Source: Elusimicrobium minutum (GTDB lineage Bacteria; Elusimicrobiota; Elusimicrobia; Elusimicrobiales; UBA9959). Taken from it: a stretch of 54,683 bases of DNA. The translations under genes and the position numbers were made by a program. Shown piece by piece: positions 1 through 54,683 of the stretch (positions within the stretch are counted from its first letter, which is position 1; each line of letters begins with the position of its first letter). The notes below the pieces were generated by a model. It was not told where the DNA came from. It saw only the letters and a list, made by a program, of their open reading frames with translations, and searched no databases. The DNA is taken from positions 1 to 54,683 of the forward strand of contig DYIF01000014.1 of NCBI GenBank assembly GCA_020723765.1, read 5' to 3'.

Positions 1-12
1 TCATAAGAATAT

Positions 13-31
13 TATACTATATAGTAGTATA
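13..31. promoter_or_regulatory. Operator copy 1 upstream of the copper ATPase promoter
   Basis: The 17-base sequence ATACTATATAGTAGTAT (14-30) is a dyad with arms ATACTA and TAGTAT and a 5-base spacer; one more base pair extends each arm. It lies directly upstream of the -35 hexamer at 33-38, and an identical copy lies at 81-97. This is a likely binding site for a dimeric metal-sensing repressor. It does not look like the CopY or CsoR consensus sites I know, and the regulator is not identifiable in the window. Confidence 0.65.
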
Positions 32-32
32 G

Positions 33-61
33 TTGTCAATAGGGTTTATTTCTGCTATAAT
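33..61 (+). promoter_or_regulatory. Sigma-70-type promoter of the copper ATPase
   Basis: TTGTCA (33-38), a 17-base spacer and TATAAT (56-61), with an extended -10 TGC at 53-55. Transcription should start near 68. It is bracketed by the two operator copies, one just upstream of the -35 and one downstream of the start site. Confidence 0.75.
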
Positions 62-79
62 ATAATGGTAAATTAAAAA

Positions 80-98
80 TATACTATATAGTAGTATA
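80..98. promoter_or_regulatory. Operator copy 2 in the leader of the copper ATPase
   Basis: Second perfect copy of ATACTATATAGTAGTAT (81-97); here the dyad extends to 8-base arms with a 5-base spacer. It lies between the predicted start site near 68 and the ribosome binding site at 104-108, 67 bases from copy 1. That placement suits roadblock repression or looping with copy 1. Confidence 0.65.
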
Positions 99-113
99 TC
101 TTTGGGAGTGTAT

Positions 114-2276
114 ATGAATGAAAAAAAAATTAAAAGAGTCGTTTTGGAAGTAAAGGATATTTCTTGCCCAAGTTGTGCTTTTAACATAGAGAATTATTTT
201 AAAAAAATAAGTGGTATTTTTTCTGTAAACGTGCATGTTGTTACGAAAATGGTTATAGTAAAATACGATTCGGGCAAACTCGGTTTAAATCAAATAAAAA
301 CTGGATTAAAATCGTTAGGATATACCCCGGGGAACGTTTATGAGACAAGCGGAAATATAAATGTCGGAGAATCTTTTGAGAAAGAAGAAAAAAAATATTT
401 TATAAAATTTGTTTTTGCTGGAATTATCGCTTTGTTTTTATTTTTAACTCCGGCGGTTTCTGATAGTATTTCGTTCATATTATCTTTTTTCGTTTGGGCC
501 TACTGCGGGTGGCATTTTCATAGAGGTTTTTATTATTCCATTAAAAATTTTTCCGCAGATATGAATACTCTTGTAAGTTTGTCTTCTACAGTGATGTTTG
601 CATACATTTCTTATTCGACTTTTTATCTTTCGCATAAACATTTTTTTCACTGGCATGAAATATCCATGTTGATAGCGTTTATAAATTTAGGGAAATATTT
701 TGAGTCCAAAACGAAATATGATGTTTCGAGAAGCATAAAAAAAATCTCTTCTTATTTTCCAAAAACCGCAATTAAAGTAGAAAATGGAAAAGAAATGGAA
801 ATAAAAGTTTCCGAAATAAAAAAGGGGGATATAATATCGTTAAAACCTGGGATGGAGGCCTCTGTGGATGGGGTGATAGTGGAAGGTTCGTCTTATTTTG
901 ATCTGCGTCAAATAACAGGAGAAAGCGTGCCGGTATTTAAAAAAAACGGAGAATTTGTATATTCGGGATCCATAAATAATTCTGGTGCCGTTAAAATTAA
1001 AAGCGTTAATGTTGGCGAGGATACTATGATAGCCAGATTGTTAAATTCCATTTCGGACGCTCAAAGCCTAAAACTTAATATCCAGAAAAAAGTGGATAAA
1101 ATAGCAAGATATTTTGTCCCATCGGTTATTGTTGTCGCTTTTTTTTCCGCTGCTTTATGGTATAACGTAGATAAAGATATGTCAATAAATGTTTTTGCCG
1201 CCGTTCTTGCAGTTTCTTGTCCGTGCGCTATGGGGCTTAGCGTTCCGATAGCCGTTATGGTGGGTTTATCGAGAGCGATTAAATTGGGCTTTATTATCAA
1301 TAACCCTTTGGTTATCGAAAATTTTTCCAAAGTGGATGTCGTTTTATTAGATAAAACAGGCACCTTAACGGAGGGTTTTATGAATCTTTCAAAAATAAAT
1401 GCTTTTAAAATTGAGGAGACGGAATTTCTTAAAATTCTTTTAACCGCAGAGTATGATTCCGAACATCTTTTCGCCGATTCTATAAAAAAATATTGTGAAT
1501 CTGAAAATATAAAACCATATAATATATTAGGTTTTAAAAGTTATGTGGGGGAAGGAGTGGAATGCAATAGCGATGTTGGAATAATAAAAGCTGGAAGCCC
1601 TTATTTTTTTACCAAAAACTCGATAGATTTTTCTGTCCATAAAGACGAAATAAATAGCAGTAAGCATCCTTGCGTGCTTCTCGCTTTAAACGGAAGATAT
1701 TTGGGTTATGTTGTTTTTAATGATCCTTTAAGAAAAAACGCAAAAGAAGTTGTAAAAAAATTTATCGAACTTAATATAACGCCAATAATAATTAGCGGGG
1801 ACAGAAGAGAGGTGGTTAAAGAGGCAGCTGAGGTTTTGGGTATAAAAGAGTATTATTTTGAACTGAAACCTGATGAAAAACAAAGCGTTGTTTTAAAATA
1901 TAAAATGGAAGGGAAGAAGGTTATGATGATAGGGGACGGCATAAACGACTCAGCCGCGGTAAATGAAGCAGATATAGGTATATCGATGAAAACATCGAAA
2001 GAAATCACTTCTACAGTAAGCGATATGGTTCTTTTAACCGACGATATATCTGCGGTTTTTAAAGTTATAAAGCTTAGCAATAATGTAAAGAAGATAATAA
2101 ACCAAAATCTTTTCTGGGCTTTTTCCTATAATATGCTGCTTATTCCTCTTTCGGCGGGAGTTCTTTATTATGTAAATGGTTTCTTTATAAAACCTTATAT
2201 GGCGGCTCTGGCTATGGGATTAAGTTCAGTGTCTGTGGTTTTAAATTCCTTAAGAATATTAAAAGTTAAGATGTAA
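114..2276 (+). CDS. copA: Cu(I)-exporting P1B-type ATPase (CopA-like)
   Basis: Cytoplasmic-membrane P-type ATPase, predicted to expel Cu(I). An N-terminal heavy-metal domain carries a CPSC motif (Cys18, Cys21). Then come the TGES actuator motif, the intramembrane CPC (Cys369-Pro-Cys371), the phosphorylation motif DKTGTLT (Asp413) and a GDGIND hinge. Near the C-terminus the last two helices hold a YN pair (FSYNML) and MGLSSVSVV, which with CPC form the P1B-1 copper signature. The usual HP pair of the nucleotide-binding domain is His451-Leu452 here, which is unusual. The start at 114 is chosen because GGGAG at 104-108 sits 5 bases before this ATG; an in-frame TTG at 102 overlaps that site. About 721 residues is normal for CopA with one metal domain. 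Two identical operators flank the promoter, so metal induction is likely. Confidence 0.9.
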   Translation: MNEKKIKRVVLEVKDISCPSCAFNIENYFKKISGIFSVNVHVVTKMVIVKYDSGKLGLNQIKTGLKSLGYTPGNVYETSGNINVGESFEKEEKKYFIKFVFAGIIALFLFLTPAVSDSISFILSFFVWAYCGWHFHRGFYYSIKNFSADMNTLVSLSSTVMFAYISYSTFYLSHKHFFHWHEISMLIAFINLGKYFESKTKYDVSRSIKKISSYFPKTAIKVENGKEMEIKVSEIKKGDIISLKPGMEASVDGVIVEGSSYFDLRQITGESVPVFKKNGEFVYSGSINNSGAVKIKSVNVGEDTMIARLLNSISDAQSLKLNIQKKVDKIARYFVPSVIVVAFFSAALWYNVDKDMSINVFAAVLAVSCPCAMGLSVPIAVMVGLSRAIKLGFIINNPLVIENFSKVDVVLLDKTGTLTEGFMNLSKINAFKIEETEFLKILLTAEYDSEHLFADSIKKYCESENIKPYNILGFKSYVGEGVECNSDVGIIKAGSPYFFTKNSIDFSVHKDEINSSKHPCVLLALNGRYLGYVVFNDPLRKNAKEVVKKFIELNITPIIISGDRREVVKEAAEVLGIKEYYFELKPDEKQSVVLKYKMEGKKVMMIGDGINDSAAVNEADIGISMKTSKEITSTVSDMVLLTDDISAVFKVIKLSNNVKKIINQNLFWAFSYNMLLIPLSAGVLYYVNGFFIKPYMAALAMGLSSVSVVLNSLRILKVKM

Positions 2277-2296
2277 AACATTAAAATAGTTTCGGT

Positions 2297-2325
2297 TTGA
2301 CTGAACTTGTAAAATATAATAAAAT
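2297..2325 (+). promoter_or_regulatory. Promoter of the regulator-feoA-feoB operon
   Basis: TTGACT (2297-2302), a 17-base spacer and TAAAAT (2320-2325), giving a start near 2332, which is the left edge of the dyad operator at 2333-2349. A TATAAT at 2315-2320 is also present, but it is spaced only 12 bases from the -35. Confidence 0.6.
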
Positions 2326-2330
2326 TATTT

Positions 2331-2351
2331 TAGGTTAATAAAGTTAACCAA
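2331..2351. promoter_or_regulatory. Dyad operator of the feo operon, iron-box-like
   Basis: GGTTAATAAAGTTAACC (2333-2349) is a perfect dyad with 6-base arms GGTTAA and TTAACC and a 5-base spacer, preceded by TTA. The half-sites resemble the TTAGGTTAG half of DtxR/IdeR iron boxes, but the arms are spaced further apart than in the classical 19-base box. It covers the predicted transcription start, and the first gene downstream encodes a DtxR/MntR-type regulator, so autoregulation is likely. Confidence 0.65.
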
Positions 2352-2361
2352 AGTTAAGTTT

Positions 2362-2811
2362 ATGAGTAAATTAACCAGTAGCCTTGAAGATTATATAGAA
2401 GCGGCGTATATATTTGAAAAAAAGAACGGATTTTCGCGAATAAAAGAAATAGCGGATTTTTTAAAGGTTAAACTTCCTGCCGTAAATAAAGCGGTAAAAG
2501 AACTCGATAAAAGAGGTTTTTTAACTCATCAAAAATATGGATATATAAAGCTTACGTCTAAAGGGAAAGTTTTAGCGGAAAATATTTTAACAATTCACAA
2601 TATGCTTGTTAAACTATTAAAAATGTTCGATATAAGCGATTACGATTCTAATAGATATGCCTGTTACATTGAGCATATAATCAATAAAAATTCGAAGGAT
2701 ATTTCTTATATAATAGATTATTTTAATTCTAATCCTTTAGAAATAAAAAAGATTAAGGATTTTATTAAAAAGAGGAAAGATGAAAATAAATCTTGCAAAG
2801 ACAAATTATAA
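2362..2811 (+). CDS. DtxR/MntR-family metal-dependent transcriptional regulator
   Basis: A 149-residue regulator with an N-terminal winged helix (opening SLEDYIEAAY; recognition region LPAVNKAVKEL, about 38-48) and a dimerisation/metal domain. It has no C-terminal SH3 domain, so its size matches MntR rather than DtxR. The residues aligned with MntR metal ligands are Asp10, Glu13, His79, Cys101, Glu104 and His105. Asp10 is MntR-like, while the Cys-x2-Glu-His arrangement is that of DtxR (Cys102, Glu105, His106). With feoA and feoB next to it and an iron-box-like dyad upstream, Fe(II)-dependent repression of ferrous iron uptake is the best reading. The Shine-Dalgarno is weak. The 3' end overlaps feoA by 32 bases, suggesting translational coupling. 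Confidence 0.85.
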   Translation: MSKLTSSLEDYIEAAYIFEKKNGFSRIKEIADFLKVKLPAVNKAVKELDKRGFLTHQKYGYIKLTSKGKVLAENILTIHNMLVKLLKMFDISDYDSNRYACYIEHIINKNSKDISYIIDYFNSNPLEIKKIKDFIKKRKDENKSCKDKL

Positions 2812-3007
2812 AAAATTAAAAGTTGTACAGATAAATGGAGGTTATAATATATTAAAGAAACTTAATTCCATGGGGATATTTGAAGGGGCTTTCATTGAAA
2901 AAATAACTTCTTACCATCATGGTCCAGTAATAGTTAAAGTCATGAATTCACAACTTGCTATAGGTAGAGGAATGGCCGAAAAAATAATAGTAGAGGAAAT
3001 GTCATGA
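2780..3007 (+). CDS. feoA: Ferrous iron transport protein FeoA
   Basis: A 75-residue protein with the SH3-like FeoA fold: an N-terminal strand, a KKLNSMGIFEGAFIE segment and a C-terminal IGRGMAEKIIVEE segment typical of the family. It is a small cytoplasmic partner of the FeoB transporter. Its start, preceded by AGAGG at 2771-2775, lies inside the upstream regulator gene. Its stop overlaps the feoB start as ATGA, so the three genes form one tightly coupled ferrous iron operon. Length is normal for FeoA. Confidence 0.9.
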   Translation: MKINLAKTNYKKLKVVQINGGYNILKKLNSMGIFEGAFIEKITSYHHGPVIVKVMNSQLAIGRGMAEKIIVEEMS

Positions 3008-4734
3008 AAATAGTATTGGTTGGAAACCCAAATGTGGGCAAAAGTGTAATTTTTTCTTATCTTACGGGTTATACGGCCGTATCATCAAATTATCCTGGAA
3101 CGACGGTTGATATATTGAAAGGTAAAACTAAACTTTGCGATAGGGAGTGTGAGGTTATTGATGTCCCTGGATGCTATAGTTTGGAGGGAGAAAGTGTTGC
3201 TGAAAAAGTGGCGTCGGAGATAATAAAATCAAAAGATTACGATATAATATTTAATGTAATAGATTCCAATAATTTAGAGAGGAATCTGTTATTAACTTTA
3301 GAGTTAATTGGTTTGGGAAAACCTATCGTTATAATATCCACAAAAACAGATATAGCCAGAAATAAAGGAATAGATATAGATTACAATAAATTATCCGATA
3401 TTCTTGATGTAAAAATATTTCCTGTTGTGGCAACCGCTGGTATAGGGTTTAACGTTTTGGAAAAAGAAATTTATGCGGTTTTTAATAACCTTAAACTTCC
3501 AGTTCCAAAAATGGAAGTTCCTTCGGATATAACCGAAAAGTGGAAAATTATAGGAGAAATAACTTTAAAGGTTCAAAAGATTTATCATAAACATCCATCA
3601 TTTTTGGAAAAATTGGAGGAGATAACCACAACTCCGGTAACGGCTATCCCTTTTTCTTTTGTTTTGATAGTTATGAGTTTTTATCTAATAAGATTTATTG
3701 GAGAGGGAATAATAAATTACATTTTTGATCCTTTATTTAATAATTATTATATGCCTCTTGTCGAGAGATTTTCGTCTTTATTTAACGAAGGATTTTTAAA
3801 AAATATTATTTTCTCAAAAAATATGACTCCACTTGAGGGTTTTTCGATTCTTACTACCGGGGTTTATGTTCCTTTCGTGGTAGTTTTACCTTATGTTTTC
3901 GCGTTTTATTTGATATTAAGCATTCTTGAAGACATAGGATATCTTCCTCGGTTAGCCGTTATACTTGATAGATTGTCTCATAAAATAGGGCTTCATGGTT
4001 ATGGAAGCATACCTTTAATAATGGGGTTAGGATGTAAGGTTCCGGGAATATTTTCTTTGCGAATTTTAGAGTCAAGCAGAGAAAAAATAATAGCTGCTTC
4101 TTTACTTTTTTTAATTTCTCCCTGTATGCCTCAAAGCGCAATGATATTTGCTATACTCTCAAAATATCCGTTAATATACACTGTAATAGTTTTTGTTTAT
4201 ATATTTTTAGTAGGGATATTGGCTTCTTATGTTTTAAATAAGATATTAAAAGGGAGTTCTAACGATCTTTTTATAGAGATACCACCTTATCATAAACCTG
4301 TTTTTAAAAATTTAGTTTTTAAAATAAGATTAAGGATAACTCAATTTCTTTTAGACGCTGTGCCTTTTGTAATGGGTGGAATATTGATTATAAATATTTT
4401 AGATATATTTTCCATCCTTGATTTGTTGTCTAAAATTTCCGCCCCTTTTTTAAGTAAAATTTTTTCTCTTCCCGCTCAAACCTCTTCCATAGTAATGTTA
4501 GGTTTTTTAAAAAAAGATGTGGCTATAACTTTACTTACCCCTTTTAATCTTTCTCTTAAAGAAATAATGGTTTCTTGTTTTTTTCTCGTTACTTATATGC
4601 CATGTTTGGCTTCTATATTCGTTCTTTTAAAAGAGTTGGGGAAGAAACTTACCTTTTACGTTATTATTTTTAACCTTTTAATCTCCCTTGTTTTTACTTT
4701 TATATTTTCTCAGGCCATTAAATTATTCTTTTAA
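3004..4734 (+). CDS. feoB: Ferrous iron transporter FeoB (compact form)
   Basis: Fe(II) permease of the inner membrane with an N-terminal G domain. Seen are G1 GNPNVGKS (residues 7-14), the GTT of switch I, G3 DVPG, and TKTD as the G4 motif. A helical linker leads to a membrane core holding the Gate motifs: the Cys-containing GLGCKVPGIF, and YMPCLASIF near the C-terminus. At 576 residues it is shorter than E. coli FeoB (about 770) and has no C-terminal Cys-rich tail; no FeoC is visible. It is the last gene of the regulator-feoA-feoB operon. A TonB-dependent receptor starts only 25 bases after its stop. Confidence 0.92.
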   Translation: MKIVLVGNPNVGKSVIFSYLTGYTAVSSNYPGTTVDILKGKTKLCDRECEVIDVPGCYSLEGESVAEKVASEIIKSKDYDIIFNVIDSNNLERNLLLTLELIGLGKPIVIISTKTDIARNKGIDIDYNKLSDILDVKIFPVVATAGIGFNVLEKEIYAVFNNLKLPVPKMEVPSDITEKWKIIGEITLKVQKIYHKHPSFLEKLEEITTTPVTAIPFSFVLIVMSFYLIRFIGEGIINYIFDPLFNNYYMPLVERFSSLFNEGFLKNIIFSKNMTPLEGFSILTTGVYVPFVVVLPYVFAFYLILSILEDIGYLPRLAVILDRLSHKIGLHGYGSIPLIMGLGCKVPGIFSLRILESSREKIIAASLLFLISPCMPQSAMIFAILSKYPLIYTVIVFVYIFLVGILASYVLNKILKGSSNDLFIEIPPYHKPVFKNLVFKIRLRITQFLLDAVPFVMGGILIINILDIFSILDLLSKISAPFLSKIFSLPAQTSSIVMLGFLKKDVAITLLTPFNLSLKEIMVSCFFLVTYMPCLASIFVLLKELGKKLTFYVIIFNLLISLVFTFIFSQAIKLFF

Positions 4735-4744
4735 TCAAAAAAAG

Positions 4745-4750
4745 TATAAT
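4745..4750 (+). promoter_or_regulatory. Possible -10 element for a leaderless receptor mRNA
   Basis: TATAAT at 4745-4750 lies 9 bases before the preferred ATG at 4760 of the first TonB-dependent receptor. No Shine-Dalgarno sequence is present, and no strong -35 is visible 17 bases upstream. The receptor may have its own leaderless transcript in addition to readthrough from feoB. Confidence 0.4.
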
Positions 4751-4759
4751 AAATATGTT

Positions 4760-6739
4760 ATGGTTTTTAGCTTGGTATTATATTTTGTTTTTTGGGTAAA
4801 TTGTTATTCTTCTGAAGTTAAACTTTCAATTGAAAAAAATTTAAACCTTTCTTCATCCAATTTGTATGAGGATATGATTATCATTACAAAAGAAGATTTG
4901 AAAGAAGTTTCATGCTCTACTCTCGACGAGAAGATTTCCAAAATAGTAAGCGGAATAAATGTTTCGAGAACCAACGGAATTTATTCGTTTAAGTCTGTTT
5001 TAAGCATGAGAGGGTATTCTTCTTACGAACAGTCCAGGACCCTTGTTTTATTAGATGGGGTTCCTTTAAACAATAAAGCTACCGGTTCGGTTAACTGGAA
5101 TATGGTTTCGATGCTGGATGTGGAAAGGATAGAAATTTTTAAAGGAGCTTCCTCTTTTGTGTATGGTTCAAACTCGGTTAGTGGAGTTATAAACATAATA
5201 ACGAAAAAACCGGATGATAAAACTAAAATTTCGACATTATACGAAACTTACGATACTTTAAAATCCAATGCTACAACATCCCATAAAGGCAAAAAAAACT
5301 CTTTTTTGTTATCTCTTGGCTATCTTAGAGGCGACGGATATGTTTCCACTCCTTTGGCGGATGTTACCGCTTATACGGTTAAAAAATTTGCGGATGAAAA
5401 AAATCTTTTATTCAGATATTTTTTAAAAACTTCTCTCGGCAACTTTGATTTAAGATACTCTTTTTACGACGGCATAAGAGGAGAGGGAGTTAAAATAAAT
5501 ACAGCAAACGGAACAAACAGAACTTTTAATGACAATAATCTGTCTATAAAATGGAATTACGATAAGAAGGAAACGCGATTTGAAACATTAATTTATTATA
5601 GTAATCAGAAATACGAGAGATTAAACGAATATTTTAAAAATAACACTATATATACAAAAATTCAAACCGATTCGGTAAGAGAGGATTTGGGATTAATATC
5701 TTCTGTTCTTTTTAATAGATTTGGCATCCAAAACGTATTAGGAACCGAAATAGGAAAATCTCTCGTTAATTCAAAAGATTTCCAATCCTCTCCTTCCATT
5801 TCTAATTCCTATAACAGAGGAGATGTTTATTTGTATTCCGCTTATTATAATTCTAAATTTGAAATGGATGGGTTTTCATTAATAGCTGGAGTCAGGTACG
5901 ATAAGGCCGGTTTTTATGACGGATATTATTCGAACGATTCCATAAACGTAGTAGGAGTAAACGGTCCGCTTAAGGAAAGCGATTGGGATTTCTTTTCATA
6001 TAAGATTTATATTTCAAAGAAATATTCCGAAGGTTTAAAACATTATTTTTCTTACGGCACTTCATTTAGAGCTCCAGCAATAGAGGATATGTGTTTAAGC
6101 CTTTTGAGAGGAAATAAATTTACCGAAGCAAATCCTTATTTAAAACCGGAAAAAGTAGGTTCTTTTGAAACCGGTCTTGAATTTTCTTTTTTGAACGGTT
6201 TTTATTTAGATCCGGCTATTTATTATGATCTGGGTAAAGATTTTATATATGAGGTTAACGCTCAAAGAACCATAAATATAAACGGAGTAAAACCGGTTTA
6301 TAGAAAGGAAAATATAGCAAAGACAAAAATATACGGATATGAAGTCCCATTTAAATATTCCAATGGATTTCTGTCTTTCATTTTAAACTACTCTTATTCA
6401 AAATCCGAAATTCTCAAATATAAAAATAATATGGCAATAGAAGGAAAAGAGATTTCCTATTCTCCCAACGAATTAATAACTTCCAATTTAAATTTTAATT
6501 TTAAAAACTTTGTTTTGGGGTTATCTTACATTTATAAATCTTCTCAGTTTTCTGACGATGCCAATACTCAAAAGATATCTCCATATTCAGTATATTCCGC
6601 TGATGTTAAATTCTATCCTGACAAATCTCTGGAAGTTTCTTTTTACGTAAATAACTTGTTTGATAAAAGATATCAGGAAAGCTCTACCGACATGTCCCCG
6701 GGGAGAATCTTCGGTATTAAAACTTCCTATATTTTCTAA
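4760..6739 (+). CDS. TonB-dependent outer-membrane receptor, probably iron-related
   Basis: A 659-residue TonB-dependent receptor. From the ATG at 4760 it begins with a hydrophobic signal peptide (about residues 1-18), then a TonB-box-like EDMIIIT. The plug follows (LDEKISKIVSGINVSR, LLDGVPLNN, VERIEIFKG, GVINIITKKP). The C-terminal barrel ends in a terminal Phe, as expected for BAM recognition. A longer start at 4688 would overlap feoB and put a charged stretch before the signal peptide, so I reject it. There is no Shine-Dalgarno, and TATAAT sits at 4745-4750. The ligand cannot be read from sequence; position directly after feoAB suggests an iron chelate, but this is inference. The energising TonB complex is probably the one at 13-14.5 kb. 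Confidence 0.88.
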   Translation: MVFSLVLYFVFWVNCYSSEVKLSIEKNLNLSSSNLYEDMIIITKEDLKEVSCSTLDEKISKIVSGINVSRTNGIYSFKSVLSMRGYSSYEQSRTLVLLDGVPLNNKATGSVNWNMVSMLDVERIEIFKGASSFVYGSNSVSGVINIITKKPDDKTKISTLYETYDTLKSNATTSHKGKKNSFLLSLGYLRGDGYVSTPLADVTAYTVKKFADEKNLLFRYFLKTSLGNFDLRYSFYDGIRGEGVKINTANGTNRTFNDNNLSIKWNYDKKETRFETLIYYSNQKYERLNEYFKNNTIYTKIQTDSVREDLGLISSVLFNRFGIQNVLGTEIGKSLVNSKDFQSSPSISNSYNRGDVYLYSAYYNSKFEMDGFSLIAGVRYDKAGFYDGYYSNDSINVVGVNGPLKESDWDFFSYKIYISKKYSEGLKHYFSYGTSFRAPAIEDMCLSLLRGNKFTEANPYLKPEKVGSFETGLEFSFLNGFYLDPAIYYDLGKDFIYEVNAQRTININGVKPVYRKENIAKTKIYGYEVPFKYSNGFLSFILNYSYSKSEILKYKNNMAIEGKEISYSPNELITSNLNFNFKNFVLGLSYIYKSSQFSDDANTQKISPYSVYSADVKFYPDKSLEVSFYVNNLFDKRYQESSTDMSPGRIFGIKTSYIF

Positions 6740-6758
6740 ACTATAAAATAATTTTAAT

Positions 6759-6787
6759 TTGACTATCTTGAATAAAAATGTTACAAT
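6759..6787 (+). promoter_or_regulatory. Promoter of the nickel-uptake operon
   Basis: TTGACT (6759-6764), a 17-base spacer and TACAAT (6782-6787). The -10 lies inside the left part of the dyad operator at 6778-6805, so repressor binding there would block RNA polymerase. Transcription should start near 6794. Confidence 0.7.
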
Positions 6788-6805
6788 TTTAAATATTTGT
6801 AACAC
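6778..6805. promoter_or_regulatory. Predicted NikR operator
   Basis: ATGTTAC (6778-6784), 14 bases, then GTAACAC (6799-6805). As a perfect dyad, TGTTACAA and TTGTAACA (6779-6786 and 6797-6804) flank a 10-base spacer. This differs by one base from the GTGTTAC-N13/14-GTAACAC NikR operator class that I recall from comparative genomics of delta-proteobacteria and other groups. It overlaps the -10, and a nikR gene lies at the far end of the gene group (14533). Nickel-dependent repression of the whole operon is therefore predicted. Confidence 0.75.
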
Positions 6806-6819
6806 TAAAAGGAGACAAA

Positions 6820-8898
6820 ATGATGAAAAAGATGCTTGTTACCTTGGTGTTTGTATCTAACTTAAACCTTTTTTCTCAAAATTATTTTTCAACCAATATG
6901 GATGAAATAATAATAAAAGATAAAGCGGAAAATGAAAATATAGAGTTTTCAAAAAAAGAAATAGAAAAAGCCAAAAATATCTATCTTCCGGATATATTGA
7001 AATATGAGCCCGAAATAAATGTCACAAGAAGGGCTATAACGGGAGATAATGCCGATATGTTATCGATAAGGGGTTTGAGCGGAAGCAGAATACTTTTAAA
7101 TCTTAACGGCAGGTCTTTAAATGCGGCCGGAGTTGTTGGAGGGTATTATAACGATTTTTCTATAATTCCGGTCGATAATATAGAAAAAATACAGGTTATA
7201 AAAGGAGGCGGAGATTTAAAATACGGCAACAACGCTTTAGGCGGAGTTATAAATATAATAACAAAAGAGCCTAAAGAGACTGCGGAGATATCGGTTTTCA
7301 GCGGGTTTTCAGCCGGTAAGGATATCGATTATATGTATAACGAAAGGATCGATATATCAAAAAAATATGATAAATTCGGCTATGTTTTATCGGGAAGTTA
7401 TCAGAAAAGCGATGAGTATTTATGGAATAACGATTTTAAAGCCAAAAATTTAGGCGGTTTTATTTCTTACGATATGCCTTATGATTCTAAGATTTATTTT
7501 AACGTTCAATACACAAATACAGAAAGAGGTTTTATAAGAAATAACAGAAAATCTACAAATCCAAACAGCGCTCTATTTTATGAAAAAATAAACAATGATT
7601 ATCCTTTAGCCTTTGGTGATACTTTAAATCCTTACGGCGGAAATGTTTCTCAACCAGGTCCCAATTCGTACTGGATTAAAGAAAAAACCCTTGTCGATAT
7701 CGGATATAAAATACCGATAAAAGAATGGTTTGCGGAATTTAAGTTATATAAAAATTTTGAAAACAGGTTTGAATATAATTATTCGTCTCATATAACAAGT
7801 CCTACATATCCAAATCCCGACGGAACCCTTATTTTTAAAAGGAAAGTCGAATCCGATAGGTCCTGGGGAACAAATTTAGATTTGTCGAGAGAATTTGAAA
7901 AAAATATTTTTAATTCGGGTTTAGAATATAAATATTTGGGTTATGGAGATATAAATATCTATTATATAGATATGAGTTATGGGTGTTTCGGAACAACCTG
8001 CATAGGAGGCCCCGATTCTCAAAGCGCGGATGTTTATGCCGGTTATTTAAAAGACGAATACAGGGTATCGGATAAAATAAATTTAAACGCCGGAATAAGA
8101 TATGATATTTATAATGTTAATGAAGAAAACAATTCCGGGGTAAAAGAGTTTAAAGAAAAACTTTTAAGCGCATCAATGGGATTAAAATACAATATATCAA
8201 AAACAAACGAACTTTTTTTGACGGCTTACTCAAAATATAGAACTCCAACTATGCCGGAGGTTTACTGGTGGTCTAATAATCAATTGGGATATTCCGGTTC
8301 TTTGAAATCGGAGGACAATAAGGCTTTAGAATTTGCTTATAAAATGAAGATAAAAAATAACTTTTTTGAAATTTCGGCTTATAATTATGATATAGAAAAT
8401 TATATTATGTTCAGGTTTGACCCCAAAAGAGGTACATATAACATAGATAATGTGAAAATATATGGTGGCTCTTTTAAATATTACGCAAATTATAATAATT
8501 TAAATCCTTATCTTAACTTAAGCTTTCAAAAGACAAAAAAAGGAAAAGATTTTTATGATCCGGCAAAATTGAGTGATGATCTTGATTATAGTCCTAAGTT
8601 TAAACTTAATGCAGGGTTTGAGTCTAAATTTGGAAAAAATATTTCTTTAATAACAAATTACAGATATAACGATGTTTCGCATACAATATATGTCTGGCAG
8701 GTTGGCCCTACCAAATATTATAAGCTTGTCAATATGAAATCTTACGATGTCATTGACCTTGAATTAAAGTATAATATTAAAAATGTTACGGCTTCCATAT
8801 ATGCCGATAACATATTCAATGAAAGATATGAGGAAAAATTTGGATACCCTATGAATGGAAGAATTTTAGGCGGTTCAATAACTTTGAGGTTTAAATGA
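6820..8898 (+). CDS. TonB-dependent outer-membrane receptor, probable nickel (or cobalt) importer
   Basis: A 692-residue TonB-dependent receptor. It has a signal peptide (about 1-19), a TonB-box-like DEIIIK just after it, then the plug (LPDILKYEPEINVTRR, ADMLSIRGLSG, IEKIQVIKGG, GGVINIITKEP). The barrel ends IFNERYEEKFGYP...LRFK. AAAAGGAG at 6807-6814 selects the ATG at 6820; a second ATG follows immediately and could be the true start. It is the first gene behind the predicted NikR operator and is followed by a full binding-protein ABC transporter and tonB-exbB-exbD. The substrate is inferred from this context to be nickel or a nickel complex; nothing in the barrel itself proves it. The stop overlaps the next gene as ATGA. 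Confidence 0.85.
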   Translation: MMKKMLVTLVFVSNLNLFSQNYFSTNMDEIIIKDKAENENIEFSKKEIEKAKNIYLPDILKYEPEINVTRRAITGDNADMLSIRGLSGSRILLNLNGRSLNAAGVVGGYYNDFSIIPVDNIEKIQVIKGGGDLKYGNNALGGVINIITKEPKETAEISVFSGFSAGKDIDYMYNERIDISKKYDKFGYVLSGSYQKSDEYLWNNDFKAKNLGGFISYDMPYDSKIYFNVQYTNTERGFIRNNRKSTNPNSALFYEKINNDYPLAFGDTLNPYGGNVSQPGPNSYWIKEKTLVDIGYKIPIKEWFAEFKLYKNFENRFEYNYSSHITSPTYPNPDGTLIFKRKVESDRSWGTNLDLSREFEKNIFNSGLEYKYLGYGDINIYYIDMSYGCFGTTCIGGPDSQSADVYAGYLKDEYRVSDKINLNAGIRYDIYNVNEENNSGVKEFKEKLLSASMGLKYNISKTNELFLTAYSKYRTPTMPEVYWWSNNQLGYSGSLKSEDNKALEFAYKMKIKNNFFEISAYNYDIENYIMFRFDPKRGTYNIDNVKIYGGSFKYYANYNNLNPYLNLSFQKTKKGKDFYDPAKLSDDLDYSPKFKLNAGFESKFGKNISLITNYRYNDVSHTIYVWQVGPTKYYKLVNMKSYDVIDLELKYNIKNVTASIYADNIFNERYEEKFGYPMNGRILGGSITLRFK

Positions 8899-9638
8899 AA
8901 AAATTCTGGGACTTTAAATCAAAGAAATATCCAAGGCCTTTTGATGAGAAAATATTTAAAGAAACTAAAAATGTCATATCAATAATAGAATCTATGGGAG
9001 TTAATTTTTCGGATAAAGATATAATAGATATAGGCTGCGGAACCGGCATATACGGGCTTGTCCTGGCGGAAAAAGCTAAAAGCGTTTTATGTTTGGATTT
9101 TTCGACTGAAATGATAGATGTAGCCAAAAGCGAGATTAAAAACAAGAATATTAAAAACGCATATTGCGTCATATCCGATTTCTCGGATTTTAACGAGAGG
9201 GATTATGAAAAAAAATTCGATATAGCTATCGCTTCTATGACGCCGGCGATAAAAACGGAAAAAGATATTTTAAAAATGGAAGCTCTGTCTAAAAAATGGT
9301 GTGTTTATATAGGCTGGGCCGGGAAAAGAGAAAACAAAATATTCGACGAGGTTTGTTCTTTATTGGGAATAAAACCGTATATTCCAAAAGGTTTTATGGA
9401 AGTTAAGAAAAACTTGGATTATAGAAAAATAAAATATCAAAGTAAAATATTTGAAACATCGTGGGAATGGAAAGGAAATATAGAAGAAGCGGTAGAAGAA
9501 TTTTATCATAGAATAATACTTGATAAAAAAGAAATAGATAAAGAAATAATAAAAAATCTTCTTTTTAAAAAATTTCCGGATGGAAATGTTAAAACCGAAA
9601 CCTTTGCTTCGGAGGGGATAATAGTGTGGTCGGTCTAA
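8895..9638 (+). CDS. Class I SAM-dependent methyltransferase in the nickel operon
   Basis: A 247-residue Rossmann-fold methyltransferase. Motif I is IIDIGCGTGIYGLVLA (about residues 43-58), followed by the acidic LCLDFS and a central CVISDFSDF. No membrane or export signal, so cytoplasmic. It overlaps the upstream receptor by four bases (ATGA) and the downstream binding-protein gene by 13 bases, so it is a firm member of the operon. The C-terminal third (KNLDYRKIKYQS, SWEWKGNIEEAVEEF) is not one I recognise. The substrate is unknown. Its fixed place between receptor and binding protein suggests modification of a metal ligand or of an imported complex, which is inference only. Confidence 0.8.
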   Translation: MKKFWDFKSKKYPRPFDEKIFKETKNVISIIESMGVNFSDKDIIDIGCGTGIYGLVLAEKAKSVLCLDFSTEMIDVAKSEIKNKNIKNAYCVISDFSDFNERDYEKKFDIAIASMTPAIKTEKDILKMEALSKKWCVYIGWAGKRENKIFDEVCSLLGIKPYIPKGFMEVKKNLDYRKIKYQSKIFETSWEWKGNIEEAVEEFYHRIILDKKEIDKEIIKNLLFKKFPDGNVKTETFASEGIIVWSV

Positions 9639-10696
9639 TTTTTTTGTTATTTTTCGTTTTTAATATTAACGCTGAGGTGTTTTTAGACTCTTATAATAGA
9701 AAGATAGAATTAAATAAAACTCCTCAAAAAATAATAGCCGTAGGCCCCGGAGCATTAAGAATCGTTTCTTATCTTGGCGAGATGGATAAATTATGCGGGG
9801 TGGAGAATATAGAGGTAAAATTTCCAAAAGGAAGGCCGTATGCCGTAGCTTATTATGAAAAAATAAAAAATCTACCGATTTTCGGAGAGGGTGGGCCTGA
9901 CAAAAGACCCGATTATGAAAAAATAATAAATCTTAATCCGGATATTATAATCGCATCTTCCATAACGGAAGATTTATTAAAAGAAATGGAAGAAAAAACA
10001 AGAAAAAAAGTTTTTATTGTCGATTACGGCTCTTTAGGAAGTTTTGATACGGAAAAGTTTAACAGCGGCATAATTAAATTGGCTAAAATTTTTAAAAAAG
10101 AAAAAAGGGCAAAAGATATCATTAAAAAAATAAATGGTTATTTGATGGATATAAAAAAAAGAGTAAAAGATAAAAAAGAAGAAAAAAAAGTATATGTGGG
10201 TGGAATCGGTTTTAAAGGTTCTCATGGCATAGTTTCCACTCAAATTGATTACGAGCCTTTTAAAATACTTGGGATTAAAAGCGTAGTCGATAATTTGAAT
10301 AAAGGTAGAGTTAATCATATCTTTATAGACAAAGAAACTCTCGCATTTTTAAATCCAGACATTATTTTCATTGATTTGGGAGGAATAGATATAATTGAAA
10401 GCGATTTTAATTTATCCCCAGACTATTATAAATCTATTTCCGCTTTCAAAAATAACAATGTTTATACAACTCTTCCTTTTAATTATTATACTACGAATGT
10501 TGAAATAGTTTTTATCAACGCTTATTTTATCGGAAAAATTTTCTATCCGGATAGTTTTAAAGATATAGATATTCAAAAAAACTGTTCTAAAATAATGAAA
10601 GATTTCGTAGGCAAAGACGTTTGCGATAGATTTATGGACAATAAAAATTTTTACAAAAAAGTATTTTTTAAAAATGGAAAATTTGAATATATCTAA
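9626..10696 (+). CDS. Periplasmic metal/chelate-binding protein (BtuF/FecB family)
   Basis: A 356-residue ABC-transporter binding protein of the helical-backbone type (Peripla_BP_2). It has a Sec signal peptide with an AxA-like site (about residues 1-16), no lipobox, then KIIAVGPGALRIVSYLGEMDKLCGVE, PIFGEGGPDKRPDYEKIINLNPDIIIAS, and a second lobe with NPDIIFIDLGG. The GTG start at 9626 is chosen for GGAGGGG at 9611-9617, and it overlaps the methyltransferase gene. It should deliver the substrate released by the receptor to the FecCD-type permease encoded next (overlap 23 bases). The family takes cobalamin, haem, siderophores and nickel complexes; nickel is preferred here because of the NikR operator and nikR. 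Confidence 0.85.
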   Translation: MVGLIFLLFFVFNINAEVFLDSYNRKIELNKTPQKIIAVGPGALRIVSYLGEMDKLCGVENIEVKFPKGRPYAVAYYEKIKNLPIFGEGGPDKRPDYEKIINLNPDIIIASSITEDLLKEMEEKTRKKVFIVDYGSLGSFDTEKFNSGIIKLAKIFKKEKRAKDIIKKINGYLMDIKKRVKDKKEEKKVYVGGIGFKGSHGIVSTQIDYEPFKILGIKSVVDNLNKGRVNHIFIDKETLAFLNPDIIFIDLGGIDIIESDFNLSPDYYKSISAFKNNNVYTTLPFNYYTTNVEIVFINAYFIGKIFYPDSFKDIDIQKNCSKIMKDFVGKDVCDRFMDNKNFYKKVFFKNGKFEYI

Positions 10697-11738
10697 CATA
10701 GAAGTTTTTAAAACTTATGAAGATAGAAAAAAAATAAAGTTTTTTTATTTGGTCGTATTTCTATTTTTATTGTTTTTAGGGTTTGTTTTTTCGATTAACA
10801 TCGGAGATTTTAATTTTTTATTTTATAAATTTTTAACGAATAGATATGACGAAACCGAAAAGTATGTTTTTTATAACATAAGGTTTTTAAGGTCTTTTTC
10901 AGCCGTTATTATTGGCTGCGGACTTGGTTTAAGCGGAGCGGTTTTACAGGCGGTTTTAAGAAATCCTATGGCGTCGCCTTATACGCTCGGAATATCCCAA
11001 GGAGCGGCTTTCGGAGCCAGTTTTGTGATAATTTTTTTAGGAGGCGGTTTTTTAAGCTCTCTCGGAGAAGGGGTTATTCTTAAAGGATATTCCGTAATAA
11101 TAGGAGCTTTTATCGGAAGTATTACGGCTATTTTAATAATATTTTTTATTTCCCTTTTAAAATCCTTTTCAAGAAATACGATAATTCTTGCCGGAATAAG
11201 CGTCGGAGCTATTTTTTCTTCTTTAACTATGTTTATGCAATACTTTGCGGATGATATAAAAGCCGCCGCAACTTTTTTTTGGACTTTTGGAGACATATCG
11301 AAGTCTAAATGGATTATGGTTTATATGCTTACTCCGGTTTTAGTCATTTCGGTCTTTTATTTTGTTTTAAAAGGCTGGCATTTAAACCTTTTTGGATTCG
11401 GTGCGGATTTCCTTAAAAACTCAGGAGTAAATTATAAAAAGATTATAATTTTTTCTTTTATTTTTGTTTCTCTTACCGTTTCTTTAATAACCTCTTTTGT
11501 CGGGATAATAGGATTTGTAGGGCTTTTAGCCCCTCATATCGCAAGATTTTTTTCCAAAGGAGACAAAAGATTTTTTATAATTTATTCGTTTATTTTAGGA
11601 GGGTTGATACTTTTAATTTCGGATGTTTTATCGAGAAAATTATTTTACCCTTCCGTTATACCTGTAGGAATTATAACTTCTTTTTTCGGAATAATAGTGC
11701 TTTTATATATAATTTTTAAGGGCTATGATAGAGATTAA
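10674..11738 (+). CDS. FecCD-type ABC transporter permease
   Basis: A 354-residue inner-membrane permease of the BtuC/FecCD family, with about ten membrane segments. It has family motifs GLGLSGAVLQAVLRNPMASPYTLGIS-like (around residues 80-105), the large GISVGAIFSSLTMF segment and the coupling-helix region GFVGLLAPHIARFF. Its start lies within the binding-protein gene and its stop overlaps the ATPase gene by 14 bases, so the three are translated together. It is the membrane channel of the predicted nickel-complex importer. The sequence alone does not separate nickel from iron or corrinoid substrates. Confidence 0.9.
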   Translation: MENLNISNIEVFKTYEDRKKIKFFYLVVFLFLLFLGFVFSINIGDFNFLFYKFLTNRYDETEKYVFYNIRFLRSFSAVIIGCGLGLSGAVLQAVLRNPMASPYTLGISQGAAFGASFVIIFLGGGFLSSLGEGVILKGYSVIIGAFIGSITAILIIFFISLLKSFSRNTIILAGISVGAIFSSLTMFMQYFADDIKAAATFFWTFGDISKSKWIMVYMLTPVLVISVFYFVLKGWHLNLFGFGADFLKNSGVNYKKIIIFSFIFVSLTVSLITSFVGIIGFVGLLAPHIARFFSKGDKRFFIIYSFILGGLILLISDVLSRKLFYPSVIPVGIITSFFGIIVLLYIIFKGYDRD

Positions 11739-12474
11739 AAATCTTTGTTTTTCATACGGTAAAGGAAGAAAAATTTTCAAAAGTCTTTCTTTTGCGATAA
11801 AAGAAAAAAAACTTACTTGCATAATAGGGCCTAACGGTTGCGGTAAATCTACTTTAACCAAAATAATATCCGGAATAATAAGCGATTATAGCGGAGATGT
11901 CTCGGTAAAAAATAGAAATATAAGAGAATTATCGTTTTTCGAAATGTCAAAAATCGTATCTTATCTGCCTCAAAAAATTTTTTACGACCCGGATATAACT
12001 GTAATAGAATCTTTGATAAGCGTTTTAAGCAAAGATTTTACGTTCGAGTTCGGGCCTAAACAAAAAAAACAAATAGAAAAAGCAATAGATAGGTTTGCAT
12101 TACATGAAATAAAAGACAAAAAGCTTTCCGAGATAAGCGGAGGGGAATTGCAAAGAGTTTTTATCGCAATGTCAGGAGTAAGGGACTGCGAGTTTTATGT
12201 TTTTGACGAGCCGTTAAATAATCTCGATATAAAGAATCAAATAGATATAATGAGTATAATAAAATCTTTTTCTTTCGAAAGAACGGTAATAGCCGTGGTT
12301 CACGACATAAATATGGCTTTAAAATTTGCCGATGAAATCGTTTTTATGAAAAACGGAGATGTTTTGTTTCAAATAGAGCCATTAAAAGTAAGCGAAGATA
12401 TGATAAAAAAAACTTTTGATATAGATTGCAATATTATTAACGCTCCCAAAAACGAAAAAATAGTTTTGGTTTAA
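11725..12474 (+). CDS. ABC transporter ATPase (FecE/BtuD type)
   Basis: A 249-residue ATP-binding subunit. Walker A is GPNGCGKST (about 35-43), the Q-loop is SYLPQK, the signature is ISGGELQRV, Walker B is YVFDEP, the D-loop is NNLDI and the switch His is in AVVHD. Length is typical of FecE/BtuD proteins. It forms the importer with the preceding binding protein and permease genes. The next gene begins 10 bases after its stop with its own strong Shine-Dalgarno. Confidence 0.92.
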   Translation: MIEIKNLCFSYGKGRKIFKSLSFAIKEKKLTCIIGPNGCGKSTLTKIISGIISDYSGDVSVKNRNIRELSFFEMSKIVSYLPQKIFYDPDITVIESLISVLSKDFTFEFGPKQKKQIEKAIDRFALHEIKDKKLSEISGGELQRVFIAMSGVRDCEFYVFDEPLNNLDIKNQIDIMSIIKSFSFERTVIAVVHDINMALKFADEIVFMKNGDVLFQIEPLKVSEDMIKKTFDIDCNIINAPKNEKIVLV

Positions 12475-12484
12475 AGGAGGATTT

Positions 12485-13066
12485 ATGAAAGACCTTAAAA
12501 GATGCGTAGAATATCACGGGCATAAATGCATGGGTCTTTTAATGGGTTATAGAGCCGCAAAGTACGCTCTTAAGATTTTAAAAGAACAAACAGCAAAAGA
12601 TGAAGAAATAGTTTCGATTGTCGAAAATTCTTCTTGCTTTGTGGATGCCGTAAGCGTAATCACCGGATGCACTTTCGGAAAAGGGAATCTTATTTTTAAA
12701 GATTACGGCAAAATGGCTCTTTCTCTAATAAGCAGAAAAAATGGTAAAGGGATAAGAGTTTATCTGCGCTCGGAGAATCTTAAAAGAGATAAAAAAGACA
12801 TAGAACTTATGAATAGAGTTTTAGCCGGAAAAGCGAGTAAAAAAGAAATTAGCATTTTTAATGAGATGAAAAAAAACAGAGAAAAGGAATTTATGAAAAT
12901 TAAAGATGAAGAGTTGTTTAAGGTTTACGATTTCAAAGGAGAAATTCCTCCTAAAGCTAAAATATATAATTCGGTTAAGTGCGATAAATGCAAAGAGCTT
13001 GTTATGGAGACGAGAATTAAGGATGTAAAAGGAAAAAAGATTTGTACAAGTTGTTTAAATGGATAA
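12485..13066 (+). CDS. FmdE-family protein with C-terminal zinc finger
   Basis: A 193-residue cytoplasmic protein. Residues 1-110 match the FmdE fold: CVEYHGHKCMGLLMGYRAA, then SSCFVDAVSVITGCTFGKGNL. The C-terminus is a treble-clef-like zinc finger with CDKC and CTSC pairs (about 167-190). AAAGGAGG lies just before the ATG. FmdE was first named for a protein linked to formylmethanofuran dehydrogenase. The family is widespread in anaerobes lacking that enzyme, where its role is unclear. The conserved His and Cys suit metal or metallo-cofactor handling, and its place between the ATPase and tonB suggests a job with the imported nickel. This function is inferred. Confidence 0.8.
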   Translation: MKDLKRCVEYHGHKCMGLLMGYRAAKYALKILKEQTAKDEEIVSIVENSSCFVDAVSVITGCTFGKGNLIFKDYGKMALSLISRKNGKGIRVYLRSENLKRDKKDIELMNRVLAGKASKKEISIFNEMKKNREKEFMKIKDEELFKVYDFKGEIPPKAKIYNSVKCDKCKELVMETRIKDVKGKKICTSCLNG

Positions 13067-13613
13067 AAAATTCTTTTTAATATTTTGTTTTTCTTTTATC
13101 GTTCATCTGTCTTTGTTATTGGTTCCTTTTGGGAAAGTTTCGGCTTTTAATAATGAAAATAATGTAAAAATAAACTATTTTTCTATCAAAAGAAGTAATT
13201 ATAAAAGGTACGCAAAAGTATTTGATTCTGAAATTAATAGAGAAAAAAATCCCAATAATATTGAAAAAAATGCAAGTGATTTCTCCGAAACAGACTCAAA
13301 AAACGAAATGGAAGAAAGAGGTGTGGCGGAATTTGAAATGAACGATTTAAACGGTCCTAAAATTTACGATTTTAATCCTAAATATCCTTTTGCATTAAAA
13401 AAATTGAAAAAAGAGGGGAGCGTAAAACTAAAACTTTTAATAGATGAAAATGGTTTTTTGGTCGATAAAGAAATCATTTATTATACCGACGATTTGTTTT
13501 TAAAAAGCGTTTTGGAAGCTTTACATAAAGCCAGGTTTTCCTGTGCGGTTATAAATGGGAAACCAATCAAATCTTATGGAGTTTTAAATATAATTTTTAA
13601 ATTAGAGGAGTAG
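13059..13613 (+). CDS. tonB: TonB energy-transducing protein
   Basis: A 184-residue TonB. A single N-terminal membrane anchor (FCFSFIVHLSLLLVPF, about 7-22) is followed by roughly 80 hydrophilic residues rich in Asn, Glu and Lys. The C-terminal TonB domain (KYPFALKKLKKEGSVKLKL, ... ALHKARFSCAVINGKPI) closes the protein. The periplasmic linker is short and lacks the proline-rich rod seen in E. coli TonB. The anchor contains a His (IVHLSL), matching the functionally important SxxxH segment of TonB. It overlaps the FmdE-like gene by 8 bases and is followed by exbB and exbD. It probably energises the adjacent receptor, and perhaps also the one at 4760. Confidence 0.85.
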   Translation: MDKKFFLIFCFSFIVHLSLLLVPFGKVSAFNNENNVKINYFSIKRSNYKRYAKVFDSEINREKNPNNIEKNASDFSETDSKNEMEERGVAEFEMNDLNGPKIYDFNPKYPFALKKLKKEGSVKLKLLIDENGFLVDKEIIYYTDDLFLKSVLEALHKARFSCAVINGKPIKSYGVLNIIFKLEE

Positions 13614-13616
13614 TTT

Positions 13617-14126
13617 ATGTTATTTGATTTTTATCTAAAAGGCGGTATGTTGATGCACTTTATTTTGTTTTGCTCCATAGTAGGCATGTCAATTTTTATA
13701 TATAAAAGTTTAGAGTATAGAAAAATTTATAAATTATTGTCAGATTTTAATTCTTTTAAAGATTTGGTATCGCTTAAAAATAAAAACGAAGAGGAACTCG
13801 AGATATTCTGGTCTAAAAAAACAAATGAGATAGAAAAAGGTATTTCGACTCTAAATTTAATGGCAAATTTATCTACCCTCTTGGGTTTAACAGGAACGGT
13901 TACTGGTATGATAAAAACTTTTATGGTAATAGCCGGCAGCGAATTTACTTCTCCGAAAATGCTGGCTCAAGGGATATGGGAGGCTCTTTTGACCACCGCA
14001 TTCGGGCTTTTTGTAGCTATACCGATACATATAGGAGTTCATTATCTTGAAAGAAAAGCGGATAGCATTATGTTTATTTTAAGAGAAAGGATAATAGAGT
14101 TTAAAAATGGAATTGAAAATACCTGA
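13617..14126 (+). CDS. exbB: ExbB/TolQ-family proton channel subunit
   Basis: A 169-residue member of the MotA/TolQ/ExbB family with three membrane segments: one near the N-terminus (MHFILFCSIVGMSIFIY), then a pair around residues 80-105 and 118-145. The conserved LATLLGLTGTVTGMI-type motif appears as NLSTLLGLTGTVTGMIK, followed by the AxGIxEALxTTAFGLxVAIP motif, here GIWEALLTTAFGLFVAIP. GAGGAG at 13604-13609 selects the start. It powers TonB using the proton motive force. It is compact compared with E. coli ExbB (244 residues). It overlaps exbD by 20 bases. Confidence 0.9.
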   Translation: MLFDFYLKGGMLMHFILFCSIVGMSIFIYKSLEYRKIYKLLSDFNSFKDLVSLKNKNEEELEIFWSKKTNEIEKGISTLNLMANLSTLLGLTGTVTGMIKTFMVIAGSEFTSPKMLAQGIWEALLTTAFGLFVAIPIHIGVHYLERKADSIMFILRERIIEFKNGIENT

Positions 14127-14493
14127 TAGAAAACATAAGCATTTGGATTTAACCCCGCTAATAGATGTTATGTTTAATCTTCTTCTTTTTTTTCTTCTTA
14201 CGTATCAGGTTTCAAAATATTCGGAAATAAAAATAAACCTTCCTTCTTCAAACTCCGATAACCCTGTTTCAAAGGGAGTGGAAATAACTGTAAAGTCGGA
14301 TTCGGAAATTTATTTTAATGGGAAAAAAACGAATATTAAAGAAATAGATAAATTTTTATCAAGTGTAAATAAAAGTGAAAATATCTTAATTAAATCCGAT
14401 AAAGAAGTTAAAATTGATTTGATTGTTAAGATTATCGATGAGATTAAACGGAACAATTTTGAAAATATAGGAATAATTACCTATAAAAATTAA
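14107..14493 (+). CDS. exbD: ExbD/TolR-family TonB-complex subunit
   Basis: A 128-residue protein with a single N-terminal membrane helix. The helix holds the essential Asp in LDLTPLIDVMFNLLLFFLL (Asp about residue 20), followed by a periplasmic domain ending in IKRNNFENIGIITYK. With ExbB it makes the proton-driven motor for TonB. Size and layout are typical. It is the last gene of the long operon that begins at 6820; nikR follows after 39 bases with its own -10 element. Confidence 0.9.
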   Translation: MELKIPDRKHKHLDLTPLIDVMFNLLLFFLLTYQVSKYSEIKINLPSSNSDNPVSKGVEITVKSDSEIYFNGKKTNIKEIDKFLSSVNKSENILIKSDKEVKIDLIVKIIDEIKRNNFENIGIITYKN

Positions 14494-14520
14494 AAATTTT
14501 AATGATAAACATTTATTTTA

Positions 14521-14526
14521 TATAAT
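14521..14526 (+). promoter_or_regulatory. -10 element of a probable leaderless nikR transcript
   Basis: TATAAT at 14521-14526 ends 6 bases before the nikR ATG at 14533, so the transcription start should coincide with the start codon. No Shine-Dalgarno sequence precedes the ATG. The -35 region is poor (TTTAAT at 14498-14503). No copy of the 6778-6805 dyad is present here. Confidence 0.5.
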
Positions 14527-14532
14527 CTAATT

Positions 14533-14937
14533 ATGGGAAAATTGGTAAGATTCAGCATATCGGTAGACGAAGATATTTTAAAGGAATTCGACGATAAAAT
14601 ATCGGCGGAAAACTGCGATAATCGTTCGAAAGCAATATCCAATTTGATAAACAAATATCTGGTCGAAAAAAAAGCGGTTTACGGAGAAAAGGTGGCGGGA
14701 GCCATAGGGCTTGTTTACGACCATCACAAAAGAATGATAGGGGACAAACTTACCGCCATACAACACGACCATCACCATATAATAATCTCAAGCCAGCATA
14801 TACATCTTACCCACGATACTTGCTTTGAAATAATAGTCGTAAAAGGTAAAGGCAAAGAAATAGACGAGCTTTTTAATAAACTCAAAAAAGTAAAGGGGAT
14901 AATAAACTCATATCTCACGGTCGCTTCTTCGACTTAA
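14533..14937 (+). CDS. nikR: Nickel-responsive regulator NikR
   Basis: A 134-residue ribbon-helix-helix/ACT regulator. Residues 1-45 are the DNA-binding ribbon-helix-helix (LVRFSISVDEDILKEFD). The C-terminal domain carries the high-affinity nickel site: His78, His89, His91 and Cys97, matching E. coli His76, His87, His89 and Cys95 with an offset of two. All four ligands are intact. It should repress the operon starting at 6820 when nickel is plentiful, by binding the dyad at 6778-6805. It is probably transcribed from its own promoter, as well as possibly by readthrough from exbD. Among NikR homologues the size is standard. Confidence 0.93.
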   Translation: MGKLVRFSISVDEDILKEFDDKISAENCDNRSKAISNLINKYLVEKKAVYGEKVAGAIGLVYDHHKRMIGDKLTAIQHDHHHIIISSQHIHLTHDTCFEIIVVKGKGKEIDELFNKLKKVKGIINSYLTVASST

Positions 14938-14950
14938 TAAGGTTTTACAG

Positions 14951-15412
14951 GTGAAAATAAAAATAATAACCATAGGCGGATATAGAATAGATTTCGTAAA
15001 ATCCGGAGTAGATTATTATCTAAACAAAATAAAACATTTTTCAAAAATAGAAATCGTTAGTTTAAATTTGAAAGACAATTTTAATTCTCCGGCCGAAAAG
15101 CTAAAAAAACAATCTGAATCGGCTTTAAAATACGTTAATGAAAACGATTTTGTTTTTTTGTGCGATATAAAAGGCAAAAAATACGATAGTATCGGATTTG
15201 CCAAAGAAGTCGAGAAAATATTGAATACCTCAAAAGATTTGGTTTTCGTAATAGGAGGTGATGAGGGATTTGACGAGAGTTTGATTAAAAGATCCAATCT
15301 CAGAGTTTCTTTTTCAGATCTTACTTTTAGTCACGAGCTTTTTCTCGTGATGCTTTTAGAACAGATATATCGTATTTTTTCAATAATGAAGAATTATCCT
15401 TATCATAAATAG
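14951..15412 (+). CDS. rlmH: 23S rRNA pseudouridine-1915 N3-methyltransferase RlmH
   Basis: A 153-residue SPOUT-class methyltransferase of the YbeA/RlmH family. It has the SAM-binding FVIGGDEGFDESL and the C-terminal family signature (FSDLTFSHELFLVMLLEQIYR ending NYPYHK). It modifies pseudouridine 1915 in helix 69 of the large ribosomal subunit. The GTG start at 14951 gives the expected full length; the Shine-Dalgarno is weak. It is 13 bases after nikR and ends 3 bases from a converging gene. No link to metal transport is expected; it looks like a core gene at the edge of the nickel block. Confidence 0.92.
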   Translation: MKIKIITIGGYRIDFVKSGVDYYLNKIKHFSKIEIVSLNLKDNFNSPAEKLKKQSESALKYVNENDFVFLCDIKGKKYDSIGFAKEVEKILNTSKDLVFVIGGDEGFDESLIKRSNLRVSFSDLTFSHELFLVMLLEQIYRIFSIMKNYPYHK

Positions 15413-15415
15413 ATT

Positions 15416-15868
15416 TTAAGATACTATTTCCCTTATCTTTTCTCTAAACATATCGTAATGGCTTTGTTTCCAGTAGATTTTTTTGCATTTGGGGCATACG
15501 AAAAAATCTTCGGTGTTTTGTTTTGTCAATTCCGGTATTTTTTCTGATACATCGGATTTGTTTGTTTTTTCAAGCTCTAAATTGCAAACGGAGCATCTCG
15601 TAAAAAACTTTTCTTCATTTAATTCTAAATTTAATTTTTTAACCAATCTTTTAAACTGGTGGTAAGGTTTTTGTTCTATCAATAAAACATATTCGATATC
15701 GTAGTTTTTTACTCGAGTGTTTCTCGTTATTAGTATTCTGTTTTCTTTGGCGGATTCTTCCGATAATTCTTTGATGGGTTTATGCGTTTTGATTATCTTT
15801 GCGTCGTATCCGCATAGTATTAACAATCTTCCCAATTTTTGAACAGTCAGGTCGCAGATAAACTTCAT
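15416..15868 (-). CDS. Mut7-C RNase domain protein with zinc ribbon
   Basis: A 150-residue protein. The N-terminal half matches the Mut7-C (PIN-like) domain: FICDLTVQKLGRLLILCGYDA, then acidic positions and an LITRNTRV strand. The C-terminus is a zinc ribbon with CSVC and CPKC pairs (about residues 100-130) and KQSHYDMF. Mut7-C domains are predicted RNases, named from the C-terminal part of the animal exonuclease Mut-7. Free-standing bacterial copies are common and poorly characterised. The start overlaps the upstream methyltransferase stop (ATGA), so it is translated with it at the end of the sdhCAB operon. Confidence 0.75.
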   Translation of the reverse strand: MKFICDLTVQKLGRLLILCGYDAKIIKTHKPIKELSEESAKENRILITRNTRVKNYDIEYVLLIEQKPYHQFKRLVKKLNLELNEEKFFTRCSVCNLELEKTNKSDVSEKIPELTKQNTEDFFVCPKCKKIYWKQSHYDMFREKIREIVS

Positions 15869-16446
15869 TTTTCCGCTTCAATATAAAAGTTCTTTTTGTT
15901 ATCGCACAAGATGTTTTTAAACCCGAAGGATTTTAAAAGTTCTTTTATTTCTTTTACCGTTACGATATGTTTTTTTATTATCTTATGTCCAGTTTTTTTA
16001 TGTATCTTGTTTATTTCATTTAATTTAAACGAATGCGCTATTACCAGTTTCCCTCTCTTTTTTAAAATAGATCTGACTTTCCTCACCGTTTTTGTCTTGT
16101 CAAAGTGGGGAAAAGCGTTAAATATCAAAACTAAGTCAAAGAAATTTTTTTTAAGTTTTGTTTCTTCAAAATCTTTATTCATGAATTTGGCTTCCGGAAA
16201 TTTTCTTTTTGCGATTTTTATCATTTTTGGAGATATGTCTATGCCTATGTAATTCTTAAACTTTTCTTTAAGATAAGGATAACAAATTCCGGTTCCGCAT
16301 CCCAGATCCAGGACTTTTTCATAAGATTTTAGTTTTATTCGTTTTATTATCTTTTGAAGTATTTTATATGTTTGAGGTTTTTCTTTTAAGTCCCAGTTGA
16401 CCGAGTTTTTATCGAAAAATTTTATTATCTCTTTTTTCTCGTTCAC
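15865..16446 (-). CDS. Class I SAM-dependent methyltransferase
   Basis: A 193-residue cytoplasmic methyltransferase with motif I VLDLGCGTGICYPYL, the acidic loop YIGIDISPKMIKIA, and post-motifs KNFFDLVLIFNAFPHF and KRGKLVIAHS. The start is a GTG at 16446 with no convincing Shine-Dalgarno, 6 bases after the sdhB stop, so it is probably coupled to sdhB translation. The substrate is not recognisable; the fold is shared by menaquinone, tRNA and small-molecule methyltransferases. Being downstream of a quinone-linked enzyme might suggest quinone methylation, but no diagnostic UbiE motif is seen, so I do not claim it. Confidence 0.75.
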   Translation of the reverse strand: MNEKKEIIKFFDKNSVNWDLKEKPQTYKILQKIIKRIKLKSYEKVLDLGCGTGICYPYLKEKFKNYIGIDISPKMIKIAKRKFPEAKFMNKDFEETKLKKNFFDLVLIFNAFPHFDKTKTVRKVRSILKKRGKLVIAHSFKLNEINKIHKKTGHKIIKKHIVTVKEIKELLKSFGFKNILCDNKKNFYIEAEK

Positions 16447-16452
16447 TTTTTA

Positions 16453-17274
16453 TCACTCGTCTTCGGGAACATCCACCGTCGATTGATGAAATACCGGCGG
16501 AAGGTCGGGGTCTTCTTCGGATAAAAAGTTCGCTTTTAAAAACTCTCTGTTCATTTTCGCTATCGCGCTTATTTTTATTTCCTTCGGACAAACGGCCTCG
16601 CACTCGTATTCGTTAGAACAGTTTCCAAATCCTAAACTGTCCATTATTTTTATCATATTTAAAACTCTTTTTGTTCTCTCGGGATGTCCCTGAGGCAATG
16701 ATGCTAAATGAGAAATCTTTGCCCCGGTGAAAAGCATAGCGGCGCTGTTTGGGCATGCCGCAACGCAAGCTCCGCAGCCTATGCAGGTGGCGTAATCCAT
16801 GGCTTTTTCCGCCGTGTTTTTATCTACGGGTATGGTATTGGCGTCGGGTGCGCTTCCTACGTTTACCGATATATATCCCCCGGCGGTTATTATCTTATCC
16901 AGAGCGCCTCTATCTATTACCAGGTCTCTTATAAGGGGAAATGCTTTGGCCCTGAAAGGTTCTATTGTAACCACATCTCCTTCTTTAAATCTTCTCATAT
17001 GGAGCTGGCATACCGTAGAGTGCTCATCGGGCCCGTGAACGTCTCCGTTTATAACAAACCCGCAGCATCCGCATATACCTTCCCTGCAATCGCTTTCCAC
17101 ATATACCGGCTCTTTGCCTTCTTTAATAAGCTTTTCGTTTAAAACGTCTAACATCTCCAAAAAAGACATCTCAGGTATTATCCCTTCCACGTTATAAGTT
17201 TCAAACCGTCCTTTGGAGTCTTCGCTTTTCTGTTTCCATACCCTTAAAGTTATGTTAAATTTTTTGTTTTCCAT
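16453..17274 (-). CDS. sdhB: Succinate dehydrogenase/fumarate reductase iron-sulfur subunit
   Basis: A 273-residue iron-sulfur subunit. An N-terminal ferredoxin domain binds [2Fe-2S] (CREGICGCCG, with a further Cys in TVCQLHMR). The C-terminal helical domain has CIGCGACVAACPN for [4Fe-4S] and a second Cys group (CSNEYECEAVCP) for the third cluster. It passes electrons between the flavoprotein and the membrane b-type cytochrome. A longer in-frame start at 17322 is rejected: GGAGGAG lies immediately before the ATG at 17274, and that start clears the sdhA stop by 10 bases. Its operon neighbours are sdhC and sdhA upstream. The direction of the reaction (succinate oxidation or fumarate reduction) cannot be read from sequence. 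Confidence 0.92.
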   Translation of the reverse strand: MENKKFNITLRVWKQKSEDSKGRFETYNVEGIIPEMSFLEMLDVLNEKLIKEGKEPVYVESDCREGICGCCGFVINGDVHGPDEHSTVCQLHMRRFKEGDVVTIEPFRAKAFPLIRDLVIDRGALDKIITAGGYISVNVGSAPDANTIPVDKNTAEKAMDYATCIGCGACVAACPNSAAMLFTGAKISHLASLPQGHPERTKRVLNMIKIMDSLGFGNCSNEYECEAVCPKEIKISAIAKMNREFLKANFLSEEDPDLPPVFHQSTVDVPEDE

Positions 17275-17284
17275 ATCTCCTCCA

Positions 17285-19195
17285 TTATTTATAGCTTCTG
17301 GTTGTGGGTTTGAGATATTCAAATTCTAATTTTTCTTTGTTAAGTTCGGGCTCTTTCTTTTCTCCTTTGTATTCCCAAACAGCGACATAAGAAAAGCTTT
17401 CATCGTCTCTCCTCGCCTCACCGTCGACGGTTTTAGACTCTTCTCTAAAATGTCCGCCGCAGGACTCTTTTCTGTTTAAGGCGTCTTTTAAAAGAAGTTC
17501 AGCAAATTCCAAAAAGTCCGCAACTCTCAAAGCTTTCTCTAATGTCTGATTAAAATCCTCTCCTCCGACCATCTTTAGATTTTCCCAGAACTCTTCTTTT
17601 AATTTCGGTACCGAAGCCAACGCTTTTTTTAATCCTTCCTCAGTTCTTGACATTCCGCAGTACTCCCACATTATATTCCCCAATTCTCTGTGTATTTCGG
17701 TGGGAGTTTTATTTCCTTTTATCGAAAGTATTTTATTTATTTTATTTTTTATTTCGTTTTTTGAGTTTTTAAATTCTTCGTCTTCTATTTTTGCGTCCTC
17801 AAATTTTGTGGAGGCTAAATAATTAGGCAGAGTTGTCGAGATTACAAAGTACCCGTCGCTCAACCCCTGCATTAAAGCGCTTGCTCCTAATCTATTTGCT
17901 CCATGGTCGGAAAAATTCGCTTCTCCCAAAACAAACAACCCTGGTATCGTGCTCATAAGTTCGTAATCCACCCATAACCCACCCATGGTATAATGAGGTG
18001 CTGGATATATTCTCATCGGAACCGAGTAAGCATCCTCGTCGGTTATTCTGTAATACATATCGAAAAGGTTTCCATATTTCTCTTTTATTTTTTCTTTTCC
18101 CTGTTTTTTTATTGCGTCTTTAAAATCTAAATATACTGCCTCCCCAGTAGGTCCGACCCCTCTTCCTTCATCTATCATCTTTTTTGCCGCTCTGGATGCT
18201 ATGTCTCTTGGTACTAAGTTTCCAAAAGATGGATACATTCTTTCCAGATAATAATCTCTCTCTTCCTCTGGTATATCGTTTGGATTTCTTTTATCTCCCT
18301 TGTTTTTCGGAACCCATACTCTTCCGTCGTTTCTTAAACTTTCGCTCATAAGAGTAAGTTTCGATTGGTGTTGTCCGCTTCTTGGTATACAGGTGGGGTG
18401 AATCTGAGTAAAACACGGGTTTGCAAACCCTGCTCCTCTTTTATAACAAGCCCATGCCGCGCTTACGTTACAGGTTGCCGCGTTTGTGGAAAGATAAAAA
18501 ACGTTTGAGTAACCTCCGGTGCATAACAAAACCGCGTGAGCCGAGTATGACTCTAACTCCCCGGTTATCAAGTTTCTAGCTATAATACCTCTTGCTTTTC
18601 CGTTTTTGACCACAAGGTCCATCATTTCTCTTCTTGTAAAAACTTTAACACTTCCGTTTGCAACCTGTCTCATCATCTGGGAGTATGCTCCTAAAAGTAA
18701 TTGTTGTCCCGTTTGACCTCTTGCATAAAATGTTCTTTGAAGCTGTGCTCCTCCAAAGGATCTGGTATCCAAAAGTCCGCCGTATTCTCTTGCAAAAGGA
18801 ACTCCGGTGGCCACGCAGTGGTCTATTATCTGTGTGGATATCTGAGCCAATCTGTAAACGTTGGCTTCTCTGGCTCTGTAATCTCCGCCTTTTAATGTGT
18901 CGTAAAATAACCTGTAAACAGAGTCTCCGTCGTATTTATAATTTTTTGCGGCGTTTATTCCTCCCTGAGCGGCTATAGAATGAGCGCGTCTTGGAGTATC
19001 GTGAATAGTAAATACCATAACGTTATACCCCGCTTCTCCCAAGCTTGCCGCCGCGCTTGCTCCGGCCAGACCACTGCCTATTATTATTACGTCGAATTTT
19101 TTTCTGTTTGCGGGATTTACGAGTTTTGCGTTAAATTTGTAATTATCCCACTTTTGTTCTATATGTCCAGAAGGTATTTTGGAATCCAATTTCAT
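17285..19195 (-). CDS. sdhA: Succinate dehydrogenase/fumarate reductase flavoprotein subunit
   Basis: A 636-residue flavoprotein. The FAD dinucleotide-binding motif is [20 protein letters not shown] (about 36-55). [11 protein letters not shown] holds the His that carries covalent FAD, and active-site elements include [15 protein letters not shown] and PAPHYTMGG. It resembles the long Bacteroides/Bacillus-type enzymes that pair with a single b558 cytochrome subunit. GGAGG precedes the ATG, 8 bases after sdhC. A catalytic subunit of the respiratory chain linking succinate/fumarate to the quinone pool. No truncation is seen. Confidence 0.95.
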
Positions 19196-19203
19196 AAATC
19201 CTC

Positions 19204-19896
19204 CTACTCTATTATTGTTTCTATTACATTGTTGTATTCCGCTTCTGGTTTTATGTCCAAACCCAGAAGGAAATAAATAGAAATTGCAGCGAAAGCAACC
19301 ATGGAAATCCCTACTGCGTAGCTCAATATTTTAATATAAAAATTATATTTTTTATGATTTATTCCAAGCGTCTGGAAAGCACTTTGAAAACCGTGGCTTA
19401 GATGTAAAGCCAGAGCTACCGCCCCGGCTATGTAAATTGTTACGAAAAGCTTGCTTCTGAAAGCCGATGTGACCATCTGATAAAAACCCATCGAATGATC
19501 GGTAAATCTAAAATGCAGCATATGAAATCCCAAATATATCAAAAGCGCTATCGCTGTATATAACATTGTTGCAGAACCTAAAGTTCTTCCGCCTTGCCAG
19601 TTTATGTTTTCGTATTTTCTTTTTCTTGAGTTTACCCAGTCCTCTATCCTTACCCATACCCCTGTTGTTATATGTAATAAAAATAAAATCAAAAGCCCGA
19701 TTTCCAGATATATAGTCAATGGATTTGAAAGAAGTATGTTTACCCATCCGTTATACCATTCTTCCCCTTTAAAAAGCAAAAGATTTTCTGCCAGATGTAT
19801 TAACATAAAGAAAGAAAGCAAAATACCGCTTACCGCCATAATCTGCTTTCTTCCGATCGAGGATTTTATCATTCTTAAAATAAAGAGGTAGTTCAT
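19204..19896 (-). CDS. sdhC: Succinate dehydrogenase cytochrome b558 subunit
   Basis: A 230-residue membrane anchor of the b558 family with five membrane segments. Candidate haem-ligand His residues lie in [29 protein letters not shown] and [12 protein letters not shown]. It is the first gene of the operon and replaces the SdhC/SdhD pair of E. coli-type enzymes. The Shine-Dalgarno AAAGGCGG is weak. The upstream 114 bases are shared with a divergent gene at 20011 and very AT-rich. A minus-strand TATAAT (19945-19940) is a candidate -10, but no clear -35 accompanies it. Confidence 0.9.
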
Positions 19897-19996
19897 TTTA
19901 CCGCCTTTTATATAATGATTTAAGTTTATCTAATTAAATATTATAATTTTGTTTTTAAAAAAGCAAATTTTTTATATAAAAAAGAATAAAATTTTG

Positions 19997-20002
19997 TAAA
20001 AT
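19997..20002 (+). promoter_or_regulatory. Possible -10 for a leaderless peptidase transcript
   Basis: TAAAAT at 19997-20002 lies 8 bases before the ATG at 20011, and no Shine-Dalgarno is present. The -35 region is AT-rich and undistinguished. The rest of the 19897-20010 divergent spacer holds nothing else I can name. Confidence 0.4.
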
Positions 20003-20010
20003 TTAAAAAT

Positions 20011-20886
20011 ATGGTTTTTTTAATTATAATTTTATTTAATTCCTTATCTTTTTCTCAAAATATTTTTTTAGTAAGTGTTTCATCTTCATCTAAATATAAT
20101 CTTTTAAGAGATACTGTATCGGATAAAAATCTTAATTTTATTGATAATTATGAAAACGAAAGTAAATTTTCTTTTGAAAATCTTTTGATAAAAGAGCAAG
20201 TAAACGAGCAGGAAATAAAAGATGTGGAAGAGACAGACGAGGAATTTGTCGATATTCCTTTTTCTATGAAAGAGCCGGAACCTGTTAATCTCGGCGGAGA
20301 TGGAAAGTTGACGATAAAGAGAAAAGATACCGGAGAGAAAAGAACCTTTTATTATAGAAGCAAAGATGGAACTTATAACGAAGAAGAAATTAAGAAAATA
20401 AATCACATAATGAGATGTTCTCTGGATAATTCGGAGATTTCCATTCCTAAAAAACTTATAGAGCTTTTAGACGCAGTAGAGGATAAATATTCCAAAAAAA
20501 AAGGAATAGTTTTGTTAAGCGGATATAGGAATAAGCCTTTAAACGATATCACTCCAGGCGCGGCTAAAAACAGTCTTCATATGTTAGGCTGGGCAGCTGA
20601 TATAAAGATAGAAGGGGTATCGTCTAGAAAAATAAGAGATTTCGCAAGAAGATTGAAAGTCGGGGGGGTGGGTTATTATCCTCGATACGGTTTCGTTCAT
20701 CTCGACATAGGCAAGGTGAGATACTGGGAAAAATATCAGTATAGTAAGAAGAAAAGGAATTACGCTCAAAAAAAGAGCGTTAATAAAACTTCGTCATCGC
20801 TTTCAAAAAATTCAAAAATTTCCAAACCGTCGGTCGCTAACAAAAAAATCGCTTATAATCAAAAATCGGTAAAACCTAAAAAATAA
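20011..20886 (+). CDS. M15/DUF882-family murein peptidase, MepK-like
   Basis: A 291-residue exported protein. It has a signal peptide (about 1-16), a variable acidic linker, then a DUF882/M15-type domain (about 125-245). Zinc ligands are visible in SLHMLGWAADI (His, then Asp) and FVHLDIG (His). E. coli MepK (YcbK) of this family cuts meso-Dap to meso-Dap crosslinks; dapA and dapF in this window agree with such a wall. The last 45 residues form a Lys/Ser/Asn-rich basic tail, perhaps for binding wall polymers. The N-terminal linker is not a domain I recognise. There is no Shine-Dalgarno, and a -10 lies 8 bases before the ATG. Confidence 0.8.
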   Translation: MVFLIIILFNSLSFSQNIFLVSVSSSSKYNLLRDTVSDKNLNFIDNYENESKFSFENLLIKEQVNEQEIKDVEETDEEFVDIPFSMKEPEPVNLGGDGKLTIKRKDTGEKRTFYYRSKDGTYNEEEIKKINHIMRCSLDNSEISIPKKLIELLDAVEDKYSKKKGIVLLSGYRNKPLNDITPGAAKNSLHMLGWAADIKIEGVSSRKIRDFARRLKVGGVGYYPRYGFVHLDIGKVRYWEKYQYSKKKRNYAQKKSVNKTSSSLSKNSKISKPSVANKKIAYNQKSVKPKK

Positions 20887-20915
20887 TTTGCTAAAATCTT
20901 TTTAATGGAGGGCAA

Positions 20916-23900
20916 ATGCCGAAAAAAACATTTTTTGTTTTATTTTATTTTTTTGTTTGCAAATCTCTTTTTTCTTACGATAAAATAAACGTTACTTCCT
21001 ATCTTTCTGAAGATTCCTTGCTAAACGCTAAGTATCTTAACGTTTACGAGGATAAGGTTTACGTTTTAACCGGAAAGAAAATACTTATTTATACATCCAC
21101 TCTTTCTTATATGTCTTCGCTTGATATTAATTCTGAAATGCCCGCGGCATTCGATTTTTTAAACGGAAATATTTATATGCTCGACTCTAAAAAATCCCTC
21201 ATTTCGGTTTTGAATTTTAATGGTAATCTGATTTTTTCTTTTGCCTCTTATGGTTCTCAACCTGGTCAGCTTTCTTCCCCTTCCGATATAAAAGCTTTTA
21301 GAGATAAAATTTTTATAGCTGATACCGATAACTCCAGAATAAGTGTTTATGATAAAAACGGAATATTTTTGTATAACTTTTCGGTTAAATCCAAAGACGG
21401 CCTTACGACCTACAAACCGGTTAAAATTTCTTTCGATCCTTACGGAAATATTTATATAGTGGAATCCAAATATAAGACGATTGTAAAATACGATATGAAA
21501 GGCAAGTTTCTTGCCGATTTTAATATAACTGATACCGTTATCGCCGTAAGTTCTTACGGATTTATATACGGCGGAGGAGCCGATGGCAAGATAAAGGAGT
21601 ATGATTTTTTGTTTTCTCAAAAAGGAATATTCGGCACAAAAGGAAAAAACAAGTTTGAATTTTTAAGCTTTACAGATATAAAGCCTTATAAACAGGGAAT
21701 ATATGTGCTGGATTCCAAAAACAAGAAAATTCTTTATCTGAATATAGAAAATAAAGGTGCAAGTTATATAAACTTTAATTATACCGACGAAGATAAAGTA
21801 TACATTACTCCTGACGAAGTTTTAAGCTTAAGCGCATACTCTTTTTCGATCTCTGATAAAGGACTGGTTTTTTATAACGAAGCTTCCAGAACTTTAAGTT
21901 TTAAGAAAGGAGAAGAGACCTCGAGTATTGCTTCATACGGAGAATCGGAGGATAAGGTTAAAAAGATATCCTCGGTTGTTTGGTTTGAAAATAAAATATA
22001 CGCTTTAGATAGCGACGCTTTTAAGGTTAAGGTGTTTGATGATAATAAGTATTCTTTTTCTTTCGGCGATAAGGTCGGGCTTTTCGGAGGGGATAAAGAC
22101 GGCAGATTTTCAAAGCCCATATCGGTTTTCGCCGATTCCAACGAAAACATAAGCGTTTTGGACTCGAAACTTAATATGGTTCAGGTTTTCAGCAAAGACG
22201 GAATATTCCTATATTCCATAAATATCGCCAATTTAGACAAAGAAGCCAAATTTGCCGATATGTTCGTAGACGAAAATTCCAATTGGTTTTTGCTTTCTTT
22301 GAAAAAAATCTACGTTATAAACAAAGAAGGAAGGCTTTCTTACTCCATAGATTTGGGCGAGGTTTTAGAGCCCGTATCTTTTTCTTACGACGGATTTAAA
22401 TACATATTCGTTTTAGATTCCGCTTCCAGAGTTTATGTTTTCGACAAAAAAGGCGGATATATCCGCTCTTTCTTTTCGAAAGGAACGGGTCCCAGAGAAT
22501 TTTTAAATCCGAATTCCATAAGATATTATCAGGGTAAATTATATGTAAGCGACCCGAAACTTTCCAGGATTTCTTCTTTTAAGATAAATTATAGGGTTTC
22601 GGTTAAAGATTTGAGCTTAAAATATGAAAACGATTCCGTAAATATTTCATGGAAAACCGAAGATAATGATATTGTAAAAGAATTCGAAGTTATGAAATCC
22701 ACCGACTCGAATTTCGTTTCCATCGCCAAATTGAAAGATTATAATTATATAGATAAAAAACTTATATCCGGCGCCACTTCCTATTATAAGATCAAATCGG
22801 TATCTTCGAGCCGGGACGAATCTTATTCTTTGGTGTCTTCCATATTTATAGAAAATAAAAAGGAAGATAAAAACGTTTTGACGGAAGAAAATAAGACTTC
22901 CAAAAACAGACCTCCGATTGAAATAATTCCTTCGGATTTAAAATACATCTTTTCCGCCAATTACAAATATTACATAAATAATCCGATAGGCAAGATATCC
23001 GTAAAAAACAATACGAAGGAAGTCTTTGAAAATTTAAAGGTATCGTTTTTCTTAAAAGAGTATATGGATTTCCCGTACGACATAAAAGTCGATAGCATAG
23101 ACGCAAACTCGTCGAGAGATGTTATCATAAACGCCACTTTAAACAACAAAATACTCACGATAAACGAAAATACTCCGGTTCAGTCTTTGATAACCATAGA
23201 GTATTATTCCGGGGGAGAAAGGAAAGAAACCACCCTTACCTTCCCGGTGAAAATACTTTCAAAGGATTCGATAGTTTGGGACGATACAAGAAGAATCTCC
23301 AATTTTATAACATCCAAAGATCCTTTGATTTTACAAATCGCCAAATCTATTTCTTCAAAGAAAGACGAATTTAAACACGAAATAGATCCTAACATAATAA
23401 CCTATTCTTTGTTTTTAAATTATCTGTCTTCCCTGGGCATAAAATACGTGGAAGACCCGGTTGTCTCTTATAAGGATGCAAAGGCCTCAGATACTCTGGT
23501 AGATACGGTTCAATATCCCAGAAATCTTTTGAAAATAAAAGCCGGGGATTGCGACGATTTTACCGCTCTATACGCTTCATTGTTTGAAGCCGTAGGGATA
23601 AGGACCGTTATAATGGATTATCCGGATCATATAACTCTTATGTTCGAAACTAAGGGAACGGATCCTTCGAGATTCGGAGTACCTTCGGATATGCTTATAG
23701 AATATAACGGATCTTATTTCGTTCCGATAGAGGTTACTTTGCTTTCTAAATCTTCATACGACGCCATAGCATACGCTTCCTCTATGTATAAATCCAACAG
23801 AGATAAAGTGAAATTTTACGAAGTAAGGGAAGCCTTAAAGATATACGAACCGCCCACTCTCGATTTTAAAGAAGAAAATATGCCCGAGGTTAAACCCGAC

Positions 23901-24341
23901 TTCGACGGCATCGTTTTGAAAGATCTGGATTATATCGCAAAAAAGAATTTCGAATACTACGAAAACTATTACAAAACCATATTAAATCAAGACCCTAACG
24001 ACATAAAATCCAAAATGGGATTGGGCGTTTTATACGCCACATTCGATATGAAAGAAAAAGCTAAGGCCGTTTTTTCGGAAGTTCTGGAATCCGAACCTAA
24101 CAACTCACCGGCTTTAAATAACATGGGGAACATATATATGATGAATTCGGATTATTCCAAAGCGCTCGAATTTTACGATAAAGCTTATAAATCAGACCCC
24201 TACGACGCAAACATTCTTTTAAATATAGCGAAAGCTTATATTAAGCTTAATAAATCTGAAGACGCCAAATTGTTTTTTAATAAGGCGGTCGCGATAGATC
24301 CGGAGCTTGGCAAATTCAAAGAGGACTTGTTTAAAAATTAA
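20916..24341 (+). CDS. Large exported protein: beta-propeller, Fn3-like, transglutaminase-like and TPR domains
   Basis: A 1141-residue protein with a signal peptide (about 1-18). Residues 30-555 hold NHL-like propeller repeats (for example GSQPGQLSSPSDIKAF, IFIADTDNSRISVYDKNG). Residues about 560-640 look like an Fn3 domain (VNISWKTEDNDIVKEFEVMKS). A middle region of beta strands follows. Around 860-925 is a transglutaminase/cysteine-protease-like core: GDCDDFTALYASLFEAVGI with Cys879, and DYPDHITLMFE with His905, plus a possible acidic partner in PIEVTLL. The last 140 residues are TPR repeats (NNMGNIYMMNSDYSKALEFYDKA). GGAGG precedes the ATG. Periplasmic or surface location is likely. I know no characterised protein with this exact domain order. 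Confidence 0.75.
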   Translation: MPKKTFFVLFYFFVCKSLFSYDKINVTSYLSEDSLLNAKYLNVYEDKVYVLTGKKILIYTSTLSYMSSLDINSEMPAAFDFLNGNIYMLDSKKSLISVLNFNGNLIFSFASYGSQPGQLSSPSDIKAFRDKIFIADTDNSRISVYDKNGIFLYNFSVKSKDGLTTYKPVKISFDPYGNIYIVESKYKTIVKYDMKGKFLADFNITDTVIAVSSYGFIYGGGADGKIKEYDFLFSQKGIFGTKGKNKFEFLSFTDIKPYKQGIYVLDSKNKKILYLNIENKGASYINFNYTDEDKVYITPDEVLSLSAYSFSISDKGLVFYNEASRTLSFKKGEETSSIASYGESEDKVKKISSVVWFENKIYALDSDAFKVKVFDDNKYSFSFGDKVGLFGGDKDGRFSKPISVFADSNENISVLDSKLNMVQVFSKDGIFLYSINIANLDKEAKFADMFVDENSNWFLLSLKKIYVINKEGRLSYSIDLGEVLEPVSFSYDGFKYIFVLDSASRVYVFDKKGGYIRSFFSKGTGPREFLNPNSIRYYQGKLYVSDPKLSRISSFKINYRVSVKDLSLKYENDSVNISWKTEDNDIVKEFEVMKSTDSNFVSIAKLKDYNYIDKKLISGATSYYKIKSVSSSRDESYSLVSSIFIENKKEDKNVLTEENKTSKNRPPIEIIPSDLKYIFSANYKYYINNPIGKISVKNNTKEVFENLKVSFFLKEYMDFPYDIKVDSIDANSSRDVIINATLNNKILTINENTPVQSLITIEYYSGGERKETTLTFPVKILSKDSIVWDDTRRISNFITSKDPLILQIAKSISSKKDEFKHEIDPNIITYSLFLNYLSSLGIKYVEDPVVSYKDAKASDTLVDTVQYPRNLLKIKAGDCDDFTALYASLFEAVGIRTVIMDYPDHITLMFETKGTDPSRFGVPSDMLIEYNGSYFVPIEVTLLSKSSYDAIAYASSMYKSNRDKVKFYEVREALKIYEPPTLDFKEENMPEVKPDFDGIVLKDLDYIAKKNFEYYENYYKTILNQDPNDIKSKMGLGVLYATFDMKEKAKAVFSEVLESEPNNSPALNNMGNIYMMNSDYSKALEFYDKAYKSDPYDANILLNIAKAYIKLNKSEDAKLFFNKAVAIDPELGKFKEDLFKN

Positions 24342-24350
24342 GGAGGGGAT

Positions 24351-24803
24351 ATGAGATATTTGTTGTTTTTAATTATGGTTTTTGGAATTTGCGGTTTTTC
24401 GCAAGACTCGACCGAACAAAAAACCTCTCAAAAGAAATACGTCGAGATAATAAAGAAAATAAAAAACAAAATTAACAAAACTTTAAATCCTCAAAAATCC
24501 ACCAACGTTTCCTCGGTTTTCGGAGTAAGAGGAAACAAATACGACTCTAAAAACGGCGTTTATTGGAAAACCAAGAACAGCGACAAGCTGGACGAGAAAA
24601 TAAAAAAAGAAAAAGAGTCGATGGAAGAAATATCTAAGAAGATAGAAAGCGGGAATATCTCCGAAGCCGTAGCCGACCTTGAAAAATTTATAAAGGATAA
24701 CCCCAACGGTTATTTTGTGGAAGAGGCGGGGGAGCTTTTAAAGAATCTCAAGTCCGATAAAATGGAAAAATCCGATTCCTCATCGACCGATAATAACGTT
24801 TGA
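24351..24803 (+). CDS. Exported 150-residue protein of unknown function
   Basis: Signal peptide (about residues 1-17, ending GFSQ), a Lys-rich region, a short segment SVFGVRGNKYDSKNGVYWK, and a C-terminal helical part (IESGNISEAVADLEKFIKDNPNGYFVEEAGELLKNL is the region, about 105-140). That part resembles a single TPR-like or YbgF-like helical hairpin. GGAGGGG lies just before the ATG, 9 bases after the large propeller/TPR gene, so the two are probably co-transcribed and may work together at the cell envelope. The stop lies 4 bases from a converging gene. No function is recognised. Confidence 0.65.
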   Translation: MRYLLFLIMVFGICGFSQDSTEQKTSQKKYVEIIKKIKNKINKTLNPQKSTNVSSVFGVRGNKYDSKNGVYWKTKNSDKLDEKIKKEKESMEEISKKIESGNISEAVADLEKFIKDNPNGYFVEEAGELLKNLKSDKMEKSDSSSTDNNV

Positions 24804-24807
24804 TTTT

Positions 24808-25413
24808 TTAAGATTTCGACAAATCGACTGCGGTTTTATATATCATATTATTGAGTACGGTTTTTTCGCTTCCAGAAAAAGTGGAGAAGGGATATAATGG
24901 AAAAAGAAGGAAGAAAAAAGTCGTTTTAACCGACGACTCGTTTTGAAGCTTTGCCTCTTTGCCGTTTTGTTCGGCTTTGACGGTCATGCGGTATGTAACG
25001 GTTATAGAGGAAGGGAGAAGCAAAACGTATCCCGTATCGACGAGATAAGTCGAAAACAATTCCGAATAATCCCATCTGCCGTAGGTAATGAGAGATATCT
25101 TTACGGTTCCCGTTCCGTTAACCTCGTCGTATAATCCGTTTTCTCTGAATATATTGATAACTTTCTTCTTAAAATTTTTATAATCTTTCTCGTCCACTTC
25201 CGCCGGCAGTACATCTTCCGGAGTTTTTTCTAAGTAGTTTACTTTATGATAATCAGAGTATTTATAGTTTTTCCATTGCACAAGTATCGTTTTGTAGGGA
25301 ATTTTTTCTTTTTTTGATAATTCGATCAGTTCCGATCTCGGAACTATCGATACTTTGGACGACGATACGCAGGAAGACAAAAACAGGAAAGCTATTATGA
25401 AATATCTCTTCAT
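24808..25413 (-). CDS. Predicted lipoprotein
   Basis: A 201-residue protein starting MKRYFIIAFLFLSSC; the lipobox LSSC gives Cys15 as the lipidated residue. The mature part has mixed alpha/beta character (SRSELIELSKKEKIPYKTILVQWKNYKYS region) and a hydrophobic stretch near residues 165-185 (TTFFFLLFPLYPFSTF). The ATG at 25413 is preferred over a TTG one codon upstream. A minus-strand TATAAT (25427-25422) lies 8 bases before the ATG, with no Shine-Dalgarno, so the transcript may be leaderless. No family is recognised. Confidence 0.7.
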   Translation of the reverse strand: MKRYFIIAFLFLSSCVSSSKVSIVPRSELIELSKKEKIPYKTILVQWKNYKYSDYHKVNYLEKTPEDVLPAEVDEKDYKNFKKKVINIFRENGLYDEVNGTGTVKISLITYGRWDYSELFSTYLVDTGYVLLLPSSITVTYRMTVKAEQNGKEAKLQNESSVKTTFFFLLFPLYPFSTFSGSEKTVLNNMIYKTAVDLSKS

Positions 25414-25421
25414 CAAAAATT

Positions 25422-25427
25422 ATTATA
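25422..25427 (-). promoter_or_regulatory. Possible -10 for a leaderless lipoprotein transcript
   Basis: Minus-strand TATAAT, 8 bases before the lipoprotein ATG at 25413. The region one would expect for -35 is a poor match. It is back to back with the plus-strand promoter at 25439-25467. Confidence 0.4.
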
Positions 25428-25438
25428 CAATTTTTTGC

Positions 25439-25467
25439 TTGACATCGTAGCGGATATAATATAACAT
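25439..25467 (+). promoter_or_regulatory. Promoter of the RNA-binding protein gene
   Basis: TTGACA (25439-25444), a 17-base spacer and TAACAT (25462-25467), giving a start near 25474. A better-looking TATAAT at 25455-25460 is only 10 bases from the -35 and is less likely to pair with it. Confidence 0.5.
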
Positions 25468-25473
25468 ATAAGT

Positions 25474-25546
25474 ATGCCTGAAAGCGGTCGGGGTTAATAA
25501 TCCCAACAGTTAGCGGGTTAGTTAAACTAAAAGGAGAGTAAGTTAG
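25474..25546 (+). promoter_or_regulatory. Structured 5' leader of the RRM protein gene
   Basis: A leader of about 70 bases, long for this genome and unusually G-rich. It contains GGGGTTAATAATCCC, a short hairpin-forming element, and a perfect 6-1-6 dyad TTAGTTAAACTAA (25518-25530) directly before the Shine-Dalgarno AAAGGAG. Leaders of cold-induced RNA-binding protein genes often regulate translation; a similar role, or autoregulation by the RRM protein, is a guess from structure alone. Confidence 0.4.
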
Positions 25547-25855
25547 ATGAAAAAGTTATACGTAGGCGGACTGCCTTTCAAAACAGGTGATGATGAACTC
25601 AATACATTATTCACCAGCTACGGTAAAGTAGCAAGTGCCAAAGTCATAAAGGACAAATTTTCAGGAAGATCCAGAGGCTTTGGTTTCGTTGAAATGGAAG
25701 ATGATAATGAAGCTACAAACGCCATTACTAAATTAAATGGCAGCGAGTACGAGGGAAGAAAACTCATCGTAAACGAAGCAAGGCCCATGACAGAGGGTGG
25801 AAGAAGAAGCGGAAACAGAAATTGGGGCGAGAAAAGAAATTTCAATAAGTGGTAA
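25547..25855 (+). CDS. RRM-type RNA-binding protein
   Basis: A 102-residue protein made of one RNA-recognition motif. RNP2 is LYVGGL (residues 3-8) and RNP1 is RGFGFVEM (about 44-51). A short Gly/Arg/Asn-rich tail (GGRRSGNRNWGEKRNF) follows. Such single-RRM proteins in cyanobacteria and other bacteria bind single-stranded RNA and are often cold-inducible. It is preceded by a strong Shine-Dalgarno and a long leader and followed by a strong terminator, so it is a single-gene transcript. High expression is plausible given the promoter and terminator. Confidence 0.92.
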   Translation: MKKLYVGGLPFKTGDDELNTLFTSYGKVASAKVIKDKFSGRSRGFGFVEMEDDNEATNAITKLNGSEYEGRKLIVNEARPMTEGGRRSGNRNWGEKRNFNKW

Positions 25856-25880
25856 ACTTAATTGAGTTTCGCTCTAAGCG

Positions 25881-25920
25881 GGGCGGAAATCCCAAAAGGG
25901 TTTCCGCCCTTTTTATTTTA
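25881..25920 (+). terminator. Rho-independent terminator after the RRM gene
   Basis: Left arm GGGCGGAAATCCC (25881-25893), loop AAAA, right arm GGGTTTCCGCCC (25898-25909) with one bulged base, then a T-rich tract (25910-25919). A strong hairpin, GC-rich against the local AT-rich background. Confidence 0.9.
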
Positions 25921-25962
25921 TAAGTTTTTCTAAAATTGTATAATATGTTTTAAGGAGCGTTT

Positions 25963-26715
25963 ATGAAAAAAATTTTATTTTTCGTTTTTTCTATGCTTTT
26001 TTCTTTTTCCGTTTTTTGCGAAGATAAAAAAAGAGACGAGATAATACTTACCCCCGATACCTCTCTTATAGATATACCGACCGCGGGCGTTATAGATTAT
26101 TCCAACTTTAATCTTAAAACGAGGTTCTATACAAACGGTGGAGTATTGACCCATCTTAACGTGGGTATACTTCAAAACATTAATTTGGGCGCTTCTTTTA
26201 TGGTGGATAATTTGATAGGTTCCAATAGCCCCGTAAAAATGGTAAGGCCGGAGATGCAGTTAAAGTTCAGGTTTTACGACGGCGGTTATTATATACCGGC
26301 TCTGGCCCTTGGATACGACGGACAGGGTTATTATTACGATAGAAGCGTAAAAAAATACATGCAAAAAGGAAAAGGGCTTTATCTTGTCGGCTCCAAAGAG
26401 TTGTTTTTCCCGGGTTTTATGACAAGCGCCGGATTTAACATACCGGATTACGACGAAGGATATCTTTATTCTTTCTTGGGTTTTAATTACAATATGGACG
26501 ACAAATTGAATCTTATGCTGGAGTTCGATAATATGTTCCACTCGGATTATCCTTCCAGAATAAACGCGGGAGTGAGGATAAACGTAAATTCCAACTTTTT
26601 TGTGGACGTGGCTTTTAGAAACATAGGTAAAAACGAAAAGTTTCCTAACGGCTGGGATAACAAAACCGAAAGGATAGTTCAGTTTAATACTTCTTTTTAT
26701 TTAGGTAATTTCTAA
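25963..26715 (+). CDS. Predicted outer-membrane beta-barrel protein
   Basis: A 250-residue protein with a signal peptide (about 1-19, ending VFC-E), alternating hydrophobic strands throughout (for example FNLKTRFYTNGGVLTHLNVGI) and a C-terminal Phe (YLGNF). These are typical of an outer-membrane barrel of about ten to twelve strands. The opening LIDIPTAGVIDYSNFNLKTRFY resembles the start of small barrels found in many diderm lineages and loosely recalls YjbH-type proteins. AAGGAG precedes the ATG, and TATAAT lies at 25939-25944. The next gene, pfkA-like, starts 11 bases later; this neighbour gives no clue to function. Confidence 0.65.
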   Translation: MKKILFFVFSMLFSFSVFCEDKKRDEIILTPDTSLIDIPTAGVIDYSNFNLKTRFYTNGGVLTHLNVGILQNINLGASFMVDNLIGSNSPVKMVRPEMQLKFRFYDGGYYIPALALGYDGQGYYYDRSVKKYMQKGKGLYLVGSKELFFPGFMTSAGFNIPDYDEGYLYSFLGFNYNMDDKLNLMLEFDNMFHSDYPSRINAGVRINVNSNFFVDVAFRNIGKNEKFPNGWDNKTERIVQFNTSFYLGNF

Positions 26716-26726
26716 AAGGAGGAGAA

Positions 26727-27761
26727 ATGAAAAAAATAGGAATTCTTACCGGAGGCGGAGATTGCCCGGGACTTAATCCCGCGATAAGGGGAGTCGTTTA
26801 TGCGGCCGATAAATTTGGGTATGAGTGCGTCGGTATACTCGACGGTTGGAAAGGAATGATAGAAGGTAAAACCATACCTCTTAAAAAAGAGGATGTGGAA
26901 TATATAATTTCTCAGGGCGGAACCATATTGGGCACATCCAGAACCAATCCTTTTAAGAAAGAGGAAGACGTAAAAAAAGTAATAGAAAACTTTAAAAACC
27001 TTGATCTTCATGCGCTTGTAGCCATAGGCGGCGAAGATACTTTAGGGGTGGCCACAAAATTGTACGAAAATTACAAATTAAACGTAGTGGGAGTTCCCAA
27101 AACCATGGACAACGATTTAAACGCAACCGACTACACATTCGGTTTCGACACCGCATCCACAAGAGCCATGGACGCGGCCAAAGCTCTGATAGATACGGGA
27201 AGAAGCCATAGAAGAGTTATGGTTTTCGAGGTTATGGGAAGACACGCCGGCTGGGTCGCTTTGTTTACCGCCATAGCAAGCTCAGCGGATTACGTTTGTT
27301 TGCCCGAAAAAAAGATAGACGGGAAAGAGTTGATAGATAAAGTAAAAAAAGCTTATTCGAGAAAAAAATTCGCTCTGGTAGTTGTCAGCGAAGCCGTTGA
27401 AATAATGGAAGAAGAAAAAGATTCTTTAAAAACTCAGGAAGTCGATCAGTTCGGCCATATAATACTCAAAGAAAGAGGAATGGGAGAAAAGATTTCCAAA
27501 TTCATAGAGAAAAATACCGGAATAGAAACCAGACACGCCGTAATAGGCCATATGCAAAGAGGCGGAGAGCCCACTCTTTTCGATAGGATTTTGGGAACAA
27601 GAGTAGGAATAAAAGCGGCCCAGCTTGTAAGAGACGGGGATTTCGGCAAGATGGCCGCGCTTGTTGGAAACGAGATAAAGGGAGTTCCGTTAAAAGACGC
27701 TACCGGGGAGCTTAAAGTAGTGGATAAAAACTGGTTTGAGTTAATAGACATACTTTTTTAA
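26727..27761 (+). CDS. Phosphofructokinase, probably pyrophosphate-dependent
   Basis: A 344-residue phosphofructokinase with GGGDCPGLNPAIRG (residues 9-22), GGTILGTSRTNPF, the catalytic TMDND (Asp128 as base), and VFEVMGRHAGWVA. Two positions bear on the phosphoryl donor. GGED puts Asp104 where E. coli PfkA has Gly104, and VPKTMDND puts Lys125 where E. coli has Gly124. Asp plus Lys at these sites is the pattern known from PPi-dependent enzymes (as in Amycolatopsis), whereas ATP enzymes have Gly at the first. The enzyme would then work reversibly in glycolysis and gluconeogenesis. AGGAGG precedes the ATG. The PPi assignment is inferred from these residues. Confidence 0.9.
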   Translation: MKKIGILTGGGDCPGLNPAIRGVVYAADKFGYECVGILDGWKGMIEGKTIPLKKEDVEYIISQGGTILGTSRTNPFKKEEDVKKVIENFKNLDLHALVAIGGEDTLGVATKLYENYKLNVVGVPKTMDNDLNATDYTFGFDTASTRAMDAAKALIDTGRSHRRVMVFEVMGRHAGWVALFTAIASSADYVCLPEKKIDGKELIDKVKKAYSRKKFALVVVSEAVEIMEEEKDSLKTQEVDQFGHIILKERGMGEKISKFIEKNTGIETRHAVIGHMQRGGEPTLFDRILGTRVGIKAAQLVRDGDFGKMAALVGNEIKGVPLKDATGELKVVDKNWFELIDILF

Positions 27762-27819
27762 ATTAAAGAAAATTTATCGCTATTAACTTTTAAGCGGTTT
27801 TTGTTTTAAGGGAGGAGTT

Positions 27820-28350
27820 GTGGAAAATAAACCTCAGTTTCAAAGAAAAACAATAATTGTCAAAAGAAATCTTCAATACAGATATATGTTTATAATATCG
27901 TTTACTTCTCTTGTGGCTTTTATGCTTGTGGCGCTGGATGTGATATGGAACATATATAAGGTTGTGGAAGAACATCCGGGAATGATTCCGATGCTCGACG
28001 AGATATTTTCCAATATGCCTCTTATGGCTTTTAAGCTTGTGATATACATATTGATAGTGGTGATTGCTTCCGCCGTCATATCTCATAAAATCGCGGGTCC
28101 CGTTTATAAATTCGAAAAAAGCTGCGAAAAGATTTCGCAAGGGGATATCGCTCACAGAGTTTATTTGAGAAAAGGGGATTCTCTCATTGAGCTTCAGGAA
28201 GCTTTTAACAATATGATGGAAAAAATACAATCCGTTGTCAAAGTTAACGAAGATTTGAAAAAATATCTTTTGGAAAAAAACATAGAAAAAGAAAAAATAG
28301 AAGAAACGGATAAAAAAATAAAAGAGATAATGCCGGAGTTTAAGTTATAA
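27820..28350 (+). CDS. Two-helix membrane protein with HAMP domain and no output domain
   Basis: A 176-residue inner-membrane protein starting at GTG (27820) with AGGGAGGAG upstream. Two membrane helices (about 25-45 and 67-90) flank a short 20-residue periplasmic loop. A HAMP domain (about 92-145, IAGPVYKFEKSCEKISQGDIAHRV region) and a short coiled coil follow. No kinase, methyl-accepting or cyclase domain is attached, so it may act as a separate signalling adaptor. Its stop abuts the dapF start. Many bacteria carry such HAMP-only proteins, often labelled as methyl-accepting fragments; no frameshift remnant is evident here. Confidence 0.75.
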   Translation: MENKPQFQRKTIIVKRNLQYRYMFIISFTSLVAFMLVALDVIWNIYKVVEEHPGMIPMLDEIFSNMPLMAFKLVIYILIVVIASAVISHKIAGPVYKFEKSCEKISQGDIAHRVYLRKGDSLIELQEAFNNMMEKIQSVVKVNEDLKKYLLEKNIEKEKIEETDKKIKEIMPEFKL

Positions 28351-29130
28351 ATGAAATTCTGGAAAATTTCCGCAGCCGGTAACGATTTCGTCCTTTTATA
28401 CGGCATCGAAAAAAATAAAAAGTATTTTGAAAAAAAATCTCCGCTATTATGCGACCGTCATTACGGAATAGGAGCGGACGGGGTTCTGGTAATAAATAAA
28501 ATAAAAAGCGAATTTTATTTGGATTATTACAATTCGGACGGCACCCCCGCTTTTTGCGGCAACGGCACAAGGTCCGCTGGTTTTTGGCTTTATAAAAATA
28601 TAATCAAAAAAAATGTTTTTTACTTAAATACCGTAGCCGGCAGGCTTTTGATAAAAGTAATCGGCGATAAGACATATGTTCGAATGCCTGATCCCGAGTT
28701 TATAAAGGATGTTTCTATCGGAAAAATAAAAAAAAAGATGAAATTCGTAAGAGTCGGAACGAATCACCTGGTAATCGAAACCCGAAAAATAGACCGCATC
28801 GATGCGGTTAAGGAAGGAAGATATTTGAGATATCATCCTTTTTTTAAGCCTGAAGGGACAAACGTCGATTTCGTGGAAGTTTTAGATTTAAAAAACGGAG
28901 TTTTAAAAGCCGGAATAAGAACTTACGAAAAAGGAGTGGAGGACGAGACCTACTCCTGTTCAAGCGGCATAACCTCCGCTTTTTACGCCCTCAGAGAAAA
29001 ATACAAACGGGATAAAGCGGTTTTTTTTACCAAAAAAAACGAAAAATTCGAAATTTTTTTCAAGGCCGGAGATTTATTTCTGTCCGGTCCCGTAAAAATA
29101 GTTTTTAGGGGCGAATATGAGCTTTTTTAA
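28351..29130 (+). CDS. dapF: Diaminopimelate epimerase
   Basis: A 259-residue two-domain epimerase converting LL- to meso-diaminopimelate for lysine and peptidoglycan. The catalytic Cys69 lies in FCGNGTR and the partner Cys203 in ETYSCSSGI. CDRHYGIGADG is a family signature. The second motif is normally ACGTG or ACGSG; here it reads SCSSG, a conservative departure that keeps the Cys. No Shine-Dalgarno of its own is needed: the start codon follows immediately on the HAMP gene stop. The following membrane-protein gene overlaps by 14 bases. dapA lies nearby on the other strand. Confidence 0.92.
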   Translation: MKFWKISAAGNDFVLLYGIEKNKKYFEKKSPLLCDRHYGIGADGVLVINKIKSEFYLDYYNSDGTPAFCGNGTRSAGFWLYKNIIKKNVFYLNTVAGRLLIKVIGDKTYVRMPDPEFIKDVSIGKIKKKMKFVRVGTNHLVIETRKIDRIDAVKEGRYLRYHPFFKPEGTNVDFVEVLDLKNGVLKAGIRTYEKGVEDETYSCSSGITSAFYALREKYKRDKAVFFTKKNEKFEIFFKAGDLFLSGPVKIVFRGEYELF

Positions 29131-29800
29131 ATATCTATTCGATAGAATAAAAGAAAATCCTCATATAGTGTTTTTTTATATCGTTATTTCGTTGTTGTCT
29201 TATTACCTTTTAAAAAATATTTTCGGAATTGATTTAAACTCTATAACAAAGGATAATTTTAAAGATTATGTTTTTTCTTACAAGTATTACTCTTTGCTCG
29301 CATTGTCTTTCACCATAAACGCCTTTTTTAGCGCGGGCATATGGTACTCGGCCGCTTTTGAAAAAGAGTTGAGTTTCGAAGATTATTTCAAAAAATGTTT
29401 TTATTTCTTTAAAAGATTTCTGGTTTTCGGTTTTTTGGGTTTTGTCATATTAATGTTTTTGCTTTTTCCTATGTTTTTGGAGTCCAGAATAGCGCTCCTA
29501 TTTTACGCTTTAATAGTTATGTTTGTTCTTTTTTATTTCGGGATAAAATTATCTTTGGCCCCGGCGTATGTGGTTTATTTAGACTTAGGCGTTTTGGAGT
29601 CTTTTAAAAGAAGTTATTTTTCGGTGAAAGGCGGATATTTTTGGATAATAGTTTTCGCTTCTCTTATAAAAAATTTTCTTTCTAAAAACGTAATATTGAG
29701 CAGTTTTTTCGAAGTCTGCATGATACTTTTATACTGCTATCTTTTCGTAAAAATAAAATTGGAAGAAGATAAAAAAGAAGAAGAAGTTATCTTAAGTTAA
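29117..29800 (+). CDS. Membrane protein of unknown function
   Basis: A 227-residue protein with about five or six hydrophobic segments (around residues 17-34, 56-75, 93-118, 120-150, 168-190 and 195-215) and a charged C-terminal tail (KKEEEV). The stretch APAYVVYLDLGVLESFKRSYFSVKGGYF resembles a motif in several poorly defined families of integral membrane proteins (YciC- or DUF975-like), but the match is too loose to assign. It overlaps dapF by 14 bases, so it is co-translated with it. Its stop overlaps that of the converging dapA by four bases. Confidence 0.6.
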   Translation: MSFFKYLFDRIKENPHIVFFYIVISLLSYYLLKNIFGIDLNSITKDNFKDYVFSYKYYSLLALSFTINAFFSAGIWYSAAFEKELSFEDYFKKCFYFFKRFLVFGFLGFVILMFLLFPMFLESRIALLFYALIVMFVLFYFGIKLSLAPAYVVYLDLGVLESFKRSYFSVKGGYFWIIVFASLIKNFLSKNVILSSFFEVCMILLYCYLFVKIKLEEDKKEEEVILS

Positions 29801-30669
29801 AAAATATCCGACATTAAATCGTCTATCTTTTTAGCGTTTTCGGCGGAAATTTTCGTAAGAGGGAGTTTTAACTCGTCGTCTTCTATTATTCTCGCCTTTT
29901 TTAACGCGTATTTTACGGGTATCGGGTTTGTTTCTACGAATAGATTTTTTATAAATTTAAAATATTTATGGTGAATCTCGTAAGCTTTTTTTATCTTTCC
30001 CGCCGTGAAATAATCGCACATAAGGGATATCTCGTTAGGTATTATGTTCGAGGCTACGGATATGACCCCTTTGGCGCCTACGCTCATCATTGGAAGAGTG
30101 AGAGAATCGTCCCCCGAGAGAAGAGAAAAAGATTTAGGGCATAAATTTATTATCTCGCTTACCTGGTCTAAGTTTCCGCTTGCCTCTTTTATCCCGACAA
30201 TGTTTTTAATCTTGGCCAACTCTGATACCGTCTGCGGGACCATATTTACGCCGGTTCTTGAAGGTATGTTATACAATATTATTTTTTTGTCGGTATTTTC
30301 GGCTATCGCTTTAAAATGTTCGACCATTCCTTTTTGAGTAGGTTTGTTGTAATAGGGAACTATCGCAAGAACCGCGTCCAATTTAATCCGATTTATTTTT
30401 AATAGCGTATCTATCGATTTTTGAGTGGAATTTGTGCCGAATCCCGCTATTACCGTTTTTTTGTTTTTGCATTTTTCAGCTACGAATTTTAAAACCTCCA
30501 GATACTCGTCTTCCTTTAAAACGCTTCCCTCTCCGGTGGAACCGCATGGAACCACTCCCGATACCTTCGATTTTATTTGGTAATCCAAAAGTTTTTCAAG
30601 CGATTTAAAATCTATTTTCCCGTTTTTAAAAGGGGTTACTATCGCGGTATAACATCCCTTAAACTCCAT
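29797..30669 (-). CDS. dapA: 4-hydroxy-tetrahydrodipicolinate synthase
   Basis: A 290-residue TIM-barrel aldolase. It condenses pyruvate and aspartate semialdehyde in the lysine/diaminopimelate pathway. Lys161 (GIKEASGNL) forms the Schiff base, Tyr133 lies in LYNIPSRTG with Arg138, and GSTGEG (about 43-48) binds the pyruvate carboxyl; the numbering equals E. coli DapA. A longer start at 30702 is rejected because GGAGGAAG precedes the ATG at 30669. The gene overlaps the end of the flavoprotein gene by 11 bases, so it is expressed from the same minus-strand unit. Confidence 0.93.
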   Translation of the reverse strand: MEFKGCYTAIVTPFKNGKIDFKSLEKLLDYQIKSKVSGVVPCGSTGEGSVLKEDEYLEVLKFVAEKCKNKKTVIAGFGTNSTQKSIDTLLKINRIKLDAVLAIVPYYNKPTQKGMVEHFKAIAENTDKKIILYNIPSRTGVNMVPQTVSELAKIKNIVGIKEASGNLDQVSEIINLCPKSFSLLSGDDSLTLPMMSVGAKGVISVASNIIPNEISLMCDYFTAGKIKKAYEIHHKYFKFIKNLFVETNPIPVKYALKKARIIEDDELKLPLTKISAENAKKIDDLMSDIF

Positions 30670-31957
30670 AACTTCCTCCCATAATTTCCTTTGCGGCTTC
30701 AAAACCTTCTTTTATGTTTTCTTCCATAAAAGAATATTTCCATCCGCCGTATCTTCCTATCGATATAACGCCGACTCTTTTTAAATAATCGAAAATAATT
30801 TTAAGCGCTTTCTCTCTTTCAAAGTCGTATATCACATAACCGCACTCCGCCTTCGTCCACAATAAGGTCTTTATATCGGCATAATCTTTTATGATTTTCA
30901 ATTTTTTAATTTGATTTATTATAAGTTCCTGAGTTTTTTCAATGTCTATAAACTCGTTTTCATAGACCGAAACCTCCGCGTATAACGAGTCCGAGTTTTC
31001 GGGGGCTAAATATCTTGAAAAATTCGTATAAAAACCCAATCTGTAAAACGGGAAAGTTTTTTGAGGGAAGTAAACCCAGTGTTGTTTAAAATTCGTTTTT
31101 TTAATTCCGACGTTTAGAATATATACGGTATTATGTTTTAATTTTTTTGCGGCTTCTTTGACTTTTTGAGGGGCGTCTGATATCAAAATAAAATCTTTCA
31201 AAGGGGTCGTGTTTATCAGTTTCGAGTATTTTATCTTTTCTCCGTTTTTCAAAACTATTTCTTTGTTTTTAAAACTCACGCTTTTTACCTCCAAATCCGT
31301 CATTATTTTTTCTTTTATTTTATTTGCTAATTTTTGGGTTATGTAATTTATCCCGCCCCGTTTCGGATAATAAAACTCGTAATTATATCCCAAATTCTTA
31401 ACCTTTCCGATATATGCTCCCTCAAGAACGGTTTTAATATCGGGTCTTGGAACGAAGTTTCCGAGCCACAATGTCGTAAGTTTTTCTAACGGGTAAGAAA
31501 AAAGTTTTTCGTTGTACGGGAACATAAAATATTCGCATATTGATTTGCCGAATGTTCGTATCGCCCATTGTTTAAAATTTCTGGTATCTTTTTTGGGATA
31601 TAGATTCGCTTTTAAAAAATCCGATACGCATTTCGACTTTATTTCGGGCGGAAGATTGTAAAGATTTATCTGAAAAGGATAGTCTACGTAATATCCTTTT
31701 AAGTATATCTGGGCGTTTCTTTTAATTTTTACCCTGTTATCTTTTAATAATCCCAATACGAAGTTTTTTGTCTCTTCCCATCTTAGATGAAGAAGATGGC
31801 CCGAGTAGTCGAAAACAAACCCGTTTTTAAATACGCTCGAACAAAGCCCGCCCGCTTTTTTTTCTTTTTCTATCAAGACGTAATCGATTTTATTTTTTAG
31901 CTTATATCCGCAGGAAAGACCGGTAAGACCGGCTCCGATTATTACTGTCTTTCTCAC
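30659..31957 (-). CDS. FAD-dependent oxidoreductase, UDP-galactopyranose-mutase-like
   Basis: A 432-residue flavoprotein. The N-terminal dinucleotide-binding motif is VIIGAGLTGLSCGYKL, followed by an acidic Glu (VLIEKEKKAGGL) and DYSGHLLHLR. It resembles the amine-oxidase/protoporphyrinogen-oxidase superfamily and most closely the long Glf-like proteins found in surface-polysaccharide clusters. The C-terminal GRYGGWKYSFMEENI matches the FAD-closing motif of that group. The start is GTG at 31957. The neighbours (DegT aminotransferase, GT2, WecA-like transferase) support a role in activated-sugar processing. The exact reaction is not determined; true UDP-galactopyranose mutase is only one option. 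Confidence 0.7.
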   Translation of the reverse strand: MRKTVIIGAGLTGLSCGYKLKNKIDYVLIEKEKKAGGLCSSVFKNGFVFDYSGHLLHLRWEETKNFVLGLLKDNRVKIKRNAQIYLKGYYVDYPFQINLYNLPPEIKSKCVSDFLKANLYPKKDTRNFKQWAIRTFGKSICEYFMFPYNEKLFSYPLEKLTTLWLGNFVPRPDIKTVLEGAYIGKVKNLGYNYEFYYPKRGGINYITQKLANKIKEKIMTDLEVKSVSFKNKEIVLKNGEKIKYSKLINTTPLKDFILISDAPQKVKEAAKKLKHNTVYILNVGIKKTNFKQHWVYFPQKTFPFYRLGFYTNFSRYLAPENSDSLYAEVSVYENEFIDIEKTQELIINQIKKLKIIKDYADIKTLLWTKAECGYVIYDFEREKALKIIFDYLKRVGVISIGRYGGWKYSFMEENIKEGFEAAKEIMGGSYGV

Positions 31958-31973
31958 CTTTTTAGAAAGCTCC

Positions 31974-33104
31974 TTATATCGTTTTTACTTTAACCGCTTC
32001 TTTTATTTTTTCGGCTACGTATAGTATCTCCTCGTCAGAAAGTTGCGGGAACATCGGAAGCGATAAAACCTCGTTTTGTATTCTTTCGGTTACCGGCAAA
32101 TCTCCTTCCTTATAACCTAAATGTTTATAAGCTTTTTGCAGATGAAGGGCTATCGGATAGTAAATCTGATTTGCGACCTGGTTTTCGGTTAAGTGTTTGG
32201 ATACTCTGTCTCTCGTTTCTTTGGAATCGAATCTTATCGTATAGTAATTGAAAGAATGATAACATCCTTCTTTAACTACGGGAGTTTTACATAAGCCGTT
32301 TAATGCTTTCTCGTATTTTTTCGCGACTTCGTTTCTCATTTCGGTAAATTTGAGTATCTTTTGAAGTTTAACTCTGAGTATCGCCGCCTGAATCGTGTCC
32401 AATCTCGAGTTAAAACCTTCCGTCTCGTATATGTATCTCTGGCTTGAGCCGTGGTTTCTTAAAGTCTTTATCATATTTGCGACTTTCTCGTCGTCCGTTG
32501 TTATAAGCCCGCCGTCGCCGTATGCCCCTAAGTTTTTCGCCGGGAAAAAACTAAACGTTCCGCATTTTCCTATAGAGCCTACAAACTTCCAATCCGTTCC
32601 CATTTTATATTTCGCCGTAAAAGCCTGAGCGCAGTCCTCTATCACTATCAGGTTGTGTTTCTTGGCTATCTCCATAATCTCTTTCATGTTTGCGGGATGG
32701 CCGTATAAATGAACCGGAAGAATCGCTTTAGTTTTGGGAGTTATCTTTTTTTCTATGGATTTCGGGTCTATGTTGTAGGTTTCTTCTTCGATGTCCGCAA
32801 AAACCACCTTCGCCCCGACCTGAGATATGGTTTCGGTCGTCGCTATGAAAGTAAAGGGCGTAGTGATGACTTCGTCTCCCGCTCCTATACCGCTTGCCAT
32901 CAAGGCTATTCTTAACGCGTCGGTTCCGCTTGCGACGGATACGGCGTATTTCGAGCCGTTTAATTTCGCAAATTCTTCTTCAAATTTGACTACGTCTTCT
33001 CCTAAAATAAAATTGCATTTATTTATAACGCTTGAAACCGCTTTGTCTATATCGTTTTTCAACTCGTTATACTCTCTGGTAAGGTCAACCATCACTACCT
33101 TCAT
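31974..33104 (-). CDS. DegT/DnrJ/EryC1/StrS-family aminotransferase
   Basis: A 376-residue PLP enzyme that makes amino sugars on nucleotide carriers. The PLP Lys190 is in FFPAKNLGAYGDGG. VASGTDALRIAL binds the cofactor phosphate, and IEDCAQAF holds the Asp that contacts the pyridine ring. The C-terminal part has the family pattern NSRLDTIQAAIL. AAGGAGG precedes the ATG. It resembles WbpE/QdtB-type enzymes, which aminate 3-keto or 4-keto sugar nucleotides; the precise sugar cannot be stated. It leads a minus-strand unit with the Glf-like flavoprotein and dapA. Confidence 0.9.
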   Translation of the reverse strand: MKVVMVDLTREYNELKNDIDKAVSSVINKCNFILGEDVVKFEEEFAKLNGSKYAVSVASGTDALRIALMASGIGAGDEVITTPFTFIATTETISQVGAKVVFADIEEETYNIDPKSIEKKITPKTKAILPVHLYGHPANMKEIMEIAKKHNLIVIEDCAQAFTAKYKMGTDWKFVGSIGKCGTFSFFPAKNLGAYGDGGLITTDDEKVANMIKTLRNHGSSQRYIYETEGFNSRLDTIQAAILRVKLQKILKFTEMRNEVAKKYEKALNGLCKTPVVKEGCYHSFNYYTIRFDSKETRDRVSKHLTENQVANQIYYPIALHLQKAYKHLGYKEGDLPVTERIQNEVLSLPMFPQLSDEEILYVAEKIKEAVKVKTI

Positions 33105-33160
33105 AATTCCTCCTTATTCTAAATACTATCTTATAATATTATTAAAAACTTTCAAAATCG

Positions 33161-33189
33161 TTGATTTTGGGTTTAATATTATTTAAAAT
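33161..33189 (+). promoter_or_regulatory. Promoter giving a probable leaderless glycosyltransferase transcript
   Basis: TTGATT (33161-33166), a 17-base spacer and TAAAAT (33184-33189). The -10 ends 6 bases before the ATG at 33196, so transcription should begin at or next to the start codon. No Shine-Dalgarno is present. Confidence 0.6.
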
Positions 33190-33195
33190 CATATT

Positions 33196-33909
33196 ATGGA
33201 GTTCGAATTGTCGATAATAATCCCGTCTTATAACGAGATGAAAACCATACCTCATGTGCTTAAAAAAATAAACTCTCTTTCCTTCGCTTCCAGGACCGAG
33301 GTAATAGTTGTCGACGACGGCTCCGACGACGGAACTTACGATTATCTAAGCTCCATATCCGATAATTTTTCATATAAGCTTTTCGTTTTAAGGCACAGCG
33401 AAAATTTGGGTAAAGGCGCCGCGTTAAGAACGGCGATATCCTATTCGAACGGCAAATATTTGATTATACAGGATGCGGATTTGGAATACGATCCTCAAAA
33501 CATAGAACTGATATACGAAAAGCTTGTGAAAAGCGGTTGCGACGTGGTTTTCGGCTCAAGGCTTATAAATCCCAACAAGATATATAATAAGCTATATCTT
33601 TTCGGAAATAAATTCATAACCTTTCTTATAAATTTTCTTTTCGGCTCTAATTATACGGACGCCTATACCTGTTATAAAGCTTTTAAAAAAAATGTGGCCT
33701 CCTCTTTAAATCTGTTTTCAAAAGGCTTCGAGGTCGAGGCGGAGATAGCCTCAAAAATAGCTTTAAAAAAATACGGCATGATGGAAATCGGAATCGTTTA
33801 TGTGCCGAGAAGCAGAGAAGAGGGAAAGAAAATCGATTTTTGCGATTTTGTTAAAGGCGTCTTTACCGTTTTAAAAATAAAATTTTTAAGTTTTATGGGC
33901 AAAATATGA
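33196..33909 (+). CDS. Family 2 glycosyltransferase, DPM1/DPG-synthase-like
   Basis: A 237-residue GT-A-fold enzyme: IIIPSYNE (about 7-14), VVDDGSDDGTYDYL, LRHSENLGKGAALRTAI, and the metal-binding IQDADLEYDP. Later, FEVEAEIASKI and PRSREEGKKI match polyprenyl-phosphate mannosyl/glucosyl-transferases. No C-terminal membrane domain is seen apart from a hydrophobic helix near 140-155, so it is peripheral to the inner membrane. It probably loads a sugar from a nucleotide onto a polyprenyl phosphate, or takes part in surface glycan assembly with the WecA-like gene that overlaps its stop (ATGA). Confidence 0.88.
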   Translation: MEFELSIIIPSYNEMKTIPHVLKKINSLSFASRTEVIVVDDGSDDGTYDYLSSISDNFSYKLFVLRHSENLGKGAALRTAISYSNGKYLIIQDADLEYDPQNIELIYEKLVKSGCDVVFGSRLINPNKIYNKLYLFGNKFITFLINFLFGSNYTDAYTCYKAFKKNVASSLNLFSKGFEVEAEIASKIALKKYGMMEIGIVYVPRSREEGKKIDFCDFVKGVFTVLKIKFLSFMGKI

Positions 33910-34925
33910 CGTTTTATTTAAAATGCTTTTTGTTTTCTTTTATAATATCGCTTTCGATAATTCCGCTCGTAAGATATCTTTCCATTAAATTCGGTCATTA
34001 CGACAACCCAAACGAAATAAAAACTCATAAAGGAAAGGTTCCGTTATCCGGAGGCCTCGGAGTTTTCGTCTCTTTTTCGCTTACCTTGATAATATTTAGA
34101 TTCCTGACCTCTTTCCCGACCGGCACTTTAAGGGAACTCAGATACATACTAATCGGTTCTTTTTTGATACTTCTGGTTGGTTTTATAGACGATTTGAAAA
34201 AGCCGAAAGGAATAAAAGCCGAATTGAAATTTTTAATAGAGATATTCATAGCCGTATTTATGATAACCAGAGGTTTTTCCATAGATTTCATAAAACCCGA
34301 TTACATATCTTATATTCTGACGGTCTTATGGATAGTCGGAATCACAAACGCCTTTAACATAATAGACATAATGGACGGGCTTTCATCCTCTCAGGTTTTC
34401 ATATCCGCTATAGCTTTTTTTATGATAACGATGCCCTCGGAGCAGATATATGTCAATTTCCTCTCAACCGCTTTAGCCGGATCCGTATTGGGATTTATAC
34501 CTTATAACATGAGTTCGAAGTATAAAATATTTCTGGGAGACAGCGGAAGCCTTTTTTGCGGTTTTATTCTTTCCATAGTCGCTTTAGGCGGAGGGTATTC
34601 CGATTTAAACCCGTTGGGGGTTTACGCTCCGATTTTGATTCTTTCTGTTCCCATATACGATACCTTTTACGTTTCTTACATAAGAATGAGAAAAGGGATA
34701 TCTCCTTTTACGGGCACCAAAGACCATTTCGCTTTAAGGCTTGAAATTATGGGATACGACAGGAAAAAAATAGTTCTTATAACTTCTCTTTTTTCCGTAT
34801 GTATGTCTTTTTTAGCTTATACGGTTACCAACGTTAAGCTAAGCGTCGGGATATTTTTGTATGTTGTCGCAATAATTTTATTTTTAATGATATCTAAAAA
34901 AATATCTATGGTAAAAATCGATTGA
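33906..34925 (+). CDS. Polyprenyl-phosphate GlcNAc-1-phosphate transferase (WecA/MraY superfamily)
   Basis: A 339-residue inner-membrane enzyme with about ten membrane helices. Conserved elements are TPLSGG-like VPLSGGLGVF, GFIDDLKKPKG, the catalytic Asp-rich NAFNIIDIMDGLSS, and FLGDSGSLFCGF. It transfers a sugar 1-phosphate (typically GlcNAc) from UDP to undecaprenyl phosphate to begin a surface glycan. The NxxNxxDxxDGL version fits WecA/TagO-type enzymes better than MraY. It overlaps the GT2 gene by four bases. Presumed partners are the aminotransferase and flavoprotein genes on the other strand. Confidence 0.88.
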   Translation: MTFYLKCFLFSFIISLSIIPLVRYLSIKFGHYDNPNEIKTHKGKVPLSGGLGVFVSFSLTLIIFRFLTSFPTGTLRELRYILIGSFLILLVGFIDDLKKPKGIKAELKFLIEIFIAVFMITRGFSIDFIKPDYISYILTVLWIVGITNAFNIIDIMDGLSSSQVFISAIAFFMITMPSEQIYVNFLSTALAGSVLGFIPYNMSSKYKIFLGDSGSLFCGFILSIVALGGGYSDLNPLGVYAPILILSVPIYDTFYVSYIRMRKGISPFTGTKDHFALRLEIMGYDRKKIVLITSLFSVCMSFLAYTVTNVKLSVGIFLYVVAIILFLMISKKISMVKID

Positions 34926-34952
34926 CCCAAATCAAAAAATAAATGCTAAAAT
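34922..34952 (+). promoter_or_regulatory. Promoter giving a probable leaderless HD-GYP transcript
   Basis: TTGACC (34922-34927) overlaps the stop of the upstream gene; TAAAAT (34947-34952) has an extended TGC at 34944-34946. The spacer is 19 bases, which the extended -10 can tolerate. The ATG at 34960 comes 7 bases after the -10, with no Shine-Dalgarno. Confidence 0.5.
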
Positions 34953-34959
34953 ATATACA

Positions 34960-36129
34960 ATGACAAGGTCCGAAGAATTAGAATACCGATTAAACCTCCT
35001 CGTACAGTTCGGGGCTATAATAAGCAAAGAAACCAATTTGACAAAACTTTTAGAGGTGATAGCGGGGCAGGTTGAAAAGATTTTATCCTCTCAGAGATGT
35101 TCCATATTCATTTACGACCATAAGACAAACGAGTTATGGTCCAGAATAGCCCGAGGCCTTAACAATACCGAGATAAGAGTTCCGGTCGGCAAAGGCATAG
35201 TGGGATGGGTGGCGGATACCGGACAATCTCTAAACATAGAAGACGCTTACAAAAGCGACAAGTTTAATCCAGAAATAGACAGGATAACCAAGTTTAAAAC
35301 CAAAAACGTTCTCGCCGTTCCTTTAAAAAACGTTACCGGCAGAATAATAGGAGTTTTTGAAGTAATAAACAAAAACGAGGGAAATTTCAACTCCGAAGAC
35401 GAAGGTATTTTAAACCTTATAAGTTCTTTAGCGGCGGGGGCCATAGAAAACGCTCAGCTTTACGAAAGCTTATATCAGGCTCAATTAGAAACAATATACA
35501 GATTGGCCGTTACCGCGGAGTACAGAGACCAGCACGATACCGCCGTACATCTGAGGCACATAAGCGAATACTCGGCTTTGATAGCCAGAGCCATAGGCCT
35601 TGACGAAAAAAAGATAGACGACATAAAATACGCAAGCCCTCTTCACGACATAGGCAAGGTCGCCATAAGCGATTCCATACTTTTAAAACCCGCAAAACTG
35701 ACCGATGAAGAATTTGAGGAAATGAAAAAGCATACTTTATACGGCGCAAAGATACTTTCAAACGCAAAAAGCCATCTTTTGCAAATAGCCTGCAGAATAG
35801 CTCAAAGCCATCATGAAAAATACGACGGAAACGGCTATCCTTATAAATTGAAAGGGGAACAGATTCCCATAGAAGCCAAGATCGTTTCCGTAGCCGACGT
35901 ATTCGACGCTTTGTGTATGACGAGAGTATATAAGCCGAGTTGGGAACCGTCCAGAGCCAGAGAATATATACTCTCCGAAAGAGGCAAATCCTTCGACCCG
36001 CTTGTCGTCGACGCTTTCGATTCGGTATACGATAAGATTCTGGAACTGCAAAAAAAATCCGACCCCCGTTCTACAATAATCCCAGGGATAAGAAAAGAGC
36101 TTTACAGAGACGACTCAAACCCGCATTAA
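34960..36129 (+). CDS. GAF-HD-GYP protein, predicted cyclic-di-GMP phosphodiesterase
   Basis: A 389-residue cytoplasmic protein. A GAF sensor domain (about 10-165) is followed by a short helix and an HD-GYP domain (about 175-360). The metal pair is His229-Asp230 in LHDIGKVAISD, followed by further conserved His residues (KHTLYGAKIL, AQSHHEKYDG) and the GYP motif (GNGYPYKLKGEQIP). All hallmark residues seem intact, so it should degrade cyclic-di-GMP or a related dinucleotide to GMP. The GAF ligand is unknown. It has its own promoter and is monocistronic. No GGDEF protein lies in the window. Confidence 0.9.
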   Translation: MTRSEELEYRLNLLVQFGAIISKETNLTKLLEVIAGQVEKILSSQRCSIFIYDHKTNELWSRIARGLNNTEIRVPVGKGIVGWVADTGQSLNIEDAYKSDKFNPEIDRITKFKTKNVLAVPLKNVTGRIIGVFEVINKNEGNFNSEDEGILNLISSLAAGAIENAQLYESLYQAQLETIYRLAVTAEYRDQHDTAVHLRHISEYSALIARAIGLDEKKIDDIKYASPLHDIGKVAISDSILLKPAKLTDEEFEEMKKHTLYGAKILSNAKSHLLQIACRIAQSHHEKYDGNGYPYKLKGEQIPIEAKIVSVADVFDALCMTRVYKPSWEPSRAREYILSERGKSFDPLVVDAFDSVYDKILELQKKSDPRSTIIPGIRKELYRDDSNPH

Positions 36130-36180
36130 ATTCCGAAACTTTTTTAAAATTTGTATCATCTAATATACAGGAGGACGATT

Positions 36181-36576
36181 ATGGCTAAAATAGAAATAAA
36201 ATTCCCCGGAAACAAAAAAGTAAACGCTATTGTAAACGGTTTTGAGATAAAAACCGACCAGCCGACTATGGCCGGAGGAGAAGGAACGGCCCCGACTCCA
36301 TACGACCTTTTCCTATCTTCCCTTGCAGCCTGCGCCGGAATATTTGCGATAAGTTTTTTTCAGACAAGAAACTTAAACTCCGAAGGTTTTGAGATGTGGA
36401 TGGACGTATCCTGGGATAAAGAAAAACACAAATTGGGGAAGGCCGTTTTAAATATGAAACTGCCCGCCGATTTTCCGGAAAAATATATTCCGGCTTTAAA
36501 ACAAGCGGTCGAGCTTTGTTCGGTTAAAAGAACGATAGCCGATCCGCCGGAGTTTGAAACCGTCGTTACGAAATGA
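36181..36576 (+). CDS. OsmC-family protein
   Basis: A 131-residue OsmC/YhfA-type protein. It has TAPTPYDLFLSSLAACAGIFA with the first redox Cys, and VELCSVKRTIADPP with the second Cys near the C-terminus. Classical OsmC/Ohr proteins are thiol peroxidases; YhfA-like members of this short type are less well studied. GGAGG just before the ATG at 36181 favours this start over an in-frame one 30 bases upstream. A DUF1858 gene begins 1 base after its stop, so the pair is co-translated. An oxidant- or sulfur-related role is likely. Confidence 0.85.
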   Translation: MAKIEIKFPGNKKVNAIVNGFEIKTDQPTMAGGEGTAPTPYDLFLSSLAACAGIFAISFFQTRNLNSEGFEMWMDVSWDKEKHKLGKAVLNMKLPADFPEKYIPALKQAVELCSVKRTIADPPEFETVVTK

Positions 36577-36577
36577 T

Positions 36578-36781
36578 ATGGAAATAAATCCGGATATTTC
36601 CATAGAAGAGTTAATCGAAAACTGCCCCAAATCCATAGAGGTTTTCCAAAAACATTCCATACCTGTTTTTGTCTGCGGAGAACCCGTGTGGGACAGCTTA
36701 AGAGGAGTTTGCGAGAAAAACTCAAAAAGCCTCGATTTAATTCTAAAAGAAATAAAAGAAATCTGCGGCAAAAATATATAA
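36578..36781 (+). CDS. DUF1858-family small protein
   Basis: A 67-residue protein: ISIEELIENCPKSIEVFQKHSIPVFVCGEPVWDSLRGVCEK region, with the family pattern in which a helix is followed by a Pro and a CG pair (VCGEPVWDSL). DUF1858 proteins (or the same domain in ScdA/hybrid-cluster-related proteins) occur in anaerobes and are thought to have a redox or metal-related role. It follows the OsmC-family gene with a one-base gap. The start at 36578 is chosen because an upstream in-frame ATG lies within the OsmC gene. Confidence 0.8.
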   Translation: MEINPDISIEELIENCPKSIEVFQKHSIPVFVCGEPVWDSLRGVCEKNSKSLDLILKEIKEICGKNI

Positions 36782-36788
36782 TTTATTT

Positions 36789-37388
36789 ATGGTCGAATAT
36801 ATAGGATATTTGGGCTCTTTGCTTGTCGCCGTTTCCCTTTTGATGAGCAACGTTTATAAGCTCAGGATAATAAATCTAATCGGAGCCGTAATATTCGTAA
36901 TCTACGGTTATATAATAGGCGCAAACGCGGTATGGGCCGTCAATTTATTCGTGGCTTTTGTGGACGCCTATTATATAATCCAGCTTAAAACGAAAACCGA
37001 GCTCTTCAGGTTCGTTCCTATGAAATACAACGAAATGGTAAAAGATTTCATAGATTTCCATTACAAAGACATAATCTCCTATTTCCCCGATTTTGAAAAT
37101 AGAAAAAGGGAGGAAATCAATTATTATCTTATAGTAAGGAACTTTGTCGTGGTAGGGGTTTTCGGTTATACCTCTTACTCCGATTTTTTCAAAATAGAAA
37201 TAGATTACATCGCTCGCGACTGGAGAGACCTGCAAAACGCGATTAATTTCTTTAAACACATATCCCGCGCCCCGGATTTTAGAGGAAAAAAATTTTTAAT
37301 CGAAACGACCAACGAAACCCACATATCTTACCTGAAAAAAATCGGCTTTAAGCCTTCATCTGAAAACAAATTCGAATACGTGATATAA
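36789..37388 (+). CDS. YgjV-like membrane protein with GNAT-like C-terminal domain
   Basis: A 199-residue protein. Three hydrophobic helices (about 5-22, 27-45 and 50-68) resemble the YgjV family of inner-membrane proteins. The rest (about 75-199) is soluble and recalls a GNAT acetyltransferase fold: a strand-rich YYLIVRNFVVVGVFGYTSY, an IEIDYIARDWRDLQNAI segment and a closing helix-strand with YLKKIGFKPSS. The usual acetyl-CoA loop is not clear, so activity is uncertain. TATAAT at 36777-36782 lies 6 bases before the ATG and there is no Shine-Dalgarno, so it may be leaderless. Function unknown. Confidence 0.6.
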   Translation: MVEYIGYLGSLLVAVSLLMSNVYKLRIINLIGAVIFVIYGYIIGANAVWAVNLFVAFVDAYYIIQLKTKTELFRFVPMKYNEMVKDFIDFHYKDIISYFPDFENRKREEINYYLIVRNFVVVGVFGYTSYSDFFKIEIDYIARDWRDLQNAINFFKHISRAPDFRGKKFLIETTNETHISYLKKIGFKPSSENKFEYVI

Positions 37389-37414
37389 AAAGAAAAAAGA
37401 CAAAAAATATTTAA

Positions 37415-37420
37415 TATAAT
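37415..37420 (+). promoter_or_regulatory. Possible -10 for a leaderless TPR-protein transcript
   Basis: TATAAT at 37415-37420 ends 7 bases before the ATG at 37428. No Shine-Dalgarno and no convincing -35. Confidence 0.4.
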
Positions 37421-37427
37421 TTCTTTA

Positions 37428-38675
37428 ATGGAATTTAAAAGAATAAATTATTATAACAAAGTGATAGAAGAGTTGAACTCTAAAAACGACAGGTCCGAAG
37501 AGCTTTTTTGGGCTTATATAGAAAGGGGGATGATTTACTTCGAACTCGTCGAATATAACAAAGCCATATCCGATTTCGAATCCGCAATATCCTTAATGCC
37601 GGATGAGGCTATAGGTTATTATAATCTCGGAATAATTTATTATCATCGAAAAGAACTGGATAAATCTTTAGAGTATTTTAAAAAAGTAATCGAACTTGAG
37701 CCCGATAACGGCCAGGCGTATTATCAAATGGGTCTTATACTGAATTTGAAAAACGAATATTTATCCGCCGTAAATTTTTTTTCCGAGGCCGTAAATTCGG
37801 GGAGAAAAACGGCGGATGTTTTTTATAATAGGGCTCTTTCTTATATCAAATTGAGCGAATTTGAAAAAGCCATGAAAGACTTAGATACCGCTTTAAAGAT
37901 AAAGCCTTCAAACTCCGATTATTATCTCGCCAGAGCCAGTTTGAATTTAAATCTTAAAAACTACAAAGACGCTTTAAAAGATTTTACATCTCTTATAAAA
38001 TTAAAGCCCGATTTTTCTTCTTACAGATTCGATAGGGCCGTTTTATACGCGACCGTCGGTTCCTGGTTTAAAACGGTCGAGTCGGTGGGTAACAAAGAGA
38101 GTTTCATTTATAAAAAGTCCGTCGAGCTTTCTTCCGGGTTTGACGAAAACTCGGATTTCTATTATAACCTGGCCCGCTATGACATAGATTTCGCTCTGGA
38201 TAACGAAGCGAAGATCTGCGGATTTTCCGGCGTAAGCCCGTCTTTTTATCTTACCAGAGGAGCCATACTTCTTTCCATGGGGAAAAAAACCGAAGCGGAA
38301 CTGGATTTCGTTTTAGCCAAAAAAAACATAAAGATATTTTCCTTTGAAACCTTAAACGAAGCCGGGAGCAAATACGTCGGAGAGCGGTATTATCTTATTA
38401 AAGCGCTTGTATGCTTGTATTTGGGAGAGTATGAGACGGCCAAAAAAGAGTTAGACAGGGTTTTGAATATGGAAATTTTTTCGTCCAGGCTGGATATACT
38501 CTACGCCTGTTATTGGTGGAAAGCCGAAAAGGATTTTGAAAAAACAAACTTCTGGTTTGAAAGAAGCCTTAGAAACGGTTTCGATATAATAAACGTAATA
38601 GACGACATATTCGAGGGTTATTTTTTAAGAGACTTCTTACACGAACTTGAAAAGAAAAAAAAGATAAACTTTTAA
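37428..38675 (+). CDS. Tetratricopeptide-repeat protein
   Basis: A 415-residue protein without a signal peptide. About six TPR units occupy residues 20-210 (for example AIGYYNLGIIYYHRKELDKSLEYF, GQAYYQMGLIL, ADVFYNRALSYIKLSEFEKAM). The second half is more diverged helical repeat (SFYLTRGAILLSMGKKTEAE, RYYLIKALVCLYLGEYETAKKEL) and ends in a basic KKKKINF. TPR proteins act as protein-binding scaffolds; no partner is indicated by the context. Probably cytoplasmic. A G-poor repetitive spacer follows. Confidence 0.8.
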   Translation: MEFKRINYYNKVIEELNSKNDRSEELFWAYIERGMIYFELVEYNKAISDFESAISLMPDEAIGYYNLGIIYYHRKELDKSLEYFKKVIELEPDNGQAYYQMGLILNLKNEYLSAVNFFSEAVNSGRKTADVFYNRALSYIKLSEFEKAMKDLDTALKIKPSNSDYYLARASLNLNLKNYKDALKDFTSLIKLKPDFSSYRFDRAVLYATVGSWFKTVESVGNKESFIYKKSVELSSGFDENSDFYYNLARYDIDFALDNEAKICGFSGVSPSFYLTRGAILLSMGKKTEAELDFVLAKKNIKIFSFETLNEAGSKYVGERYYLIKALVCLYLGEYETAKKELDRVLNMEIFSSRLDILYACYWWKAEKDFEKTNFWFERSLRNGFDIINVIDDIFEGYFLRDFLHELEKKKKINF

Positions 38676-38805
38676 AGTTTAATGTTTAAAGTTACACGAC
38701 ATACCCAATCATCCAATCTTCAAATCATCCACTCATCAAATCTTCTAATTGTCTACGCATCCATGAGTCTATACATCCATACTTCTATACAGTTATACAT
38801 CTAAA
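38671..38805. repeat. Degenerate simple repeats in the spacer after the TPR gene
   Basis: First, two copies of TTTAAAGTT separated by TAATG (around 38671-38693). Next, about 50 bases without a single G on the plus strand (38701-38750), built from degenerate ATCATCCA / ATCTTCAA units. Then a stretch of TATACATC / CTATAC units up to 38800. It encodes no protein and forms no clear hairpin. The 203-base spacer ends with TATAAT at 38847-38852 and the Shine-Dalgarno of the protease. Confidence 0.55.
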
Positions 38806-38877
38806 AGTATAGGACTTTTGGCACTTTTAAAAAAAACAATAAATTGTATAATATTGATAATAGTCAAGGAGGAAAGT

Positions 38878-40086
38878 ATGAAGAAACTGCTTATGATAGC
38901 GATAATGACCGTAGCTGGATGCCTTTTATACGCTCAGGATTTCAATATAAACGTAAATAGGCAAGTTAGCGTACCGGTTCCGTCTAAAAACGCCGATAAA
39001 GCGATTTTCGGCGACAATTCAATGATGGATTATTATCAGGCTCCCCCGGCTCTTAGAAAATTGGCCGACTCGACAGTCGCTTTTATCAACAAAAAATCTT
39101 TGGTTTACGACGCTCAAACAAAAACCTATAAAGTCGCCAAAGAAATAAAAGTTTCCTCCAATTATGTGGACGATAAGGAAGATTTTGTAAATCAAAACAT
39201 ACTTTCCTTCTGCTCGGGCGCATATGTCGGTAAATCCATGGTATTAAGCGCCGGTCATTGCGTAGAACCCAGTGACTCATCATCTTCTTCTTATTATAAA
39301 AACGTTTATGTGGTTTTCGGATGGAGATATGAAAGCGATAATACTCCGGTTATGAGTTTTTCGGAGGATCAGGTTTATACCATAAAAGAAGTCAAAGTGA
39401 GAGAGCTTTCGACAAACATATCTTCAATGAACGATCTTTTAAATAAATACCAGGACTATTCTCTTACCGTTTTGGATAGAGAGCCGGCGGATAGAAAACC
39501 GCTTTCCGTCGACAAAGCCCCTCAGTTTAAAGTGGGAAACAAGGCTTTTACGATAGGATACCCTTTAGGTATGGCCGTAAAGATAGACAAACCGGAAGAC
39601 TCTCAAATATTCGTAGTGGGAAATAACACTTTTCAGACCAACATAGACGCTTTCGGCGGAAACTCCGGCGGTCCAGTTTTCGATTCTAACACAAAAAAGA
39701 TAATAGGTATACTCGTTACCGGTTTCGGCGGAGAGTTTGATTACGAACTTAAACAGGATGTGGTATTAAACATAGTCATAACCACCTCTTCCGCGACCAT
39801 AGACCCTCAAACCCAGACCCTTTATGTGGACGCTTCCACCGCTTCGAAATTAAAATCCATAATAACCCAGCAGTATAAAGGCGAGTTTGTATCAAACGGC
39901 GAAGGCAAGTATAAGGCTTTGATAAAATCCGGTACAAAAATAAACAATAGAGATGCCATGTTCGGAATAATAGCCAGATTATTCGGCGCAAAAGCCTTAA
40001 ACAAGGGCAAGCTCGTAAGATACGATCAGAACGACTACGGGACCGGAATAATGAAGGTTCCAGGCGTTATATTAAATCAAATATAA
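38878..40086 (+). CDS. Exported trypsin-like serine protease
   Basis: A 402-residue chymotrypsin-fold protease. The catalytic triad is His127 (LSAGHCV), Asp193 (YQDYSLTVL) and Ser263 (FGGNSGGPVF). Cys112 and Cys128 are placed to form the usual disulfide next to the His. The N-terminus MKKLLMIAIMTVAGC has a possible lipobox (VAGC, Cys15); alternatively signal peptidase I could cut after LLYA. There is no PDZ domain, unlike DegP. The last 100 residues form a separate region I do not recognise. AAGGAGG at 38867-38873 selects this start over one 60 bases upstream. Followed by a strong terminator. Confidence 0.88.
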   Translation: MKKLLMIAIMTVAGCLLYAQDFNINVNRQVSVPVPSKNADKAIFGDNSMMDYYQAPPALRKLADSTVAFINKKSLVYDAQTKTYKVAKEIKVSSNYVDDKEDFVNQNILSFCSGAYVGKSMVLSAGHCVEPSDSSSSSYYKNVYVVFGWRYESDNTPVMSFSEDQVYTIKEVKVRELSTNISSMNDLLNKYQDYSLTVLDREPADRKPLSVDKAPQFKVGNKAFTIGYPLGMAVKIDKPEDSQIFVVGNNTFQTNIDAFGGNSGGPVFDSNTKKIIGILVTGFGGEFDYELKQDVVLNIVITTSSATIDPQTQTLYVDASTASKLKSIITQQYKGEFVSNGEGKYKALIKSGTKINNRDAMFGIIARLFGAKALNKGKLVRYDQNDYGTGIMKVPGVILNQI

Positions 40087-40109
40087 CCATATTCGCTATT
40101 TGATAAATA

Positions 40110-40140
40110 AAAAGGGGACGGTTTCGTCCCCTTTTTTATT
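40110..40140. terminator. Bidirectional rho-independent terminator
   Basis: GGGGACG (40114-40120), loop GTTT, CGTCCCC (40125-40131), flanked by A's on the left and T's on the right. It serves both the protease gene on the plus strand and the converging GlcF-type gene, whose stop is at 40136-40138. Confidence 0.9.
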
Positions 40141-41461
40141 TCAATATTTCGTCTATTAATTCCACGTAATGTTTAACTTCGGTGGAGTAATGAGTTTTAC
40201 TTCCGTATCCCATCTGCATAAGACAGCTTGTGGAAGAAACGAGAGTGATATCGGCCTGAGTTTCGGATATGTTTTTCATTTTTCTATAAAGTATTTTGTT
40301 TGAAAACTCGGGTTTTGTAAAAGAATACGCCCCTGCCCCTCCGCAGCACATATTCGATTCGTTTAATTCTATCAAATTTTCTTTTAAAATCGGCTTTAAA
40401 ACCTTCTCTTCCTCGTCTTTAAGCCCCTGGTCGTTGTACGCTTTGCATGAATGATGAATCGTTATTTTTTTATCCTTTAAACCGTCCAGTTTTATATCGC
40501 TTAAATGTTCGGGTTTTACTACTTCTATTATGTCTTTTACTTTTGAAGAAAACTCCAGGGCTCTTTTGTAATTTTCTTCTTCTCCCAAAAACATCTGAGG
40601 GTAAGACTTCATAAAAGCAACGCAACTCGAGCAATCCGCGACTATGAAGGCGTTCGGATTTTCTTTTCTTAACTCTTCGAATATTTCTATGTTTTTTAAA
40701 GCATGTTCTTTTGCGTCGTTTAACGAGCCGTAGTTATAAGATATCAGCCCGCAGCAAAGGTTTTTCATGAATATGCCGTTTCCGTATATTTTTTTAAGAA
40801 CGCTTATGCTCGATTTCCCTACATTTGTAAACATATAATCCGTTCCGCAGGTTAAAAAATATATCCATCCCGCTTTTTCGGCTTCTTTTGGCATCAGGTC
40901 GTTTATTTCTTCGTGTAAGAATTTTTTCGGGGGTTTGATAAGTTTTTTTACCGCGTTTGAAAGCGAGGGGTAGCCCAAAAAATCAAACATCCCCAATTTA
41001 TCCGCCAATTTGTCCAGTTTCATCCCGTGCATTATGTAGAATGTTTTTAATATCAAATCGAAAGTTTTTCTTTTTTTCCTTATGTTAATTATCGCTTTGT
41101 ATATGAAAGAATTTCCAAAATCTCTCTCTTCTCTTCTCGCTTCAAGCGTTATGTCCGGGGTTGCCACGCTTCCGTAACATATATTCGTGCAGGCCCCGCA
41201 TAAAAGACAGGTGTCTATTATGTCTTTTGCCAGGTTTACGTCTTTTTGTTTTCCCTCTATGAGCATTCTTATCGTTTGGTTTCTTCCTCTCGGAGAGTAG
41301 TTCTCTTTTTTGTCCGCTACATAACTCGGACACGATTCTAAGCAATAACCGCATCTTGTGCATTGAGATACGGCGTCGTATATGTTTTTTACGCCGTTTT
41401 TGGTTATGAGCTCGTGTAGATGGATTTTTTCCGTAAACAATTCGTTTTTATAATTTTTCAT
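40136..41461 (-). CDS. glcF: GlcF/LutA-type iron-sulfur oxidoreductase subunit
   Basis: A 441-residue iron-sulfur protein. Two [4Fe-4S] motifs lie near the N-terminus (CTRCGYCLESCPS and CLLCGACTNICYG), and two CCG-type domains follow (LCCGLISYNYG and MCCGGAGAYSF, the second after HHSCKAYND). It matches the glycolate oxidase subunit GlcF and related electron-transfer subunits of 2-hydroxyacid oxidases. It would carry electrons from the flavin of the GlcD-GlcE fusion encoded directly upstream (overlap ATGA) to the quinone pool or another acceptor. It is the last gene of the DUF1646-tryptophanase-oxidase operon, ended by the bidirectional terminator. Confidence 0.88.
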   Translation of the reverse strand: MKNYKNELFTEKIHLHELITKNGVKNIYDAVSQCTRCGYCLESCPSYVADKKENYSPRGRNQTIRMLIEGKQKDVNLAKDIIDTCLLCGACTNICYGSVATPDITLEARREERDFGNSFIYKAIINIRKKRKTFDLILKTFYIMHGMKLDKLADKLGMFDFLGYPSLSNAVKKLIKPPKKFLHEEINDLMPKEAEKAGWIYFLTCGTDYMFTNVGKSSISVLKKIYGNGIFMKNLCCGLISYNYGSLNDAKEHALKNIEIFEELRKENPNAFIVADCSSCVAFMKSYPQMFLGEEENYKRALEFSSKVKDIIEVVKPEHLSDIKLDGLKDKKITIHHSCKAYNDQGLKDEEEKVLKPILKENLIELNESNMCCGGAGAYSFTKPEFSNKILYRKMKNISETQADITLVSSTSCLMQMGYGSKTHYSTEVKHYVELIDEILK

Positions 41462-43479
41462 AGTTTTGCGCCGTATAGCTCCTCGGTCATAAAAGGGTTA
41501 AAAAGATTATCCGGATCGAACGCTTTTTTTATCTTGATATGAACGGGGGTTATATTTTTCTCGTTTTTGGTTTTTGTGATTTTAAAGTTTCGATTTTCTT
41601 TAAATATTTTAAAACTTACCGAGGTTATTATCCCTAAACTTCCCATAGAACCTATCATTAATTTCGGTATATCGTAAACCGAATTGTCTTTTATGTTCTT
41701 TCCGCCGAATCTCGCAAACTCTCCGTTTGAAAGTATTATGTCCATTGAAAGTATCAAATCTCTTAACTCCAAAAAATCGTTTCTCGCTATTATGCCGCCC
41801 AGAGAGGATTCGGATGGGGGGATTGGAATATAAAATCCCTCCGATTTTAAAAAATCTACCAAATTTTTCGCTTTCATCCCGGCCTCTGCGGTTATCGTCA
41901 TATTGTCCTTGTCGAAGTTCAAAACCTTTTTTAAATCCATAGTGTCGATTTTTTCGACGTTTTGAGGTATTTCTTTTAATTGGGTTCCGTATCCCGTTAC
42001 CGCGGTCGGTATTTTTTCTTCGTATCTCTTTTTTATCTCTTTTATTAATATTTTTACGTTTTCGGAAATCTCAAACTCGATTCTTTCCAATTTTTCAAAA
42101 TCGTTTCTTACGGGTATTTTTTTATCGGGATTTGAAACGTTTTTTTCGTCCATTTCTTTTTTTATTCTTCTTATCAAGTTTATGGTTTCTTTGGAGTGTT
42201 GCAATAAAATAAAACCTCTTTTCTCGACTCCCACTCCGTGTTCCGCGCTTATAGTCCCGCCCGCCGTTATATATTCTTTTATTATTTCTTTCGCGGCCTT
42301 TCTTATTCTGTTAGTTTCTTTTACGTCTCTTTCGTCGAAAACAATGTTGGGATGTATGTTCCCGTCTCCGGCGTGAAAAACAAGCCCCGCGGTTATAGCG
42401 TTTTCTTCCAGTATTCTTTTTATTTTTTTAACCGTAGAAACAAGCTCCGACCTTGGAACGCAACCGTCTTCGACCAATATGTTATTGGCTATTCTGGCAA
42501 GCGAAGGATAGGCCTCTTTCCTTAATTTCCATAATTCTTCGGATTTGTTTTTATCGCATGAGGTTTCCGTTTTTAATGCGCCGTTAAAATTAAATATTTT
42601 AATTATTTCTTCTTTTTGCGATTTTATTTCTTCTTCCGAGTCCGAATCTATTTCCGTTATAAGCATAGCTTCGGTTTCTTTATCTATTTCCTTTTCTTTG
42701 CCCGCGGCTTTTATGGACAATTTATCGGTTACTTCCATGGCTTTAGGTATTATTCCTTTTTTTATCGTATCCGTAACGGCTTTCATTGAATCTTCAAGAG
42801 TTTTGAATTCGGAATAAATTGTCAAAAAATATTTCGGTATGGGTAAAATTTTAAGATACGCTTTTTTAATTATTCCGAGAGTTCCCTCGCTTCCGGCAAA
42901 TAAACTTATAATCTGAGGTCCTTTGTCGTTTAAATCGAAGTGAGCCTCGGTTCCGTCAGGCAGAACAACATCCAGACGAATTATGTTGTTTGAAGTGACT
43001 CCGTATTTAAGACACTGGGGTCCGCCCGCATTTTCCGCTATGTTTCCGCCTATGGTGGAAACCTTTTGGCTTGCGGGATCAGGGGGGTAGAAAAAACCGA
43101 ATTTTTCAAGCTCTTTTTGTAATTTTAAATTTACTACTCCAGGCTCGACTACCGCTATACCTTTTAGAGTATCTATTTGTCTTATTTTGTCGCATCCGCA
43201 TAGATTGATTATAAAACCGCCTTTTTGATTCGTGGCTCCTCCGCTTAAATTGCTACCGGCAAGCCTCGGAGTGTAGGGTATCGAATGAGAATATAAAACC
43301 TTAACAACGGGGGATATAAGCTCTATATCGTTTATGTTTATAACCCCGCAGGGTTTGGCCCTTACCATAGAAGCGTCGTATGAATAAACGAGCTTTGTAG
43401 CCTCGTCGGTTTTTACGTTATTATACCCGACTATATCCGAAATTTCTTCTATGGCTTTTTCTATTTCGGAAGTTTTCAT
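41458..43479 (-). CDS. GlcD-GlcE fusion, FAD-linked 2-hydroxyacid oxidase
   Basis: A 673-residue protein with two parts. Residues 1 to about 455 are a complete GlcD-type flavoprotein: VLYSHSIPYTPRLAGSNLSGGAT for FAD binding, STIGGNIAENAGGPQCLKYG, GSEGTLGII, and the C-terminal lobe ending HGVGVEKRGF. Residues about 470-673 repeat an FAD-binding module (AVTGYGTQLKEIP, ITAEAGMKAKNLVDFLKSEG, SSLGGIIARND, GSMGSLGIITSV) and end AFDPDNLFNPF, as in GlcE. In E. coli these are separate subunits of glycolate oxidase. The substrate may be glycolate, D-lactate or another 2-hydroxyacid. It overlaps both neighbours by ATGA-type junctions. Confidence 0.85.
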   Translation of the reverse strand: MKTSEIEKAIEEISDIVGYNNVKTDEATKLVYSYDASMVRAKPCGVININDIELISPVVKVLYSHSIPYTPRLAGSNLSGGATNQKGGFIINLCGCDKIRQIDTLKGIAVVEPGVVNLKLQKELEKFGFFYPPDPASQKVSTIGGNIAENAGGPQCLKYGVTSNNIIRLDVVLPDGTEAHFDLNDKGPQIISLFAGSEGTLGIIKKAYLKILPIPKYFLTIYSEFKTLEDSMKAVTDTIKKGIIPKAMEVTDKLSIKAAGKEKEIDKETEAMLITEIDSDSEEEIKSQKEEIIKIFNFNGALKTETSCDKNKSEELWKLRKEAYPSLARIANNILVEDGCVPRSELVSTVKKIKRILEENAITAGLVFHAGDGNIHPNIVFDERDVKETNRIRKAAKEIIKEYITAGGTISAEHGVGVEKRGFILLQHSKETINLIRRIKKEMDEKNVSNPDKKIPVRNDFEKLERIEFEISENVKILIKEIKKRYEEKIPTAVTGYGTQLKEIPQNVEKIDTMDLKKVLNFDKDNMTITAEAGMKAKNLVDFLKSEGFYIPIPPSESSLGGIIARNDFLELRDLILSMDIILSNGEFARFGGKNIKDNSVYDIPKLMIGSMGSLGIITSVSFKIFKENRNFKITKTKNEKNITPVHIKIKKAFDPDNLFNPFMTEELYGAKL

Positions 43480-44870
43480 TTTATTGGTTTCAATTTAGCC
43501 GTAAAATGAGGCAGAACCTCGGATATCTCCACAACTTCAAGCCCTTTTATCTTGTTTTTGTTTTTGGCCAAATGAGCGAAAACCTCTATCACGTAATCTA
43601 TATGGCTTTGAGTATAAACCCTTCTGGGCATTGCAAGCCTCACAAGCTCCATCGGCGCGGCTATGAAATTTCCTTTTTCGTCTCTTTTGCCGAACATCAA
43701 CGTCCCGATTTCAACCGTTCTTATCCCGCCTTCAAGATACAAAGCGCAACACAACGCCTGAGCCGGAAAATTTTGAGGTTTTATATGAGGGAAAAATTTT
43801 TTAGCGTTGACGTAAACCCCGTGTCCTCCGGTCGGATTCAGTATCGGTATGTTATGTTTTTTAAGCCCTTCTCCTAAATACTCGGCGCTTCTAAGTCTAT
43901 ATTGCAAATAATTTTCGTCTAAAACCTCTTTAAGCCCTATGGCTATCGCTTCCAGGTCTCTTCCCGCAAGCCCTCCGTAAGTGGCAAAGCCCTCGGTTAG
44001 AATCAGAAGCTGTCTGCATTTTTGAGCCAATTTCCTGTCGTTCATCGCAAGAAATCCGCCAATATTTACCATCGCGTCTTTTTTGGAGCTCATCATTGCG
44101 CCGTCCGAGTATTCGAACATCTCCTCGGCTATTTCCTTAACCGGCATTTTGTCATAACCTTTTTCTCTGAGTTTTATGAAATAAGCGTTTTCCGCAAATC
44201 TCGCGCAGTCTATAAAAACCGGTATTTGGTATTTAGAGCATAACTCGTAAACCGATTTCAAATTCTCCATGGATACGGGCTGGCCGCCCCATGAGTTGTT
44301 GGTTACGGTCATAACGCATAAAAGAATGTTTTCTTTCCCTTTTTCTTTTATAAATTTTTCCATCTTTTCTACGTCCGCGTTTCCTTTGAAAGGATGATAC
44401 TTTTCAAATTCGCTCGCTTCTTTTATCGGAAAATCCACGGCTATCGCCCCGCTTACTTCCACATTCGCTTTCGTGGTATCGAAATGGGAATTGGATATGA
44501 CGTATTTCCCTTTTCCGTTTAAAGCCGTAAAAAGAATTTTCTCCGCGGCTCTTCCCTGATGAACCGGTATGACTTCGTCTAAGCCCGTAAGTTCTTTTAT
44601 TGTAGCCTCAAAATGGAAAAAACTTCTTGCCCCGGCATAAGACTCGTCTCCTACCATTATCCCCGCCCATTGGTTTGCGCTCATCGCCCCGGTTCCGCTG
44701 TCGGTTAAAAGGTCTATCAATACCTTTTCCGCTTTTATGTTAAACATATTGTAATAAGCGTTTTCCAAAATCTTTTCCCTTTCTTCTCTCGTCGTAAAAC
44801 CTAACGGTTCCACCATCTTTATTTTAAACGGCTCTATTATCGTTTTCCATTTCCAGTTTTCGTTTTTCAT
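43476..44870 (-). CDS. Tryptophanase/tyrosine phenol-lyase family enzyme, tryptophanase-like
   Basis: A 464-residue PLP beta-eliminase. It opens like TnaA (EPFKIKMVEPLGFTTREER) and has LIDLLTDSGTGAMS, PVHQGRAAE, and the PLP lysine Lys264 in SSKKDAMVNIGG. RTVEIGTLMFG near the C-terminus resembles TnaA (RAVEIGSFLLG); tyrosine phenol-lyase has an Arg here (SMERG). HFDTTKANVE keeps the TnaA-type Asp. Products would be pyruvate, ammonia and the side chain (indole if tryptophan). The substrate loop NSWGGQ differs from both families, so other beta-substituted amino acids are possible. GGGAGG precedes the ATG at 44870. No tnaC leader peptide is evident. Co-transcribed with DUF1646 upstream and the GlcD-GlcE fusion downstream. 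Confidence 0.85.
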   Translation of the reverse strand: MKNENWKWKTIIEPFKIKMVEPLGFTTREEREKILENAYYNMFNIKAEKVLIDLLTDSGTGAMSANQWAGIMVGDESYAGARSFFHFEATIKELTGLDEVIPVHQGRAAEKILFTALNGKGKYVISNSHFDTTKANVEVSGAIAVDFPIKEASEFEKYHPFKGNADVEKMEKFIKEKGKENILLCVMTVTNNSWGGQPVSMENLKSVYELCSKYQIPVFIDCARFAENAYFIKLREKGYDKMPVKEIAEEMFEYSDGAMMSSKKDAMVNIGGFLAMNDRKLAQKCRQLLILTEGFATYGGLAGRDLEAIAIGLKEVLDENYLQYRLRSAEYLGEGLKKHNIPILNPTGGHGVYVNAKKFFPHIKPQNFPAQALCCALYLEGGIRTVEIGTLMFGKRDEKGNFIAAPMELVRLAMPRRVYTQSHIDYVIEVFAHLAKNKNKIKGLEVVEISEVLPHFTAKLKPIK

Positions 44871-44882
44871 CAAACCTCCCGG

Positions 44883-45929
44883 TTAAGCTAAAAAATAAAG
44901 CAATATAAAATAAACAAACATTATAGGAACTCCGTATTTGAGACCGTATCCCGCCCATTCTTTGGATTTAATGTTCAACTTGGAAGCGCAGATTATATTC
45001 GGAATGTTTCCCGGAATTAAAAAACCGCCGGATATTATGAGTCCCATTATTATAAAAGTTATCTGCCTTTCCGATAACTGAGGCACTATTTCGCTTGCCG
45101 CAAGCGTGGCGTTATCCAAAATCGCGGATATTGAGTTAATCCAGTAAAGCGCTTCGGGTCTTAGCCCGGTTATGAATTTTTCGGTAAAAGGTTTTAATCC
45201 GGTTCCCAAAAGAACCAATGCGGCTACGAATATATAAACCTTAAAAGCTCTAAATACCGATGATTTTATACTCTCTTCATATTCCTCTTTAAGAGTGTTC
45301 TTGGCCTCTCTATATTTGTTTGCGTCTTTGCTTGACCAGTAAGCGATTAAAAATATAAAAGGTATTATCCATAAAGCGAATTTGTTTAAAAGATAAAAGA
45401 AATGCGCGTTATGAGGCTCTCCTCTTAGCTTCGATACGACTATGGTCGATAACGGTTCTCCAAGCGGAGTCAAAGCCGCTCCGAAACCTATGGCAAAACA
45501 ACCTAAAACTATTATCTTTATCTCGTATTTCCTTGAAAACTTAAGCAGCGTTATAAACTCCGAAAGAAGTATCGCCGCGATTATGGCGGTTATAACGCTC
45601 GAAAATATACCCAACAGTAAAATTACCAGAAATATGAGTTTTTGGTAACTTATTTTTTCGGCGGTTTTTATCAAAAAATCGGTTATCTTTTTTCTTGAAA
45701 ACTTTAAAACCATTCCCATAACTAAAACAGTCACCGAAATCGGTATCGGCTCTTTTACCGCTTCCTCTATCAGGTGATAAGACCAGATATCCGAAATGCT
45801 GACTGCGGCTATTCCCATGATTAGCAAAAAAAGTTCGATTTCTTCCTCCACCTTTTTGACCGAAAAAGGAAGAACCAGTGTCATCAGTATGACCGAGGAT
45901 AGAAAAAATATCGTTAGATTTTCGTTCAT
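44883..45929 (-). CDS. DUF1646 family membrane transporter
   Basis: A 348-residue protein with about ten membrane helices. It has two re-entrant-like motifs: GFGAALTPLGEPLSTIVVSKL (about 155-175) and SAILDNATLAASEIVPQL, resembling those of ion transporters such as NhaD and the citrate-Mg family. It matches my knowledge of DUF1646, a predicted ion transporter family with no known substrate. AAAGGA precedes the ATG. It is the first gene of the operon with the tryptophanase-like enzyme and oxidase subunits, so it may carry the amino acid, a product anion, or the cation coupled to them; this is inference. Confidence 0.75.
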   Translation of the reverse strand: MNENLTIFFLSSVILMTLVLPFSVKKVEEEIELFLLIMGIAAVSISDIWSYHLIEEAVKEPIPISVTVLVMGMVLKFSRKKITDFLIKTAEKISYQKLIFLVILLLGIFSSVITAIIAAILLSEFITLLKFSRKYEIKIIVLGCFAIGFGAALTPLGEPLSTIVVSKLRGEPHNAHFFYLLNKFALWIIPFIFLIAYWSSKDANKYREAKNTLKEEYEESIKSSVFRAFKVYIFVAALVLLGTGLKPFTEKFITGLRPEALYWINSISAILDNATLAASEIVPQLSERQITFIIMGLIISGGFLIPGNIPNIICASKLNIKSKEWAGYGLKYGVPIMFVYFILLYFLA

Positions 45930-45981
45930 TTAAAAATCCTTTCTTAAAATAATTTTATAAAATATTTGAAAGGAGATAAAC

Positions 45982-48615
45982 ATGTGGTATAAAAAAACTA
46001 TAGAAGAAATAAAAAACGAATTAAACACAGATACAGAAAAAGGGCTTAACGAAGAAGAGGTAAAAGCCAGAGCCGAAAAATACGGCAAAAATAAACTCCC
46101 CGAAGCCGAACCCATAAACTATTTCAAAATAATATTGGAGCAGATAAAAAATCCTTTAATTTACATACTTCTGGCCGCTTTCGTATTGACCGTAATCACC
46201 GGCGACATAAAAGACGCGATAGCCATAATCGTTGTAGTTTTGATAAACGGAGTGATAGGTTTTGTTCAAGAAGTCAAAGCCGAAAAAAGCATAAGAGCTT
46301 TAAGCAATATGATGGTTCCGTTTTGCAACGTCATACGAAACGGAAAACAGATCTCGGTTTCAAGCCAGGAACTGGTCCCCGGGGATCTTGTTTTAATCTC
46401 CTCGGGAGACAAGGTCCCCGCGGATATGAGGCTTATAAAAATAAAAGATTTGAGAATAGACGAAGCTCTTTTGACTGGAGAGTCGGTTCCGGTATTTAAA
46501 AACGTAGAGCCGATTAATAAAGACAACATATCCGTCGGAGATATGATAAATATGGCTTTTATGGGAAGCACTGTAGTCGGAGGCAGAGGTTACGGAATAG
46601 TCGTAAATACGGGCCAATCTTCGGTATTGGGAAAAATAGCCGCAGACATCCACGGTGTAAAATCCGCAAAACCGCCGATACAGGAAAAATTCGAAAAATT
46701 CGCAAGTTTCATCGCCACGATCGCCGTAGGCGTATCGGTTATACTTTTCGCCGTCGGAGTGTTTTATTTTAAAATTCCGGTCAAAGATATGTATTTAATA
46801 GTCGTCGGAACCATAGTCGCGGCCGTTCCCGAAGGCCTTCCGATAGTAGTCACCATAGCTCTATCCATAGGCGTTAGCAGAATGGCGAAGAAAAACGCTC
46901 TCATAAGAAAACTAAACGCCGTGGAAACATTGGGAAGCGTTACCGCCATATGCTCGGATAAAACCGGCACTTTAACCAAAAACGAAATGACGGTCAAAAT
47001 GATAAGCGATACCGAAAACATATACGAAGTATCGGGAACCGGATATAACCCGGACGGCGAAATATTCTGCGTATCCGATAAATGCGAATATAAACCCGAA
47101 AACCTTAAAAACTTGATTTATTCGTTTGTAATCTGCAACGAGTCTTCTCATTATTTTGAAAATAACGAGTGGAAAATACAGGGAGACCCGACCGAAGTCG
47201 CATTAATCGTTTGCGCGAGAAAATACGGCCTTAATGTCGAAAAATTCAAATCGGAAAATAAGATTTTAGATATTATTCCTTTCGAATCCGAAAGAGGCTG
47301 GATGGCCGTTTTGGCGGAGGTTGAAGGAAAGAAAAAGATATACGTAAAAGGCGGGGTGGACAGAGTTATTGAAATGTGCGAAGGAAAAGATTATTCCGAG
47401 TTAATAAAGATATCCGAAAAATTCGCCTCGGACGGAATGAGAATTCTGGGTTTTGCGTATAAAGAAACAAACTCCGACAAACTTTCAGAAAGCGATTTTC
47501 AAAACCTTATATTTGACGGTTTTGCCGGAATGATAGACCCGCCGAGAGAAGAAGCTATAGAGGCGGTAGAAAAATGCCTGATATCCGGAATTAGAGTTTT
47601 AATGATTACCGGAGACCACCCGTTGACCGCTTTAGCCATAGCAAAAAAACTTAAAATATCTTCGGATAACGGAAAGGTTTTAAAGGGCTCGGATGTGGAT
47701 AAAATGACAGACGACGAGCTTTACGAACAAATAAAAAACGTCAATGTTTTCGCAAGAGTATCTCCGGAAAATAAACTCAAAATAGTAAAACAGGTCATAA
47801 GGCACGGAAACATAGTCGCGGTTACAGGCGACGGCGTAAACGACGCTCCCGCTTTAAAAGCCGCTCATGTCGGAGTGGCTATGGGCAAAACGGGAACCGA
47901 TGTTACCAAAGAAACCGCTGATATGATAGTCTTGGACGATAACTTTGCAAGCATACACTCCGCGGTGGTTCACGGAAGAATAGTATACGATAACATAAGA
48001 AAAGCCACTTTCTTTTTAATACCTACGGGCGTAGCCGCGATTCTCTCTATATCCTTTTCGATGTTTTACGGAATACCTATGCCTTATCTTCCGATTCACC
48101 TTTTATGGATAAATCTCGTAACAAACGGCCTTCAGGACATATCTTTAGCTTTCGAACCGGGTGAAGAAGGCGTTGATATAAGAAAACCGAGAGACCCCAA
48201 AGAACCAATAATGAACAAGGTCTTGATTCAAAGAACCGTAATAGTCGGAACTCTGATAGCCGTAGGCGTAATAGTCGCTTTTAAAAAGGCGCTTTTGGCG
48301 GGATACACATTGGAGCACGCAAGGACCTTAGCTGTTACCACTATGGTGTTTTTCCAGTTTTTCCAGTGTATAAACTCAAGGTCTGAGACAAAATCAATAT
48401 TCAGAATAAATCCTCTGTCAAATCCGTTTCTCGGAATATCCATGCTTTTGGCCTTAACCGCCCAGTTGCTTTTCATATATGAGCCCAATCTCAATAAGCT
48501 ATTCTCAACCACTCCTCTTAACGAATTCGATTGGCTCTTGGTATTGGCTTTTTCGTTAACGGTTATAATAGTAGTCGAGATAGATAAAAAAATAAGAGAA
48601 TACTTTAACAAATGA
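45982..48615 (+). CDS. P2-type cation-transporting ATPase
   Basis: An 877-residue P-type ATPase with an N-terminal cation-ATPase domain, LTGES in the actuator, PEGLP in the fourth helix (Glu284), phosphorylation at Asp326 (DKTGTLT), the KGGVDRV nucleotide site, and GDGVNDAPALK. Helix six reads NLVTNGLQDISLAF: where SERCA has NLVTDG with a calcium-binding Asp, this has Asn, with Asp shifted three positions on. This is a common bacterial variant with uncertain ion preference, so I name calcium only as the likeliest ion. AAAGGAG at 45969-45975 selects the start. It is divergent from the DUF1646 operon and coupled to the patatin gene by ATGA. Confidence 0.9.
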   Translation: MWYKKTIEEIKNELNTDTEKGLNEEEVKARAEKYGKNKLPEAEPINYFKIILEQIKNPLIYILLAAFVLTVITGDIKDAIAIIVVVLINGVIGFVQEVKAEKSIRALSNMMVPFCNVIRNGKQISVSSQELVPGDLVLISSGDKVPADMRLIKIKDLRIDEALLTGESVPVFKNVEPINKDNISVGDMINMAFMGSTVVGGRGYGIVVNTGQSSVLGKIAADIHGVKSAKPPIQEKFEKFASFIATIAVGVSVILFAVGVFYFKIPVKDMYLIVVGTIVAAVPEGLPIVVTIALSIGVSRMAKKNALIRKLNAVETLGSVTAICSDKTGTLTKNEMTVKMISDTENIYEVSGTGYNPDGEIFCVSDKCEYKPENLKNLIYSFVICNESSHYFENNEWKIQGDPTEVALIVCARKYGLNVEKFKSENKILDIIPFESERGWMAVLAEVEGKKKIYVKGGVDRVIEMCEGKDYSELIKISEKFASDGMRILGFAYKETNSDKLSESDFQNLIFDGFAGMIDPPREEAIEAVEKCLISGIRVLMITGDHPLTALAIAKKLKISSDNGKVLKGSDVDKMTDDELYEQIKNVNVFARVSPENKLKIVKQVIRHGNIVAVTGDGVNDAPALKAAHVGVAMGKTGTDVTKETADMIVLDDNFASIHSAVVHGRIVYDNIRKATFFLIPTGVAAILSISFSMFYGIPMPYLPIHLLWINLVTNGLQDISLAFEPGEEGVDIRKPRDPKEPIMNKVLIQRTVIVGTLIAVGVIVAFKKALLAGYTLEHARTLAVTTMVFFQFFQCINSRSETKSIFRINPLSNPFLGISMLLALTAQLLFIYEPNLNKLFSTTPLNEFDWLLVLAFSLTVIIVVEIDKKIREYFNK

Positions 48616-49526
48616 ACGAAAAAAAAACGGCCATTTTTCTCTGCGGAGGCGGAGCGCTCGGGGCGTGGCAAAGCGGAGCGCTTAGCTTTATAAACGAAAA
48701 GAAAATCGATGCTCAGGCCATATCCGGTTTTAGCATAGGAGCGATAAACTCCGCTTTTTATTGCTTTAATTCGGTAGATAAAATAGAAAAGATATGGTCT
48801 AAGATGGACAATAAAAAAATATTCAAATTTTCTTTGGGCTATTCAAGGCCCGTAGACATATCCATAGCCGAAGAAAACAAAAATCCGGTTAAAAAAATAA
48901 TATCCAGAATCGAAAACTTTCTTTCCGGCGTAAATCTGTTTTCAAATAAACCGGTTTATAAAATTTTATCTAAATACATTTCCAAAAAAGCGGAGTTTAA
49001 AAAAAATCTTAAATTTTATTGCATATCCCATTGCGTCGAACGTTCCGCCCCTTACATAACCGAATTCGATTCCGATAACTACGAAAGAAACAGATTCATA
49101 AAAATGGTAGTGGCGAGTTCAACAATTCCTTTCATATTCCCTCAGATAAAAGAAGAAAGCCGATGGGGGGAGGTTCATCTTGTAGACGGCGGGGTGATAG
49201 GAAGGGAAAACGTAAACTTTTCTTTCTTTGAAGGATTTTCGGACATATTCGTAATATCCAACGTCTTAGACGAGGATTATTATTTCAAACCTCGCTCTCC
49301 TTTCAGTATAACCGAGATATTTGAAAAAAGGTTAAGAAGGATACTCGTTTATCAAAATAAAAAAATAATTAAATCGCTTTCCCATCTTAAATCTAAACCG
49401 AATATACATTTGATAAACCCCTTAAAACCGCTTGACGCAAGGATAATGGATTTCGACGGCAAAAAAGCGGTAAAACTTTTTGAAGACGGCAGAAAATCGG
49501 CTCTTGAGTTTTTTAAAAAATTATGA
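48612..49526 (+). CDS. Patatin-like phospholipase
   Basis: A 304-residue patatin-domain protein. The oxyanion hole is CGGGALGAWQSG (residues 11-22), the nucleophile Ser41 lies in GFSIG, and Asp192 in VDGG completes the dyad. No signal peptide or membrane segment is seen, so it is likely cytoplasmic or membrane-peripheral. It should hydrolyse acyl esters of phospholipids or lysophospholipids. Its start overlaps the ATPase stop and its stop overlaps the TauE gene (ATGA-type junctions both times). It is thus part of a tight operon of membrane-related genes. Confidence 0.9.
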   Translation: MNEKKTAIFLCGGGALGAWQSGALSFINEKKIDAQAISGFSIGAINSAFYCFNSVDKIEKIWSKMDNKKIFKFSLGYSRPVDISIAEENKNPVKKIISRIENFLSGVNLFSNKPVYKILSKYISKKAEFKKNLKFYCISHCVERSAPYITEFDSDNYERNRFIKMVVASSTIPFIFPQIKEESRWGEVHLVDGGVIGRENVNFSFFEGFSDIFVISNVLDEDYYFKPRSPFSITEIFEKRLRRILVYQNKKIIKSLSHLKSKPNIHLINPLKPLDARIMDFDGKKAVKLFEDGRKSALEFFKKL

Positions 49527-50371
49527 CCGAACTATCTTTCATTCACATAATATTTTTGATATTATTCGGAGTTTTTGTAGGCGTTTTGGGCTCGGTTATG
49601 GGAGTGGGAGGGGGAGTATTCATAGTCCCTTTTTTAACTCTGGTCTTTCATATACCTATAAAATACGCGATAGCCGTTTCGCTCGTATCCATAATAGCCA
49701 CATCGAGTTCAGTGGCTTCCGTAAACGTAGAAAAAGGGCTTGCAAACGTAAGGTTGGGAACGATATTGGAAATACCTATGGCCGCCGGCTCTATAATATC
49801 CACTTTGATTATGATGAAAATGAACTCGGCCGTTTTGCAATTGTTATTCGGTTTTATGATACTTCCCGTAGCGGGAAGTATGTATATAAAATCTCGAAAA
49901 GAAAGAAAAAAGAAGGTTTTTGCCCCAGACCCCGAAGAACATAAAAACGACCCCAAATCGGTAAAATACTTCGACCACTCCGAAGGCAGAGAAATATCTT
50001 ATTCCGTTAAAAATATAAAAACGGCTTTCGCATTTTCTTTTTTAGGCGGAACTATGTCGGGTTTATTTGGGCTTGGCGGGGGCATAGTCCAGGTTCCGGT
50101 TATGAATATACTATGCCGGGTTCCTATGAAGGCGGCAACCGCGACGAGCAATTTTATGATAGGGCTTAGCGCCTGCGCAAGCGTGTTAATACTTTTCTCC
50201 GAAGGCTACGTTTTAAACGAACTTGCCGTTTTTATGGTCATAGGCGTTGTGATAGGCGGAATTTTAGGAATGAAATTTTTAAACAAAACAAAAAATCATG
50301 TTCTTCAGGCGATTTTCTCGTTTCTTCTTATGATAATAAGTTTAAAAATGATATGGAGCGTATTGAAATGA
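49523..50371 (+). CDS. TauE/SafE-family membrane permease
   Basis: A 282-residue inner-membrane protein with eight or so helices in two repeats. Each half begins with the family glycine-rich motif: VLGSVMGVGGGVFIVPFL (about 19-36) and SGLFGLGGGIVQVPVM (about 182-197). A charged loop (about 125-160) separates the halves. The family moves sulfite, sulfoacetate or other organosulfur anions, but most members are uncharacterised. It is followed by a DUF1634 gene, a frequent partner. Confidence 0.88.
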   Translation: MTELSFIHIIFLILFGVFVGVLGSVMGVGGGVFIVPFLTLVFHIPIKYAIAVSLVSIIATSSSVASVNVEKGLANVRLGTILEIPMAAGSIISTLIMMKMNSAVLQLLFGFMILPVAGSMYIKSRKERKKKVFAPDPEEHKNDPKSVKYFDHSEGREISYSVKNIKTAFAFSFLGGTMSGLFGLGGGIVQVPVMNILCRVPMKAATATSNFMIGLSACASVLILFSEGYVLNELAVFMVIGVVIGGILGMKFLNKTKNHVLQAIFSFLLMIISLKMIWSVLK

Positions 50372-50652
50372 ACGAATTTAGCGAAAAGAAATTTTTGTCT
50401 CTGGTAAGCTCCGTATTGAAATACGGCGTCATTTCTTTCATAATCCTTTCTTTCCTGGCTTATTTTTTTAAACCCATAAGCTTTAGTTTATACAAAAAAC
50501 TTTTGGATACCGCAGTTTTCATACTCATAATAACCCCGATACTTAGAATATCTATGATTTCATACGGATTTTATCGTTTAAACGAAAAAAGATACTCTTT
50601 TTACGCCATTACAATTTTAGTATTATTATTTTTAGGAGTAGTAATTAAATGA
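50368..50652 (+). CDS. DUF1634-family membrane protein
   Basis: A 94-residue protein with three membrane helices (about 13-35, 45-68 and 78-94), matching the DUF1634 pattern. The ATG at 50368 overlaps the TauE stop as ATGA and is preferred over an in-frame ATG 15 bases upstream. DUF1634 genes commonly follow TauE/SafE permease genes, and the product may be an accessory subunit. No catalytic motif is seen. Confidence 0.75.
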   Translation: MNEFSEKKFLSLVSSVLKYGVISFIILSFLAYFFKPISFSLYKKLLDTAVFILIITPILRISMISYGFYRLNEKRYSFYAITILVLLFLGVVIK

Positions 50653-50665
50653 TTTTGGAGGATTT

Positions 50666-51658
50666 ATGAGTTATACCGCCATAATTCCCGTCGCCGGAAC
50701 CGGCACCAGATTAAAACCTCACACATACACATACCCCAAAGTTTTGCTTACCGTAGGCGAAAAACCGATACTCGGCCACATAATAGACAAACTGATATAT
50801 TACGGAATAAAAGAGATATGTTTCGTTACCGGATATTTATGCGAAAAAGTGGTCGATTACGTAAACTCCAATTACGGCAAAAAAATAAAAATAAAATATG
50901 TTTTTCAAGAAGAGCAAAAAGGTTTGGGCCACGCCATATGGCTATGCAAAAACGAAGTAAAAGGCCCGGTTTTAATAATACTCGGCGATACAATAATAGA
51001 AGCGGACATCAAAAATTTCTTAGACCATAAATCCGCCAAAATAGGAATAAACGAAGTAAAAGACCCGCAAAGATTTGGAATAGTAAAAATAGAAAAAGGC
51101 GTAATAACCGATATGGTCGAAAAACCCCAAAACCCGCCGACCAATTTAGCGATATCCGGAATATATTCTTTCCCGGACTCCCAAAAGCTATTCAAAGCGC
51201 TTGACTGGGTGGTTGAAAGCGGAAAAACTACCAGAGGCGAAATACAGCTTACCGACGCTATGAAACATATGCTGGACGAAGGATACAAAATAAAACCTAT
51301 TAAAATAGACGGGTGGTATGACTGTGGAAAACCGGAAACACTTCTGGCTACAAACAAATACATACTTTCCAAAAAACATAAAAAATATTCTTTTAAGAAC
51401 TCTGTCGTAATAGACCCCGTCTACATATCCAAAACCGCAAAAATAAAAAATTCCATAATCGGCCCTTATGTTTCGGTGGGCGATAACGCTTTGATAGAAG
51501 ATTCGATAATATCCGATTCCATAATAAACGAATATGCGACCATAAAAAAATCGAACCTCGTATCTTCTCTAATCGGCCCTTCGGCTACGGTCGTAGGAAA
51601 AATGAACAAACTAAACGTCGGCGAAAACTCCGAAGTTAAATTTACCGACGAAGAATAA
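50666..51658 (+). CDS. Sugar-1-phosphate nucleotidyltransferase
   Basis: A 330-residue enzyme. The N-terminal nucleotidyltransferase domain has IPVAGTGTRLKPHTYTYPK (about 6-24), ILGDTII, GEIQLTDAM and GWYDCGKPETLL. The C-terminal part (about 250-320) is a short left-handed beta-helix with hexapeptide-like repeats (KIKNSIIGPYVSVGDNALIEDS region). This is the layout of glucose-1-phosphate thymidylyl/uridylyl-transferases or archaeal-type GlmU. The sugar and the nucleotide are not settled by sequence. GGAGG precedes the ATG. It probably feeds surface glycan synthesis. Confidence 0.88.
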   Translation: MSYTAIIPVAGTGTRLKPHTYTYPKVLLTVGEKPILGHIIDKLIYYGIKEICFVTGYLCEKVVDYVNSNYGKKIKIKYVFQEEQKGLGHAIWLCKNEVKGPVLIILGDTIIEADIKNFLDHKSAKIGINEVKDPQRFGIVKIEKGVITDMVEKPQNPPTNLAISGIYSFPDSQKLFKALDWVVESGKTTRGEIQLTDAMKHMLDEGYKIKPIKIDGWYDCGKPETLLATNKYILSKKHKKYSFKNSVVIDPVYISKTAKIKNSIIGPYVSVGDNALIEDSIISDSIINEYATIKKSNLVSSLIGPSATVVGKMNKLNVGENSEVKFTDEE

Positions 51659-51678
51659 ATCTCTTGTTCTAAAAAAAT

Positions 51679-52911
51679 ATGGTAAAAGGCAAAGTAAGAA
51701 ATAGTATAAACTATTCGATTAAAGACGGAATATGCTGGTCCGTAATGGTGGGTTTCGTTGAGCCTTACATAGTTCCTTTCGCTTTGACATTGGGCGCAAA
51801 CAACATAATGATAGGCCTTATAAGGTCTCTTCCCTCTTTAATATCCTCTTTTTCCCAGATTATATCCCAGACCCTCGTCTACATATACCGAAGCTGCAAA
51901 AAAATAGTTTATTATTCCGTATTCATTCAGGCGTTAAGCGTATTTTTCGTTTCTTTTACCGTTCTTGATACAACTGGTTATTCCGTTTACATTTTCCTTA
52001 TACTCATAATAATCTACACCTTTTCCGGCGCTTTAGCCACCGCCCCCTGGTTTACGCTTATGGGGGAGTATCTTCCGCCGGACAAGCGAGGAAGATTCTT
52101 CGGTTTTAGAACCCAGATAATAGGTTTGTTTTATTTTATATCGAGTTTTCTGGCAAGCTATCTTTTAAAAGAAAACCCAAACAACAAAATGCTTTTTTTA
52201 TACATATTTTTGTTAGCTTCTTTTTTCAGGTTCTGCTCCGCATACTACATAAACAAAATGTACGAGCCCGAAAAACTTTTCCACATACCAAAAGAAAAAT
52301 CTGACGTAAAAATATTTTTGAACTTTTCGATAGAGCCCAAAATAAAAAAAATATACCTATCCATATTTATGCTTTTATTATCCACATACATAGCCGCCCC
52401 TTATTTTAGCGTATATGTTTTAAAAGAACTTAAATTCGACTACATAAGATATATGTTTGTCGTAAGCTTCGGCCAGGTCTTAACCTGGCTTACCGCCCCT
52501 TTCTGGGGCAGGATGAACGATAAAATCGGGAGCGTAAAAACTCTAAAATACGCCTTCATATTCATACCTTTCATATCTCTAATGTGGATGCTTACTAAAA
52601 ATTTTTATCTGTTATTGGCCGTAGAAATATTTTCCGGAATAGTCTGGGGGGCGTTTGGCCTCGTATATAACACTTTCATATACGAATACGTAAAACCTCA
52701 GGAGCGAACCAAATACGTCTCGTATCTCATATTCTTTATGTCCATAGCCCAGTTTTTGGGCTCTATGATAGGCGGAGTATTATACGATAAACTTTCTTTC
52801 GATTCCGTTTCCACATTTTTAATCCTTTTAGCCCTTTCCACTCTGGGAAGATTTGCCGCCCTATTTTACTTCTTCAAACTCACCAATCCAGCAACCGCGT
52901 TGGTTAAATAA
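51679..52911 (+). CDS. Major facilitator superfamily transporter
   Basis: A 410-residue, 12-helix transporter. The N-terminal half has a GEYLPPDKRGRFFGFRTQ loop, equivalent to the MFS A-motif with its conserved RGR. Its C-terminal repeat is APFWGRMNDKIGS in the 8-9 loop. Substrate is unknown; the sequence resembles uncharacterised MFS proteins of anaerobes. No clear Shine-Dalgarno is present, and it starts 20 bases after the nucleotidyltransferase gene. The last codons form one arm of a long inverted repeat with the downstream spacer. Confidence 0.82.
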   Translation: MVKGKVRNSINYSIKDGICWSVMVGFVEPYIVPFALTLGANNIMIGLIRSLPSLISSFSQIISQTLVYIYRSCKKIVYYSVFIQALSVFFVSFTVLDTTGYSVYIFLILIIIYTFSGALATAPWFTLMGEYLPPDKRGRFFGFRTQIIGLFYFISSFLASYLLKENPNNKMLFLYIFLLASFFRFCSAYYINKMYEPEKLFHIPKEKSDVKIFLNFSIEPKIKKIYLSIFMLLLSTYIAAPYFSVYVLKELKFDYIRYMFVVSFGQVLTWLTAPFWGRMNDKIGSVKTLKYAFIFIPFISLMWMLTKNFYLLLAVEIFSGIVWGAFGLVYNTFIYEYVKPQERTKYVSYLIFFMSIAQFLGSMIGGVLYDKLSFDSVSTFLILLALSTLGRFAALFYFFKLTNPATALVK

Positions 52912-52960
52912 AAATTAAATTTATAAAATAATAATAAATTATTATTCAACCTACGCGGTT
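52893..52960. terminator. Long inverted repeat at the end of the MFS gene
   Basis: AACCGCGTTGGTT (52893-52905) pairs with AACCTACGCGGTT (52948-52960) at 12 of 13 positions. Between them is an inner AT-rich hairpin (AATAATAA/TTATTATT). T-rich sequence follows on both strands. It separates the converging MFS and AbgT genes and probably terminates both; the loop is long for a classical terminator. Confidence 0.5.
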
Positions 52961-53019
52961 AAATTTTTAAATTTTAGAATAGAACCACACAAATAAAAAA
53001 TTAAAGTTGAAAAACTTAT

Positions 53020-54564
53020 TTATAAAACAAAAGTAGCTCCTATTCCTAAAGGAATTTTAAGCCAATAAAATAATATAAGGAATATAGTCCATAAAAGGAT
53101 TAAAGAAATTGAATAAGGAAGCATTATAGATATAAGCGTTCCCAAACCCGAATTTTTGACATATTTTTGGCAAAAAACTACTATTAAAGGGAAATATGGC
53201 ATTAAAGGAGTAATTATGTTTGTTGAAGAATCTCCTATTCTATATGCGGCTTGAACAAAATCCGGAGATATTCCCATTTGCATCATCATAGGGATTATTA
53301 CCGACCCAATTAAAGCCCACTTAGCGGATGCCGAACCTATAAACAAATTAACAAAAGCCGATATAAAAATAACTCCGGCGACTGTTATTGTAGTAGGCAA
53401 TGAAAGTTTCATTAAAAACCCTGCGCCTTTTAAAGATAATAAACTTCCAAGATTGGATTGTCCAAAAACATATATGAACTGAGAGCAAAAAAAAGCCATA
53501 ACTATATAATAACTCATAGAGTTCATTGCTTTTGACATGGCTTTAATTATATCTTTGTGGTTATTAAACGTTTTAGATGCATAACCATATGTAATTCCCG
53601 GAGTTAAGAAAAACAAAAATATTAAAGGTACTATTGATTTCATTAAAGGAGACGAATGCCCCGTTATATTACCTGCGGTATCTTTCCAAGGAGAATTTTG
53701 CGGCATTAAAGTTAATATAAATAAAATTCCAAATAATAACATAGAAGCCAAGGCGTAATAAAAAGCTTTTTTTTCAGTTTCCGAGATGTTTTTGTTTTTT
53801 TCTTCTTCTTGTAATTCTCCATCTATTTTAACTTTTGAGATTCTTGGTTCTATAAATTTATCCGTTATAATCCATCCTATTATTATTATCAAAAAAGAAG
53901 ACGCTGTCGTAAAAAAGTAATTGTTTAAAGGATTTATAGTAATATCTTTTGCTTGAATTAGCGGAGAAAGTTTTACGGCGGACTGGGTTAGCCCGGCTAA
54001 AAGGGGATCTAAGCTTGAAGGTATAAAAAAGGTAGCTGAAAATCCTCCGGAAACTCCCATAAAAGCCGCGGCAATTCCAGCTAAAGGATGTCTTCCCGCG
54101 GCATAAAATATCGCTCCTCCCAAAGGAATTACCAAAACATAACCGGCATCAACGGCTATGTGGCTTATTATGGCAACCAATATCAAAGCCGGTGTTAAAA
54201 GTTTTTTTGAAGTAAAACTTAAAATTAGCTTTATCGAAGTGTTTATAAATCCGGAATGTTCCGCTACTCCCAATCCTAACATCGCTACTATAACTACTCC
54301 TAAAGGAGGAAAAGATATGAAAGCATGCACCATTTGCGAAAAATAATTTGTTAACTCTTTAGGAGACAGTAAATTGTTTATTTTTATCGGCAAGGAAGTT
54401 TTAGGGTCTATTTCCGAGAGTGAAACTCCAGAAAAAATCCAAGATATTATTAAAACAACAATAAAAAGCAATGCAAAAAGAGCCGCCGGATCTGGAAGTT
54501 TGTTTCCGGTTTTTTCTACGAAAGATAAAAATTTGCTCATTATCCCATTATTTTTATCGTTCAT
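53020..54564 (-). CDS. AbgT-family transporter
   Basis: A 514-residue inner-membrane transporter. The N-terminus FVEKTGNKLPDPAALF is typical of AbgT, followed by about nine to eleven helices. Family landmarks are GVAEHSGFINTSIK, AGVSGGFSA-like AFMGVSGGFSATFF, and the C-terminal GSASAKWALIGSVIIPMMM and YRIGDSSTNIITPLMPYFPL. E. coli AbgT imports p-aminobenzoyl-glutamate; relatives MtrF and YdaH export sulfonamides or folate precursors. The direction cannot be told here. TAGGAGA precedes the ATG, and a minus-strand TATAAT lies about 33 bases upstream (54603-54598). Confidence 0.92.
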   Translation of the reverse strand: MNDKNNGIMSKFLSFVEKTGNKLPDPAALFALLFIVVLIISWIFSGVSLSEIDPKTSLPIKINNLLSPKELTNYFSQMVHAFISFPPLGVVIVAMLGLGVAEHSGFINTSIKLILSFTSKKLLTPALILVAIISHIAVDAGYVLVIPLGGAIFYAAGRHPLAGIAAAFMGVSGGFSATFFIPSSLDPLLAGLTQSAVKLSPLIQAKDITINPLNNYFFTTASSFLIIIIGWIITDKFIEPRISKVKIDGELQEEEKNKNISETEKKAFYYALASMLLFGILFILTLMPQNSPWKDTAGNITGHSSPLMKSIVPLIFLFFLTPGITYGYASKTFNNHKDIIKAMSKAMNSMSYYIVMAFFCSQFIYVFGQSNLGSLLSLKGAGFLMKLSLPTTITVAGVIFISAFVNLFIGSASAKWALIGSVIIPMMMQMGISPDFVQAAYRIGDSSTNIITPLMPYFPLIVVFCQKYVKNSGLGTLISIMLPYSISLILLWTIFLILFYWLKIPLGIGATFVL

Positions 54565-54683
54565 ACAAATCTCCTAACTAATCTTAAAATATATATTATT
54601 ATATCAGATTTTAAATTTAAGTTTTTTGAGTGTTAGATAAAAATACTATGTCATCGTAATAATAACCATTATATAAAAATTAT
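54565..54683. other. Upstream region of the AbgT gene, window edge
   Basis: 119 AT-rich bases. On the minus strand they hold the Shine-Dalgarno and a TATAAT (54603-54598) for the AbgT gene; no clear -35 was found. Nothing else is visible before the window ends. Confidence 0.5.

What the first reader, a model, noticed from the sequence alone, without database searches (positions are those of the whole stretch)
6778..6805. NikR-type operator overlapping the -10 of the receptor operon
ATGTTAC-N14-GTAACAC lies across the -10 of a TTGACT-17-TACAAT promoter and differs by one base from the GTGTTAC-N13/14-GTAACAC operator class I recall for NikR outside enterobacteria. A NikR with all four nickel ligands is encoded at 14533. 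This ties an outer-membrane receptor of unknown ligand to nickel.
Basis: partly seen in the sequence, partly recalled or inferred. Interest (0 to 1): 0.6.

Follow-up and report, generated by a model that had tools for sequence, protein, structure and literature searches.

The report
Nickel-switch DNA site before uptake operon
A short mirror-image DNA sequence in an uncultured Elusimicrobiota bacterium is very probably the docking site of the nickel sensor NikR, which would use it to switch a complete outer-to-inner-membrane metal uptake operon (and its own gene) on and off; the switch is of a known type, but in a new lineage and on a rare operon.

Summary
The dyad ATGTTAC-N14-GTAACAC is real (6778-6805), is the only site with ≤1 mismatch (spacer 13 or 14) in the 2.1-Mb draft genome, and lies on the -10 of TTGACT-17-TACAAT, 15 bp before a ten-gene same-strand array: TonB-dependent receptor, methyltransferase, binding protein, FecCD permease, ATPase, FmdE-like, TonB, ExbB, ExbD and, last, NikR itself. 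The remembered operator class is correct (PMC545781). Independent support: in family relatives, all 11 N13 sites with ≤1 mismatch abut nikR; about 20 nikR promoters share the architecture in which the left half-site forms the -10; the three other genomes carrying this operon (4 of 341 in the phylum) have a matching promoter/operator. In several relatives the dyad-nikR unit precedes the CbiM/NikM nickel/cobalt permease. The window genome encodes a [NiFe]-hydrogenase with intact nickel ligands and HypA, but no CbiM. Nickel as the receptor's cargo remains inference; three relatives have NikR copies that lost nickel ligands but keep an operator, so the motif alone does not prove nickel. New member of a known kind.

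The parts
6759..6764 (+). -35 element TTGACT
   Evidence: Read directly; TTGAC at 17-18 bp from the -10 recurs in 11 of about 20 related nikR promoters and in the four promoters of this operon
6782..6787 (+). -10 element TACAAT, sharing TAC with the left half-site
   Evidence: TAC(A/T)AT in 14 of about 20 related nikR promoters
6778..6805 (+). NikR-type operator ATGTTAC-N14-GTAACAC
   Evidence: class consensus in PMC545781
6820..8898 (+). TonB-dependent outer-membrane receptor (Plug + beta-barrel), TonB-box-like DEIIIKD near the N-terminus
   Evidence: Pfam PF07715/PF00593; orthologues 52-53% identical in three relatives; TonB box by eye
8895..9638 (+). class I SAM-dependent methyltransferase, substrate unknown
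   Evidence: Pfam; model pLDDT 88.6; Foldseek hits are generic, mostly small-molecule methyltransferases
9626..10696 (+). periplasmic binding protein (PF01497), same family as solved structure 2etv (annotated iron(III) ABC binding protein)
10674..11738 (+). FecCD/BtuC-type permease
   Evidence: PF01032 E 2e-78
11725..12474 (+). FecE-type ABC ATPase
12485..13066 (+). FmdE-like protein with C-terminal zinc-finger-like segment
   Evidence: PF02663 E 8e-42; similar to 2gvi
13059..13613 (+). TonB
   Evidence: PF03544 E 1e-9
13617..14126 (+). ExbB/TolQ-family motor protein
   Evidence: TIGR02796/TIGR02797 similarity, below cut-offs
14107..14493 (+). ORF of 128 aa in the ExbD position
   Evidence: position only; not family-tested here
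14533..14937 (+). NikR, last gene of the array

Best explanation
The site is the operator of the NikR encoded at 14533. With nickel bound, the NikR tetramer would grip the two half-sites ATGTTAC and GTAACAC and block RNA polymerase, because the left half-site contains the first three bases of the -10 box. This would repress a ten-gene operon (6820-14937) that encodes a self-contained uptake route: outer-membrane receptor, its own TonB-ExbB-ExbD energiser, binding protein, FecCD-type ABC importer, two accessory proteins (methyltransferase, FmdE-like) and NikR itself. When nickel is scarce NikR falls off, the operon is expressed and nickel, probably as a chelate, is imported for the cell's [NiFe]-hydrogenase. 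Shown here: the site, its position on the promoter, its conservation and its association with nikR. Inferred: binding, nickel dependence, repression, single-transcript operon and nickel as cargo.
For: Site unique in the genome at 1 mismatch or fewer. In the 37 genomes of the family (own included), 11 of 11 N13 sites with 1 mismatch or fewer are at nikR: ten directly upstream, one between nikR and the next gene. Same promoter/operator composite before about 20 of 23 related nikR genes examined and before the orthologous operon in G013, G021, G027. NikR with four ligands in the window and in most relatives that have the dyad. The dyad-nikR unit precedes CbiM/NikM in G012, G025, G028, and CbiM neighbours nikR in 5 of the 6 genomes that have CbiM. 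The own genome has a [NiFe]-sulfhydrogenase-type large subunit with RICGIC/DPCISC ligands, HycI-type protease and HypA but no CbiM. Known precedents: NikR-repressed TonB-dependent nickel receptors and FecCD-type nickel ABC importers in Helicobacter (PMC3856676; PMC5140060).
Against: No binding or expression data. Three relatives keep the dyad or a variant of it and the same DNA-contact strand but their NikR copies have lost nickel ligands (G015, G022, G019), so the operator class alone does not prove nickel sensing. The spacer is 14 here but 13 in the relatives. In G021 and G027 the right half is GTGYTAC, i.e. a direct rather than inverted repeat. Other nickel permeases than CbiM were not searched for. 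No part of the receptor or binding protein was shown to bind nickel.
Confidence: 0.82

Rival explanations
1. NikR does control the operon, but the cargo is not nickel itself: for example a cobalt, molybdate/tungstate or iron complex, or a cofactor, whose uptake is adjusted to the nickel state.
For: The binding protein's closest solved relative is annotated as iron(III)-binding (2etv); the permease and ATPase resemble iron and B12 importers; FmdE is named after a molybdenum enzyme operon; a methyltransferase is unexplained by bare nickel uptake.
Against: NikR in the same array, [NiFe]-hydrogenase demand without CbiM, and relatives in which the same dyad-nikR unit precedes CbiM/NikM. FecCD-type nickel import is known (PMC5140060). 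No riboswitch of any Rfam family in the window.
Confidence: 0.15
2. NikR binds the site but activates, or only autoregulates at this promoter without a strong metal response.
For: NikR can activate in Helicobacter pylori (hspA, hpn: PMC3856676); some family NikR copies have lost ligands.
Against: The site covers the -10, the classic position for repression, in about 20 promoters; the window NikR keeps all four ligands.
Confidence: 0.05
3. The dyad is a chance palindrome or the site of an unrelated regulator.
For: About 0.7 dyads of this quality are expected somewhere in the genome by chance; an exact dyad occurs in one genome where no NikR relative was found (G048).
Against: Position: chance in this gap is about 3e-5; conserved in the orthologous operons, and the same composite marks nikR genes across the family.
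Confidence: 0.03

Closest known systems
NikR operators of delta-proteobacteria, GTGTTAC-[N13/14]-GTAACAC (Rodionov et al. 2004, PMC545781)
   Same: Same half-sites (one mismatch) and spacing; in front of nickel uptake genes; variant half-site orientations also reported there
   Different: There before nikMNQO/nikKMLQO and hydAB; here before a TonB-receptor/FecCD operon in Elusimicrobiota, with the left half-site built into the -10
Helicobacter pylori FrpB4/FecA3 and H. mustelae NikH, NikR-linked nickel TonB-dependent receptors (PMC3856676, PMC5140060)
   Same: Outer-membrane TonB-dependent receptor predicted to be under NikR
   Different: Sequence relation of the receptors not tested; here receptor, energiser, ABC importer and regulator form one gene array
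H. pylori NiuBDE / H. mustelae CeuE-FecDE nickel ABC importer (PMC5140060)
   Same: FecD-type permease, FecE-type ATPase and a CeuE-like binding protein, with nickel-related regulation
   Different: Homology beyond family level not tested; extra methyltransferase and FmdE-like genes here

Membership tests
NikR | ribbon-helix-helix N-terminus plus NikR_C domain | tested here: met
   PF01402 and PF08753 above cut-off; NF003381 126 bits over 105, NF002815 over cut-off. TIGR02793 cut-off not reached (85.9 of 175.45)
NikR | four nickel ligands (three His, one Cys) | tested here: met
   H78, H89, H91, C97 aligned to E. coli 1q5v
NikR | nickel-dependent DNA binding | not testable with these tools
   needs gel shift or footprint
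NikR operator, GTGTTAC-[N13/14]-GTAACAC class | consensus dyad with 13-14 bp spacer | tested here: met
   one mismatch of 14, N14
NikR operator, GTGTTAC-[N13/14]-GTAACAC class | associated with nikR or nickel genes and not scattered | tested here: met
   unique in genome; 11 of 11 N13 sites with 1 mismatch or fewer in the family at nikR
TonB-dependent receptor | plug and beta-barrel domains | tested here: met
   PF07715, PF00593
Nickel TonB-dependent receptor (FrpB4/FecA3/NikH type) | nickel transport | not testable with these tools
   regulatory and context evidence only
Nickel TonB-dependent receptor (FrpB4/FecA3/NikH type) | sequence homology to known nickel receptors above the general family level | not tested
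   reference sequences were not fetched; nearest solved chains are CirA and BtuB by the plug region

The most novel reading that the evidence does not exclude
The operon is a new type of nickel-chelate import system in which the co-regulated methyltransferase (with the FmdE-like protein) makes, modifies or strips the nickel-carrying ligand that the receptor takes up.
Probability: 0.2. Interest if true: 0.65.

Novelty: new member of a known kind. Interest (0 to 1): 0.42.

Why it matters
It assigns a probable metal to an otherwise unassigned receptor/ABC operon, extends the delta-proteobacterial NikR operator class to Elusimicrobiota with strong comparative support, and gives a defined 60-bp DNA and a 134-aa protein for a direct test. 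It also points to a compact gene set (receptor, dedicated TonB-ExbBD, importer, methyltransferase, FmdE-like) in which the form of imported nickel, an open question for nickel receptors (PMC3856676), could be studied.

Tried and rejected
Chance dyad: rejected on position and conservation. Further regulon members in the own genome: none with ≤1 mismatch; the two-mismatch hits are inside open frames. Riboswitch control: no Rfam match in the window. Receptor structure: AlphaFold model too poor (pLDDT 45), not used. Methyltransferase fold search: only generic methyltransferases at 11-15% identity. Receptor scan of genome contigs found nothing; the binding-protein scan found only the three Elusimicrobiota operons. 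Plasmid relatives of the binding protein are about 30% identical without an annotated TonB receptor or NikR nearby. Papers: none found joining Elusimicrobia, nickel and TonB, and none of the listed papers on nickel and TonB mentions FmdE.

Full report
OBSERVATION. The dyad, its coordinates and the promoter are as described. The left half-site ATGTTAC (6778-6784) supplies TAC of the -10 TACAAT (6782-6787), 17 bp after TTGACT. It is the only site with ≤1 mismatch to GTGTTAC-N14-GTAACAC in the 2,109,140-base draft genome, and the N13 version has none. A dyad this good is not by itself rare in a genome (about 0.7 expected for both spacings) but is improbable in this gap (about 3e-5; 0 of 100,000 shuffles). 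The pattern search's dinucleotide shuffles of the window at ≤3 mismatches were unremarkable, so the case rests on position and conservation.

SURROUNDINGS. Ten same-strand genes with overlaps or gaps of at most about 40 bp follow: receptor, methyltransferase, PF01497 binding protein, FecCD permease, ATPase, FmdE-like, TonB, ExbB-like, an ORF in the ExbD position, NikR. That they form one transcript is inferred from spacing.

COMPARATIVE TEST. NikR relatives were found in 30 of 61 genomes of the order, all in the window's own family. Most of the fetched loci of the closer NikR relatives show the dyad with ≤2 mismatches right at nikR, and the promoter listing shows the full composite (-35, 17-18 bp, GTGYTAC merged with TAC(A/T)AT, 13-bp spacer, GTAACAC-like half, start codon a few bases later) before about 20 of 23 nikR genes inspected; G014b, G032b and G008 lack it and G010 is weak. 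Genome-wide, 11 of 11 N13 sites with ≤1 mismatch in this family are at nikR, ten directly upstream and one between nikR and the next gene in G016; family f2, where no NikR relative was found, has four hits. For N14 the only hits in the family are the window's and one in G014 not followed up. The operon itself, traced by its binding protein, occurs in 4 of 341 genomes of the phylum. Its promoters: G013 TTGACG-17-TACAAT with TTGCTAC-N13-GTAACAC; G021 TTGACA-17-TACATT with ATGCTAC-N13-GTGTTAC; G027 TTGACA-18-TACATT with ATGCTAC-N13-GTGCTAC (the G027 row is mis-sliced because the automatic start codon lies inside the operator, and was read). In the last two the right half is in direct orientation. 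As GTGTTAC and GTAACAC share GT...AC, a half-site bound by a symmetric dimer may tolerate either orientation (inference); Rodionov et al. also reported NikR half-sites in reversed orientation (PMC545781).

LINK TO NICKEL. The dyad-nikR unit precedes CbiM/NikM with PDGLE domain in G028 and G025 and, by position, in G012; CbiM adjoins nikR in 5 of the 6 genomes of the order that have it. The window genome has no CbiM but encodes a sulfhydrogenase-type [NiFe] large subunit with both CxxC ligand pairs, the small subunit, a HycI-type protease and HypA, and a second, complex-I-like large subunit with intact CxxC pairs. Counter-evidence: NikR copies in G015, G022 and G019 keep the RFGVS DNA-contact strand and a dyad or dyad-like element but have lost two or more nickel ligands. 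More divergent NikR-like proteins (G002, G007, G017, G018, G024, G029) lack the ligands, and no dyad was found at their loci.

MECHANISM. Most likely nickel-bound NikR occludes the -10 and represses the operon and itself; nickel shortage lifts this. The operon would import a nickel complex through receptor, TonB-ExbBD, binding protein and FecCD-type importer. NikR-repressed TonB-dependent nickel transport and FecD/FecE-type nickel import are established in Helicobacter (PMC3856676; PMC5140060). The methyltransferase fold (model pLDDT 88.6) resembles many methyltransferases without a specific match; its role, and that of FmdE, are open.

TAXONOMY. The contigs of the orthologous operons match public Elusimicrobia/Elusimicrobiota records in length (JAAYVI010000037.1, DYLH01000011.1; JAJUJA010000060.1 corresponds to G027), so the window comes from an Elusimicrobiota draft genome.

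VERDICT. Observation confirmed, interpretation supported. The operator is a new member of a known class; the operon is a rare and unusually self-contained NikR-linked uptake system whose nickel cargo is likely but unproven.

Noticed in passing
L038, L039, L035 (G015, G022, G019): NikR relatives that keep the RFGVS DNA-contact strand and a dyad (exact in G022) but have lost two or more of the four nickel ligands; they may sense something else or act without metal.
   Followed up: partly
L046 about 15940-15970 (minus strand); L111 about 1582-1612: In two of the four operons the right half-site is GTGTTAC or GTGCTAC, making the operator a direct repeat.
   Followed up: partly
L049 2549-3502 (G001) and L059 1985-2953 (G016): A PF07670 'Gate' membrane protein of about 320 aa follows nikR (after a TonB receptor in G001); in G016 a second dyad (3041-3067) precedes it. 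Candidate unrecognised nickel permease.
   Followed up: partly
L052 2097-3564, L054 10176-12572, L065 8025-9491: Other dyad-nikR units are followed by a PF13557 outer-membrane-like protein and a protein of about 231-235 aa (DsbD_2-like in L052), with a DUF882 protein next in L052 and L054.
   Followed up: partly
window 102-6739: Neighbouring metal genes: HMA-domain P-type ATPase, DtxR-family regulator, FeoB and a second TonB receptor, apparently a separate iron-type unit without the dyad.
   Followed up: partly
G048:C6:8584-8610 and 8635-8661 (L071): An exact GTGTTAC-N13-GTAACAC and a two-mismatch copy 24 bp away in a genome where no NikR relative was found; possibly a repeat or another regulator's site.
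   Followed up: no
G014:C53:1146-1173: The only other N14 dyad with 1 mismatch or fewer in the family; context not examined.
   Followed up: no
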